Origin: Sphaerisporangium sp.
Lineage (GTDB): Bacteria; Actinomycetota; Actinomycetes; Streptosporangiales; Streptosporangiaceae
DNA length: 44,834 nt
Assembly (NCBI GenBank): GCA_025964675.1
Contig: JAOPYI010000017.1
Location: 1 to 44,834 of the forward strand
Reading direction: 5' to 3'
The position numbers and the translations under genes are program-made. The notes under the pieces are model-generated. The model saw nothing but the letters and a program-made list of their open reading frames with translations, had not been told where the DNA came from and made no database searches. How positions within the stretch are numbered: the first letter of the stretch is position 1; each line of letters starts with the position of its first letter. Below, in pieces: positions 1 through 44,834 of this stretch.

Positions 1-192
1 GTTCTCTACGTGGGGCACTTCTTCCGCAAGGGGCTGCCCGTGGTGATGGACCTCACCGCCCTGTCCGACGCGGACGCCAAGCCGCTCGTCGACTTCGCGG
101 CCGGGCTGGTGTTCGGCCGCCGCGGAGACATGGACCGCATCGCGCACAAGATCTTCCTGCTGGTGCCCCCAGGCGTGGCCATCGTCACCTGA
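1..192 (+). CDS. SepF-like cell division protein (5'-truncated by window edge)
   Basis: The frame is open from base 1 to the TGA at 190-192, so only the last 63 residues are present. The segment DAKPLVDFAAGLVFG followed by KIFLLVPP is the conserved core and last strand of the SepF domain. SepF is the cytoplasmic membrane-anchoring partner of FtsZ that forms rings at the septum. The housekeeping sepF normally lies in the ftsZ-ylmE-sepF-yggT-divIVA cluster. Here the next gene is a convergent secreted protein and no yggT or divIVA follows, so this may be one of the SepF-like paralogues (SflA/SflB type) known in streptomycetes. The family call is firm; the paralogue assignment is inference because the upstream neighbours are not visible. 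Confidence 0.85.
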   Translation, partial: VLYVGHFFRKGLPVVMDLTALSDADAKPLVDFAAGLVFGRRGDMDRIAHKIFLLVPPGVAIVT

Positions 193-229
193 GCCGACCC
201 GGAAGATCGGTCCCACGCCGGAAACGGCG

Positions 230-262
230 GTGCCGTGCCAGGGACACCCCCAGGCACGGCAC
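230..262. terminator. Hairpin between convergent genes
   Basis: GTGCCGTGCC at 230-239 pairs perfectly with GGCACGGCAC at 253-262 across a 13-nt loop. It sits between the stop of the SepF-like gene (192) and the stop of the convergent secreted protein (291), so it could terminate both. There is no T-run, which is usual for actinobacterial hairpin terminators. Confidence 0.6.
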
Positions 263-290
263 TCGCTGTCACGCTACGCGCTGACCGGGC

Positions 291-902
291 TTACAGCGGC
301 GGGGTGAAGTTGACGAACGCACCGCAGTTGCCCGGCCAAGCCGGGTTCGTGCCCGTGCCCGGGGTCGGGTTGAGCACGCATGTCGTCTGGGCCACGAGAC
401 CGGTCGTACTCCGCACCGTGACGTGAAGGTTGTTTCCCATGACGGCCAGGCTGACATCCGAAACGTTGCCGGGGTAGTTCGCCAGCCCGGAAATGTCGTG
501 CCAGGGCGCAGGCGTACTCGGGTCCCGGATCAGCGTTGAGCCGTTCCCCTGAGCGAGCCCGATGTACTTGCTGTTGCCCATGAACGCCGTATCGATGCCG
601 TCGCTCCTTCCCCTAGGCCCGGGAGGACCAGGAGGACCGGGAGGGCACTTCTTGCAGCACTTCTTCTTGGTGACGACCTCGTTCTCATCGTCGTCATCGC
701 CCACCGGCTTCTGCCTGGTGGTGGTGACGAGGCTGGCCGGAGCGTGACCGACGTCGTACGCCACCCGGTGCCCCGGGACGCTCCGCACTTCCGTGCCGGC
801 CTGGGCCGTGGCCGGGAGCGACAGCGCGACGACTCCGCCGGTAATCGCCGTCGCGACCGCCAAAGTCCACGCGCGCTTACCTATTGTTTCCCGAGGAATC
901 AC
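291..902 (-). CDS. Secreted protein with a short collagen-like Gly-X-Y segment
   Basis: 203 aa from a GTG start at 902, preceded by a strong GGGGGAA ribosome site. Residues 1-35 are a Sec signal peptide ending in ATAQA. The mature part has an acidic run (GDDDDEN, about 68-74), a basic cysteine cluster KKKCCKKC (about 79-86), a proline-rich collagen-like run PPGPPGPPGPRGR, and a C-terminal domain of about 100 residues with two cysteines that I do not recognise. Three or four Gly-X-Y triplets are too few for a stable triple helix by themselves, so the motif may act as a linker or depend on clustering by the Cys/Lys region. Function is unknown; export is the only confident prediction. It has its own upstream region and no operon partner. 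Confidence 0.75.
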   Translation of the reverse strand: MIPRETIGKRAWTLAVATAITGGVVALSLPATAQAGTEVRSVPGHRVAYDVGHAPASLVTTTRQKPVGDDDDENEVVTKKKCCKKCPPGPPGPPGPRGRSDGIDTAFMGNSKYIGLAQGNGSTLIRDPSTPAPWHDISGLANYPGNVSDVSLAVMGNNLHVTVRSTTGLVAQTTCVLNPTPGTGTNPAWPGNCGAFVNFTPPL

Positions 903-1305
903 TCGGTTCCCCCATATCGCTTGAATTCCGATGAATCGGACCTTCTTCGTGCCGCTGCGGCAGCACCGCTATCTGGAATACCCATTCAGCGAAGCAGCGA
1001 CGCGGCGAGGAAGTAGCGATAGAGAAAACAGACGACACGATAAAGAAAAGAGCCACGACTCCGCTCTATTCCGAATACTCTTTAGCCGGGGAATATCCTC
1101 ATAGAGCCACAGAAAGCCGCCCGGTGACATAATCCAACCAATTCCACGATCTAGCCCGGGTCCACGTGCCTCAACGCGACGAGTCATCATGGAAGTCACG
1201 GCGTCATGGTCGCGGGTGCCGGGCGCGGCGTGGCACGTCAGCCGCTGCCCATCGTCGGCGAGACGGACGAGGAGACCGGCGACGACAAGATCGTGGATCT
1301 GAAGA
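903..1305. other. Intergenic region without a convincing gene
   Basis: About 400 bases between the start of the secreted collagen-like protein and the 3' end of rnpB. Bases 1015-1140 are clearly more A/T-rich than the surroundings and probably contain the promoter of the minus-strand secreted protein. An 8-base motif AGAGCCAC occurs twice (about 1050 and 1105). A 39-codon plus-strand frame at 1206-1325 runs into the rnpB 3' end and is not supported. Confidence 0.4.
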
Positions 1306-1708
1306 GCGGACGAGTCGGCCTGTAGGCCGGGTTCTGTCCTTTGCTTGCGCAAAGAGGCGACCATCCATCTAGGACCGTCGTTGCCGACGGTCTCAAGCGG
1401 TCTACCCGCGCGACTCGGGCGGGTCACCCTCGAACGCCGCGCGCGGGATCCTCCGAGGAGGAACCCTTCTTGACCTTGCTCCAGGTGGGGTTTACCGAGC
1501 CGCCCACGTCACCGTGGGCGCTGGTGGTCTCTTACACCACCGTTTCACCCTTACCTCCCCAAGATCGGGGAGGCGGTCTGTTTTCTGTGGCACTGTCCCG
1601 CGGGTCACCCCGGGTCGGCGTTACCGACCACCTTGCCCTGTGGAGCCCGGACCTTCCTCGGCGGGGCTTCGAAAAACCCCGACGCGGTCGCCCGGCCGAC
1701 TCGTCCGC
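1306..1708 (-). ncRNA. rnpB: RNase P RNA, class A
   Basis: Read on the minus strand, the sequence has the conserved 5' core GAGGAAGGTCCGGGCTCCA just after P1-P3, the ACAGNAAA-like core (GCCACAGAAAACAGACCGCC region, about 1571-1590), and the 3' CAGAACCCGGCCTACAGG element near 1318-1335. The two ends form a perfect 15-bp P1 helix: GCGGACGAGTCGGCC (1708-1694) with GGCCGACTCGTCCGC (1320-1306). RNase P RNA is the ribozyme that trims the 5' ends of tRNA precursors. A length near 400 nt is normal for actinobacteria. It lies just downstream of the RNase HI/phosphatase gene on the same strand, an order I recall from Mycobacterium. Exact ends are uncertain by a few bases. Confidence 0.93.
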
Positions 1709-1717
1709 TGTTCTTCT

Positions 1718-1745
1718 AGTTTAACGGATCACAAGCCGACTTTAA
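1718..1745 (-). promoter_or_regulatory. Possible rnpB promoter
   Basis: On the minus strand TAAACT (1723-1718) is a reasonable -10 placed about ten bases before the P1 helix. An ATTAAA hexamer lies 17 bases further upstream as a weak -35. The assignment rests on position and hexamer match only. Confidence 0.3.
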
Positions 1746-1830
1746 TCCGATGGCAAGCCTCAGCAGATCAGATAGGACGCGTACGGCGGTGGCCCGTGCC
1801 CCCGCCGTCACCGCCGTACACCACGACAGA

Positions 1831-3063
1831 TCAGCGAAGGTGTGACGTGTCGTTGAGCGCTCTGACCAGCTCGGGGCCGTCAGCGAAGTAGTCGACCGCC
1901 GACAGGGACGCCACGTCGAGATGCATGCGGTAGAGCGCCGCCGGGGGCGCCAGCAGCGCCAAGCGCAGGAGCAGCTTGATCGGCGACACGTGGGAGACGA
2001 CCAGGACCGTCTTGCCCTTGTGGTCGAACAGGACGCGGTCCCTGGCGTCGCCGACCCGGAGTGCCGCCTGCTCGAAGCTCTCGCCGCCGGGCGGGGCCAC
2101 GGCCGGGTCCGCGAGCCACGCCGCCAGCTCGCCGGGCCAGCGACGCTGGATCTCGGTGAAGGTCTGGCCCTCCCACTCACCGAAGTCGACCTCGCGAAGG
2201 CCGTCGTCCACGGCGACCTTCAGGCCGGTGCGGGCGGCCACGGCCTCGGCCGTCCGCCGGGCACGCCGGAGGGGGGAGCTGACGATCACGTCGATCTCGT
2301 ACGGCTTGCGCGACAGCCGTACGGCGGCCGCCTCGGCCTGGGCGACGCCGCTGGGGGTCAGGTCGGGATCGCCGATGCCGGAGAACCGGCGGTCGACGGA
2401 GAACGGTGTCTCGCCGTGGCGGAGCAGCAACAACGACGTGGCCGTGCTCGACGGTCCCATCCAGCCGCTTCCGGGCTTCGGCTGGAGGGCGGGGGTCATG
2501 GTGGTGTCCGGGACAGGCCCGGACGCCCCCTCCGGTGCCAATGCGCCGGTGGCCGGGGCCGTGGGGGGGCCGAGGTCGTAGAGGTTGTCGTTGACGGCTT
2601 CGGGTGAGTAAGCGGGAGCGGCGACCGCGGAAAGTGGCTTGCCCTGCCACTTCCTGCCTTTGGCCGCGGCGTCCATGGCCTCGTTGGCCAGGCGGTCGGC
2701 GTCGCGGTTGCGCTCCCTCGGGATCCACTTCCAGCTCACGTGAAGGCGCCGCGCCAGGCCGGCCGCTTCGAGCGCCAGCGGGCGCAGCCCTTCGTTCTTG
2801 ACCTTCCAGCGGCCGGCCATCTGCTCGACGACCAGCTTGGAGTCCATGCGTACTTCGACCGTCACGCCTTCGCCCGCGAGCGCGAGCACCGACCGCAGGC
2901 CCGCGATCAGGCCTTGGTACTCGGCGACGTTGTTGGTCGTGACCCCGAGCGAGTCGGCCGCCTCGGCCAGCACCTGGCCGTCGACGTCCTTGACGACGGC
3001 GCCGTACCCGGCGGGACCTGGATTGCCCCGGGACCCGCCGTCGGCCTCGACGACGAGCTTCAC
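1831..3063 (-). CDS. Bifunctional RNase HI / histidine phosphatase
   Basis: 410 aa. I chose the GTG at 3063 because it overlaps the stop of the upstream gene in a GTGA tetranucleotide and gives a protein beginning directly with the RNase H fold. The RNase HI domain (1 to about 135) carries the acidic catalytic set D8, E49, D74 and D123 (ADGGSRGNPGP, AEYQGL, MDSKL, RDADRLAN). A variable proline-rich linker of about 70 residues follows. The histidine phosphatase (phosphoglycerate mutase-like) domain starts about residue 208 with LLLLRHGET, has the VDFGEWEG motif and the late catalytic His in VVSHVSP. The architecture is that of mycobacterial Rv2228c: RNA-DNA hybrid cleavage plus a CobC-like (alpha-ribazole phosphatase) half. 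It is the last gene of a three-gene operon. Confidence 0.92.
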   Translation of the reverse strand: MKLVVEADGGSRGNPGPAGYGAVVKDVDGQVLAEAADSLGVTTNNVAEYQGLIAGLRSVLALAGEGVTVEVRMDSKLVVEQMAGRWKVKNEGLRPLALEAAGLARRLHVSWKWIPRERNRDADRLANEAMDAAAKGRKWQGKPLSAVAAPAYSPEAVNDNLYDLGPPTAPATGALAPEGASGPVPDTTMTPALQPKPGSGWMGPSSTATSLLLLRHGETPFSVDRRFSGIGDPDLTPSGVAQAEAAAVRLSRKPYEIDVIVSSPLRRARRTAEAVAARTGLKVAVDDGLREVDFGEWEGQTFTEIQRRWPGELAAWLADPAVAPPGGESFEQAALRVGDARDRVLFDHKGKTVLVVSHVSPIKLLLRLALLAPPAALYRMHLDVASLSAVDYFADGPELVRALNDTSHLR

Positions 3064-3800
3064 AGACCCGACTCGGGCGTGCGGACCAGAATCCTGCGGC
3101 ACTCCTCGCAGCGGATCACCTCGTCGTGGGCGGCGGCCCTGATGCGGTTGAGGTCGGCGATCGAGAGCGACACCTTGCAGCCCTGGCACCGGCCTCCCTG
3201 CAGCATGGCCGCGCCGACGCCGTACTGCCCGCGCAGCTTCTCGTACAGGGTGAGCAGGTCGGCGGGGATGTCGGCGGTGATGCCTCCGCGCCTGCCCTTG
3301 GCCTCCTCGCTCTCACTGTCGAGGGCGCCGAGCGCGACGTCGCGCTTCTCCTCCAGCACGGACAGGCCGGAGCCTATCTCCGCCCGCTCGGCCGACAACC
3401 GGGTGACGTCGGCGTCCGCCGCCTCCCGGCGCTCCATGATCTCAAGGACGATGTCTTCGAGGTCGCCCTGGCGACGGTGGAGCGAGGCGATCTCGGACTG
3501 CAGGTTGGACAGATCCTTGGGGGAGGAGACCTGGCCGGAGTCGAGGCGCTTCTGGTCACGCTCGGCGCGGACGCGCACGGCGTCGACGTCGGACTCGGCC
3601 TTGGTCTGCTCCCTGGCGAGGTCGCTGGCCTCGGTCTCTGCGGTGATCACTTCGGTGGCGAGGCGGGCAAGCTTGGCCGACCGCTCGTCGATCTCCGCGA
3701 GCTCGGGCAGCGTGCGGCGGCGATGTGCCAGCCTGTCGAGGACGGCGTCGAGCTCGGCCAGCTCGAGCAGGCGCTTCTGTGCTTCCGGGGCTGCTTTCAC
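3060..3800 (-). CDS. Zinc-ribbon coiled-coil protein (COG1579 family)
   Basis: 246 aa from a GTG at 3800 that follows the upstream stop codon without a gap. Residues about 10-170 are charged heptad-like helices predicted to form a long antiparallel coiled coil. The C-terminus has the C4 zinc-ribbon pattern CQGC...CEEC (about residues 204-235). Members of this family are nucleic-acid- or ribosome-associated adaptor-like proteins with poorly defined roles. Its fixed position between a Nif3-like protein and an RNase HI/phosphatase is conserved in actinobacteria (Rv2230c-Rv2229c-Rv2228c in M. tuberculosis). Family call firm, molecular role unknown. Confidence 0.88.
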   Translation of the reverse strand: MKAAPEAQKRLLELAELDAVLDRLAHRRRTLPELAEIDERSAKLARLATEVITAETEASDLAREQTKAESDVDAVRVRAERDQKRLDSGQVSSPKDLSNLQSEIASLHRRQGDLEDIVLEIMERREAADADVTRLSAERAEIGSGLSVLEEKRDVALGALDSESEEAKGRRGGITADIPADLLTLYEKLRGQYGVGAAMLQGGRCQGCKVSLSIADLNRIRAAAHDEVIRCEECRRILVRTPESGL

Positions 3801-4640
3801 TTATTCCTCGCACTGTGCTGTTGTAGTCCAGGCGTCCGTGACCCTCTCGGAGACCCGCGTCTCAACATTAATCCCCTTGGCGGCCAACCCGGACGCGAGT
3901 AGCGCGGCGGCCTGCGGCAGCCATGGCCATTCGGTGGCCCAGTGGGCCGCGTCGATCAGGGCAGGGCCGCCGGAGAACTCCCCGGACTGCATGAACTCGC
4001 TGGCCGGATGGTGCCTGAGGTCGGCGGTGAGGAAGACATCGGCGACGCGAGCCGTGCCCAGGAGCGAGTCTCCCGCGCCGCCGCTGACGGCGACCGTGCG
4101 CACGACGCGGGACGGGTCGCCTGCGACCCTGAGGCCCCACGCGGTGCGCGGCAGGCCCCGGGCTGCCTGGGCGGCGAAGTTCTGGAGCGTCAGGGGCTCG
4201 TCCAGCTCGCCGACGCGGCCGAGGCCCCGGACCGGATCGTCCGGCGACGGCTGGAGCGGCCGCAGCTCTCCGGACAGTCCCACGGCCCTGGCCAGGGCGT
4301 CGGAGACCCCGGGGTTGGCCACGTCGGCGTTGGTGTGCGCGGTGTAGAGCGAGATGTCGTGCTTGATCAACCGGTGGACCAGCGCGCCCTTGACCGTGTC
4401 GGCGGCCACGCTGGTCGTGCCCCGCAGGTAGAGGGGATGGTGCGTGACGATCAGGTCGGCGCCCCAGGCCACCGCCTCATCGGCGACGCCCGCCACAGGG
4501 TCGACGGCAAACAGGATCTTGTTCACGGGTTGCGCCGGATCTCCGCAAACCAGTCCCACAGCGTCCCAGGTCTCCGCCCAAGCGGGGTCATACGTGGATT
4601 CAAGTTCCGCGATGATCGCGGACAACGCTGTCGGGGACAC
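3801..4640 (-). CDS. Nif3-like dinuclear metal-centre protein
   Basis: 279 aa with a GTG start at 4640. The N-terminal WDAVGLVCGDP stretch and the THHPLYLRG motif (about residues 65-73) are typical of the Nif3/YbgI/YqfO family, whose conserved His and Asp/Glu residues bind a two-metal centre inside a hexameric ring. A second His motif near the C-terminus (DAAHWATEWPWLPQAA) supplies the remaining ligands. The family is often annotated as GTP cyclohydrolase I type 2, but that activity is not general. This is the first gene of the minus-strand operon with the zinc-ribbon and RNase HI/phosphatase genes; the intergenic space to the divergent monooxygenase is only 60 bases, so both promoters must lie there. 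Confidence 0.9.
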   Translation of the reverse strand: MSPTALSAIIAELESTYDPAWAETWDAVGLVCGDPAQPVNKILFAVDPVAGVADEAVAWGADLIVTHHPLYLRGTTSVAADTVKGALVHRLIKHDISLYTAHTNADVANPGVSDALARAVGLSGELRPLQPSPDDPVRGLGRVGELDEPLTLQNFAAQAARGLPRTAWGLRVAGDPSRVVRTVAVSGGAGDSLLGTARVADVFLTADLRHHPASEFMQSGEFSGGPALIDAAHWATEWPWLPQAAALLASGLAAKGINVETRVSERVTDAWTTTAQCEE

Positions 4641-4700
4641 GTGCGCACACTATCGGCACGACCTACTGTGATTACGTCCTGACACCCGGAGGGCTGGCGA

Positions 4701-6143
4701 ATGGCACCAACGGTAGCGATCATTGGGGCGGGCTTCGGCGGGCTGTGCATGGGGATCCAGCTCCAAAGGGCCGGGATCACCACGTACACGATCTTCGAGA
4801 AGGCAGGAGGCGTCGGGGGCACGTGGCGGGACAACACCTATCCCGGCGCCGCCTGCGACGTGCCCTCGCACCTGTACTCCTACTCGTTCGAGCAGCGTCA
4901 CGACTGGACGCGCCGCTACCCCCGGCAGCGCGAGATCCTCGCCTACCTCGAACATTGCGCGGACAAGTACGGCGTGCGCCCTCATCTGCGGTTGAACACC
5001 GAGGTCACGGCCGCGACGTTCGACGAGCAGGCGAACCGGTGGCGGGTGACCACGGCCGACGGCGAGGAGCGCATGTTCGACGTGGTGGTCTCCGGGGTGG
5101 GCCAGCTCAACCGGCCTCGCCTGCCTGACATTCCGGGTATCTCCACCTTCGAGGGCGCCGGCTTCCACTCCGCCCGCTGGGACCACGACCACGATCTCGC
5201 CGGGCGCCGTGTCGCCGTGATCGGCAACGGCTCCTCCGCCGCGCAGTTCATCCCCCGGATCGCCCGCGCCGCCGGCCACCTGGACGTCTACCAGCGCACG
5301 CCCAACTGGGTGATCCCCAAGATGGACGGGGAGTACGGGCCCCGCGAGCGGCTCGCCTTCCAGCGCCTGCCGCTCCTGCAGACCGCGAACCGCGAGCGGA
5401 TCTACCGGTTCATCGAGGGGCTGGTCTTCCCCGTGGTGGTCGGGGGCTGGAGCCGGCGCGTGATCACCAAGCGGGCCCAGGACCACCTCAGGCAGCAGGT
5501 CAGGGACCCGGAGCTGCGCGCCAAGCTCACGCCGACCTACCCGATCGGGTGCAGGCGGATCGTCATCGACAGCGATTTCTACCCGGCGCTGACACGGCCC
5601 AACGTGGACGTCGTCACCGACCCGATCACCCGTATCGTCCCCAACGGCATCGAGACGGCGGGCGGCGACGTCCGCGAGGCCGACACGATCATCTACGCGA
5701 CCGGCTTCCGCACGACCGACTTCCTCGCCCCCATCGAGATCACCGGTAGGGAAGGCCGCCGCCTGCATGAGGTGTGGAAGACAGGCGCGGAGGCCTACCT
5801 GGGGGTCGCCGTGCCGTACTTCCCCAACCTCTTCCTGCTGTACGGGCCGAACACCAACCTCGGCCACAACTCCATCATCATCATGATCGAATCGCAGGTC
5901 CGGTACATCATGGGCTGCCTGCCGCTGCTGTCCGCGCGCGGCCCGATGGAGGTACGGCAGTCCGCCATGGACGCGTGGCGCCGGACGCTCGACCAGGCGA
6001 TGGCCCGTACGGTCTGGGAGGCGAGCTGCCGCAGCTGGTACAAGAACGCCGCCGGCAGGGTGACGAACAACTGGCCGCGCCCGACGACGGTGTACCGCCG
6101 GATCACCCAGGCCCCGCGCCCGGGCTCGTACACCTTCGGCTGA
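4701..6143 (+). CDS. Flavin-containing Baeyer-Villiger-type monooxygenase
   Basis: 480 aa from an ATG at 4701 with a GGAGGG ribosome site about ten bases upstream. GAGFGG at residues 9-14 is the FAD-binding Rossmann loop, GGVGGTWRDNTYPGAACD (37-53) is the second conserved FAD segment, and GNGSSA (175-180) is the NADPH-binding loop. Residues 150-161 fit the Baeyer-Villiger fingerprint FxGxxxHxxxWD exactly. Such enzymes insert oxygen next to a carbonyl in ketones or oxidise soft heteroatoms using NADPH and O2, in the cytoplasm. The protein is slightly shorter than cyclohexanone monooxygenase (about 540 aa) and nearer the short type I group. The substrate cannot be read from the sequence and no pathway partner lies beside it. 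Confidence 0.9.
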   Translation: MAPTVAIIGAGFGGLCMGIQLQRAGITTYTIFEKAGGVGGTWRDNTYPGAACDVPSHLYSYSFEQRHDWTRRYPRQREILAYLEHCADKYGVRPHLRLNTEVTAATFDEQANRWRVTTADGEERMFDVVVSGVGQLNRPRLPDIPGISTFEGAGFHSARWDHDHDLAGRRVAVIGNGSSAAQFIPRIARAAGHLDVYQRTPNWVIPKMDGEYGPRERLAFQRLPLLQTANRERIYRFIEGLVFPVVVGGWSRRVITKRAQDHLRQQVRDPELRAKLTPTYPIGCRRIVIDSDFYPALTRPNVDVVTDPITRIVPNGIETAGGDVREADTIIYATGFRTTDFLAPIEITGREGRRLHEVWKTGAEAYLGVAVPYFPNLFLLYGPNTNLGHNSIIIMIESQVRYIMGCLPLLSARGPMEVRQSAMDAWRRTLDQAMARTVWEASCRSWYKNAAGRVTNNWPRPTTVYRRITQAPRPGSYTFG

Positions 6144-6288
6144 CCTGCCCTGAATTTCGATTCGCCCGGCCTGCGTATACGGTCGGATGGAACCGGACAC
6201 CTCGCTGAACGCGGCGCCCCTTTCCGTCGGTCGCCTGCCTTATCGTGCGGGTGAAGCCGGGAGGACCACGGGCGAAAGGAGTCCACAC

Positions 6289-7341
6289 GTGTTCGCAGAG
6301 CTTCATCGGGACGCGATCGTGGCAGACACCCACAACGACCTTTTGATGGCGGTCTCGGCGAGACCGCCGGAGATGTGGGCGTCGTTCTTCCGGGAGCAGT
6401 GGCTGCCCCAGCTGCGCGAGGGCGGCGTCGACGTGCAGGTCCTCCCGGTCTTCATCGACAGCCCATACCGCCCGGAGGGCGCGCTCCGCCAGACCCTGCG
6501 GATGATCGAGTGCGCCCACGCGGTGGCCGAGGGCAACCCCGGTGACGTGAGCATCTGCTACGACGGCCAGCAGGTCGACGAGGCCCTCGCACTGGGCCGG
6601 ATCGCCCTGGTCATCGCCCTGGAGAGCATGCCTGGCCTGGACGCGAGCGTGGAGCTGCTGCCCACCCTGTTCCGGCTCGGCGTCCGCGTCGCGTCCATCG
6701 CGCACTGGGGCCGCACGCCGCTCGCCGACGGCAGCGGGGAGGACGCCACCGGCAGCCGCCTGACCGGGTACGGCGTCGCGGCGCTCCAGGAGATGGAGCG
6801 GCTGGGCATGATCTTCGACATCTCCCACCTGGGCGCCTCGGGCGTGGCGCACGTGCTGGAGATCGCCACCCGGCCGGTCATCGCGACCCACTCCTCCGCC
6901 CGCGCCCTGCGCGACCATCACCGCAACCTCACCGACGATCAGCTGCGTGCCGTCGGGGCGGGCGGCGGCGTCGTCTGCGTCAACTTCCTCGCGGCGTTCC
7001 TGTCGGACAAACCCGAGGGGTACACCGTGGAGCGGCTCGCCGACCACATCCTGCACGTCGCGGACGTCGCCGGGGTCGACCACGTCGGCCTCGGCCCCGA
7101 CTTCATGAAGGAGGTCATGGTCGACCTGACGCCCCCCTGCTGCGAGGGGTTCAGCTACAGCGGGATCGACTCGCTCGCGGCCATCCCGGGCCTCGAAGGG
7201 CCCCGCGGCATGCCTCTGGTGACCGAGCAGCTTCTCGAGCGCGGCCTCGACGAGAAGGACATACACAAGATCCTCGGCGGGAACGTCATGCGCCTGTTCC
7301 GCGACGAGCTGGGACGTCCCGCACCGGAGCCCCTCAGATGA
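6289..7341 (+). CDS. Membrane dipeptidase family M19
   Basis: 350 aa. The GTG at 6289 was chosen because GAAAGGAG lies eight bases upstream and the protein then starts just before the first zinc motif; the frame is open further upstream without family similarity. H15 and D17 in DTHNDL are the first zinc ligands, and VIALESM, DISHLG, IATHSSARAL and DHVGLGPDF are the other M19 signatures. Family members are zinc metalloenzymes that split dipeptides and, unusually, accept D-amino acids at the C-terminal position. No signal peptide is seen, so it should act in the cytoplasm. It opens a four-gene operon with M20, GNAT and racemase genes joined by 4-base overlaps, and would feed released D-amino acids to them. 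Confidence 0.92.
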   Translation: MFAELHRDAIVADTHNDLLMAVSARPPEMWASFFREQWLPQLREGGVDVQVLPVFIDSPYRPEGALRQTLRMIECAHAVAEGNPGDVSICYDGQQVDEALALGRIALVIALESMPGLDASVELLPTLFRLGVRVASIAHWGRTPLADGSGEDATGSRLTGYGVAALQEMERLGMIFDISHLGASGVAHVLEIATRPVIATHSSARALRDHHRNLTDDQLRAVGAGGGVVCVNFLAAFLSDKPEGYTVERLADHILHVADVAGVDHVGLGPDFMKEVMVDLTPPCCEGFSYSGIDSLAAIPGLEGPRGMPLVTEQLLERGLDEKDIHKILGGNVMRLFRDELGRPAPEPLR

Positions 7342-8444
7342 CGCGGGGCGACCTGCCGGTGATGCTCGACGACCTGGAGGAGCTCGTCCTCTGCGAGTCC
7401 TTCTCCTCCGATCACGACGCGGTCGCCGCCAGCGCCGAGGTGGTCGCCACCCTTGGCGCCAGGCACCTCGGCGTGCGTCCCGAGCCGATCGTCGCGGGCG
7501 GGGTCACCCACCTGCGCTGGAGCTTCGGCACGCCGCGCGTGCTCCTCCTCGGCCACCACGACACGGTCTGGCCCATCGGGTCGCTGCGCGAGCACCCGTG
7601 GTCGGTCACCGACGGCGTCGCACGAGGGCCGGGGGTGTTCGACATGAAGGCCGGTCTCGTGCAGATGTTCCACGCGCTGCGCTCGATCGGGTCGCTCGAC
7701 GGGGTCTGCGTGCTGGTCACCGGGGACGAGGAGCTGGGCTCGCATACCTCCCGCGGGCTCATCGAGCGCAGCGCCGAGGGGTGCTCTGCCGCGTTCGTCC
7801 TGGAGGCGAGCGCCGACGGCGGCGCGCTCAAGACGGCCCGTAAGGGCGTCTCCACCTATGAGCTGGTCGTGCACGGCTTGGCCGCCCACGCGGGCCTGGA
7901 GCCTGAGAAGGGGGCCAACGCCGGAGTTGAGCTGGCCCACCAGATCCTGGCCATCACGGCGATGTCCGACCCGAAGGGCCCCGCGACGACCGTGACGCCG
8001 ACGATGATGAACGCGGGCACCAGCGTGAACACCGTGCCCTCGCTGGCCTCCGTCGCCGTCGACGTGCGCGCGGCCGACCAGGCGGAGCAGGCGCGGGTGG
8101 ACGCCGGCATGCGCGCCCTGCCGCCCAGGCTGGCCGGCACGCGCCTGGAGGTCAAGGGCGGCATCAACCGGCCGCCCATGGACGCCACCTCGTCCTCCGC
8201 GCTGTTCAAGCTGGCCGAGCTGGTCGCGGCCGAGCTGGGGCTCGGTCCCCTGCGGGGCGTGGCCGTGGGCGGCGCCTCGGACGGCAACTTCACGGCCGGT
8301 GCCGGCTGCCCCACCCTCGACGGCCTCGGCGCGGTCGGCGGCGGCGCCCACGCGGCACACGAGCACGTCATCATCGATGAGATGCCTCGCCGCGCGTCCC
8401 TGCTGGCCGGGCTGGTCGAGGCGGTCCTGGAAGGCCGGCAGTGA
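7338..8444 (+). CDS. M20 family metallohydrolase, probable N-succinyl-L-amino-acid desuccinylase
   Basis: 368 aa; the ATG overlaps the dipeptidase stop (ATGA). H73 and D75 in GHHDTVW, bridging D102 in GVFDMK, general base E131 and ligand E132 in GDEELGS, and a C-terminal His in GGAHAAHEHV match the M20 dinuclear zinc site of carboxypeptidase G2-like enzymes. A central dimerisation/lid domain (about 165-280) is present. M20 members remove N-acyl groups or hydrolyse dipeptides. In the pathway described for Geobacillus kaustophilus an M20 enzyme of this kind desuccinylates N-succinyl-L-amino acids and is encoded with an acyltransferase and a racemase, as here. The specific substrate is inferred from that context; glutamate carboxypeptidase is the alternative. 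Confidence 0.85.
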   Translation: MTRGDLPVMLDDLEELVLCESFSSDHDAVAASAEVVATLGARHLGVRPEPIVAGGVTHLRWSFGTPRVLLLGHHDTVWPIGSLREHPWSVTDGVARGPGVFDMKAGLVQMFHALRSIGSLDGVCVLVTGDEELGSHTSRGLIERSAEGCSAAFVLEASADGGALKTARKGVSTYELVVHGLAAHAGLEPEKGANAGVELAHQILAITAMSDPKGPATTVTPTMMNAGTSVNTVPSLASVAVDVRAADQAEQARVDAGMRALPPRLAGTRLEVKGGINRPPMDATSSSALFKLAELVAAELGLGPLRGVAVGGASDGNFTAGAGCPTLDGLGAVGGGAHAAHEHVIIDEMPRRASLLAGLVEAVLEGRQ

Positions 8445-9277
8445 TGGTGGTGGCTTCAGCCGTGACCTCGGCGACCAGGCACTGGGAGACGGCCGCACGG
8501 CGCTCCGGGGTGGAGGTGCGCGAGCTTCACGAGATCGCCGATCTCCATCTCGTCTACCGCCTGTACGACGACATCTGGCAGCCGCAGCCGGCGAACGTCC
8601 CGATGAGCGTCGAGCTGATGCGCGCGCTCGCCCACAGCGGCAACTACGTGGCCGGGGCGTTCGAGGGCACCACGCTGGTGGGCGCGAGCGTCGGCTTCCT
8701 CGCCGGTCCCCCCGGCACGGGGTTGCACTCCCATGTCACCGGCAGCGTCGTCGGGCGCGGCATCGGGTTCGCGCTCAAGCTCCACCAGCGCGCCTGGGCG
8801 CTCTCGCGGGGGCTCGGGCAGATCTCCTGGACCTACGATCCCCTGGTGCGCCGCAACGCCTACTTCAACATCGCCAAGCTCGGCGCCCGCCCTGAGGAGT
8901 ACCTTCCGTGCTTCTACGGGGCCATGGGCGACGCCATCAACGCCGGTGACGAGTCAGACCGGCTCCTCGCGGTGTGGCGGCTCACCGAGCCGCATGTCGT
9001 GGCGGCGTGCGAGGGTACGGCGAAACCGCCGCATATCCCTGTCGACGCCGTGGTCGCGCTGGCATCCGAGGGCGACCGCCCGGTCACCAAGGGGGTGGAC
9101 GGCCAGATGCTGCTGGTCCAGACCCCCGGCGACATCGAGACCCTCCGCCGCGGCGACCCGCCGGCGGCCAAGGCGTGGCGGCATGCCGTACGCCGCGTGC
9201 TGGGCGGGCTCATCGACGGCGGTGCCCGCGTGACCGGGTTCACCTCCGACGGCTACTACATCGTGGAGAGAGCGTGA
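8441..9277 (+). CDS. GNAT acyltransferase (COG3375-like), candidate D-amino-acid N-succinyltransferase
   Basis: 278 aa; the GTG at 8441 overlaps the upstream stop, and an in-frame ATG three bases later is equally possible. The N-terminal 200 residues resemble GNAT proteins of the COG3375 group: YRLYDDIW near the start, a central beta strand NYVAGAFEGTTLVGASVGF, the acyl-CoA loop region VGRGIGFALKLHQRAWAL (like the Q/RxxGxG/A loop), and WTYDPLVRRNAYFNIAKLGA. GNAT enzymes transfer acyl groups from CoA to amines. Relatives in the same gene neighbourhood elsewhere transfer succinyl from succinyl-CoA to D-amino acids. The residue-level basis for succinyl rather than acetyl specificity is not visible to me, so the substrate is context inference. 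Confidence 0.8.
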   Translation: MMVVASAVTSATRHWETAARRSGVEVRELHEIADLHLVYRLYDDIWQPQPANVPMSVELMRALAHSGNYVAGAFEGTTLVGASVGFLAGPPGTGLHSHVTGSVVGRGIGFALKLHQRAWALSRGLGQISWTYDPLVRRNAYFNIAKLGARPEEYLPCFYGAMGDAINAGDESDRLLAVWRLTEPHVVAACEGTAKPPHIPVDAVVALASEGDRPVTKGVDGQMLLVQTPGDIETLRRGDPPAAKAWRHAVRRVLGGLIDGGARVTGFTSDGYYIVERA

Positions 9278-10380
9278 AGATCACCGGGGTTGAGCTGCGC
9301 AGGATCGCGATGCCGCTCGTCGCGCCGTTCCGCACGTCGTTCGGCACCGAGACCGAGCGGGACGTCCTGCTTGTCCGGGTGGTCACGTCCGAGGCCGAGG
9401 GGTGGGGCGAGTGCGTGGCGATGTCCGAGCCGCTCTACTCCTCCGAGTACGTCGACGGGGCCGCCGAGGTCATGCGGCGCTTCTTGATCCCCGCGCTGAC
9501 CGCCCTTCCCCGCGTCGACGCGTACGCCGTGGGCCGGGCGCTGGAGCCGTTCAAGGGCCACCGGATGGCCAAGGCCGCGCTGGAGAGCGCCGTCCTCGAC
9601 GCCGAGCTGCGCGCGTCGAACACCTCGTTCGCGAGCTACCTCGGCGCCTCCCGTGACCGGGTGCCGTGCGGGGTGTCGGTCGGCATCATGGACTCGATCC
9701 CCCGGCTGCTCGACGCGGTGGCGGGCTATCTCGACGAGGGGTACGTCCGTATCAAGTTGAAGATCCAGCCGGGCTGGGATCTGGCCCCGGTGCGCGCCGT
9801 GCGCGACCGCTTCGGGGACGACCTGCTGCTCCAGGTGGACGCCAACGCGGCCTACACCCTCCTGGACGCTCCTCACCTGGCCAAGCTGGACGACTTCGGC
9901 CTGCTGCTGATCGAGCAGCCGCTGGCCGATGACGACCTTGTGCAGCACGCCGCCCTCGCCAAGCGGCTGAGCACTCCCCTGTGCCTGGACGAGTCCATCG
10001 AGTCGGCGCGGCACGCCGCCGCCGCGATCTCGCTCGGGTCCTGCTCGATCATCAACGTCAAACCCGGCCGGGTCGGCGGGTACCTCGAGGCCCGGCGCAT
10101 CCACGACCTGTGCCGGGCGCACGGGGTGGCGGTGTGGTGCGGCGGCATGCTTGAGACGGGGCTCGGCCGGGCGGCCAACGTCGCGCTGGCTGCGCTACCG
10201 GGCTTCACACTGCCGGGCGACACCTCGGGGTCCAGCCGCTACTACGCGACCGACATCACCGAGCCGTTCGTCCTCCAGGACGGCCACCTGCCCGTCCCCA
10301 CAGGCCCGGGCCTCGGCGTGGGCCCCGTCCCGGAGATCCTCAACAAGGTGACCACCTCCACCGAGTGGATCCCGTCCTGA
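9274..10380 (+). CDS. N-succinylamino acid racemase / o-succinylbenzoate synthase-type enolase superfamily enzyme
   Basis: 368 aa from the GTG at 9274, which overlaps the GNAT stop (GTGA); the frame is open further upstream but inside that gene. Catalytic residues fall at K161-x-K163 (IKLKI), metal ligands D189, E214 and D239, and K263 in NVKPGRVGG. This numbering coincides with the Amycolatopsis NSAR/OSBS enzyme as I remember it, and segments such as PLVAPFRTSFGTETERD and WCGGMLETGLGR are typical of that subgroup. It abstracts the alpha proton of N-acyl amino acids to interconvert D and L forms; OSBS activity (menaquinone synthesis) is a common side or alternative activity. With the two upstream enzymes it would make an irreversible D-to-L amino acid conversion route. 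Confidence 0.9.
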   Translation: MKITGVELRRIAMPLVAPFRTSFGTETERDVLLVRVVTSEAEGWGECVAMSEPLYSSEYVDGAAEVMRRFLIPALTALPRVDAYAVGRALEPFKGHRMAKAALESAVLDAELRASNTSFASYLGASRDRVPCGVSVGIMDSIPRLLDAVAGYLDEGYVRIKLKIQPGWDLAPVRAVRDRFGDDLLLQVDANAAYTLLDAPHLAKLDDFGLLLIEQPLADDDLVQHAALAKRLSTPLCLDESIESARHAAAAISLGSCSIINVKPGRVGGYLEARRIHDLCRAHGVAVWCGGMLETGLGRAANVALAALPGFTLPGDTSGSSRYYATDITEPFVLQDGHLPVPTGPGLGVGPVPEILNKVTTSTEWIPS

Positions 10381-10440
10381 GCGTCCGTCGCATGGAAATC
10401 TCCGCCGGGCCCGCCGCCGGTCCGGACAGAGGCGGCGAAT

Positions 10441-10471
10441 CGGTCGTACAGATCATGGCTCTGTACGACCG
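10441..10471 (+). terminator. Perfect 12-bp hairpin after the racemase operon
   Basis: CGGTCGTACAGA (10441-10452) and TCTGTACGACCG (10460-10471) are perfect inverted repeats around a 7-nt loop, 60 bases after the racemase stop. No T-run follows. Position and stability suggest the operon terminator; a protein-binding palindrome for the next gene is the alternative. Confidence 0.6.
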
Positions 10472-10567
10472 GGGCGCGAAGACGGATCACCACGCCATTC
10501 CCGCGGTGGTGAGCGAAACGTCCAGCCGAGGTTGCGCCGGGCGTAAGGAAGGGCACGATGCGGAGTC

Positions 10568-10912
10568 GTGAGCGACAGGAATCTTCTCAACGGCCGCAGG
10601 TTCGTCATGATCAGCTCCACGGCGAGCGAGGTGAGCGCCGACGATCCCACGCAGTTCGTGTACGAGGAGGAGGACGGCGTCATCTGGGGCAGCTACACCG
10701 GTGACACCGTCACGCAGGGCCGTTTCGTCGGCACCAGGGACGAGGATCGCATCGAGCTCATGTACGTGCACGCGCTGAAGGCAGGTGGCCGCGCCGCCGG
10801 CCGCAGCACCAGCCGCATCGAGCCCCTTCCCGACGGGCGTCTACGCCTGGTCGAGGATTTCCAGTTCGACGGCGACGACACCCCCCAGATCAGCGTCTGC
10901 GAAGAGAGCTGA
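10568..10912 (+). CDS. Small conserved beta-rich protein of unknown function
   Basis: 114 aa from a GTG at 10568; a GGAAGGGC sequence 16-20 bases upstream is a loose ribosome site. The sequence alternates short strands and turns (RRFVMISST, VIWGSYTGDTVTQGRFVG, IELMYVHAL, SRIEPLPDGRLRLVEDFQFD), resembling a family of small calycin-like proteins that databases often label n-acetylglutamate synthase without good reason. No signal peptide, membrane segment or catalytic motif is seen. It follows the racemase operon after a hairpin, so it is probably transcribed separately. I do not assign a function. Confidence 0.7.
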   Translation: MSDRNLLNGRRFVMISSTASEVSADDPTQFVYEEEDGVIWGSYTGDTVTQGRFVGTRDEDRIELMYVHALKAGGRAAGRSTSRIEPLPDGRLRLVEDFQFDGDDTPQISVCEES

Positions 10913-11001
10913 ACCAGCCCCGATCAACGTTCACCAGGTCATCCGCCGTGCCAGGGGGCGGGAATCCGCGCCGTCCCGGCGCGCACCGCGCGACACGCCG
11001 T

Positions 11002-11646
11002 TCAGGTGGCTCTGGGGAGGTCGGCGCGGCCTTCGGCGGCGCTGACGAAGCGCATTTTGCCCAGGGGGACGTTGGCCGGGGGCGGTGCGTCGGTGGCGGG
11101 GGCGCGGCGGGGGGTCTGGCGGGGGCCGTGGTCGGAGGGCAGGACGTACGGGCGCCTGAGCACCTCGTCCAGGATGAAGACGGTCTCGGTGGCCTTGACG
11201 GCGGGGATGCTCGCCAAGCGTTCGGTGACCAGCGCGTGCACCGCGGCGACGTCGGCCATCCTGACCTGGATCATCGCGTCGTGCTGCCCGGTGGTGATCG
11301 CGCAGTACTCCACCTCCGGCATCTGGGCGAGCTGCGCGCGGAACTGCTTCCACATCTGCTGCCGTACCGTCACGAAGACCAGCGCGGTGATGCCGAGACC
11401 GGCCCGCACGTGGTCGACCTCGGCGGTGAACTTCTTGATCACCCCGTCTGCGCGCAGCGCCTCGAACCTCGTGTAGGCGCTCGCCCGCGAGATCCCGACC
11501 CGCTCGGCGAGTGCGGCCACCGAGATACGGCCGTTCTCCCGCAGGACCTCGAGGATCTTCATGTGGATGGCGTCGAGCTGGAGGCCGATGCCGATCCGTC
11601 CAGGGACCCCGGTCCCGGACGCTGGCGTGCCTGACATTTCGGTCAT
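11002..11646 (-). CDS. Lrp/AsnC family transcriptional regulator
   Basis: 214 aa from the ATG at 11646; the frame continues upstream into the divergent promoter region, so this start is preferred. Residues about 25-75 form the AsnC-type winged helix-turn-helix (IHMKILEVLRENGRISVAA, then RVGISRASAYTRFEALRADG). The RAM effector domain follows (about 85-160) with the ITTGQHDAMIQVRM glycine region that binds amino acids. A proline/alanine-rich tail of about 40 residues is unusual for the family (normally about 150 aa). It is divergent from the peptide transporter operon, so amino-acid-responsive control of that operon and itself is likely; binding to the dipeptidase-racemase operon is possible. 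Confidence 0.9.
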   Translation of the reverse strand: MTEMSGTPASGTGVPGRIGIGLQLDAIHMKILEVLRENGRISVAALAERVGISRASAYTRFEALRADGVIKKFTAEVDHVRAGLGITALVFVTVRQQMWKQFRAQLAQMPEVEYCAITTGQHDAMIQVRMADVAAVHALVTERLASIPAVKATETVFILDEVLRRPYVLPSDHGPRQTPRRAPATDAPPPANVPLGKMRFVSAAEGRADLPRAT

Positions 11647-11692
11647 ACCTGGTTCCAATGGGTGAGATCCGTCTCGGCGTACTGCCATGAGC

Positions 11693-11734
11693 TGGACGTT
11701 CTAGCGGACAATCCTGGACGACACGCTAACAATC
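11693..11734. promoter_or_regulatory. Imperfect direct repeat in the Lrp/transporter divergent promoter
   Basis: TGGACG (11693) ... ACAATC (11708) is repeated as TGGACG (11715) ... ACAATC (11729), a spacing of 21-22 bases, two helical turns. It lies between the divergent Lrp-type gene and the binding-protein gene. Spacing suits a multimeric Lrp-type regulator, but one copy could simply be promoter elements. Confidence 0.35.
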
Positions 11735-11766
11735 GTCTACATAGCACCAATTCCGGAGGACACAGA

Positions 11767-13380
11767 ATGGCGACCCGTTCGCGGCGCCGTACGGCATGGC
11801 AGGCAAAGGCGGCTCTGCTGCCGGTCCTGCTCACTGGCGCGCTCACCCTCGCCGCCTGCTCCGGCGGCAGCACGTCGACCACGCCGTCGCAGAGCGGCGG
11901 CGCCGGCAAGACCCTGGTGATGGACGCCTCCTTCACCCTCAAGACCGCGGACCCGGCCCGCAACTACGAGCCCACCGGCCTGATCGTCGGCAAGGCCCTC
12001 TACGACACGCTGCTGACCTTCGACGGCTCCGACGTCACCAAGCCGGTCCCCTCCCTCGCCGAGTCGTACAAGCAGTCCGCCGACGGCAGGACGCTCACGC
12101 TGAAGCTCAAGCAGGGCGCCACGTTCTCCGACGGATCCCCCGTCACCGCCGACGACGTCGTGTTCTCCCTCGACCGCGTCCGCGACCTGAAGGGCAACCC
12201 GTCCTTCCTCCTCGACGGCGTCGAGATCGCCAAGATCGACGAGACGACCGTCACGCTGACCTCCAAGATCGCCAACCCCGCCCTGCCGTTCATCCTCCCG
12301 AACCCCGCGCTCGGCATCGTGAACTCCAAGGTCGTCAAGGCCCACGGCGGCACCGCCGACTCCTCCGACAAGGCCGAGCAGTACCTCAACGGCGCCTCCG
12401 CCGGCTCCGGGCCGTACGAGCTGGAGACCTTCAACACCCAGTCACAGGTCGTGCTGAAGGCCAACCCCAAGTACTGGGGCGCCAAGAAGCCGGTCTACAC
12501 CAAGGTCGTGCTCCGCAACGTGGAGTCCGCCACCCAGAAGCTGAACGTCCAGCGCGGTGACAGCCAGGTGGCCCTCGACCTGTCCGGCGACCAGATCAAG
12601 GGCGTCGCCGGAGGCCTTCAGACCACCAAGACCGCCTCGGCCAACGTCGTCTTCATGCTCGCCAACCAGGACTCGGGCGTCAGCAAGGTGACCAACAACC
12701 CCAAGGTCGTCGAGGCCATCCGCAAGGGCGTCGACTACCAGGGCCTGCTGGAGCTCGCCGGTGAGGGCTCGGTCCAGGCGCCGGGCGTGATCCCGACGAT
12801 GCTGCTGGGCGCGCTGCCCGCCGACCAGGCCGTCAAGCGGGACGTGGCGGGCGCCAAGGCGGCCCTCGCGGCCAGCGGCGTGAGCAACCCCAGCGTCAAG
12901 CTGGAGTACCCGAGCGACATCACGCTCCAGGGCCTGTCGTTCCAGCCCTTCGCCGAGCGCATCCAGGCCAACCTCAAGGAGGTAGGCATCACCGTCGAGC
13001 TGGCTCCCGCCCCGGTGGCGACCGCGCTCGACAACTACCGCAACGGCAAGGAGGAGCTCGGCCTCTGGTACTGGGGCCCTGACTACCCGGACCCGACCGA
13101 CTACCTGGCCTTCCTCCCCGGCAAGACGGTCGGCCTGCGCGCCGGCTGGAAGGCGGGGGCCGACAAGGAGCTGGAGGCCGCGGGCGACAAGGCCGCCACG
13201 ACCGTCGGCGACGACGTGCGCAAGCAGCTCTACACCGACATCCAGAACAAGCTCAACGCCTCGGGCCCGTTCATCCCGCTGATCCAGCCCAGCCAGAACA
13301 TCGTGACGGCCGCATCCGTCACCGGCCTCGCGTTCCACCCGGTGTGGACGGTCGATGTCGCAGCCCTCGGCGCCAAGTGA
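11767..13380 (+). CDS. Peptide ABC transporter substrate-binding lipoprotein (family 5)
   Basis: 537 aa from the ATG at 11767 with CCGGAGGA upstream. A basic start (RSRRR), a hydrophobic core and the lipobox LAAC at residue 31 mark a lipoprotein anchored on the outer face of the membrane. The mature protein has the SBP family 5 layout of DppA/OppA: LAESYKQSADGRTLTLKLKQ, TFSDGSPVTADDVVFSLDRV, GSGPYELE and a late WYWGPDYPDPTDYL segment lining the peptide site. It delivers oligopeptides, dipeptides or similar ligands to the permeases encoded next. First gene of a six-gene operon to 18057, divergent from the Lrp-type regulator. Confidence 0.93.
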   Translation: MATRSRRRTAWQAKAALLPVLLTGALTLAACSGGSTSTTPSQSGGAGKTLVMDASFTLKTADPARNYEPTGLIVGKALYDTLLTFDGSDVTKPVPSLAESYKQSADGRTLTLKLKQGATFSDGSPVTADDVVFSLDRVRDLKGNPSFLLDGVEIAKIDETTVTLTSKIANPALPFILPNPALGIVNSKVVKAHGGTADSSDKAEQYLNGASAGSGPYELETFNTQSQVVLKANPKYWGAKKPVYTKVVLRNVESATQKLNVQRGDSQVALDLSGDQIKGVAGGLQTTKTASANVVFMLANQDSGVSKVTNNPKVVEAIRKGVDYQGLLELAGEGSVQAPGVIPTMLLGALPADQAVKRDVAGAKAALAASGVSNPSVKLEYPSDITLQGLSFQPFAERIQANLKEVGITVELAPAPVATALDNYRNGKEELGLWYWGPDYPDPTDYLAFLPGKTVGLRAGWKAGADKELEAAGDKAATTVGDDVRKQLYTDIQNKLNASGPFIPLIQPSQNIVTAASVTGLAFHPVWTVDVAALGAK

Positions 13381-14455
13381 CAGCCCGGCGGGCGGTACGG
13401 CTCCACGCCGTGCCGCCCGCCCGGGTGCCCTGAACAACCCGCTGGCGAGGTTCCTGCTCCGCAGGATCGCCGTCGCGGTGCTGCTCGGCGTCGGGATCAC
13501 GCTCGTCACGTTCGTCTTGACCAACCTGGTGCCGGGCGACCCCGTGACGGCCAACCTCGGCCAGCGGGCGCTCGGAGACCCGGCGATCGTCGCGCAGTTC
13601 CGCGCCGAGCACGGCCTCGACAAGCCGCTCCCCACCCAGTACCTGACCTACCTCGGCGGGCTCCTGCACGGCGATCTCGGCATGAGCCAGCAGAGCCACC
13701 GTCCCGTGCTGGACGACCTGGCGGAGTTCGTGCCGGCCACGATCGAGCTGGCGGGCGGGGCGATCGTGATCTCGCTGGTCGCGGGGGTGGCGTTCGGCGT
13801 CGTCGCCGCGCTGCGCCGCGACCGGCTGTCGGACCAGATCCTGCGCGTGATCAGCCTCGTCGGCATCTCGGTGCCGACGTTCTGGCTGGCCCTGGTGGCG
13901 TTCTACGTGTTCTTCTTCCGCCTCCAGATCACCCCGGGAAGCGGCCGCATAGCCCCCGACATGAGCCCTCCGCCGGACGTCACCGGGCTCTACACGGTCG
14001 ACGCGGCGCTCGCGGGACAGTGGGACGTGTTCTCCTCGGCCGTGGGCCACCTTGTCACTCCGGCCCTGGTGCTCGCCGCGTACACCATCGGGCTGCTCAC
14101 CCGCTTCACGCGCTCGGCGGTGCTGGAGGTGCTCGGGCAGGACTACGTGCGCGCGGCCCGGGCCAAGGGCCTGCCCGGCCGCGTCATCCTGTTCCGGTAC
14201 GTGCTGCGCTCGGCGCTGGTGCCGATCATCACTGTGGCCGGCCTGGCGTTCGGCAGCCTGCTTTCGGGAACCGTGCTCGTCGAGTCGGTCTTCGCCCGGC
14301 CCGGCATCGGACAGTACGCCTACAAGAGCGCCACGACCCTCGACCTGCCCGCCGTCATGGGCGTCGGCCTGGTGGTCGGCGGTGTGTACGTCCTGATCAA
14401 CCTGGTGGTCGACGTCCTGTACGGGGTCATCGACCCGAGAGTGAGACTGTCGTGA
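13355..14455 (+). CDS. Peptide ABC transporter permease (DppB type)
   Basis: 366 aa; the ATG at 13355 lies 26 bases inside the end of the binding-protein gene, in another frame. After a 30-residue polar N-tail there are six predicted membrane helices, the DppB-type external loop after the first helix (VPGDPVTANLGQRALGDP), and the cytoplasmic EAA-like loop YVRAARAKGLPGRVILFRYVLRSAL region that contacts the ATPases. It forms the channel heterodimer with the next gene product. The overlap and common strand indicate translational coupling. Confidence 0.92.
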   Translation: MSQPSAPSDSPAGGTAPRRAARPGALNNPLARFLLRRIAVAVLLGVGITLVTFVLTNLVPGDPVTANLGQRALGDPAIVAQFRAEHGLDKPLPTQYLTYLGGLLHGDLGMSQQSHRPVLDDLAEFVPATIELAGGAIVISLVAGVAFGVVAALRRDRLSDQILRVISLVGISVPTFWLALVAFYVFFFRLQITPGSGRIAPDMSPPPDVTGLYTVDAALAGQWDVFSSAVGHLVTPALVLAAYTIGLLTRFTRSAVLEVLGQDYVRAARAKGLPGRVILFRYVLRSALVPIITVAGLAFGSLLSGTVLVESVFARPGIGQYAYKSATTLDLPAVMGVGLVVGGVYVLINLVVDVLYGVIDPRVRLS

Positions 14456-15321
14456 GACCGCATTCGGGCATCCGGGTTCTTTCGCGCCTTCCCGAGGCAT
14501 GGCGGCAGCCGCTCGCCGTCGTGGGGGGTGTGGTGGCCGTCGCGTGGCTCCTGATCGCCGCCGCGGCCCCGCTGCTCGCGCCGCACGACCCGCTCGCCCA
14601 GGACCTCCCCCGGCTCGCCTCCCCCGGCCCCGGGCACTGGTTCGGCACCGACCAGCTCGGCCGCGACATACTGTCCCGGATCATGTACGGCGCCCGCGTG
14701 TCGATCCCGCTCACGCTGCTGCTGGTGGTGCTGTCCCTGCTGATCGGCGGCGCCCTCGGCGCCTGCGCCGGATATTTCGGTAGATGGGTGGGAGAAGGGA
14801 TCATGCGGCTGGCCGACCTGGTCTTCGCGTTCCCCACCGTGATCCTCGCCATGGTCGTCGCGGCGGCGCTCGGGGCCAGCCTGACCAACGCCGTGCTGGC
14901 GGTCCTGATCGTGGCCTGGCCCTCCTACGCCCGCGTGACGCGCGGCCTGGTCCTCGGCATGCGGGAGCGGGAGTTCGTGCTGAGCGGGCGACTGCTCGGC
15001 TTCTCCGCCTGGCGGTCCCTGCGGGTGGACGTGCTCCCCAACGTGACCGGCCCGATCCTCGTGCTCGCCACGCTCGACATCGGCACGGCGCTGCTCCTGC
15101 TGTCGGGTCTCTCGTTCCTCGGGCTCGGGGCCAAGCCGCCGTCCGCGGAGTGGGGCGCGATGGTCGCCTCCGGCGTTGAGGTGTTCGACAGCTGGTGGGT
15201 CGCGACGTTCCCGGGCCTCGCCATCCTGACGGTGGTGCTCGCCTTCAACTTCCTCGGCGACACGCTGCGCGACGCCCTCGACCCCCGTACGGCCCGCGCC
15301 ATCAAGGAGCGAGCGCTATGA
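14452..15321 (+). CDS. Peptide ABC transporter permease (DppC type)
   Basis: 289 aa from the GTG at 14452 (GTGA overlap with the upstream gene); the frame is open earlier but only as a shadow of the first permease. The N-terminal DppC signature HWFGTDQLGRDILSRIMYGAR is followed by five or six membrane helices and the EAA loop around REREFVLSGRLLGFSAWRSL. It pairs with the DppB-type subunit. The C-terminal FNFLGDTLRDALDPR is the usual ending of this family, so the gene is complete. Confidence 0.92.
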   Translation: MRPHSGIRVLSRLPEAWRQPLAVVGGVVAVAWLLIAAAAPLLAPHDPLAQDLPRLASPGPGHWFGTDQLGRDILSRIMYGARVSIPLTLLLVVLSLLIGGALGACAGYFGRWVGEGIMRLADLVFAFPTVILAMVVAAALGASLTNAVLAVLIVAWPSYARVTRGLVLGMREREFVLSGRLLGFSAWRSLRVDVLPNVTGPILVLATLDIGTALLLLSGLSFLGLGAKPPSAEWGAMVASGVEVFDSWWVATFPGLAILTVVLAFNFLGDTLRDALDPRTARAIKERAL

Positions 15322-16169
15322 CCTCATCGGCCCTGAGCGTCGAGGACCTGAGGGTCTCCATCGGCGAGCAGGAGATCCTGCGCGGGGTGGACATCGCCCT
15401 CGCGCCCGGCCGTGTCCACGGCCTTGCCGGGGAGAGCGGTTCCGGCAAGACTATGACGGGCCTCGCCGCGCTCGGACTGCTCCCCCACGGGTCCCGTACG
15501 GCTGGCCGCGTCACGCTCGGCGGCCGGAACCTGCTCGATCTGCCCCAGCGCGAGCTCAACAAGGTCAGGGGACGCGAGATCGCCATGGTCTTCCAGGACC
15601 CGGCGACCAGCCTCCATCCGATGCTCACGATCGGCCGCCAGCTCACCGAGCACATGCGGCACCACCTCGGGCTGGGCAGGGCCGAGGCACGGGCGCGCGC
15701 CATCGACCTGCTCGGCCAGGTACGGATCCCCGGCCCCGCGGCGGCGGTCGACCGGTACCCGCACCAGTTCTCCGGCGGCATGCGGCAGCGCGTCGCCATC
15801 GCCATCGCGCTGGCATGCGGGCCGAAGGTGCTGATCGCCGACGAGCCGACCACCGCGCTGGACGTCACCGTCCAGGCCGGAGTGCTGCGGCTGCTCAGGG
15901 GCCTGTGCGACGACCTCGGGCTCGCCGTCCTGCTCGTGACGCATGACCTCGGCGTCATGTCGGCGGTGGCGGACGACGTCAGCGTCATGAAGGACGGACT
16001 TGTCGTGGAAACGGGCCCCCGGGGACGGGTCCTGCGGGAACCGGACCACCCCTACACCCGCGCCCTCCTGGACGCCCTGCCGAGAGAGCCCTCGGCCGCC
16101 CGGCCCGGCGTGATTCCCGGCACACCGCCCGTGGAGGGCTTCGACGCGCTACCGAAGGAGGGCTCGTGA
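15318..16169 (+). CDS. Peptide ABC transporter ATP-binding protein (DppD type)
   Basis: 283 aa from the ATG at 15318 overlapping the permease stop (ATGA). Walker A GESGSGKT (about residues 37-44), Q-loop FQDPATSLHPM, ABC signature FSGGMRQRV and Walker B VLIADEPTTALD followed by the H-loop VTHDLG are all intact. It powers transport as one half of the cytoplasmic ATPase pair. The C-terminal oligopeptide/dipeptide extension is shorter than in many DppD proteins and lacks a clear cysteine cluster, unlike its partner. Confidence 0.92.
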   Translation: MTSSALSVEDLRVSIGEQEILRGVDIALAPGRVHGLAGESGSGKTMTGLAALGLLPHGSRTAGRVTLGGRNLLDLPQRELNKVRGREIAMVFQDPATSLHPMLTIGRQLTEHMRHHLGLGRAEARARAIDLLGQVRIPGPAAAVDRYPHQFSGGMRQRVAIAIALACGPKVLIADEPTTALDVTVQAGVLRLLRGLCDDLGLAVLLVTHDLGVMSAVADDVSVMKDGLVVETGPRGRVLREPDHPYTRALLDALPREPSAARPGVIPGTPPVEGFDALPKEGS

Positions 16170-17080
16170 GCCTGCTGACCGTCGACGAACTGGTCGTCGA
16201 CCACCGGACGCCGGGCCGTCCGGCCGTACGCGCGGTGGCGGGAGCGAGCCTCAGCGTGGCGGCAGGCGAGGTGGTCGGCCTGGTGGGAGAGTCGGGCTGC
16301 GGGAAGTCCACGCTGGCCCGCGCCGTCTGCGGGCTCACCGCCGCCACCGGCGGGACGATCTCCTTCGAGGGCGGCCCGGTGACCCGCCTCGGCCTGCGCC
16401 GCAGGGACCGGAGCCTGACCAAGATCCAGATGGTCTTCCAGGACCCCTACGCGTCCCTCAACCCCCGGCGGCGGATCGGCGCGCAGATCGCCGACGGCCT
16501 GGAGACGGCGCGCGACCGCGACACGACGCCCGGCGGGATGCTCGAACGGGTGGGGCTGCCAGGCGGGATGGCCGGACGCTACCCGCACGAGTTCTCCGGT
16601 GGGCAGCGCCAGCGGATCGCGATAGCCCGCGCGCTGGCGGCGCGCCCCTCTCTGCTCATCGGGGACGAGCCGATCTCCGCGCTCGACGCCTCGGCCCAGG
16701 CGCAGGTCGCGACCCTGATGCGGAACCTCGCCGTGGAGTCGGGTGCCGGTCTGCTGTTCATCAGCCACGACCTGTCCGTCGTACGGCTGATCGCGGACCG
16801 GATCGCCGTGATGTACCTCGGAAAGATCGTTGAAACCGGCGCGACCGCCGAGGTCTGGGCGAACCCCCGCCATCCGTACACCCAGGCGCTGCTCCGGGCG
16901 ATCCCGGAGCCGGACGGGCTGGGCAGGCTGCCCGAGGAGCTCCCCGGAGACGTGCCCGACCCGGCGGACCCGCCGCCCGGGTGCCGTTTCCATCCGCGCT
17001 GCCCGATGGCGATGGACATCTGCTCGGAGAAGGAGCCCGACCCCGGGCCGGTGTCCTGCTGGCTGTACCCGCCCGCATGA
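16166..17080 (+). CDS. Peptide ABC transporter ATP-binding protein (DppF type)
   Basis: 304 aa from the GTG at 16166 (GTGA overlap). Walker A GESGCGKST, Q-loop FQDPYASLNPRRR, signature FSGGQRQRI, Walker B LLIGDEPISALD and H-loop SHDLSVV are complete. The C-terminal oligo/dipeptide transporter domain has the cysteine pattern CRFHPRCPMAMDIC, which in some relatives binds an iron-sulfur cluster. Second ATPase of the importer; its stop overlaps the M24 gene. Confidence 0.92.
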   Translation: MSLLTVDELVVDHRTPGRPAVRAVAGASLSVAAGEVVGLVGESGCGKSTLARAVCGLTAATGGTISFEGGPVTRLGLRRRDRSLTKIQMVFQDPYASLNPRRRIGAQIADGLETARDRDTTPGGMLERVGLPGGMAGRYPHEFSGGQRQRIAIARALAARPSLLIGDEPISALDASAQAQVATLMRNLAVESGAGLLFISHDLSVVRLIADRIAVMYLGKIVETGATAEVWANPRHPYTQALLRAIPEPDGLGRLPEELPGDVPDPADPPPGCRFHPRCPMAMDICSEKEPDPGPVSCWLYPPA

Positions 17081-18057
17081 TCGGCGAGGTCATGGCGGCC
17101 GTGCTGGCGAGGATGGCGGAGGCGGGGCTGGACGCGCTGGTGCTGCGTCCCTCGTCCGACCTGCGCTACGTCGCGGGGCACGACGCCTCCGGGTTCCTCG
17201 TGCTCGTCCCCGGCCTGCCGCCGGGGTTCGCGGCCGACGCCGCGGAGGCCGCGACGCTGGTACCGCCCTCGGTGGCGCGGGTGGGGGTCGACGCGCAGAT
17301 GCGGGCGCACGAGCTGTTCGTGCTCCGCGTCGACGCCGACCTGGTGCTGGCGTCGGCGGTGATGGACCCCCTGCGCATCAGGAAGCGCCCGGACGAGATC
17401 GCCGCGATCGAGCGCGCGGCGGCGACGGCCGACCACGTCCTCACCGTGGCGCGGGGCCTCCCCTGGTTCGGGGCGACGGAGTACGGCATGGCGAGGCGCC
17501 TGGCCACGGACCCGGGCGCCGAGGGCGTCGTCTCCGTCGTGGTCGCCGCCGGCGAGAACACGGCGAGACCCCACCACGTGCCGGCCGGCCGCGTCATCAA
17601 CCCCGGCGACGCCGTCTCGATCCGGGTGACGGCGGAGTCCGGCGGGTACCACGCGCACGCCAGCCGGGGATTCGTCGTGGCCGAGCCGCCCGAGGACTAC
17701 GACGCGGTGTACGCGGTGCTGCTGTCGGCGCGGGACGCCGCCGCCGAGGCCCTACGGCCGGGCGTGACCGCCGCGGAGGTCGACGCCGCCGCCTGGACCG
17801 TGCTCGACGAGAGCGGGTACGGCCCCTACGTCACGCGCGGGACCGGCCACGGGGTCGGGCTGGACCACCGCGAGGGGCCTTGGCTCACCGCCGCGGACCG
17901 CACCGTACTGGCTCCTGGCATGACCATGACGATCGAGCCCGGGATCCATGTGCCCGACCTTTACGGGGCACAGGTCGGGGATGTGGTGGAATGCACAGAA
18001 AGCGGAGCCCGGACGATGAACCTGGCGCCCCGTGCACTACATGTCCTTGATCCATAG
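17077..18057 (+). CDS. M24 (pita-bread fold) protein with degenerate metal site
   Basis: 326 aa from the ATG at 17077 (ATGA overlap). The short N-terminal domain (1 to about 110) and the C-terminal pita-bread domain match Xaa-Pro peptidases. However, the first metal Asp is R183 (GDAVSIRVTAESGG), the second, eleven residues on, is H194 (GYHAHASRGF), and the last Glu is Gly in QVGDVVE. The His in GTGHGVGL and the Glu in TIEPG remain. Three of five ligands are therefore replaced, so an ordinary dinuclear peptidase is unlikely. Creatinase is a known metal-free member of this fold, so a different hydrolase activity or a binding role is possible. Being last in the peptide transporter operon, it probably acts on imported peptides or similar compounds. 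Confidence 0.85.
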   Translation: MIGEVMAAVLARMAEAGLDALVLRPSSDLRYVAGHDASGFLVLVPGLPPGFAADAAEAATLVPPSVARVGVDAQMRAHELFVLRVDADLVLASAVMDPLRIRKRPDEIAAIERAAATADHVLTVARGLPWFGATEYGMARRLATDPGAEGVVSVVVAAGENTARPHHVPAGRVINPGDAVSIRVTAESGGYHAHASRGFVVAEPPEDYDAVYAVLLSARDAAAEALRPGVTAAEVDAAAWTVLDESGYGPYVTRGTGHGVGLDHREGPWLTAADRTVLAPGMTMTIEPGIHVPDLYGAQVGDVVECTESGARTMNLAPRALHVLDP

Positions 18058-18138
18058 TTTCTGGCATCTTGCCCTTTCCCTGCCCTGACCTCGAATGATC
18101 CGCATTTAAGGTGATCATGAGGCGGACAGGAGGGCGCG

Positions 18139-19497
18139 GTGAGATTCTGGCGCGACTGGTCCGTACGGACTCGGCTGACGTGCATCGCCAGCGTTGTGAT
18201 GGTTTTGGCGTGCGCGGGCGTGAGCTTGCTCGTGTTCGTGGGAGTCCACAATCTGGCGATGAGCGAGCGGAGACAGGAGATCATGCTCGTCGATCTCCAC
18301 ATCGCCCGCCTGATCAAGCTGAACGCCCTTCCGCCTGTCCTGCCCCCGCAGAAGATCCCCGTCATCCAGGTGGTGGACCACACGGGCCGCATCGTATCGG
18401 CGACCGGGCGGATGGCCGGCGAGCCGCTGATCACGCGTCTCACGCCCGCCAACGAGCACGCAGAGGCCCACACGAGGGTGTGCTCGGTGCCTGCTTTCCC
18501 GGACACCTGCATGAGCGTGGTGGTCACGCGGTTCTACCGGACGGAGGGTGACTGGCTCATCTACGGCGCCGAGCCCGTGGTCCCGTGGTACGTCCAACCC
18601 TCGCTCGTCGCGATCGTCGGAGCAGGGGCGGTGCTCCTGACCGCCGCCACGGCGCTCGGCACATACCGCATCGTCGGGAAGGCCCTCGCCCCCGTGGACA
18701 ACGTCTGCAGGGAGCTCGCCGAGATCACCGCGTCGGACCTGAGCCGGCGCGTGCCCCTCTCCCTCCATCGGGACGAGATCGGCAACCTCGCGGAGACCGT
18801 GAACCAGACCCTGGACCGCTTGCAGCAGGCGGTGGAGCGGCAGCGCCGCTTCGCCTCCGACGCCGGCCACGATCTGCGCAGCCCCATCACCGCCATGCGC
18901 GCGCAGGTCGAGGACGCGTTGCTTCACCCGGACGACACCGACTGGGTCAAGACGGCGGAGGCCATGATGCCGAGCCTCGACCGGCTCCAGGCCATCGTCA
19001 CCGACCTGCTGGTGATCGCGCGCCTGGACTCCGGCGAGAAGGTCAGCCGGGCTTACATCAACCTCGCCGAGCTGGTCCGCGCCGAGGCGGGGAGCCGCTT
19101 CCGCGGCAAACGCATCGTGCTCGACCTCCAGCACGGCGTGGTCATCAGCGGCGACCGGCTCCAGGTCATACGACTGCTCACCAATCTGATGGACAACGCC
19201 GAACGTCACGCCATCTCCACCGTGACCCTCTCGGTGCGCCGCGAGGGCGACCAGGCCGTCCTGGAGGTGATCGACGACGGCGACGGCGTCGCGCCGGAGC
19301 AGCGGGAGCGGGTGTTCCAGCGCTTCACCCGGCTGGCCGCCGGCCGCGAGAAGGACGAGCAGGGCACGGGGCTGGGGCTCGCGATAGCGAGGGACATCGC
19401 CGAGCAGCACGGCGGAACCCTGACCATCGAAGACTCCCCGAAGGGCGCACGTTTCGTGCTGAGGATGCCCCTCCTCGCCATGCGCGACACCGGATGA
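18139..19497 (+). CDS. Sensor histidine kinase without an adjacent response regulator
   Basis: 452 aa from a GTG at 18139 with GGACAGGAGGG upstream. Two membrane helices (about 11-36 and 155-177) enclose an extracellular domain of about 115 residues with two cysteines (VCSVPAFPDTCM). A HAMP linker (about 178-230), the phosphoacceptor H244 in GHDLRSPI, N-box NLMDNAERHA, G1 VIDDGDGVAP and G2 GTGLGLAIA make a complete EnvZ/CpxA-type kinase. Its stop overlaps the start of a drug-efflux gene (ATGA). No response regulator is encoded nearby, so its partner must lie elsewhere. The coupling suggests that sensing a compound is tied to its export. Confidence 0.92.
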   Translation: MRFWRDWSVRTRLTCIASVVMVLACAGVSLLVFVGVHNLAMSERRQEIMLVDLHIARLIKLNALPPVLPPQKIPVIQVVDHTGRIVSATGRMAGEPLITRLTPANEHAEAHTRVCSVPAFPDTCMSVVVTRFYRTEGDWLIYGAEPVVPWYVQPSLVAIVGAGAVLLTAATALGTYRIVGKALAPVDNVCRELAEITASDLSRRVPLSLHRDEIGNLAETVNQTLDRLQQAVERQRRFASDAGHDLRSPITAMRAQVEDALLHPDDTDWVKTAEAMMPSLDRLQAIVTDLLVIARLDSGEKVSRAYINLAELVRAEAGSRFRGKRIVLDLQHGVVISGDRLQVIRLLTNLMDNAERHAISTVTLSVRREGDQAVLEVIDDGDGVAPEQRERVFQRFTRLAAGREKDEQGTGLGLAIARDIAEQHGGTLTIEDSPKGARFVLRMPLLAMRDTG

Positions 19498-20948
19498 GCA
19501 CCGAGGTTCCCGCCGGGGGGGCACCCGGCGCGCACGGTCAGGAGGGGCCGGACCCCCGCCGGTGGAAGGCGCTGACCGTCTGCCTGGTGGCCGGTTTCAT
19601 GACGCTGCTGGACGTCAGCATCGTGAACGTGGCACTGCCGTCCATCCGGATCGGGCTGCACGCCCCGCCGAGTGACCTCCAGTGGGTGGTGTCCGGGTAC
19701 GCGCTGGCCTTCGGGCTGGTGCTGGTACCGGCCGGGCGGTTCGGCGACACTCAGGGCCGGCGCGACGCGTTCGTGGCCGGCGTCGTCCTGTTCACCCTGG
19801 CCAGCGCGGTCGCCGGAGTGGCCCCGGGATCGACCTGGCTGGTGGTCGCCCGGGTCGTGCAGGGGGCAGCGGGAGGAATGATCAACCCGCAGGTCAGCGG
19901 CCTGATCCAGCAGCTCTTCCGGGGAGCGGAACGGGGGCGGGCGTTCGGGCTGCTGGGCGCCACGATCGCCATCTCCACCGCGATCGGCCCGCTGCTCGGC
20001 GGTCTGCTGATCCAGCTGGGCGGCGAACAGGAAGGGTGGCGCTATGTCTTCTACGTCAACATACCGATCGGCATCCTCGCCATAGTCCTTGCCTACCGCT
20101 ACATTCCGGGCGCCGGGGCCAGGAAGCGTCAGCGGGAGGACATGGATCCCGTGGGAGTGTCGCTGCTGGCGCTCGGCATCCTCCTGGTGCTGCTCCCACT
20201 CGTGGAGGGACCCCGGTGGGACGGCCAGGCCAGGTGGCTGCTGATACCGGCTGGATTCATCGTGCTAGCCGTGTTCGCTGCCTGGGAGCGCCGGTACGGA
20301 CGGCGGCACGACCCGATGGTGGATCTCTCCCTGTTCCGCAGGCGCTCGTACGCCCTCGGCAGCCTGCTCGGGATGCTGTACTTCGGCGGCTTCACGGCGA
20401 TCTTCTTCATCCTCACCCAGTACCTGCAGGAGGGCCTGCACTACTCGGCCCTGCACGCGGGCCTGGCAAGCACGGCCTTCGCCCTGGGGTCCGCGCCGAG
20501 TGCCGCGCTGGGCGGCCGGATCGTCATCCGGTACGGCCGCCGGCTCGTCGCGCTCGGCCTGGTGCTGGTCACGGCGGGGCTGGCCGGCTTGGAGCTCGTC
20601 GTGCGGCTAATGCCCGCCCACAAGATCACCTGGGCGATAGCGGCGCCGCTGTTCGTCGCGGGCGTGGGCAACGGCCTGGTCATCTCGCCGAACCAGACCC
20701 TGACCTTGTCGGAGGTCCCGGTCACCAAGGCCGGCGCCGCCGGCGGCGTGCTGCAGACGGGTCAGCGGATCGGCGCCTCCGTCGGCATCGCGGCGGTGGG
20801 CTCGGCATTCTTCGGCCAGGTGGCCTCGACCCACGGCGACTACGCGCTGGCCTTCCGGCACGCGCTACTGGTCAACATCGTCTTCATCGTGGCCGCCTTC
20901 GTGGCGGCCCTCACCGATGTACTGGCCGAACACCGAGCCCGCCCCTGA
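19494..20948 (+). CDS. MFS transporter, DHA2 (EmrB/QacA) drug:H+ antiporter
   Basis: 484 aa from the ATG at 19494 overlapping the kinase stop; the frame is open far upstream but there it is only a shadow of the kinase. LDVSIVNVALP (about 35-45) in helix 1, motif A-like GRFGDTQGRRDAF between helices 2 and 3, and the motif C-like IAISTAIGPLLGGLL in helix 5 are typical of 14-helix DHA2 exporters. It should export hydrophobic or cationic drugs in exchange for protons. Complete in length for the family. Confidence 0.92.
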   Translation: MSTEVPAGGAPGAHGQEGPDPRRWKALTVCLVAGFMTLLDVSIVNVALPSIRIGLHAPPSDLQWVVSGYALAFGLVLVPAGRFGDTQGRRDAFVAGVVLFTLASAVAGVAPGSTWLVVARVVQGAAGGMINPQVSGLIQQLFRGAERGRAFGLLGATIAISTAIGPLLGGLLIQLGGEQEGWRYVFYVNIPIGILAIVLAYRYIPGAGARKRQREDMDPVGVSLLALGILLVLLPLVEGPRWDGQARWLLIPAGFIVLAVFAAWERRYGRRHDPMVDLSLFRRRSYALGSLLGMLYFGGFTAIFFILTQYLQEGLHYSALHAGLASTAFALGSAPSAALGGRIVIRYGRRLVALGLVLVTAGLAGLELVVRLMPAHKITWAIAAPLFVAGVGNGLVISPNQTLTLSEVPVTKAGAAGGVLQTGQRIGASVGIAAVGSAFFGQVASTHGDYALAFRHALLVNIVFIVAAFVAALTDVLAEHRARP

Positions 20949-21016
20949 CGTCGAGCCGGCTGGTCTTCTGACCCGGCTTCACGCCGTCTGGCTTCAAGTT
21001 GCCGGACTGACTGACT

Positions 21017-21385
21017 TCACCGTGTCTTCTGACGTGGCTTCAGCTCGTCCAGCATGCCGTGAAGGTGGGCCGCCGCCACCTCGATGTCGGTGTAATGCAT
21101 GCGAGCCGCCCGGACCTCGGCCGCGATGACACCGCACCGGTGCACCTTCTCGAAGTCCCCGTAGGGAAACTTGTACCTGGACTTCGTCTCCTCACCGTGC
21201 TCGTCATCCTCGGCCAGATGCCACTTCGCGTACTCCTTGAACCCATGCTTCTCGATGAAGTCGTTCTCCTGCTGGGTCGACGGCTGATGCTCGCTCCAGG
21301 CGTCCATCTCGTCCAGGACGTAATGCCCGTCGCCGACCAGCTTCTTGGCGAACTCGAACGACCGTTTGCTCAGCTTCACAGCCAT
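21017..21385 (-). CDS. Conserved hypothetical protein, His/Asp-rich
   Basis: 122 aa from the ATG at 21385, which has GGAGAGAC just upstream; the frame extends further but without a ribosome site. The protein is soluble and conserved in flavour (LSKRSFEFAKKLV, WSEHQPSTQQEN, KFPYGDFEKVHRCGVIAAE, AAAHLHGMLD). I recognise it as a widespread uncharacterised family with no assigned activity. The many His, Asp and Glu residues could bind a metal, but no known motif is evident. A 20-base segment encoding its C-terminus (21024-21043) is nearly duplicated just downstream (20963-20982), apparently an extended tail lost by a stop codon. Confidence 0.8.
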   Translation of the reverse strand: MAVKLSKRSFEFAKKLVGDGHYVLDEMDAWSEHQPSTQQENDFIEKHGFKEYAKWHLAEDDEHGEETKSRYKFPYGDFEKVHRCGVIAAEVRAARMHYTDIEVAAAHLHGMLDELKPRQKTR

Positions 21386-21589
21386 GATGTCTCTCCAACG
21401 TGTCCGCGCCCGCGCCGCCGTTGGTGCGGCGAGACGGGCCTTAAGAGACGCCGGCTTCGGAGGGGTGACCGGACATACCCCCGGTCGACGCCCATACCTC
21501 CGTTCCACCCTAGACCGCCGCCGCGACGAAACGCCCAGGCGGGATGCACGAGGGAAAGCCGGTGATGCGAACCAACAACCGATTTCAGC

Positions 21590-22420
21590 TCAGGGTGAGG
21601 CGGTATTGACTGCTGGCGAGTAGGGGCGCGACTGTCCGGTCTGGTAGGCGATCAATGCGAGGAGGATGGTGGTGAGGACAAGGGAGGCACCGATGGTGCC
21701 GTAGCCGAGGCCGCCCGCGGCGATCGGCTTGCTGAAGAAGTCTCCGGTGGTCGCGCCGAGGGGGCGGGTCAGCACGAAAGCGATCCAGAACAGCAGCGTG
21801 GTGGAGATGGAGCCGGCGTACTTGGCGATGACGATCAGGACCAGCAGGCCGCTGACAAGCAGTGCGCCACCACCGAAACCGAGGCGCGTGTCGTCGGCCA
21901 GGAAGTCGCCCAGGGAGGTGCCCAAGGTGTTGGAAACCAAGATCGCGGTCCAGTACAGCAACTCGCCCCGGAAGGTGGCGACGCGCGTGACGTCGAAGGG
22001 GTAACCGCTGAGCTTCCAGACCATGAACACCGCGGACAGCGTGGTGATCAAAACCAGTGCCCCGTTGAGATAACCGAGGCCGGCGGTGCGGTTCATGAAG
22101 TCCGACATGGTGGTGCCGGCTGTGCTGGTGGACAGGATGACCGTCCAGTAAAGCACCGGGTGGAACCGCTTGGCCTTGAGCTGGGTCACGAGGCTGACGA
22201 CGAACAGCCCGATAAGGAGCATTGAGCTGACGGCATAGCCGACCTTCATGGTCTGGGCGAGGAGATCGCCGGCTGTCTCCCCGAGGGTTGTCGCGGCGAT
22301 CTTCATGATCCAGAAGATGAGGGTAATTTGGGGAAGCTTCTTCAAGCCCTCCAGGCTGCTCCGATTTCGCCCATGCGTGGGCACCGCGGCAGCATTCCCC
22401 GCGTCACTCTTCTTGATCAA
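21590..22420 (-). CDS. DUF347-repeat membrane protein (COG4705)
   Basis: 276 aa from a TTG at 22420 with GGGAGGC upstream. Four repeats, each two membrane helices with a conserved loop, are seen: TTLGETAGDLLAQ, STAGTTMSDFMNRT, NTLGTSLGDFLADD and RPLGATTGDFFSKP. The G-x-T/S-x-GD loop repeats define DUF347, a family of uncharacterised membrane-anchored proteins. Eight helices are expected. No transport substrate is established to my knowledge. It is a single-gene unit with palindromes in the upstream region. Confidence 0.82.
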   Translation of the reverse strand: MIKKSDAGNAAAVPTHGRNRSSLEGLKKLPQITLIFWIMKIAATTLGETAGDLLAQTMKVGYAVSSMLLIGLFVVSLVTQLKAKRFHPVLYWTVILSTSTAGTTMSDFMNRTAGLGYLNGALVLITTLSAVFMVWKLSGYPFDVTRVATFRGELLYWTAILVSNTLGTSLGDFLADDTRLGFGGGALLVSGLLVLIVIAKYAGSISTTLLFWIAFVLTRPLGATTGDFFSKPIAAGGLGYGTIGASLVLTTILLALIAYQTGQSRPYSPAVNTASP

Positions 22421-22464
22421 GGCGAGCCTCCCCCACCAACCCCGTAACTACATTTCGCAATGCC

Positions 22465-22484
22465 TCCGTTACGGAATGTTACAT
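22465..22484 (-). promoter_or_regulatory. Two abutting small palindromes upstream of the DUF347 gene
   Basis: TCCGTTACGGA (22465-22475) and ATGTTACAT (22476-22484) are each inverted repeats around a central base and abut, 45-65 bases before the TTG start. A third related CGTAAC lies at 22443. The stretch is A/T-rich for this genome and is a plausible operator-promoter. Confidence 0.35.
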
Positions 22485-22563
22485 GCGCGTAGTGGCTCGT
22501 CTCCGAAGTTCGGTCGACGGGGTGTCATCGCTGGAGGTGGAAGATCCTCCACGATGGACGAGG

Positions 22564-23589
22564 TCAGGACGTGTTTGAGTGCCCGGTTGCAGGGGATCCA
22601 GCCGGTTCGGGGCGTGGCCGCCGCGTCACGAGGATCACGATACTCAGCGCCGCGGCGAGTAGGCAGCCCAGCAACAGGACGGCGAAATAGGGATCCTCGG
22701 CTCCAGCGCGGTTATTGGCGAGCCGGTCGGCGGCGGGGACATTGGCGGGACTGGTGTCGGGCACCCAGCGCGGAAAGAACTGCAGCAGACCGTCGACCGA
22801 GACGAAGATCAGTAGCGCCGCGACGGTGACCGCGCTCAGCGCGGCGACAAGGCGCTGATCGGCCCTTCCGCGGCCGATCAGCGTCGCAGCGCAGGCAGCG
22901 GCCGCCACCGCTGCGATCGCCCATCCATTCGACACTGGTAGCGGAGGCCGGACCAGCACCGGCAACAGGTACACCACAGCGGCGGCGATGCCGCACCCCC
23001 CGCCGATCGCCAGGGCCTGGACGCGTGCCGCCGACCCGCGGGCGGTCATGGTGACGAAGGCGACCATGTAGATGGTCAGTACACAGGCCAGGATCGGCAC
23101 GCCCACCTGGGCCTTTTCTTCCAGGTTGGCGGTGGTCGAGCTGAAGCCGTTGATGATGAGCAGGGCTGCGGTGCCGACGAGAGCGTAGCCGCCGGCGCGA
23201 ACCAGCCGCGCTATTCGATCTTGATCGACCGGGCCGAACGGCCAGGGTCGCCGCGCAAGCCATGACATTGCCACCAAGGTCACCACCAGGGCGATCAGGC
23301 CACCGCGTAGCGGCGCGTAGGCGACCTTGCCGGTCCAGATCACAGCACCTGCGATCACACCTGGCACTAGCAGCGGGTAGGTGAAGGCGCCGAGCTTCCG
23401 GGGCTGCGTCAGCGACACCCGCACACAGCCCAGCGCGAACCGCCACCGCGCGGGACGGGGCTCGATCCGGGCGAGCTCGGCCTGCATGGCTCGACCCCAT
23501 TCCCGCCGCCCAGCCGGTAACAGCAGGACTGCCCACCCGAGCAGGCGGCCGGCCATGTCCGCTGTGGTCTCGTCCTCGGCGTGCGTCAC
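22564..23589 (-). CDS. Multi-pass membrane protein paired with a PadR regulator
   Basis: 341 aa from a GTG at 23589 that overlaps the PadR stop (GTGA). The N-terminal 50 residues are amphipathic and polar (LLPAGRREWGRAMQAELARIEPRPARWRFALG), a segment frequently seen in proteins encoded directly after PadR-type regulators. About eight hydrophobic helices follow between residues 75 and 325. No enzymatic or transporter motif is visible. The genetic coupling suggests it is the regulated output of the PadR gene, or a membrane partner that modulates it. Function unknown. Confidence 0.75.
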   Translation of the reverse strand: MTHAEDETTADMAGRLLGWAVLLLPAGRREWGRAMQAELARIEPRPARWRFALGCVRVSLTQPRKLGAFTYPLLVPGVIAGAVIWTGKVAYAPLRGGLIALVVTLVAMSWLARRPWPFGPVDQDRIARLVRAGGYALVGTAALLIINGFSSTTANLEEKAQVGVPILACVLTIYMVAFVTMTARGSAARVQALAIGGGCGIAAAVVYLLPVLVRPPLPVSNGWAIAAVAAAACAATLIGRGRADQRLVAALSAVTVAALLIFVSVDGLLQFFPRWVPDTSPANVPAADRLANNRAGAEDPYFAVLLLGCLLAAALSIVILVTRRPRPEPAGSPATGHSNTS

Positions 23590-23918
23590 CAGGAACTCCG
23601 TAGGTGGCGCGGTCGCGACGGAGGGAAGGCCGAATCCATGGTCGGCCCCGTCGCCGGTGCGGATGTGGTCTCGGCGGTGAATCGGACTCCGGCTGCGGTC
23701 AGCCGGTACAGGTGCCGCGGTGGGCGTCCGGGTGGCGCATCAGCCTCCCAGGTGTGCTCCAGCAGGTCGCGGTCGCACAGCCGCATCAAGATCGGGTACA
23801 GCGAGCCTGCCTTCAAGCCGACCTCCTGCCCGAGCTCATAGCCGTACCGCCACACGGTGGGATCCGCGGCCAGTGCGGACAGCACAGCCAAGGTCTGCCG
23901 GGAAGGTCGTCGAACCAC
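23586..23918 (-). CDS. PadR family transcriptional regulator
   Basis: 110 aa from a GTG at 23918. The winged helix shows YGYELGQEVGLKAGSLYPILMRLCDRDLLEHTWE (two segments, about residues 25-58) and the wing GRPPRHLYRLTAAG, the hallmarks of short PadR (subfamily 2) repressors. No C-terminal dimerisation helix of the long type is present. A 22-bp palindrome ends four bases before the start codon, leaving no space for a ribosome site; the transcript is probably leaderless or nearly so and autoregulated. It is co-transcribed with the downstream membrane protein. Confidence 0.9.
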   Translation of the reverse strand: MVRRPSRQTLAVLSALAADPTVWRYGYELGQEVGLKAGSLYPILMRLCDRDLLEHTWEADAPPGRPPRHLYRLTAAGVRFTAETTSAPATGPTMDSAFPPSRPRHLRSSW

Positions 23919-23922
23919 GACA

Positions 23923-23944
23923 GAACTCTATGTATATAGAGTTC
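23923..23944 (-). promoter_or_regulatory. PadR operator/promoter palindrome
   Basis: GAACTCTAT and ATAGAGTTC form perfect 9-bp arms around GTAT. The centre is A/T-rich and on the minus strand contains TATACAT, a good -10 candidate. It abuts the PadR start codon, so the operator probably covers the core promoter. Confidence 0.65.
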
Positions 23945-23976
23945 GTGCCGGCAAGGCCCTCCACCTTGATCCGTGC

Positions 23977-24060
23977 GACTAAGGCGTGTCCTTTGGATCA
24001 TGGAACAGGGTCGCGGAGCCAGATCCTGATCGAGGCCACGTGAATGTTCCTTGGCGCGGC
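23977..24060 (-). pseudogene. Remnant of an IS5-type transposase C-terminus and element end
   Basis: On the minus strand a frame ends with HVASIRIWLRDPVP and a stop (stop at 24000-23998), resembling the last helix of actinobacterial IS5-family transposases. It is followed by GATCCAAAGGACACGCC, similar to the terminal repeats of those elements. Nothing upstream continues the transposase, so this is a fossil. The call rests on short similarity from memory. Confidence 0.35.
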
Positions 24061-24403
24061 AAGTAGGAGCGCTCCCACACATACGCCTCAACGCAACCAT
24101 CCGGCCCATCCGGCGTGGCACGTTCCATCCAGGTCACCGGCCCCTAGGTTCGCTGGCTCCGGCAGTGGCGTTAGCGGACTGGCCTGCTGGAGCGTCCGGT
24201 GCGGCCGGTGTGGGTCAGCACGGGTGCAGTGCCGGTGTTGCCCATCGGCCTGTTTCCAAATAACCCCAGGGTTCGCTGAGGTCTCGGTTGGCAGGGCGAC
24301 CCGTGGTGACAGCGAAGCGGGGTGCTTTGTACGTGATTGATATCTAATCGAGCCCTGATCGCCAGATGGTTCTTAGATCGCTCCAATAGCCTCTTCGCGC
24401 TGG
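24061..24403. other. Non-coding spacer upstream of the collagen-like gene
   Basis: Overlapping short frames exist on both strands, but none has a ribosome site, family signature or consistent third-position GC. The stretch probably holds insertion-sequence debris and the promoter of the collagen-like gene; TATCTAATCG at about 24341-24350 is the most A/T-rich spot. Confidence 0.35.
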
Positions 24404-24424
24404 AAGGCCGGAGTGGCCGGCCTT
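24404..24424 (+). promoter_or_regulatory. Leader hairpin before the collagen-like gene
   Basis: AAGGCCGG (24404-24411) pairs with CCGGCCTT (24417-24424) over a 5-nt loop, followed by TCTTCG. It ends 19 bases before the ATG, directly ahead of the GGGGATA ribosome site. It could be a leader hairpin affecting mRNA stability or translation, or an upstream terminator. Confidence 0.45.
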
Positions 24425-24443
24425 TCTTCGATAGGGGATATAG

Positions 24444-25367
24444 ATGGCTCTGAAATTCCCCGGCGCGCGGATGCTCGCGATCGCCGGTGTGGGCGTGCTC
24501 GCCGGTTCGTTGGTGGCCGGTAGCGGCGCCCTGGCGTCCGCGACCGCCTCTGCCAAGGCCAAACCCATCTACGCCTGCATGGACAAGACGACCAGGCTGA
24601 TCCGCATCGTGGGCGTCACCACCACGTGCAAGTCCACCGAGAGCAAGTTCTCGTGGAACAAGGAAGGCCCGGCCGGTGCCGACGGCCAGACCGGTGCGAC
24701 GGGCGCGACCGGCGCCCGGGGCCCGCAGGGCCTCAAGGGCGCCGACGGCGCGCAGGGTGCAAAGGGCGCGACCGGCGCCACTGGCCCGCAGGGTTTGAAG
24801 GGCGCCGACGGCAAGGACGGCGCAAAGGGTGACACCGGCGCGAAGGGTGCCGACGGCAAGGACGGCGCTGACGGCAAGGACGGCGCGAAGGGTGACACCG
24901 GTGCGAAGGGCGCCGACGGCGCGAAGGGTGACACCGGCGCGAATGGCACCGACGGCAAGGACGGCGCAAAGGGTGACACCGGTGCGAAGGGCGCCGACGG
25001 CAAGGACGGCGCTGACGGCAAGGACGGCGCAAAGGGTGACACCGGCGCGAAGGGCGCCGACGGCAAGGACGGCGCTGACGGCAAGGACGGCGCAAAGGGT
25101 GCGACCGGCGCGACCGGCCCGGGCGGGTCGGTCAGCGTCTCCTGGGAGAGCGACGGTTTCAACTTCTCCTCCACTTCCGCCAGCAAGGCGGTGTCCTGCG
25201 GCTCCGGAAAGGTTGCCACGGGCGGCGGCTTCTCCACGTCGAGCACCACGGCCCAGATCACCACGAGCGCTCCTGATTTCACCGGCAACAGCAGCAAGCC
25301 GACAGGCTGGAAGGTCGTTGGCAAGAACGTCTCGGGCACGGTCTGGGTGCTCTGTGTCGTGGGCTGA
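24444..25367 (+). CDS. Secreted collagen-like protein with long Gly-X-Y domain
   Basis: 307 aa. Residues 1-40 are a signal peptide or N-terminal anchor (hydrophobic core 11-32). A short N-terminal domain with two cysteines follows (PIYACMDKTT, TTTCKSTES). Residues about 75-228 are some 51 uninterrupted Gly-X-Y triplets dominated by GAD, GKD, GAK and GDT. The C-terminal head (229-307) has two further cysteines and a Ser/Thr-rich beta pattern (SGKVATGGGFSTSS). Charged Lys-Asp pairs replace the hydroxyproline of animal collagen, as in other bacterial collagens. No LPXTG or other sorting signal is present, so it is released or held by its N-terminus. A terminator hairpin follows the stop. Confidence 0.88.
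   Translation: MALKFPGARMLAIAGVGVLAGSLVAGSGALASATASAKAKPIYACMDKTTRLIRIVGVTTTCKSTESKFSWNKEGPAGADGQTGATGATGARGPQGLKGADGAQGAKGATGATGPQGLKGADGKDGAKGDTGAKGADGKDGADGKDGAKGDTGAKGADGAKGDTGANGTDGKDGAKGDTGAKGADGKDGADGKDGAKGDTGAKGADGKDGADGKDGAKGATGATGPGGSVSVSWESDGFNFSSTSASKAVSCGSGKVATGGGFSTSSTTAQITTSAPDFTGNSSKPTGWKVVGKNVSGTVWVLCVVG
24786..25110 (+). repeat. Tandem repeats encoding the collagen-like domain
   Basis: Units encoding GADGKDGADGKDGAKGDTGA recur several times with near-identical DNA, separated by shorter variants. This is a coding minisatellite likely to change copy number by slippage or recombination. Confidence 0.8.
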
Positions 25368-25389
25368 AGTCCGTTTGGGGTTTTGAGAG

Positions 25390-25416
25390 GCGGTGGAGCC
25401 TTGGGGGCTCCACCGC
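25390..25416 (+). terminator. Terminator hairpin after the collagen-like gene
   Basis: GCGGTGGAGCC (25390-25400) and GGCTCCACCGC (25406-25416) pair perfectly around TTGGG, 22 bases after the stop codon. Confidence 0.75.
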
Positions 25417-25479
25417 TGGCCATCGCACTCGTGACCGGTACCCGCCGCCTGCGCGAGGCGGTAGCCGCATGAGAACAGG

Positions 25480-25514
25480 GAAGACCCTTCCGGACATGTC
25501 CCGGAAGGGCCTTC
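25480..25514. terminator. Second strong hairpin in the same intergenic region
   Basis: CCCTTCCGG (25485-25493) pairs with CCGGAAGGG (25501-25509); after one mismatch the flanking GAAG and CTTC extend the stem. It could terminate the minus-strand 59-aa protein transcript (stop at 25607) or back up the collagen terminator. A further TTCGCCT/AGGCGAA repeat spans 25512-25536. Confidence 0.5.
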
Positions 25515-25606
25515 GCCTTGAAGAGGGTCAGGCGAAGATGTAGGCAGCCCTCGATCTCGGCCGGGTCGCTGAACAGGGGAAGACGTCTGCGTCCGCACGG
25601 ACAAGC

Positions 25607-25786
25607 TCACGGCTCGCCCCGCTTCCGACGTCCACGATCCCAAACCATCAGCGCCGCAAGCACCGCCAGGAAGATCACAATGAACTGGCCCAGACCGCCG
25701 ATCAAGAGAGAGGGCAACCAGGAAAGAACAAGATCAAACCCAGTGGGCAGAAGCGGTGACTCGAAAGGAACTGGTGTGGGGGCCAT
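25607..25786 (-). CDS. 59-aa single-pass membrane protein coupled to a truncated regulator
   Basis: The ATG (25786-25784) shares its A with the TGA of the DUF5753 fragment (TGATG), a classic coupling arrangement. A polar N-terminus (MAPTPVPFESPLLPTGF) is followed by a continuous hydrophobic stretch from about residue 19 to 48 (LVLSWLPSLLIGGLGQ, then FIVIFLAVLAALMVW) and a basic tail DRGRRKRGEP, so N-out/C-in topology is likely. No family recognised. The position normally held in actinomycetes by a small DUF397 protein after a DUF5753 regulator is taken here by this membrane peptide. Confidence 0.55.
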   Translation of the reverse strand: MAPTPVPFESPLLPTGFDLVLSWLPSLLIGGLGQFIVIFLAVLAALMVWDRGRRKRGEP

Positions 25787-26157
25787 CAGACCCCATTCGG
25801 AGGGATCGTCAGAGCGGCGGTCATCTCGTGGCTACCGCAGCCTCCTATCCCGTAGGGCAGGACCTGCAACGTGACGTTTGGTAGAGCGGCGACGTCAGCA
25901 AGCCGGCGAAGCTGTTCCCGCATGACCGTCGCACCTCCGACGACCCGGCGGACAGACGCCTCGTTGAGAACAGTCCAGAATTGCAGAGGATCTTCACCCC
26001 TCGTGATGATCTCCTGACGAGCCATGCGTAGAGCTACGTGTCGCTCGATCTCTTCCGAGCTGTCGGCTATGCGCGCCGCCTGGTAGACGGCTCGGGCATA
26101 GTTCTCGGTTTGAAGAAGTCCATGCACAAGCTCGGATTCGTAGTTACGGAGCGACAA
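25786..26157 (-). pseudogene. Truncated XRE/DUF5753 regulator lacking its DNA-binding domain
   Basis: About 123 aa from a TTG at 26157, with family-like sequence continuing in frame to about 26195 (PFQVYVGLEAEALSLRNYES). The DUF5753 signatures YESELVHGLLQTENYARAV, HVALRMARQEII and ALPNVTLQVLPYG are present. Full-length relatives carry a helix-turn-helix of about 90 residues before this; here that space is occupied by the divergent HATPase gene, and an in-frame stop lies at about 26225. Either the gene lost its 5' part or it is translated as a ligand domain alone. The usual C-terminal stretch is also short. Full-length regulators of this type are normally divergent from a HATPase gene, so the neighbourhood is otherwise standard. 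Confidence 0.7.
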
Positions 26158-26189
26158 CGCCTCCGCCTCCAGCCCTACGTAGACCTGGA

Positions 26190-26672
26190 ATGGCGCCGGG
26201 CATGCGGACGATCGCCGGCTACGTCACTCTTGCCGGCCACGTCGAACAGGCAGGCGTGGCACGGGCGTTCGTACGGAAGCTTCTCATCGGGGATCCGCTC
26301 CTGGACTCGGCGCTGCTGGTGGTCTCCGAGTTGGTCTCCAACAGCGTCCAGCATTCTCGATCCTCGCTTCCAGGCGGCAGCGTCACGGTGTACCTACTGC
26401 ACGTCGGCGCCCGCGTGCGTATCGAAGTGCTCGACGACGGCGCGGACGGCGTCCCGTGCATGCGGCCCGCCAGCGGAACGGAGCTGGCGGACTGGGCCGG
26501 AGTGCTGGACGAGGTGGACCTGCGAGGCCGGGGCCTGCGACTGGTGCACGCCGTGGCGGCGTGCTGGGACTTCACCATCGGCCACCGGCGGACCACGACA
26601 TGGGTGGAGCTTTCACCCGCCACAGGTCGGCTGCCTCACCTGCACGACTCAGGGATAATGACGGGATCATGA
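26190..26672 (+). CDS. RsbW-like ATP-binding protein (HATPase_c family)
   Basis: 160 aa; ATG at 26190, with an alternative ATG at 26202. The GHKL fold shows the N-box ELVSNSVQHS, G1 EVLDDGADG and G2 RGRGLRLVHAVA, as in anti-sigma factor kinases of the RsbW/SpoIIAB group. Actinomycetes hold dozens of these orphan proteins, commonly next to DUF5753 regulators, and their partners are mostly unknown. It begins where the truncated regulator ends on the other strand, so the two genes overlap head to head by a few bases of former coding sequence. Confidence 0.85.
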   Translation: MAPGMRTIAGYVTLAGHVEQAGVARAFVRKLLIGDPLLDSALLVVSELVSNSVQHSRSSLPGGSVTVYLLHVGARVRIEVLDDGADGVPCMRPASGTELADWAGVLDEVDLRGRGLRLVHAVAACWDFTIGHRRTTTWVELSPATGRLPHLHDSGIMTGS

Positions 26673-26681
26673 CGCGTCTCC

Positions 26682-27287
26682 GTGCGCGCACGGCACCTGA
26701 CGCGGGGCGACATGCTGCTGTGCTTTCTATTCATTCTTTCCATGCCGCACACTTGGCCCGTGATCGAACCATCTCAGCCGCACCCCCTCACGGCACCCCC
26801 TATGCGAAGGTTCCTGGCCAACGTCATTGATTCGCTGCTCATCTGGATCCCCGTGGTTGTTGGCGGCCTCTTCATATCGGACTATCTCGGGATTACAGAT
26901 GACTCCTCGTATGCCAACCCATGGGGCACCACTCCTGCCCTCTGGGCCCTCACCGGGGCCGAAACCGTTGTTGTGGTCCTATATTTCGGGGTCTGCCACG
27001 CTCGTTGGGGACGCACCATCGGTAAGCTCGCACTTGGAACGAAGGTCATTTCCCTTGCCTCAGGGGAACCACCGCCCTACGGTCAGGCGGCTTTGCGAGC
27101 CCTCTTCTTCATTGGTGCCCCACTGGTCCCTCTCATCGGCTGGCTGGCGGCCTCGGTTGATGTTGTTTGGCTGTGCTTCGACAATCGTCGCCAATGCCTC
27201 CATGACAAGGTCGCACGAACGATCGTGATCACAAGCCCTCGCCGCAGCAAGCTTCAGGTTCCGTTCGGGGAGAGCCTTGACCGGTAG
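26682..27287 (+). CDS. RDD family membrane protein
   Basis: 201 aa from GTG 26682; ATG 26712 and ATG 26802 are alternatives and the true start is unsure. The RDD domain begins MRRFLANVIDSLLIWIPVV (conserved Arg and Asp), continues with GRTIGKLALGTKV, and ends with RRQCLHDKVARTIVI. Three membrane helices belong to the domain; an N-terminal hydrophobic stretch (MLLCFLFILSM) would add one if the upstream start is used. RDD proteins are small membrane proteins of general unknown function, some linked to ion transport. Its stop codon sits in a hairpin shared with the convergent subtilase. Confidence 0.82.
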   Translation: MRARHLTRGDMLLCFLFILSMPHTWPVIEPSQPHPLTAPPMRRFLANVIDSLLIWIPVVVGGLFISDYLGITDDSSYANPWGTTPALWALTGAETVVVVLYFGVCHARWGRTIGKLALGTKVISLASGEPPPYGQAALRALFFIGAPLVPLIGWLAASVDVVWLCFDNRRQCLHDKVARTIVITSPRRSKLQVPFGESLDR

Positions 27288-27297
27288 CCGCCTACCG
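27282..27297. terminator. Mini-hairpin containing both convergent stop codons
   Basis: CGGTAG (27282-27287) and CTACCG (27292-27297) pair around CCGC. The TAG of the plus-strand RDD gene and the TAG of the minus-strand subtilase form the two arms. The 6-bp stem is weak as a terminator, but no other hairpin lies between the genes. Confidence 0.35.
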
Positions 27298-29202
27298 CAC
27301 AGTGAGGGTCACCGTTGCCCGGTGGTTGAGCGGTCCCGAGACCCCCGTGACGATCAGGGTGAACGTCCCACGGACGGTCGATGAGGTGGTGCGCACGGTC
27401 AGCCGCGAGGTCCCCGGCGCTGCGATCGGGGTGGCGGAGAAGGTCGCCGTGGACCCGGACGGCAGGCCGCTCGCCGACAGCGACACGCCCCCGCTGAAAC
27501 CGCCCGCCACAGAGACCGACACGGTGGAGCTCGCAGACCCGCCCCGGAGGACCGACAGGGTGGCGGGGCTCGCGGAGACCGCGAAGTCCCCGGCGCTTAC
27601 CACGAGCACGACCTGCGTGGAGTGGCTGAGGCCCCCGCTGCTCCCGGTGATCGTCAGGGGGTAGCTGCCCGGAGCCACCCCTGCCGGGGTGGACACCGTC
27701 AGCTGCGAGCCGCCTGATCCCGAGACGCTCGGGATCGTCCACGCACCGGTCGCACCGGCGGGAAGACCGGTGACCGACAGCGCCACCGCGCCGGTGAAGC
27801 CGTTCATCGCTCCGACCGCGGCGGTGTAGGTCGCGCTACCGCCCACGAGCGCGGTCCTCGACGACGGGGTGACTGCCAGCGTGAAGTTGGGCGCGGACGC
27901 GAGCCAATGGTAGGCGGCGAGGGCGTCGAGCCTGCCGTACCCGTAGTCGTTGTCGAGACCCGCCGCGCCGAGATCCGCCGCGCCGTTCTGCAGCGCGGCC
28001 GCCTGCCGGTCGGCGTCCAGTTCGGGGTAGGCGCTCAGGAGCAGCGCGAGGGTGCCCGCCACGTGCGGTGCGGACAGCGACGTGCCCGAAGCGACCGTGT
28101 AGAGCCCGTAGAGGTCCGTGGTCCTGATGCTCACCCCGGGCGCGGTGAGGCGTGGAGCGGCCGCCCCCGCGCAGGGAGAAGGCCCGCGCCCGCTCGACGG
28201 GTCTAGCACGTCGGCGTTGTCGGTGGCGCCCACGGCGAACGCCTCCGCGTTGTTGGCGGGGGCGTAGACCGATCCCGCTGTCGGCCCGAAGTTCCCAGCG
28301 GCGAACACCGGAAGGATGCCCGCCGCGCGCAGGTTCCGCAGGTCGAGCTGGAAGTCAAGGGCGCAGCCGGCGGAGGAGCCGGTCCACGAGTTGTTCAGGA
28401 CGTCGGGCACGTCGGCGGTGTCAGGGTTGCCGTCCGGATCCAGCAGCCACTGCATGGCGAGGTGGATGCCGCTGGCGGTGGCTGTTCCCCGGTCGTTGAA
28501 GATCTTCGCGGCGATCCACTTCGCATCTGGCGCCACGCCCACGGTGGTGCCGCCCGCGTCGCCGCCGACCATGACGCCCATGGTGGCAGTGCCGTGGCCG
28601 CTCACGTCGGTCGGCGTGTTCGGGTGCTCGCCGTTGGGGTCGTACCAGCTATTGGCGCCTCCCCGGTAGCGGCCCGCGAGGTCGGGGTGGGTGGCGTCGA
28701 CGCCGGTGTCCAGGGTGGCCACAACCACCCCCTGCCCGCGATATCCGAGGTTCCACAGCGCGGGGGCACTGACCCGCGCGACGTTGGGCTCCGCCGGGAC
28801 GGTGGACGTCGCGAGCACAGGCGCCTGGATCTTCAGGTCGGGCCGGACCTCGCGCACCTCGGGTCGCGCCGCGAGCTCCGAGAGCACCGACCGGGTGGCG
28901 GTCACCGCGACGCCGTTCATGATCCACAGCGGTGTCATGGCCGACACCAGTCCCTGGGAGTGCCGGGCACGCAGCAGCGAGAGCAGGCTCCTCTGCCCGG
29001 CGTCGGCCCGCGCTCGCAGCGCCCGCTCCAAGGCGGCCCTCCGCCTGTGCAGCCCGGGCTCCTTGATGCCGTCCGGGTCCACCTGGTCCTTGAGCACCAC
29101 GATGGCCGGCGTCATGGGATCGTCCCGTACGGCTCCTCCGGCCGGGGTCGCCGGCATCGCGACGACGAAGGCGAGAAGACTGATCGCGAGTGCGCGTTTC
29201 AT
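27292..29202 (-). CDS. Secreted subtilisin-like serine protease (S8) with two Ig-like repeats
   Basis: 636 aa from the ATG at 29202, five bases after the CopCD stop; the long open frame upstream is a shadow of that gene. A signal peptide (1-23) and an I9-type propeptide (about 30-125) precede the S8 domain with catalytic D165 (TLDTGVDATHPD), H203 (SGHGTATMG), oxyanion N304 (AAGNFGP) and S375 (SGTSLSAPHVAG). GTSLSAP replaces the commoner GTSMAAP but keeps the nucleophile. Two repeats of about 95 residues (from about 440 and 540) each carry a Gly-rich GGSA strand and LPAGATG/LPSGSTA turn, like bacterial Ig-like surface modules. Last gene of the copper-oxidase operon; it may mature or degrade the neighbouring secreted proteins. 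Confidence 0.9.
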   Translation of the reverse strand: MKRALAISLLAFVVAMPATPAGGAVRDDPMTPAIVVLKDQVDPDGIKEPGLHRRRAALERALRARADAGQRSLLSLLRARHSQGLVSAMTPLWIMNGVAVTATRSVLSELAARPEVREVRPDLKIQAPVLATSTVPAEPNVARVSAPALWNLGYRGQGVVVATLDTGVDATHPDLAGRYRGGANSWYDPNGEHPNTPTDVSGHGTATMGVMVGGDAGGTTVGVAPDAKWIAAKIFNDRGTATASGIHLAMQWLLDPDGNPDTADVPDVLNNSWTGSSAGCALDFQLDLRNLRAAGILPVFAAGNFGPTAGSVYAPANNAEAFAVGATDNADVLDPSSGRGPSPCAGAAAPRLTAPGVSIRTTDLYGLYTVASGTSLSAPHVAGTLALLLSAYPELDADRQAAALQNGAADLGAAGLDNDYGYGRLDALAAYHWLASAPNFTLAVTPSSRTALVGGSATYTAAVGAMNGFTGAVALSVTGLPAGATGAWTIPSVSGSGGSQLTVSTPAGVAPGSYPLTITGSSGGLSHSTQVVLVVSAGDFAVSASPATLSVLRGGSASSTVSVSVAGGFSGGVSLSASGLPSGSTATFSATPIAAPGTSRLTVRTTSSTVRGTFTLIVTGVSGPLNHRATVTLTVR

Positions 29203-29207
29203 CCGGT

Positions 29208-30869
29208 TCAACCGACGCTCCAGGTCATGGGCACTTCCAGGCGCGCCCCCGCGCGATAGACGACGACGGTCAGCCGGACAGGCCCGAGGAGTTCCAGCGA
29301 GCCGGTGCCGAAGTAGCGGCCGGGTTCGAGCTGCCGCAGCACGGTCCCGCCTTTGGGGAGCTCCAGTGCGACGCCATCGATGGGCGCGGGCGCAGGGCGC
29401 CGCGAGCTCGCGGCGGTCACCGTGAAGCCGTTGACACCCGCCCGGTTGGGGCTGACCGAGACCCCGATGACCAGGTCCGCCACGGTCGCGCTGCCGCTCC
29501 GCGCCACCGCCGGCGTCACGGCCGGCCGGCGGGACGGGCTGGTCTCGGCGAGCACCCCGGCCGCGAGGAGGAGCACGGCTCCCGCGGCCACCTCGATGGC
29601 CACCAGCCGTCCCGACGGCCGGGAGCGGAGGGCGTTGGCCAGCCCCAGCGCGGCCACCGTGGCGACGATCCCGCCCTTCACCAGTAGCGTCCTGCCGTAT
29701 GGCGAGTCGAACAGAGCGCCGGGCGACCCGAGCTGGCCGGCGGCGTGGAACAGCCCCGTCAGCCCGACCATGACCGCCCCGGTCAGCGCCAAGCGGGTGA
29801 ACGGGGCCCGGTAGGCGCGCACGAGCGCCAGGCCGTGTCCCGAGCGCGCCGCCAGGAGGACGCCGAGCGCCGCGACCGAGCCCAGCCAGAGGCACGCGGT
29901 GAGGATGTGGACGGCGTCGGCTGCGATCGTCAGGCCGCCGAGGGCGGCGGCATGCCCGCCCCACGCCTCGGCCGACACCGCGACGATCACCGCCAGAACG
30001 GCCAACGGTGTCACGACGGAAGCCCGCCTCACCAGGAACGGCGCTCTGCCAGGCGCCGTCAGAGGCCTGCTGACAGGGCCCATCACAGGCACGGCCATCG
30101 GCACCGGCACGGGCACGGGCACGGGGGCGGCCACAGGTCGGAGGGACATCGAGTGGCGCAGGGCGAGGGCGTACACCGCTAGGACGGCCAGCGCGACCGT
30201 CCTGACAAGCCAGAGCCGCCCCCACTGGGTGGCCAGCGGCTTGCCGGCGAGCTCGACGAGATCGGCCGCCACCCCCAGTGTGGCGCAGGCTGCCGCCAGC
30301 GTGACCAGCCGGCGCCTGGCCGCCGCCGGCCACAGAGGCGGCACCAGCGGCACGACCCGGCGCAGGATGAGCCCGGCCATCGCCAGGCCGCCGACCAGCC
30401 CGGCGAGCAGGCACAGGCGCGCCCATCGCAGGGCCACGTCGAACGGCCCCGGCCCGGAACCGCCGGAGGGGTCCACCACGGCTGAGGGCACGGACCCTAT
30501 GGTGAAAAGCAGGACGCCGTCGGTCGTGTGAGCGTCGTCCTCGGAGATGACCCGCCAGGCGATGCCGTACGCGCCGATGGCGAGGCGGGGAAGCTCGACG
30601 GTGAGGCGGTCTCCCCGCGCGGTGGACCGGGCGCCCCTGAGGACGCGGCCGGAGCCGTCTACGAGCCGCGCGGAGCTGAACCGCGGCGCGATGCGCTCGC
30701 TGAACGTCAGGGCGGCGACGCGCGGAGCCTCGGCCAGCGCCGAACCGTTGATGGGGTCGGACTCGACGAGGTCGGCGTGCGCCCTCGCCGGCGACGCCCA
30801 CAGCACCGCGGCGAGGACCGCTGCGAGGACCGCGAGCACCCCGGACGCGATCCTATGAAACAGGGACAT
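29208..30869 (-). CDS. CopC-CopD fusion, copper-binding and membrane copper protein
   Basis: 553 aa from the ATG at 30869, overlapping the upstream gene by 17 bases. The signal peptide ends ASPARA, so the mature protein starts with H31 (HADLVESDP). With D112 and H114 of EDDAHTTDG, that His would make the copper histidine-brace of CopC. The CopC fold spans 31-125. From about residue 145 on, eight hydrophobic helices form the CopD domain, with conserved His/Trp in the outer helices (VHILTACLWLGSVAALG, TGLFHAAGQLG). A periplasm-facing C-terminal beta domain of about 100 residues follows. It should bind Cu(II) outside and pass copper across or along the membrane. Its place among oxidase genes suggests copper supply for them. 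Confidence 0.92.
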   Translation of the reverse strand: MSLFHRIASGVLAVLAAVLAAVLWASPARAHADLVESDPINGSALAEAPRVAALTFSERIAPRFSSARLVDGSGRVLRGARSTARGDRLTVELPRLAIGAYGIAWRVISEDDAHTTDGVLLFTIGSVPSAVVDPSGGSGPGPFDVALRWARLCLLAGLVGGLAMAGLILRRVVPLVPPLWPAAARRRLVTLAAACATLGVAADLVELAGKPLATQWGRLWLVRTVALAVLAVYALALRHSMSLRPVAAPVPVPVPVPMAVPVMGPVSRPLTAPGRAPFLVRRASVVTPLAVLAVIVAVSAEAWGGHAAALGGLTIAADAVHILTACLWLGSVAALGVLLAARSGHGLALVRAYRAPFTRLALTGAVMVGLTGLFHAAGQLGSPGALFDSPYGRTLLVKGGIVATVAALGLANALRSRPSGRLVAIEVAAGAVLLLAAGVLAETSPSRRPAVTPAVARSGSATVADLVIGVSVSPNRAGVNGFTVTAASSRRPAPAPIDGVALELPKGGTVLRQLEPGRYFGTGSLELLGPVRLTVVVYRAGARLEVPMTWSVG

Positions 30870-31362
30870 GTTCCACCTGCGCGTCGCCCAGCAGCACCGT
30901 GACCTCGCTCCCCCGGTGCACCCAGTTGCCGGGGTTCTCGAAGACCAGGTAGTAGGTGACCGCCGATTTGTACGTGCCGGTGTGCGCATGGCCCATGTAA
31001 AGGTCCTTGACGACGACTCCGGAGGCCTCGTCGATCAGAAGCGGCGGGGTGGCGGCCTCGTGCACCGCCTGCGCCTTACCGGGGTCCAGCACCTGGTAGC
31101 GCACGTCGACCAGTCCCCCGGCACCGCTCACCGACACGCGCACGAGCCGGACTCCGGTCCGGTCCGGCAGGCGCTCCGCCGAGACCGACGGGCGGTCGAG
31201 AGCCGGCCGCGCCTGGGCGGGGGCCGTAGTGGCCGCGCCGGACGGCCCCCACACGGGGGTTCCTCCCGCCGCCACGGCCAGGACGGCGGCGAGCACTCCC
31301 AGCCGCAGCGTGCGTCTGCTCCTCGCCCAGGCCGGGAATCTCCCGGCATCCGGCTCGGTCAC
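30853..31362 (-). CDS. Small exported protein of unknown function in the copper-oxidase operon
   Basis: 169 aa from the GTG at 31362, joined to the upstream oxidase-like gene by a GTGA overlap. A basic N-terminus and one hydrophobic helix (about 19-38) indicate a signal anchor or uncleaved signal peptide. The rest is a single predicted beta domain with an MGHAHTG motif (about residue 121) and VHRGSEVTVLLGDAQVEHVPV near the end. The His/Met cluster would suit copper binding, but I know no family for it. Context between oxidases and CopCD points to metallation or assembly of the secreted oxidases; this is inference only. Confidence 0.7.
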   Translation of the reverse strand: MTEPDAGRFPAWARSRRTLRLGVLAAVLAVAAGGTPVWGPSGAATTAPAQARPALDRPSVSAERLPDRTGVRLVRVSVSGAGGLVDVRYQVLDPGKAQAVHEAATPPLLIDEASGVVVKDLYMGHAHTGTYKSAVTYYLVFENPGNWVHRGSEVTVLLGDAQVEHVPVS

Positions 31363-32255
31363 GGCACCTGGATGAAGGTCAGCATGGTCTGGTGGAGCTG
31401 GCGGTTGTAGAGGGGGAATCTGGTGCCCGAGGCCGGGATGGTCACCACGGCGTCCTCCGTCCCGCCGGCCGGGATGGTCTCCGCGGTGGCGTCGAACGGG
31501 TTGGCCAGCGGGCGCGCATCCCGGGCGAGCACCCGCTCGTACGCGCCGAGCAGCCGCATCGAGGTGTTGTCGAAGCCCGCGTTCAAGTAGCGCAGCAGCA
31601 CCTTGGTCCCCGGCGCCACCCCGTGGACGGGATCGGTGTCCGGGTAGGCCTTGCCGTTGATCAGCCAGAACTTCGGCGCGTAGTGGTAGAGATCGGCGGT
31701 GGCCGGCGCGGCGTTGAACGCCGGGTCGATCGCGGACAGCACCAGCAGCGCCTCGCGGTCGTAGGCGGTGGTGGCCGAGCCGTACGCCTGGCCCGCCGCC
31801 GGCGGGCGCACGACGAGCGCGCCGTACAGCCCCATCGGGAGCTGCCGCTCGGTCCCCTGGTAGAGGTACGTGCCGGGGGCGGAGGCGGTGAACGTCGCGG
31901 TCGCGGTTCCGCCCGCCGGGGCGCTGACCCCCGCGCCCTGGCCGAGGGCCAGCCCGGGGACTTCCAGCGAGACCGGGGTGGTCAGAGTGTTGTGCACCAC
32001 GATCGAGACGGCGTCGCCCTGGTCGACCGAGAGCACGGGTCCCGGCACCGACGGCGTCACGCCCGCGCACGAGCCGCCGGAGCCCGCGAGGGCGTACCCC
32101 CAGATGTTCGCGGTGACCGGGCCGGGGAGCGTGAGCGTGCCCGCGGAGGCGCACAGGTCGATCGAGACGTTGGCCGCACTCGCGGGCGAGGCCGGAAGTG
32201 TCAGGCCCGCCGCGATCAGGATGAGCACCAGGGTTCTGCGCATTCTCGTCCTCAC
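31359..32255 (-). CDS. Cupredoxin-fold protein without copper ligands (multicopper oxidase-like C)
   Basis: 298 aa from the GTG at 32255 (GTGA overlap); an ATG at 32243 is an alternative. Residues 1-27 are a signal peptide. Two cupredoxin-like domains resemble its upstream neighbour: GPVLSVDQGDAVSIVVHN, GTYLYQG..., MGLYGALVVRPP, FWLINGKAYPDTDP and the C-terminal PLYNRQLHQTML. At the places where multicopper oxidases have HxHG and HxH, this protein has LEVPG and YQGTE, and the second-domain HPxHxHG is replaced by TSMRLLG. It is therefore probably a structural or regulatory paralogue and not an oxidase. Confidence 0.8.
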   Translation of the reverse strand: MRTRMRRTLVLILIAAGLTLPASPASAANVSIDLCASAGTLTLPGPVTANIWGYALAGSGGSCAGVTPSVPGPVLSVDQGDAVSIVVHNTLTTPVSLEVPGLALGQGAGVSAPAGGTATATFTASAPGTYLYQGTERQLPMGLYGALVVRPPAAGQAYGSATTAYDREALLVLSAIDPAFNAAPATADLYHYAPKFWLINGKAYPDTDPVHGVAPGTKVLLRYLNAGFDNTSMRLLGAYERVLARDARPLANPFDATAETIPAGGTEDAVVTIPASGTRFPLYNRQLHQTMLTFIQVP

Positions 32256-33928
32256 GGCGCGTCGTAGGTCAGCTTGAGCAGGTTGCCCTGCGTGACGAAG
32301 TTGCCCGTCGTTCCGGTCGTCAGCACGCGCACGCGCACCTTGCCCGAGTTGGCGCCCGTCCCGATGAAGCCGGACTCCGGTGACGGAGGCGTCCGGGTCA
32401 CCGTGACGTCCGAGGTGCCGATGCCGGTCGCGGCCCCCATCTGGACCCACGTGCTGGTGGACCACTTCCACATCCACAGCGTGGTGGGCAGGGCCGCGAT
32501 CGAGTTGCGGCCGGTGTAGGTGACGGCGAGGCCCGTGGACCCGCCCGGCACGCCGGCGAAGCCGCCGTACCAGTCGGCCGTTCTCGTGCCTGTGGTCGTG
32601 GAGTTGACCTTGTAGTAGGCGGTGTCCGCCGCGGCCAGGTCGGTGGCGGTTCCCGAGTTGAGCGTGCCGGCCAGGATCGAGGCGGTGCCGGCGGGGGCCA
32701 TGCAGCCACCGGGCGGGTCCACCCGCAGGAGGGTCGCCATGCCGCCGAAGCCCGCGTCGTAGTTGGTGAACTCGTTGAGCGCGTGGCTGTGCCAGGGGAA
32801 GTACCACTCGCCGCAGATGTTCTGCGAGACGGTGCCCACGGGCAGGGTGCCCTTCGACCCGAGGTAGGCACTGCCGCTGGACCAGGTGTTGCCGTTCTTG
32901 AAAGTCAGGTTCCGGTAGTCGGGCGAGGCCACCGAGGCGGGGAACGGGTTGCTCCCCGGGTTCCACGAATCCTGGTCCTTCCAGGAGAACAGGTAGTCCT
33001 CCGTCTGGCCGGAGCCGATGGTCGCAGCGAAGTGCTCGCTCGAGGCGTCCCCTCCGCCTGGGGTGCGGAGCGCTCTCCCGTCCTGGGCGACCTCCTTGAT
33101 GTGGTTCCCGTGCGGATGGAAGGGGTGGTTGACGGTCCCCACGTTCGCCATCCGGATCAGCGCGGGCAGCGGGTTGCTCGTCGCGTTGTACGGCTTGACG
33201 CGGAGGAGCGAGCCGTACGGCTGCCCGGGCAGCCACGACACTCCGTTGTCCTGGAGGGTGTCGGGGAACTGGCGCCCATTGATCGCGAAATAGCGGTTGT
33301 GCAGCTGGTTGAAGTCGTAGGCGCCGCCCGTCTCCACGGCATGGTGGAGGTCCGGGTCGATGTCGCTGAGCAGAACCAGGTACTCCCGCTGCGGGTCGAA
33401 ACGGGTCGCCGCGTCGTAGGCGTAGTCCGGATGGCCGGCCGGGCGCACGATCAGCGCTCCGTAGAGGCCCATCTCGATCTGCTTGGACGGGTCGCTTCCG
33501 CTCTCGTAGATGTACGTCCCTGGTTGCGACGCCGTGAACGTGTAGGTGGCGTCACCGCCCGCGGGTGCCTCGTCGGCCAGCAGCCCGGCGGTTCCCGAGC
33601 CGCCGACCCCCAGCTGGCCGGGGAAGACCATCGATACGGGCTCGGTGAGGGCGTTGTGCAGGTGTACCGTCACGCTGTCGCCCTGGTTGACGCAGAGCAC
33701 CGGGCCGGGGCTCTGGAACTGGCCCCCGGTGGGCGCGTAGCTCCACATCAGGACGCTGTTGCCGTCCGGGGTCTCGATGTACCCCGGCGTCGCGGTCAGG
33801 TCGAAAGTGGTGCCGTTGGTGCAGACGATCCCCTGGCGGGGGATCGCCGGCGCCTGTGCCTGCGCGCTCGGCGCGAACGCGACCAGCAGCGCGGCGGCGG
33901 GCAGGAACGCCCGGAATCCCCTATGCAT
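32252..33928 (-). CDS. Multicopper oxidase-like protein B with the second half of the copper site
   Basis: 558 aa from the ATG at 33928, overlapping the upstream gene by eight bases. Signal peptide about 1-24. The first cupredoxin domain (30-165) lacks ligands (VSMVFPG, YESGS). The second has a perfect NHPFHPHG motif (H268, H271, H273), then EWYFPWHSH (H380, S381, H382) and a Met at 397. In laccases the corresponding HCH supplies the type-1 Cys; here the codon is AGC, Ser. After residue 405 a domain of about 150 residues resembles a beta sandwich (GTLNSGTATDLAAADTAYY) of surface proteins. As encoded it can supply trinuclear-site histidines but no type-1 copper, so it needs a partner if it is an oxidase. 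Confidence 0.85.
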   Translation of the reverse strand: MHRGFRAFLPAAALLVAFAPSAQAQAPAIPRQGIVCTNGTTFDLTATPGYIETPDGNSVLMWSYAPTGGQFQSPGPVLCVNQGDSVTVHLHNALTEPVSMVFPGQLGVGGSGTAGLLADEAPAGGDATYTFTASQPGTYIYESGSDPSKQIEMGLYGALIVRPAGHPDYAYDAATRFDPQREYLVLLSDIDPDLHHAVETGGAYDFNQLHNRYFAINGRQFPDTLQDNGVSWLPGQPYGSLLRVKPYNATSNPLPALIRMANVGTVNHPFHPHGNHIKEVAQDGRALRTPGGGDASSEHFAATIGSGQTEDYLFSWKDQDSWNPGSNPFPASVASPDYRNLTFKNGNTWSSGSAYLGSKGTLPVGTVSQNICGEWYFPWHSHALNEFTNYDAGFGGMATLLRVDPPGGCMAPAGTASILAGTLNSGTATDLAAADTAYYKVNSTTTGTRTADWYGGFAGVPGGSTGLAVTYTGRNSIAALPTTLWMWKWSTSTWVQMGAATGIGTSDVTVTRTPPSPESGFIGTGANSGKVRVRVLTTGTTGNFVTQGNLLKLTYDAP

Positions 33929-35117
33929 ACGTCTCCCCCACCACGGTCTGGGCCGGCAGCGGCGAACCCTGGTACACCCTGACCTCCGTCACCATGCCGC
34001 CGAGTCCAGGGGCGCCGCGGTTGGACAGGCGCCGGAAGTCCCGGTTCTTGAACAGGTAGGCGTTGTAGGACCCGCGCGCGTCGGCCGCCACCGGCGCGCC
34101 GGGGTTGAACGGCGGTGCGGTGAACAGCACGTCCCGCGCCTCGCCGGGTCCGATGTACAGCGTGTTGGCGACGTACGGCGAGCTACGTGGCGTCGCGTCC
34201 TCCCCGACGACTTTCAGCGGGATGCCCGGCAGTTGCATGGCGTGCTGGAGGTATCCGAGGTTGGCCAGCCGCAGCAGCACCCGGTCCCCCGGGTTCACCT
34301 GGATGAGCGACGACACCGGCTGGTAGGGCAGCGAGGGGTGGTTGTTGGGCAGGATCGTCTGCGGGTAGACCCGGCCGTTCAGCGTGAAGTACTGCGGGTC
34401 GTAGTCGGTGAAGATGAACTCCTGGATCTGCTCGTCCGCGTCGTGCTCCCGCTCCTCGATCTCGTTGAGCAGGATCGCGAAGTGCCGGTCGTACGCTGTC
34501 GAGCCGTCCCCGTCGTTGTAGGCATAGGTCGTGGTGCGGTGCAGCGGGTCCGGCGCCGAGCTGCCGTCCTGGGCCGGCCGTACGAACACGATGCTGGTCA
34601 TGCCCATCTGCACGTGCTCGACGTCTTCGAAGTGGCAGTGGTACATGTACGTGCCCGGGTTGTGCGGCCGGTAGAAGTAGGTGAACTGCCGCTGGATCGG
34701 CACGCCGACCGACGCCTCAGGAACTCCGTCGAACAGCGCGGTCGGCGTCCGGAAGCCGTGCCAGTGGATGGTGTGGGAGTCGACGAGGTCCGGACGCCCG
34801 ACCAGCCCGAGGTTGGTCAGCGTGATGTAGATGTCGTTGTCCTGCTTGACGTCGAGGATCGGCGCCACGTGCTGCGCCTTGCCCTTGTAGTTCGTGACCA
34901 GGTCGCTGACGGGCATCGCCAGCGGGACCGCGGCGAACCCGAAGATGTACAGCGGCGCCCTGCCGGGGAGGGTGATGTGCCCATCCGTGCCGGCGAGGCC
35001 GATCCTGGCCTCCGGGTTGGGTACGGCTTCCGCCGTGCCCTCCAGGGCTCGCCCTCCGATCAGCAGGCCGCCGGCCAGGGCTCCCGCCTTGAGCAGGTCC
35101 CTGCGTTTCATACTCAT
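33921..35117 (-). CDS. Two-domain multicopper oxidase-like protein A with type-1 copper site, Tat-exported
   Basis: 398 aa from the ATG at 35117 (ATGA overlap with the giant gene). Residues 4-20 contain a twin-arginine signal KRRDLLKAGALAGG. Domain 1 has SHTIHWHGF (H115, H118, H120) and MYHCHFEDVEHVQMGM (H160, C161, H162, H168, M171/M173), a full set for type-1 copper and half of a trinuclear site. In domain 2 the expected HPxHxHG is only LQHAMQLPG, and the last HxH is missing (FKNRDFRRLSN). Two-domain oxidases normally complete the trinuclear site at subunit interfaces, so a partner with the other half is required; the downstream gene encodes one. Tat export fits folding with metal before secretion. 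Confidence 0.88.
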   Translation of the reverse strand: MSMKRRDLLKAGALAGGLLIGGRALEGTAEAVPNPEARIGLAGTDGHITLPGRAPLYIFGFAAVPLAMPVSDLVTNYKGKAQHVAPILDVKQDNDIYITLTNLGLVGRPDLVDSHTIHWHGFRTPTALFDGVPEASVGVPIQRQFTYFYRPHNPGTYMYHCHFEDVEHVQMGMTSIVFVRPAQDGSSAPDPLHRTTTYAYNDGDGSTAYDRHFAILLNEIEEREHDADEQIQEFIFTDYDPQYFTLNGRVYPQTILPNNHPSLPYQPVSSLIQVNPGDRVLLRLANLGYLQHAMQLPGIPLKVVGEDATPRSSPYVANTLYIGPGEARDVLFTAPPFNPGAPVAADARGSYNAYLFKNRDFRRLSNRGAPGLGGMVTEVRVYQGSPLPAQTVVGETYA

Positions 35118-38100
35118 TGCACCTCGTCCGCACCGAGATCGAAGGGAAGGGGGATGGGGAGGATCGGGCGCGTCTGGCCGTCGAAGTCGACGGTGGGCGC
35201 CTGGATGGCGTTCAGGTCCAGAAGGGCCGGGTAGCTGGAGTACGTGGGTCCCTTGTTGATCGCGGGCGAGCCGTTCGCGAGGTGGTAGTTGCCGGTGAGC
35301 CCCACGGGCGGGTCCTGCCCGGTGATCGTGACGGAGGCCATCTGCGGGTCGTTCCGCGAGCCCGCGACCGCCAGCTCCAGCGTGTACGGCAGGACGAACT
35401 GGGGATCCTGACCGATGATGTTGCCTTGGCCACCCGGGAGCGGATGGTCCGTACCGTCGGACCCGCGGATCACCGCGGCGGTCAGCAGCGAGTACCGGGG
35501 GGTGAAGGTGTCGGCTCCGCTGGTCGTGCCGTGGACCTCCAGGTCGATGAAGCCTTGGGAGACGAGCGTCGCCCCGGGCCCATGCTGGCTGAGGGTGAAC
35601 GCCTCGTTATGCCAGAAGATGTTGTCGAACAGCGCCACCGGGTTGGAGAACTTCGCCGACCCCGCGGGCAGGGTCGCCTGGAAGAGCGGGTCGTTCGCCT
35701 CCGCCGCGAGGCCGGCCGAGTGCGGCGTGGTGTCGCAGGTCTCGCAGGAGGCCGTGGACACGTTGTTGGCCACCGTGTTGGCGACGATCGCCACGTTCGA
35801 CGAGTCGTCCAGCATCAGGCCTCCGGCGAGGTCGGCCGCCCCGTTGTCCACGATCATGTTGTTGCGGATGTTGACGCGGGCGGTGTGGGCGTTCTCGACG
35901 AAGACGCCGCCGCCGTCGTCTCCGGAGTAGTTGGCCTGGATCAGGTTCCGGTCGATGTCGACGTTGCCCGAGCCGTCGCCCACCGGGGTGCTCCCGTCGG
36001 GCAGCGGCCGGGGGATCTCCTGGGCGATGCTGATGGCGGCCCCGGAGGTGACCGAGTCGTTGTAGTAGATCTGGTTGTCGTGGATGGAGCCGCCGGGTGA
36101 CAGGCCCCAGTGGGAGATGCCGCCGCCGTACTCGAACCCGAAGTTCCCGCAGACGACGCTGGAGGCCACCTCGTAGTTGTTCGAGCCGCGGAAGATGCCG
36201 ATGCCACCCGAGCGGGTCATGCCGCCGCTGCCCATGATCCGGTCGTTGGCGATGCGCACACCGGTGTTGTGGCTGTCGTAGTACGGCTGGCCGACGCCGA
36301 TGGCCCCGGCGAAGAGTCCGCCGTCGCTCTCCAGGATGTTGTTGGTGATCTGCAGGTTGGCGGCGTACGCCTGGAGCTGGATGCCTCCGGCCCCCTCGCC
36401 GTGGCCGGTGGTGATGCCGATGCCGTCGATGCGCGCCGCCCCGAGCCCACTGGGGAACGCGGTGGTGGTCTTGGCCGCTACCGTGATGCCCGCCCCTTCC
36501 AGGACCGGATGCGCGGCGTTGACCCCGGCCAGCGAGCCGGCCGTGGCGAGCGTGGAGGCCCAGGCCGTCTTGTTGTCCTGGAAGAAGCGGCCGTCGATGA
36601 CCGTGCCCTGGATGTTGAACCTCGGATCGTCAGGCGCGCGTTGCTGCGTCTCGCTGGATCCGACGAGGCCGCCCGAGCCGAGACCCTGGAGGATGAGCGG
36701 CTTCCAGAGGAGGACGTTCTCGTGGTAGACGCCCGGCTGGAGCACCAGCAGGCTTCCTGCGCCGGCCGCGTTCACGGCGTTCTGGATGGCGTTCGGAGTG
36801 GTCGGCGCCGCGACGTTCACGACCGCCGGCTGGTAGTTCACGCCGCCAGAATTGCCGCGCACGTGAACGGTCAGGCCGTTGGGCGTGGGGACGCCCGCGG
36901 AGGTGCGGACAGTGAGCTGTTTCGGCCCCGGCCGGATCTGGGTGGCCAGGATCCCGACCACCGGGACCCTGATCACGACCTGGCGGTTGCCCCAGCTGAC
37001 GATGCCGCCGTTGGCGATGGTCAGGACGCGGGTCTGGCCGGCCGCAGGATCGCCGAGGACCACGGAGCCCGTGGCCGTACCGAAGAAGTCGCCCTGGACG
37101 GTGATCTGCCGCGTCGCCGCGGAGTCGCCCGCGGTGACGTACGGCTTGGACACCTGCAGCAGCTCGGGCGTGTTGACCGCCAGCTCGCAGGCCTTGCCGG
37201 AGATCGGCACCAGTGGCGTGTCGAGCTGGTCCACCAGTCCCGGCCACACGTCCCAGGCGAAGCTCTCCGTGAGGTAGTTGGGGTTGTAGGTCGCGTTCGG
37301 GTGCGCCTTGTCACCCGGATCGTTGACGACCACGACGTACATTCCGGGACAGGGGCCCTGCGGGATCGGGCAGTTGAACGTCTCGGTCGAGGGGAGCAGC
37401 GCCTCGTAGGCGCCGACCTCGCTCGTTAGGACCGTTGTGATCAGACGCCCGGTGTAGTCGCGGATCCCGATCGGGATCTTGCCGATCGGGCGCGGCTCGC
37501 CGTACCAGATCGACTTGGGGTCGCGGTCGAAGTAGACGTCGTCGGAGACGAGCCCGACGATGCGCCCCGGTTCCGCGACGTCCGGACCGTTCTTGAAGTC
37601 GGTCATCATGAAGAAGTCGGCGTTGGCGTTCTGCTTGTTCTGCAGCACGACCAGGCGCTTGTCGCACAGGGGCTTGGACGGGCTGGGGCTGACCCCGGAG
37701 TACGGGCTGCGTGAGGTCAGCGTCGACTGGTCGATGACGTGCGGGTCGCCGGTGCAAGCGGGCGGCGGGATGGCCGGGGTGAACTGGGCTCCGAGGTCGA
37801 CGTTGACGTCTTCCTCGCGGACCGGGCGGTACAGGCAGCCGGTGCCGCCGGGCCCACTCACGTACTTCTGCCCTGCGGGGTTGCACGGCCGCGGGTCGTT
37901 CGCGTCGGCCGGCATGACCGCGTGGGTGATGTAGGTGCCGGCCACCAGCGGGACCGGCGCGCTCCCGTTTCCGCACACCGTGTCGCCGTTGGCGGCCAAG
38001 TGGCCGAAGCCCCCGGCCGCCACCGGGCAGTAGTCGGCGAAGGCGTAGCCGCCGTCGAAGGCGGCGTCCTTGGTCTCGTTGCCGGTCGCGGGGACCTCGA

Positions 38101-39997
38101 CGCATTTGGGGCCGATCAGCGGGTTCAGCTGGGCACTGATGTCGTTGCCGTTCTGGTCGACTACGTCGCAGTTCGTGGCGGCCTTCCAGTGGTCGGTGAC
38201 GTACTCGTTCAGCACGACGTCGTCGCCGGTGTTCGGCAGCCCGTCGGGGCCCAACCCTTCCAGCCGCACGGTCACGTCGGGGATCGCGGGCTCGTAGTTC
38301 TCATGGGCCTGCATGCGCGCGTCGAACTCGTTGCGCGTCGTGGCGTAGTAGGTGATGCCGACGATCTGGCCGGGCTCGTTGTTCGCGTACTGGTATTTGC
38401 CCCAGTCGACCTCGCTGCGATGCCCCTCGATGACAAGCTGGTTGGTGAGGAGCCCGCCGCCGACGTCGGTCGGGACACGCGTCACCTGCGTGGGGTTGGT
38501 CTCACTGTGGACGGACGCTCCGGTGGTGCCGAACCGGGCGAAGCCGGTCTCGCCGACGAACCACTTGCCGAGGGGGCCGCCCTCGGCAAGCGTGTACTCG
38601 TACCGGCCCTGCGCGTCAGTGAAGGTCGAGTCCTTGATCGAGCCGTCGCGCCAGCGCTGGTCGAGGTCGGTGTTGGGGATGGCGGGCTCACACGTGGCCT
38701 CGTCGTTGGTGTCGGCGCAGTCGCGTATGCCATTGCCCTTGCTGCCCGCGGGCAGGGCCGCGCCGTTCTGGGCCACACCGGTGTCCTGGTAGACGTGGCC
38801 GGACAGCCAGCCGAACCACCGGGAGACGCCTACGTCGCCGAGGCCCACGCTCTGCCCGGCGGTCACGTCCACCGGCAGGAAACGGTTGATATAGCTGAGC
38901 TGCTCGTCCCAGATCGACAGGATGTAGGAGCCGGGCGGCACGCCCGGGATGGTGAAGTTACCCTCGGCGTCGCCTTGGCCGACGTAGACGGTGTTGTCGT
39001 TGGTGCTGCTGGTCAGGGCGACATAGGGATTCTCGACCGGCTCCTGGAGGGACAGGACCTCGAACGGCGGCCACGCCTTCCAGTTCTTGGCGGTGCCGCT
39101 GATCGACCCGGTGCCCGGAGTGGCGAATTTGGTCGCCGTGCAGACGAACCCGAACCAGTAACCGGTGCGGCGGTCCGGCGCCTCCCAGAGGGCCTCGCCA
39201 GGCGCCCCGACGCCGTCGCTGCCCTCCTCGACGCCGGCCTGGAGGCCGACGCCACCGTCGATGGTGGTGGTCTGCGTCCACCTACCGGACCCGTCGGCGC
39301 CGCAGCTGTCCGGTGGCGTCACGTAGATCCAGTAGGTGGCGGGCCCGAGGTTGTCGATCTGGACGAAACCGTCAGAGGCGGTCCGGCAGTCCCCGCCGCA
39401 CAGGGGACTGTTGTGGTAGTCAACCGAGACCTGCGAGCTGGTCTGATCCTTCAGGGTGACCTGGAAGCCGTCGAGCCCGGCCTCTCCATTGTCCGGCGCC
39501 CCGTTGGCCCATTGGTTGTCGTTGAAGACGAAGACGCGGATCTTGCCGAGCGGCAGCGGATGGGCCGCGCTGGCCTCGGACATGTCCATTCGGACCGTTC
39601 CCGCGTCGCGCGGCAGCGTCACGTGCCTGCCCCACATCTTGTGGTCGGCAGACCTGATCGAGATCAGGTAGCGCCCGTCCGGGAGAGTGATCGTCGGCCT
39701 GGTCTGGTCGCCCTTGGCGACGATCGGGCTGTTGCTCTCAGTGGCCGCGACGCCCGTGCGCAGAGCGGGGTCGGCATCGGCGGGCAGGCGCGTGTTGTCC
39801 ACGTTGACCAGGTACTGGAAGGCCGGCAGCGCCGCGCCGGTGGCCAGGTCGTGCGCCTCCATGGTGATCGAACTGGTCTGCGCCTCGGCGGGCGGCGTCA
39901 CGCTCAGCACGGGAAGCATCCCTGCGACGACGGCGGCGACCGCGACCCACAGGGCCGGACCTGACCTACGGCGACGCGTTCTTCGATCTCCACTCAT
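35114..39997 (-). CDS. Giant secreted protein: SdrD-B/CNA-B-like modules, IPT/TIG domain and right-handed beta-helix
   Basis: 1627 aa from the ATG at 39997. A basic, hydrophobic signal (about 1-40, ending AEAQ) leads to the outside. Modules of the SdrD-B/carboxypeptidase-regulatory type start near residues 152 (IRVFVFNDNQWANG), 394 (LSGHVYQDTG), 543 (GQIVGITYYAT) and 809 (GRIVGLVSDDVYFD). Several have Asp/Asn-rich calcium-like loops (DGLPNTGDDVV). An IPT/TIG Ig-like domain lies near 955-1040. A right-handed parallel beta-helix spans about 1065-1440 (repeats such as NNMIVDNG, GGLMLDDSSNVAIVANTVANN). The C-terminus ends DLGADEVQ as in pectate-lyase-like proteins. No sorting motif or transmembrane tail is seen. 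It heads the oxidase operon and is a candidate scaffold or matrix protein for the secreted copper enzymes. Confidence 0.88.
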   Translation of the reverse strand: MSGDRRTRRRRSGPALWVAVAAVVAGMLPVLSVTPPAEAQTSSITMEAHDLATGAALPAFQYLVNVDNTRLPADADPALRTGVAATESNSPIVAKGDQTRPTITLPDGRYLISIRSADHKMWGRHVTLPRDAGTVRMDMSEASAAHPLPLGKIRVFVFNDNQWANGAPDNGEAGLDGFQVTLKDQTSSQVSVDYHNSPLCGGDCRTASDGFVQIDNLGPATYWIYVTPPDSCGADGSGRWTQTTTIDGGVGLQAGVEEGSDGVGAPGEALWEAPDRRTGYWFGFVCTATKFATPGTGSISGTAKNWKAWPPFEVLSLQEPVENPYVALTSSTNDNTVYVGQGDAEGNFTIPGVPPGSYILSIWDEQLSYINRFLPVDVTAGQSVGLGDVGVSRWFGWLSGHVYQDTGVAQNGAALPAGSKGNGIRDCADTNDEATCEPAIPNTDLDQRWRDGSIKDSTFTDAQGRYEYTLAEGGPLGKWFVGETGFARFGTTGASVHSETNPTQVTRVPTDVGGGLLTNQLVIEGHRSEVDWGKYQYANNEPGQIVGITYYATTRNEFDARMQAHENYEPAIPDVTVRLEGLGPDGLPNTGDDVVLNEYVTDHWKAATNCDVVDQNGNDISAQLNPLIGPKCVEVPATGNETKDAAFDGGYAFADYCPVAAGGFGHLAANGDTVCGNGSAPVPLVAGTYITHAVMPADANDPRPCNPAGQKYVSGPGGTGCLYRPVREEDVNVDLGAQFTPAIPPPACTGDPHVIDQSTLTSRSPYSGVSPSPSKPLCDKRLVVLQNKQNANADFFMMTDFKNGPDVAEPGRIVGLVSDDVYFDRDPKSIWYGEPRPIGKIPIGIRDYTGRLITTVLTSEVGAYEALLPSTETFNCPIPQGPCPGMYVVVVNDPGDKAHPNATYNPNYLTESFAWDVWPGLVDQLDTPLVPISGKACELAVNTPELLQVSKPYVTAGDSAATRQITVQGDFFGTATGSVVLGDPAAGQTRVLTIANGGIVSWGNRQVVIRVPVVGILATQIRPGPKQLTVRTSAGVPTPNGLTVHVRGNSGGVNYQPAVVNVAAPTTPNAIQNAVNAAGAGSLLVLQPGVYHENVLLWKPLILQGLGSGGLVGSSETQQRAPDDPRFNIQGTVIDGRFFQDNKTAWASTLATAGSLAGVNAAHPVLEGAGITVAAKTTTAFPSGLGAARIDGIGITTGHGEGAGGIQLQAYAANLQITNNILESDGGLFAGAIGVGQPYYDSHNTGVRIANDRIMGSGGMTRSGGIGIFRGSNNYEVASSVVCGNFGFEYGGGISHWGLSPGGSIHDNQIYYNDSVTSGAAISIAQEIPRPLPDGSTPVGDGSGNVDIDRNLIQANYSGDDGGGVFVENAHTARVNIRNNMIVDNGAADLAGGLMLDDSSNVAIVANTVANNVSTASCETCDTTPHSAGLAAEANDPLFQATLPAGSAKFSNPVALFDNIFWHNEAFTLSQHGPGATLVSQGFIDLEVHGTTSGADTFTPRYSLLTAAVIRGSDGTDHPLPGGQGNIIGQDPQFVLPYTLELAVAGSRNDPQMASVTITGQDPPVGLTGNYHLANGSPAINKGPTYSSYPALLDLNAIQAPTVDFDGQTRPILPIPLPFDLGADEVQ

Positions 39998-40034
39998 GCC
40001 CGGAGCATGGGACCGTTCCTACCAGAGCGGCCAC

Positions 40035-40066
40035 AGTTTATGACGGGACTGTCATCCGACTGTCAT
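40035..40066 (-). promoter_or_regulatory. Tandem direct repeat and promoter of the giant protein/oxidase operon
   Basis: On the minus strand ATGACAGTC occurs at 40066-40058 and again at 40055-40047, an 11-bp period as in OmpR/PhoB-type regulator sites. ATGACA (40066-40061) can serve as -35, with CATAAA (40042-40037) as -10 at an 18-bp spacing. The giant gene starts about 40 bases beyond. The adjacent OmpR-type regulator is the obvious candidate to bind. Confidence 0.6.
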
Positions 40067-40168
40067 TCGCCCCGATCCGTACGGCGAGGCTGAAGAGCGA
40101 CGTCAGAATGCCGGTGGCCGTACGGGGGCGCCGTCGCACGCCGTCATGGAGAGGCTGTTCCGCTGGTC
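40067..40168. other. Spacer after the kinase gene with a long inverted repeat
   Basis: CGTACGGC (40078-40085) and GCCGTACG (40117-40124) are inverted repeats 31 bases apart, between the kinase stop and the direct-repeat promoter. It may weaken readthrough from the two-component genes or be an additional operator; no gene is present. Confidence 0.3.
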
Positions 40169-41245
40169 CTAGACGGGGGTTCGGGCGGTCATGGACGCAG
40201 CGGAGACCGGGCGGCCGCCCACCTGATCACGGGAGGTGATCGGGATTCGGAGGGACACGGTCGTCCCCACGCCGATCCGGCCTCTCACGAGCAGCTCGCC
40301 GTCCCACGCCTCGACCACCGCGCGGGCGATGGCCAGCCCGAGGCCGCTGCCCGTCCTGGTGTGGCGTGGCGGCTCCGTCGCCGAGGTGAGGGCGGCGGCC
40401 TGCTCGTCGGTCATGCCGACCCCGTCGTCGGTCACCTCGACCACCCAGGCGTCAGGCTCGGTGAATCCGGACACGGTGATGCGATCCCCCGGCCCGGTGA
40501 ACTTGACCGCGTTCTCAAGGAGGCAGTCGAGCGCCGCCTCCAGCCGCTCGTTGACCGGCATCAGGCCGACGGAGGACCGCACCGACCACACCCGGTTCGC
40601 GCTCGGCTCCCAACGGCGAACGATACGGACCAGCTCGGCGTCCACGTCCCTGAAATCCCTCTGGTAGGCCACGTCGACCTGCATCAGTGTGACCAGCCGC
40701 TCGCTGATGCGGGCCAGCTTGTCCAGCTCCTCGAGGACGATCGTGAGATCGGCCCGAGCCGACTCGTCCGAGACGTCCCTCACCATCTCCGCATAGCCGC
40801 GCGCGACCGTGATCGGCGTGCGCAACTCGTGCGAGGCGAACCTGACGAACAGCTGTTGCCGCTCGGTCCTGCGCCGCTCCGCCACCGCGAGCCTGGCCAA
40901 CTGGGCGAGCGCGCCCTGCCTGCGGCGCACGTGCCACACCATGACCCCGAAGATCATCGACATGAGCGGGACCTCCGAGGTCTCCGCCCAGCCGATCTCG
41001 CCCAGCGCCGCGTTGTGCGCGAAGACGTACCCCGTGCTCATCGTCACGGCGACCAGCGTGAGAACCATGCTCCACGTCTGCCAGATGGTGAAGCCGTAGA
41101 TCAGCGACAGCCCGATCCACACCAGGTGGAAAGGGACCGTCTCCCCACCTGGCAGCGCGTACATCAGCGCGATGTTGACCACCGCGCTCGCCGCCCAGGC
41201 CCCGATGAGAAGCTTGCTAGTCCTCGACGAATCTATAGCCGACAT
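40169..41245 (-). CDS. Sensor histidine kinase next to an OmpR-type regulator
   Basis: 358 aa from the ATG at 41245, overlapping the regulator gene by 29 bases; an earlier open frame exists but enters that gene. Four hydrophobic helices (about 11-105) have almost no extracellular loops, so sensing is probably within the membrane. Phosphoacceptor H139 in ASHELRTPI, N-box CLLENAVKF, G1 VTDDGVGM and G2 TGSGLGLAIA are complete. It lies immediately upstream of the giant protein/oxidase operon on the same strand and should control it. A membrane-embedded sensor fits a metal, redox or envelope signal, but the signal is not readable. Confidence 0.9.
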   Translation of the reverse strand: MSAIDSSRTSKLLIGAWAASAVVNIALMYALPGGETVPFHLVWIGLSLIYGFTIWQTWSMVLTLVAVTMSTGYVFAHNAALGEIGWAETSEVPLMSMIFGVMVWHVRRRQGALAQLARLAVAERRRTERQQLFVRFASHELRTPITVARGYAEMVRDVSDESARADLTIVLEELDKLARISERLVTLMQVDVAYQRDFRDVDAELVRIVRRWEPSANRVWSVRSSVGLMPVNERLEAALDCLLENAVKFTGPGDRITVSGFTEPDAWVVEVTDDGVGMTDEQAAALTSATEPPRHTRTGSGLGLAIARAVVEAWDGELLVRGRIGVGTTVSLRIPITSRDQVGGRPVSAASMTARTPV

Positions 41246-41885
41246 TACGCACCGTTTCCACCCGATTGGGACTGTCGAGTTTGGATCGGAGCCGCCGTAC
41301 ACACACGTCGACGACGTTGCTGCCAGGGTCGAAGATCATGCCCCATACGTCCGCCAGCAGCTCGGTTCGGCTGCACGCCTGGCCGGCCCGGCGCATGAGG
41401 TGCTGCAGGAGAAGGAATTCCCGGAACGAGAGCTCGATCTGGCGCCCGCCGATGGAGGCCCGGTGGAACCGGAGGTCCAGCCGTATCGCTCCCGACCCGA
41501 GCCACCGCTTGGCCGCACCGGGCGCCTGCCCCCGCAGCCGCGTGTGGACCCGGGCGATCAGCTCGGCGACGGCGAACGGCTTGCTCAGGAAGTCCGCCGC
41601 GCCCGCCTCCAGGCAGGCCACCCGGACGCCCACGTCCGACATGGCCGACAACACGAGCACCCGCTGCTCCGGCCGGGCGTCGACGAGCTGTTCGAGCAGC
41701 TGGCTACCGTCCATGCCCGGCAGCATGAGATCCAGCACGACCAGATCGAAGTCCCGGGCGAGCGCCGCGCCGAGCCCTTCGTCTCCGCTGGCCGCCGTGT
41801 CGACGATGTGGCCATGCTCACGCAGTACCCGGACGACGAGCCGAGCGATTCCCTCGTCGTCCTCGACAACCAACACCCGTCCCAC
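41217..41885 (-). CDS. OmpR/PhoB-family response regulator
   Basis: 222 aa from the GTG at 41885 with AAAGGGGG upstream. The receiver has acidic pair E8-D9-D10, phosphoacceptor D52 in VVLDLMLPG and K in FLSKPFA. The C-terminal winged helix (about 125-222) has FREFLLLQHLMRRAGQACSRTELL, VWG, VVDVCVRRLRSKLD and GYRFVED, typical of OmpR-type DNA binding. First gene of the two-component operon. Direct repeats of 11-bp period before the oxidase operon are its likely targets, and a palindrome with related half-sites lies in its own upstream region. Confidence 0.93.
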   Translation of the reverse strand: MGRVLVVEDDEGIARLVVRVLREHGHIVDTAASGDEGLGAALARDFDLVVLDLMLPGMDGSQLLEQLVDARPEQRVLVLSAMSDVGVRVACLEAGAADFLSKPFAVAELIARVHTRLRGQAPGAAKRWLGSGAIRLDLRFHRASIGGRQIELSFREFLLLQHLMRRAGQACSRTELLADVWGMIFDPGSNVVDVCVRRLRSKLDSPNRVETVRNVGYRFVED

Positions 41886-41963
41886 TCAGACCCCCTTTGC
41901 TGCAGCAAGAGCACCACAAAGGAAATAGCTATGCAACACGGAGCGGACCTGCGAGACCCAGAT

Positions 41964-41983
41964 ATATGACGAACTCGTCATAT
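41964..41983. promoter_or_regulatory. Palindrome between the response regulator and the divergent subtilase
   Basis: ATATGACGA (41964-41972) and TCGTCATAT (41975-41983) are perfect 9-bp inverted repeats with a 2-base spacer, in an A/T-rich stretch between divergent genes. Its ATGAC half-sites resemble those of the repeat before the giant gene. Probable operator for one or both genes. Confidence 0.55.
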
Positions 41984-42104
41984 CACAACTGAATGACTTG
42001 CCTCCTGCCCCTACCGGCACATCGATAGCCTTCTGACGCTATTCGCCCCATTTTTGACCTAATGAGAGTCCGCGGCAGATGTGGTCGCGGCTCGGAGGAA
42101 GTCG

Positions 42105-44063
42105 ATGAGATTGCGCCGCTACTTCGCCGGCATCACCCCTGTCTCAAAAGCCGGCAGGAGACTGCTTGTCACCGCTGTGGCCGCGATGTCGATCGCCGCG
42201 GTGCTCTCCCCGACCGGCGCGAACGCGGGAGCCGTGCCAGCCCTGCCGATCAGCGCGGCTCTGCAGGCCAAGGCCGTGAAGGGCCCCGTCCGGGTGATCG
42301 TGGCGATCAAGAGGGGCACCCAGTCGGCGGTTCTACGGACGGCCAGGCGTGCCGCCTCGGCCACCGTGAACCATCTCGCCTCGATCCAGGTCCCCCTCCC
42401 GCTCCTCGACGTGTCGGTCAACCAGCCGGCGCTGAACGCCCTGAGGAAGTCGTCGAACGTCAGGTGGATCATCGAGGACCGTCGGAACAGGCCGTCCCTC
42501 GCGTCGAGCATCAAGGTCATCCGCGCCGACAAGGCGCACGCCGCCGGGCGGACCGGCGCGGGACAGGCCGTGGCCATCCTGGACACCGGCCTGGACACCA
42601 ACCACCCGTTCCTCGAGGGCCGGATCGTGGCGCAGGCGTGTTTCTCCACCCCGCAGTCCGCCCTGGACGAGCAACCGCTCTGCCCCAATGACACTCCACT
42701 GCAGATCGGCCCCGGCGCGGCCGACGTCGTGAACGACAACTGCGTCGTCGGCGCCCAGAACCTGTGCGAGCACGGCACCCACGTGGCCGGCATCGCGGCG
42801 GGCAAGGACGTGAGCGGCGCTCCGGGCGACGGGGTCGCCCCCGACGCCTCGATCGTCGCCCTGCAGGTGTTCACCCGCGGCAACACCGCCGACTTCTGCG
42901 GCGGCCAGCCCGGCTCCTGCGTATACGCGTACGACTGGGACATCCTGGCCGGTCTCAGCTATGTGCAGAACCTCGCCGCCGTCCAGCACCTGCCGATCGC
43001 CGCCGCCAACCTGAGCCTCGGCGCTGCCGGCTCGTCCGCGGACACGGCCTGTGACACGGTCCTGGACGAGAACGGGGATCTCGTGGTGAGCCCGTACAAG
43101 ACCATCATCGACAGCCTGCGTGGCGCGGGCGTCGCCACCGTGGTCGCGGCCGGGAACGACGGCTCCGACAGCGGCGTCAACTGGCCGAGCTGCACCTCGT
43201 CGGCGGTCACCGTCGGCGCCACCGCGGACGACGACACCGTGGCCGGCTTCTCCAACCGCGGAAAGCTGCTCGACCTGTTCGCTCCGGGCGTCAGCATCGA
43301 CTCCTCGGTACCGGACGACACCTACGCCAACCTCAGCGGCACCTCGATGGCCGCCCCGCACGTCGCGGGCGCCTTCGCGGTCCTCAAGGCCGCCTATCCC
43401 GGAGCGACGGTCAACGCCCTCGAGAGCAAGCTCAAGAGCACCGGCGAGAAGATCACCTACACGAGCGCCGGCGCCCAGGTGACCACGCCCCGGATCGATC
43501 TCTTCGCGGCCCTGCCGCCCGCCCCTTCACCCACTCCCACATCGCATCCCACGTCGTCGTCCAGCCCGTCGCCGCATCCCACGCCGTCTCCCACGGCGAC
43601 GTACGTTCCGGCGCCCACGACGATCTGGGTGAACGCCCCGACCTACACGGCTCCGTCATGCGCGCGCGGCCACGCGTCGGTCGCCTACACCGTCACCCAG
43701 TGGGCCGCGGAGCTCAAGGCGGGCAAGAGCACGCTCTCCGACGCCACACTCGGCTGCTACCTCGCGATCGCCGCGAACGGCAGCAAGGTGTTCGACGAGA
43801 AGGTGAGCATCTCCACGATCAAGAAGGCCTACGCCCTGCTCGCCGGCAAGCACGCCGCCCTGGACAAGGAGCTCATGGCGGCCTGGCTGAACTACGCCAG
43901 CGGCGCCTACAACTCCAGCGGCAAGGTCACCAAGAAGATCACCTTCGCGGCCGCGATCAAGATCGTGGAGAAGGACCGGCTCGGCAGCGGCGTCCCCGCG
44001 GCGAAGCTGGCCAAGGACGCATCCTTCCTCAAGCGATACGTCAACAACGGCAAGAAGCGGTAA
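42105..44063 (+). CDS. Secreted subtilisin-like serine protease (S8) with C-terminal unknown domain
   Basis: 652 aa from the ATG at 42105, six bases after GGAGGA. Signal peptide about 1-41 (long basic N-region), then a short I9-like propeptide (about 60-125). The S8 catalytic residues are D160 (AILDTGLDTNHP), H223 (CEHGTHVAGIAAG), N351 (VVAAGNDG) and S414 (SGTSMAAPHVAG). Six or more cysteines in inserts (ACF, PLCPND, DNCVVGAQNLCEHG, DFCGG, GSCVY) suggest disulfides. A Pro/Ser/Thr-rich linker (about 475-515) leads to a Lys-rich C-terminal domain of about 130 residues (KKAYALLAGKHAALDKELMAAWLNYASG) that I do not recognise. Divergent from the two-component genes, so it may belong to the same regulon. 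Confidence 0.92.
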   Translation: MRLRRYFAGITPVSKAGRRLLVTAVAAMSIAAVLSPTGANAGAVPALPISAALQAKAVKGPVRVIVAIKRGTQSAVLRTARRAASATVNHLASIQVPLPLLDVSVNQPALNALRKSSNVRWIIEDRRNRPSLASSIKVIRADKAHAAGRTGAGQAVAILDTGLDTNHPFLEGRIVAQACFSTPQSALDEQPLCPNDTPLQIGPGAADVVNDNCVVGAQNLCEHGTHVAGIAAGKDVSGAPGDGVAPDASIVALQVFTRGNTADFCGGQPGSCVYAYDWDILAGLSYVQNLAAVQHLPIAAANLSLGAAGSSADTACDTVLDENGDLVVSPYKTIIDSLRGAGVATVVAAGNDGSDSGVNWPSCTSSAVTVGATADDDTVAGFSNRGKLLDLFAPGVSIDSSVPDDTYANLSGTSMAAPHVAGAFAVLKAAYPGATVNALESKLKSTGEKITYTSAGAQVTTPRIDLFAALPPAPSPTPTSHPTSSSSPSPHPTPSPTATYVPAPTTIWVNAPTYTAPSCARGHASVAYTVTQWAAELKAGKSTLSDATLGCYLAIAANGSKVFDEKVSISTIKKAYALLAGKHAALDKELMAAWLNYASGAYNSSGKVTKKITFAAAIKIVEKDRLGSGVPAAKLAKDASFLKRYVNNGKKR

Positions 44064-44078
44064 CCGCGAGCTTCGCGG
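44064..44078 (+). terminator. Short hairpin after the subtilase
   Basis: CCGCGA and TCGCGG pair around GCT directly after the TAA stop. The stem is 6 bp. A second inverted repeat, GGCTCC/GGAGCC, spans 44196-44221 and may serve the convergent gene. Confidence 0.4.
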
Positions 44079-44260
44079 CCCGGATGGCTACTGGCTACGC
44101 GCAAGCGATGCCGTCCACGATCGTCGTTGCTATGCGGGGGTCGGTGCACCGGCTGTCGCGGGCGCACTGTCCGAAACCTCCGGATTGTTTCAGGCGGCTC
44201 CTCGTTTGCCGGCGGGGAGCCGCAACCATGCGCGGGGTCAGCAGGCCTGATGTCGACGAT

Positions 44261-44605
44261 TCACGCCTCCTCCCCGCGCTCGTGGGCCTCCATCATCGCG
44301 CGGACCTCCGGGCTTTCCGCCAACGCGACCATCTGCTGCACGGCAGGGGATCGGGCCCACTGTGCGAGGCCTCGCGTCATGGACGCGGCGACTGGGCGCG
44401 CCGCGTCGCCGACCACCCGCCTGGCGGCGGACAGGCCTTCGAACACCCTTCGCGCGGGCTCCGGCTCCAGGCGAAGCCCGTCTGTGATGCCGGACGGGTC
44501 GAGGGTCTTGGGCGGGTCGGCGGTCCAGACCATGGCGTCGAGACTGCCCTGCCAGTCAGCGATGACGTCGTCGATAGCGCCGAGAGTCTCGTCAGGGTTG
44601 CTCAT
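44261..44605 (-). CDS. Small hypothetical protein
   Basis: 114 aa from the ATG at 44605, with GGAAGGGA upstream; the frame continues to 44656 but this start is better supported. The sequence is helical and soluble (AIDDVIADWQGSLDAMVW, RRVFEGLSAARRVVGDAARPV, PEVRAMMEAHERGEEA), without signal peptide or known motif. It is convergent with the subtilase and next to an insertion-sequence end. I do not recognise a family. Confidence 0.6.
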   Translation of the reverse strand: MSNPDETLGAIDDVIADWQGSLDAMVWTADPPKTLDPSGITDGLRLEPEPARRVFEGLSAARRVVGDAARPVAASMTRGLAQWARSPAVQQMVALAESPEVRAMMEAHERGEEA

Positions 44606-44687
44606 CGTCGTCCCTTCCGCGGGCGCCACCCGCCGGCTCCCTGCGCGGCTCGTCATCGTTGATCAGCTACGGGAATGACCAGTCGCC

Positions 44688-44834
44688 GACATTGACATCC
44701 TCCCCGCCGTAAACGCCGGGGACTCCCCCACGTCGCCGTGGGGTTCTTACTGCTTCTTCTACGCCGCTTGCGCGTCGTAGGTTTCGGGCGGAGCCAGGGT
44801 CGGAGTTGCCTCGCCTGGTCTTACCTGCCCTCCA
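44688..44834 (-). mobile_element. End of an IS200/IS605-type (TnpB-containing) element, cut by the window
   Basis: The stretch GACATCCTCCCCGCC at about 44693-44707 is the sequence I associate with the right end of actinobacterial TnpB elements. On the minus strand two adjacent hairpins follow each other: CCCCACG/CGTGGGG (perfect 7 bp) and CCCCGGCG/GGCGGGG (one mismatch). This is the arrangement of the element end that also forms the 3' part of a TnpB guide (omega) RNA. An open minus-strand frame enters from the window edge and could be the tail of the tnpB-like gene. The rest lies outside, so activity cannot be judged. Confidence 0.55.

What the first reader, a model, noticed from the sequence alone, without database searches (positions are those of the whole stretch)
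27292..39997. Seven-gene coupled operon: beta-helix giant, three oxidase-like proteins, CopCD and subtilase
Every junction in this 12.7-kb run is an overlap of 4, 8, 4, 4 and 17 bases or a 5-base gap, so the seven secreted or membrane products are probably made together. The set combines a matrix-like giant protein, copper-binding oxidase parts, a copper carrier and a protease. I know no described system with this composition. A reasonable hypothesis is an extracellular copper-dependent oxidation machine for a metal such as Mn(II) or Fe(II), a phenolic substrate, or cross-linking of a surface layer.
Basis: partly seen in the sequence, partly recalled or inferred. Interest (0 to 1): 0.8.

Follow-up and report, generated by a model that had tools for sequence, protein, structure and literature searches.

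The report
Three-part copper oxidase on giant scaffold
A gene set found in scattered bacteria of several phyla appears to build one secreted copper oxidase out of three different proteins, with its active site shared between two of them and tied to a giant scaffold protein, possibly to oxidise metals or minerals outside the cell.

Summary
The seven-gene run is real, with the junctions described. All seven genes recur in order in four of ten other same-genus genomes. The core O1-O5 is complete in 59 of 83 loci; most others are cut by contig ends. The tree rows bear eight NCBI phylum names, many from metagenome bins. The three "oxidases" look like one. O2, O3 and O4 are paralogous two-cupredoxin-domain proteins, all closest in the PDB to the two-domain oxidase 3g5w. 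Ligands are divided: O2 domain 1 alone keeps the T1 copper site plus four trinuclear-site histidines, O3 domain 2 keeps the other four, O4 none. I infer an O2:O3:O4 ring with one composite active site. O4 is fused to the giant O1 in 22 loci, O2 to O1 in 6. A neighbouring two-component system and a repeat before O1 suggest regulation, but the pairing is not constant. A proteobacterial relative appears already noted in Sideroxydans, raised on magnetite (PMC12016527). No listing I saw describes the split-site reading. The substrate is unproven; extracellular Fe(II)/Mn(II) or mineral oxidation is the best guess.

The parts
35114..39997 (-). O1: 1627-aa secreted giant; SdrD_B/prealbumin-like and CarboxypepD_reg/fn3_3 modules, then NosD-like right-handed beta-helix and choice-of-anchor-Q-like end; proposed scaffold
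   Evidence: some of these matches are under the curated cut-offs; family matched over more than 1200 aa in 64 of 76 loci with an O1 hit
33921..35117 (-). O2: two-domain MCO subunit with Tat-like signal. Domain 1 carries T1 ligands H115, C161, H168, M173 and trinuclear ligands H118, H120, H160, H162; domain 2 lacks ligands
   Evidence: roles of the residues assigned from the 3g5w alignment and recalled MCO knowledge
32252..33928 (-). O3: two-domain MCO subunit. Domain 1 lacks ligands; domain 2 carries H271, H273, H380, H382 (plus H268), the other half of the trinuclear site, and no T1 cysteine
31359..32255 (-). O4: two-domain MCO-like protein with no copper ligands in either domain (start GTG 32255 or ATG 32243); fused to the giant in 22 of 83 loci, all Gram-negative-type
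30853..31362 (-). O5: small exported protein of an unnamed family, Ig-like beta-sandwich model, no conserved metal ligands; a lipobox-like motif in 10 of 63 relatives
29208..30869 (-). O6: CopC-CopD fusion, likely copper supply
27292..29202 (-). O7: secreted subtilase (S8) with a C-terminal extension
40040..40066 (-). tandem repeat ATGACAG-N4-ATGACAG-N4-GTCAT (11-base period), possible response-regulator box in front of O1
   Evidence: for limits
40169..41302 (-). sensor histidine kinase, membrane segments and no large outside domain (by eye)
   Evidence: beside O1 in L034/L038, L037/L059 (divergent), L039, L040 but not in L035, L036
41217..41885 (-). OmpR-type response regulator
   Evidence: same adjacency as the kinase; in G006 and G008 the best relative is 53% identical and far from the cassette

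Best explanation
The operon makes one extracellular multicopper oxidase assembled from three paralogous two-domain subunits (O2, O3, O4), held on a giant beta-helix scaffold (O1) with a small Ig-like accessory (O5). Two-domain oxidases form homotrimers whose trinuclear copper site lies between domain 1 of one subunit and domain 2 of the next (recalled). Here that ring is inferred to be a heterotrimer with one working site, made of O2 domain 1 (T1 copper plus four histidines) and O3 domain 2 (four histidines). The other two domain interfaces would involve only ligand-free halves. O4 would complete the ring and link it to O1. Electrons would enter at the O2 T1 copper and reduce O2 at the shared site. 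CopCD (SCO1 in some Gram-negative relatives) would supply copper. The substrate is most likely a metal or mineral surface such as Fe(II) or Mn(II). Shown: gene set, paralogy, ligand division, natural fusions. Inferred: heterotrimer, single composite site, role of the neighbouring two-component system. Weakly inferred: substrate.
For: Domain profiles: D1s of O2/O3/O4 match each other (hhalign 98-100%) and D2s match each other (99.7-99.9%), while D1-D2 comparisons stay at 20% or below except one direction of O3D2 versus O2D1 at 83%. Best PDB profile match of all three is 3g5w: E 4.4e-25, 2.9e-19, 4.4e-24; in the printed alignments its D1 ligand motifs are matched only in O2 and its D2 ligand motifs only in O3. 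O2 ligands are identical in 79 of 79 rows (M173 in 78), plus L109 by eye. O3 H271/H273 are present in 84 of 84 and H380/H382 in 82 of 82 with letters there. HxH at the lost sites: 0 of 84 at both O3 D1 sites, 0 of 82 at each of four O4 sites, 1 of 79 and 0 of 79 at the O2 D2 sites. Seven of 7 profile-found Burkholderiales loci show the same split (one is L077's genome). O2, O3, O4 are each one side of a branch. The O3 model finds 2zwn and 3g5w first. Fusions O4+O1 in 22 and O1+O2 in 6 of 83 loci, O2+O3 and O3+O4 in none. Sideroxydans cluster higher on magnetite than on Fe(II)-citrate (PMC12016527).
Against: Loci were chosen by DNA patterns over O3 ligand motifs, so O3 conservation is partly by construction; O2 rows were also picked by motif; the profile-found set has only 7 loci. 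The alignment of O3's HSH with 3g5w's HDH is a weak separate segment (2.9 bits, not significant alone), O2's domain 2 segment is weak too (14.4 bits), and the O3 model is of low confidence around H380 (blocks of pLDDT 54-69). O5 was not found in L075 and L076 although the loci run on well past the core. The kinase/regulator pair is absent beside the cassette in L035 and L036. Some carriers belong to groups that I recall as anaerobic (Desulfobulbaceae, Geothermobacter), where O2 reduction is not obviously the role. The Sideroxydans link rests on the papers' description, not on its sequence, and expression is not function. No substrate is known in any actinomycete as far as I saw.
Confidence: 0.62

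Rival explanations
1. O2 works alone as a T1 blue-copper electron carrier or homotrimer, O3 as a separate type-2-copper protein, and O4 as structural padding; there is no shared trinuclear site.
For: No complex was shown; O2 holds a complete T1 site by itself.
Against: The histidines kept in O2 D1 and O3 D2 are those that align with the D1 and D2 histidine motifs of 3g5w (the last O3 segment weakly). O2 histidines with no T1 role (H118, H120, H160, H162) are 79 of 79, which a pure T1 carrier would not need. O2 and O3 lie next to each other in the loci that show both and are never one chain.
Confidence: 0.15
2. The locus is a copper-resistance operon: an extracellular cuprous oxidase with CopCD under a copper-sensing two-component system.
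For: CopC/CopD in the operon and CopC/CopD hits in 25 of 34 loci of the Actinomycetota/Chloroflexota half; weak similarity of O2-O4 to copper_res_A.
Against: NCBIfam copper_res_A scores 41-52 bits against a cut-off of 479; CopC/CopD hits in 0 of 49 loci of the other half; a conserved 1600-aa scaffold has no place in the copper-resistance operons I recall; the sensor has no large outside domain (by eye).
Confidence: 0.15
3. The oxidase cross-links or matures the giant O1 (or a cell-surface polymer), with the subtilase as processing enzyme: a surface-layer assembly system.
For: O1 physically fused to O4 or O2 in 28 of 83 loci; subtilase hits in 23 of 34 and 14 of 49 loci.
Against: Subtilase not found in 35 of 49 loci of the other half, some of them cut short; induction of the Sideroxydans cluster on magnetite points to a mineral. 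Tyrosine-rich tracts were not looked for.
Confidence: 0.15
4. A laccase-like system for phenolic substrates in soil.
For: Two-domain laccases and oxidases are the nearest solved structures.
Against: Also present in records named Thiobacillus, Thiomicrorhabdus and Desulfobulbaceae, where phenolics are unlikely main substrates (inference).
Confidence: 0.1

Closest known systems
Slit_1812-1818 cluster of Sideroxydans lithotrophicus ES-1 (three cupredoxin proteins, SCO1/SenC, cytochrome)
   Same: As described: three tandem cupredoxin proteins, the largest with adhesin- and polysaccharide-lyase-like domains and no MCO motifs, plus SCO1 and a cytochrome. This equals the O2, O3, O4+O1 layout seen here in Cupriavidus, Paraburkholderia and a bin named Anaeromyxobacter, with SCO1-like and MofC-like genes near 13 and 9 loci.
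   Different: The paper treats the two motif-bearing proteins as each having MCO motifs; here they look like two halves of one site. The window's version is unfused, has CopCD and a subtilase, and lies in an actinomycete. The ES-1 sequences themselves were not compared.
Two-domain multicopper oxidases (PDB 3g5w Nitrosomonas, 2zwn metagenome laccase)
   Same: Same two-domain fold and ligand motifs; 3g5w is the best profile match of all three subunits, 2zwn the best structural match of O3.
   Different: The known enzymes have all ligands in one chain type; here the ligands are divided between two gene products and a third has none.
Ceruloplasmin and other six-domain MCOs
   Same: Six cupredoxin domains in total; one trinuclear site between two domains (recalled).
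   Different: One chain in ceruloplasmin, three chains here.
MofA (Leptothrix) / OmpB (Geobacter) large secreted MCOs
   Same: Proposed extracellular metal oxidoreductases, with SCO1 and MofC-type cytochrome neighbours in several cases (PMC5566968).
   Different: Single large polypeptides; [quoted passage not shown] No MofA/OmpB sequence was compared here.

Membership tests
Two-domain multicopper oxidase (fold family) | two consecutive cupredoxin domains | tested here: met
   hhalign domain matrix; 3g5w aligned to both domains of O2, O3, O4, the second domain of O2 weakly; O3 model to 2zwn/3g5w
Two-domain multicopper oxidase (enzyme, one chain type) | T1 and all eight trinuclear histidines in one polypeptide | tested here: not met
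   O2 has T1 plus four, O3 has four, O4 none; 0-1 rows with HxH at the lost sites
Two-domain multicopper oxidase | trimer with interface copper site | not testable with these tools
   no multichain prediction; inferred
CopA/PcoA copper-resistance oxidase | NCBIfam TIGR01480 above cut-off | tested here: not met
   49, 52 and 41 bits against 479
MofA/OmpB large MCO | single large chain holding all MCO motifs | tested here: not met
   no reading frame among the loci holds both motif sets
MnxG-type Mn oxidase | sequence match to MnxG | not tested
   no MnxG sequence was at hand
Sideroxydans Slit_1812-1818 type cluster | two MCO-motif cupredoxin proteins plus a large ligand-free one with extra domains, encoded together | tested here: inconclusive
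   met by the layout of 22 fused loci against the text of PMC12016527; in the window the ligand-free part and the large part are separate genes; ES-1 sequences not compared

The most novel reading that the evidence does not exclude
A heteromeric multicopper oxidase in which T1 copper plus half the oxygen-reducing copper site sit on one gene product, the other half on a second, and a third is a pure pseudo-subunit. It would be a natural intermediate between homotrimeric two-domain oxidases and single-chain six-domain enzymes like ceruloplasmin, tethered to a giant extracellular scaffold and carried by bacteria of about eight phyla for oxidation of metals or minerals outside the cell.
Probability: 0.5. 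Interest if true: 0.85.

Novelty: new variant of a known kind. Interest (0 to 1): 0.74.

Why it matters
It turns an annotation of three copper oxidases into a testable model of a single split enzyme. It offers a living heteromeric stage for the proposed path from two-domain to six-domain copper oxidases. It also gives a common core across several phyla to a cluster that the paper I read reports mostly from Burkholderiales, where the trio is more abundant during growth on magnetite. If the substrate is solid Fe(II) or Mn(II), it would add a copper-based route to extracellular mineral oxidation that Gram-positive soil bacteria could use.

Tried and rejected
Considered a converted T1 site in O3 domain 2 (H268-S381-E386); dropped because 3g5w domain 2 has HDH at the same place and so no T1 cysteine there. 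Considered O5 as copper chaperone; no conserved His/Cys/Met, no Pfam family in 58 of 59 members and one weak match, best PDB profile match E 0.098, only weak Ig-like structural matches, none at E 0.001 or less. Considered the two-component system as dedicated to the operon on the strength of a repeat found once in the genome. I weakened this: the close regulator is not beside the cassette in G006 and G008 (best relative 53% identical elsewhere). G005 has the pair but no such repeat at the cassette. One-mismatch copies of the repeat also occur once each in 4 of 6 same-genus genomes without the cassette. Exact copies were seen only before O1, in the window genome and G003. The plasmid search with O2 gave the Cupriavidus/Paraburkholderia lead; the haloarchaeal hit showed no O1, O3, O4 or O5 neighbour. 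Paper searches returned nothing; others gave listings that I did not follow further (PubMed Central open-licence library only; all ten searches used).

Rows dropped or biased: L034 and L037 were left out of counts as copies of L038 and L059. O2 rows were chosen by motif (78 loci plus the window); L109 missed the motif by one non-ligand letter but has all ligands; L046, L072, L105 and L115 are cut at the contig start. Of 265 relatives found only the best 79 loci were examined. Of the 24 loci lacking a core gene, by eye 20 are cut inside the cassette, L111 and L113 end 793 and 240 bases after O1, and L075 and L076 seem truly to lack O5 nearby. In the genome samples the listed rows show that at most 5 and 4 candidates per genome were scored.
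Full report
Observation. The window lies in a 7.77-Mb genome; the nearest named row in the cassette tree is Sphaerisporangium perillae. Pfam/NCBIfam suggest O1 (SdrD_B, fn3_3, beta-helix, with weaker NosD and anchor-Q matches), O2-O4 (Cu-oxidase), O6 (CopC/CopD) and O7 (S8); O5 has no family. A histidine kinase and an OmpR-type regulator precede O1.

Conservation. In 60 related genomes, O3 orthologues at E 1e-140 or better occur in the window genome and in four of ten other same-genus genomes. All four have O1-O7 in order; in G005 the best hits to the window's proteins are 32-56% identical. In evenly drawn samples the O3 family is rare: 6 of 296 genomes of the class, the window's own included, and 7 of 399 of the order holding Thiobacillus, the centre genome included. 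A tblastn of plasmid records led to Cupriavidus metallidurans CH34 and Paraburkholderia, where O2, O3, an O4+O1 fusion (about 2700 aa) and O5 lie in order. A scan of one genome per species found 265 relatives, of which 79 loci were kept. Of 83 loci examined (79 plus L031, L032, L035, L036), 59 hold all five core genes. Of the other 24, by eye 20 are cut inside the cassette, L111 and L113 end shortly after O1, and L075 and L076 seem to lack O5 nearby. Gene order varies a little: O5 lies apart in L061, L085 and L091. The 77-row O2+O3+O4 tree splits into an Actinomycetota/Chloroflexota half (33 rows) and a half of 44 rows named Pseudomonadota, Myxococcota, Thermodesulfobacteriota, Acidobacteriota, Planctomycetota, Kiritimatiellota or no group; 8 phylum names occur and 8 rows have none. 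Many records are metagenome bins, so single placements may be wrong. Pairwise distances of O1-O5 correlate at 0.86-0.94 over 51 loci, as expected of a set inherited together; no outside control was run.

One oxidase in three pieces. Domain profiles show that O2, O3 and O4 are paralogues with the same D1-D2 order: D1s match D1s, D2s match D2s. Each of the three families is one side of a branch in a joint quick tree of 108 rows, so the split predates the spread of the cassette as far as this unrooted tree tells. The best solved relative of all three is the two-domain oxidase 3g5w. In its printed alignments the D1 motifs HTIHWHG and YHCHVNVNEHVTMRGM are matched by ligand residues only in O2, and the D2 motifs HAIHTHGH and MIHDHVDTHTT only in O3. 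The last of these is a separate weak segment (2.9 bits), as is O2's domain 2 (14.4 bits). O2 H115, H118, H120, H160, C161, H162 and H168 are identical in 79 of 79 rows and M173 in 78. O3 H268, H271, H273 are in 84 of 84 rows, H380/H382 in 82 of 82 not truncated there. The HxH motif is absent from the corresponding sites of O3 D1 (0 of 84, two sites), O4 D1 and D2 (0 of 82, four sites) and O2 D2 (1 of 79 and 0 of 79). Because searched with O3 motifs, O3 conservation is partly selected; but seven loci found by profile show the same division in 7 of 7 (L118 is L077's genome). Which histidine plays which role is assigned from established MCO knowledge (recalled) and the 3g5w alignment. Two-domain laccases are mostly active as homotrimers (PMC10707984, passages); that 3g5w places its trinuclear site between D1 and D2 of neighbouring subunits is recalled, and the paper is not held. 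On that geometry a ring of O2, O3 and O4 has one interface with all eight histidines and two with none, which fits the pattern seen. The O3 AlphaFold model (mean pLDDT 71.3; residues 31-320 at 78-98 by blocks, the stretch around H380 at 54-69) finds 2zwn and 3g5w first.

Scaffold and accessories. O4 is fused to the N-terminus of O1 in 22 of 83 loci and O2 to the C-terminus of O1 in 6; O2+O3 and O3+O4 fusions were not seen. These natural fusions tie O1 to the oxidase. Twenty of the O4+O1 loci make up, with three loci cut at their ends (L101, L103, L104), one clade of 23 rows with SH-aLRT 100; L105 and L109 were not in the tree. CopC/CopD hits occur in 25 of 34 loci of the Actinomycetota/Chloroflexota half (L035, L036, L038-L069) and 0 of 49 of the rest; subtilase hits in 23 of 34 and 14 of 49 (the subtilase count may include a second neighbouring subtilase). 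SCO1-like genes were found in 13 loci and MofC-like cytochrome/periplasmic-binding proteins in 9, all outside that half. O5 models as an Ig-like sandwich (mean pLDDT 84.5) of no clear kin.

Regulation. The gap before O1 holds ATGACAGTCggATGACAGTCccGTCAT with an 11-base period; the repeat recurs before O1 in L035, L036, L038, L039 and L040, with one mismatch in the G006 and G008 copies. In the window genome the two direct copies occur once at up to one mismatch, and the reversed control not at all. Such tandem repeats suit OmpR-type regulators (recalled). Against a strict pairing: the kinase and regulator are not beside the cassette in L035 and L036, where the best relative is 53% identical and elsewhere. 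G005 has the pair but no such repeat at the cassette. Four of six cassette-free same-genus genomes hold one one-mismatch copy each, and one of the ten genomes holds a control match. A shared regulator is plausible for the window and G003, not shown.

Prior work. [quoted passage not shown] The match to the present cassette is by description. Passages of PMC11412304, PMC7036934 and PMC10707984 were also seen. In the listings of my ten paper searches I saw no title or abstract opening that gives a split-site or heterotrimeric reading, or an actinomycete version; the library is open-licence only.

Judgement. That the operon is real and conserved is near certain. That O2 and O3 share one active site I put at about 0.7-0.75, the O2:O3:O4 ring somewhat lower, and metal or mineral oxidation as the role at about 0.4. 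The overall kind is a new variant of a known kind: a multicopper oxidase made heteromeric and scaffold-bound. On re-checking I lowered the claim of a dedicated regulator; the main odds did not depend on it and stay.

Noticed in passing
24444-25367 (+): Secreted collagen-like protein with a long GXY-repeat tract (GADGKDGAKGDTGAKG...), striking in an actinomycete.
   Followed up: no
42081-44063 (+): A second secreted subtilase, divergent from the response regulator; a relative lies at the same place in L038 and L039.
   Followed up: partly
26673-27287 (+): Small membrane protein resembling the RDD family (by eye), converging on the end of O7 with only 4 bases between.
   Followed up: no
32252-32701 (-), C-terminal part of O3: About 150-aa C-terminal extension of O3, present in close kin and in matches from Solirubrobacter and Kribbella, absent from G005 and from the Cupriavidus and Paraburkholderia copies.
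   Followed up: no
L031:25389-27011 and L032: LolA-like proteins near O5 in 12 Gram-negative-type loci, in L098 fused to SCO1; possibly part of copper delivery or surface transport.
   Followed up: partly
L107:2544-4853; L031 and L116 upstream of the cassette: Type II secretion genes lie upstream of the cassette in a few loci (secretin by Pfam in L107; pilin-like starts in L031 and L116 by eye) and may export it.
   Followed up: no
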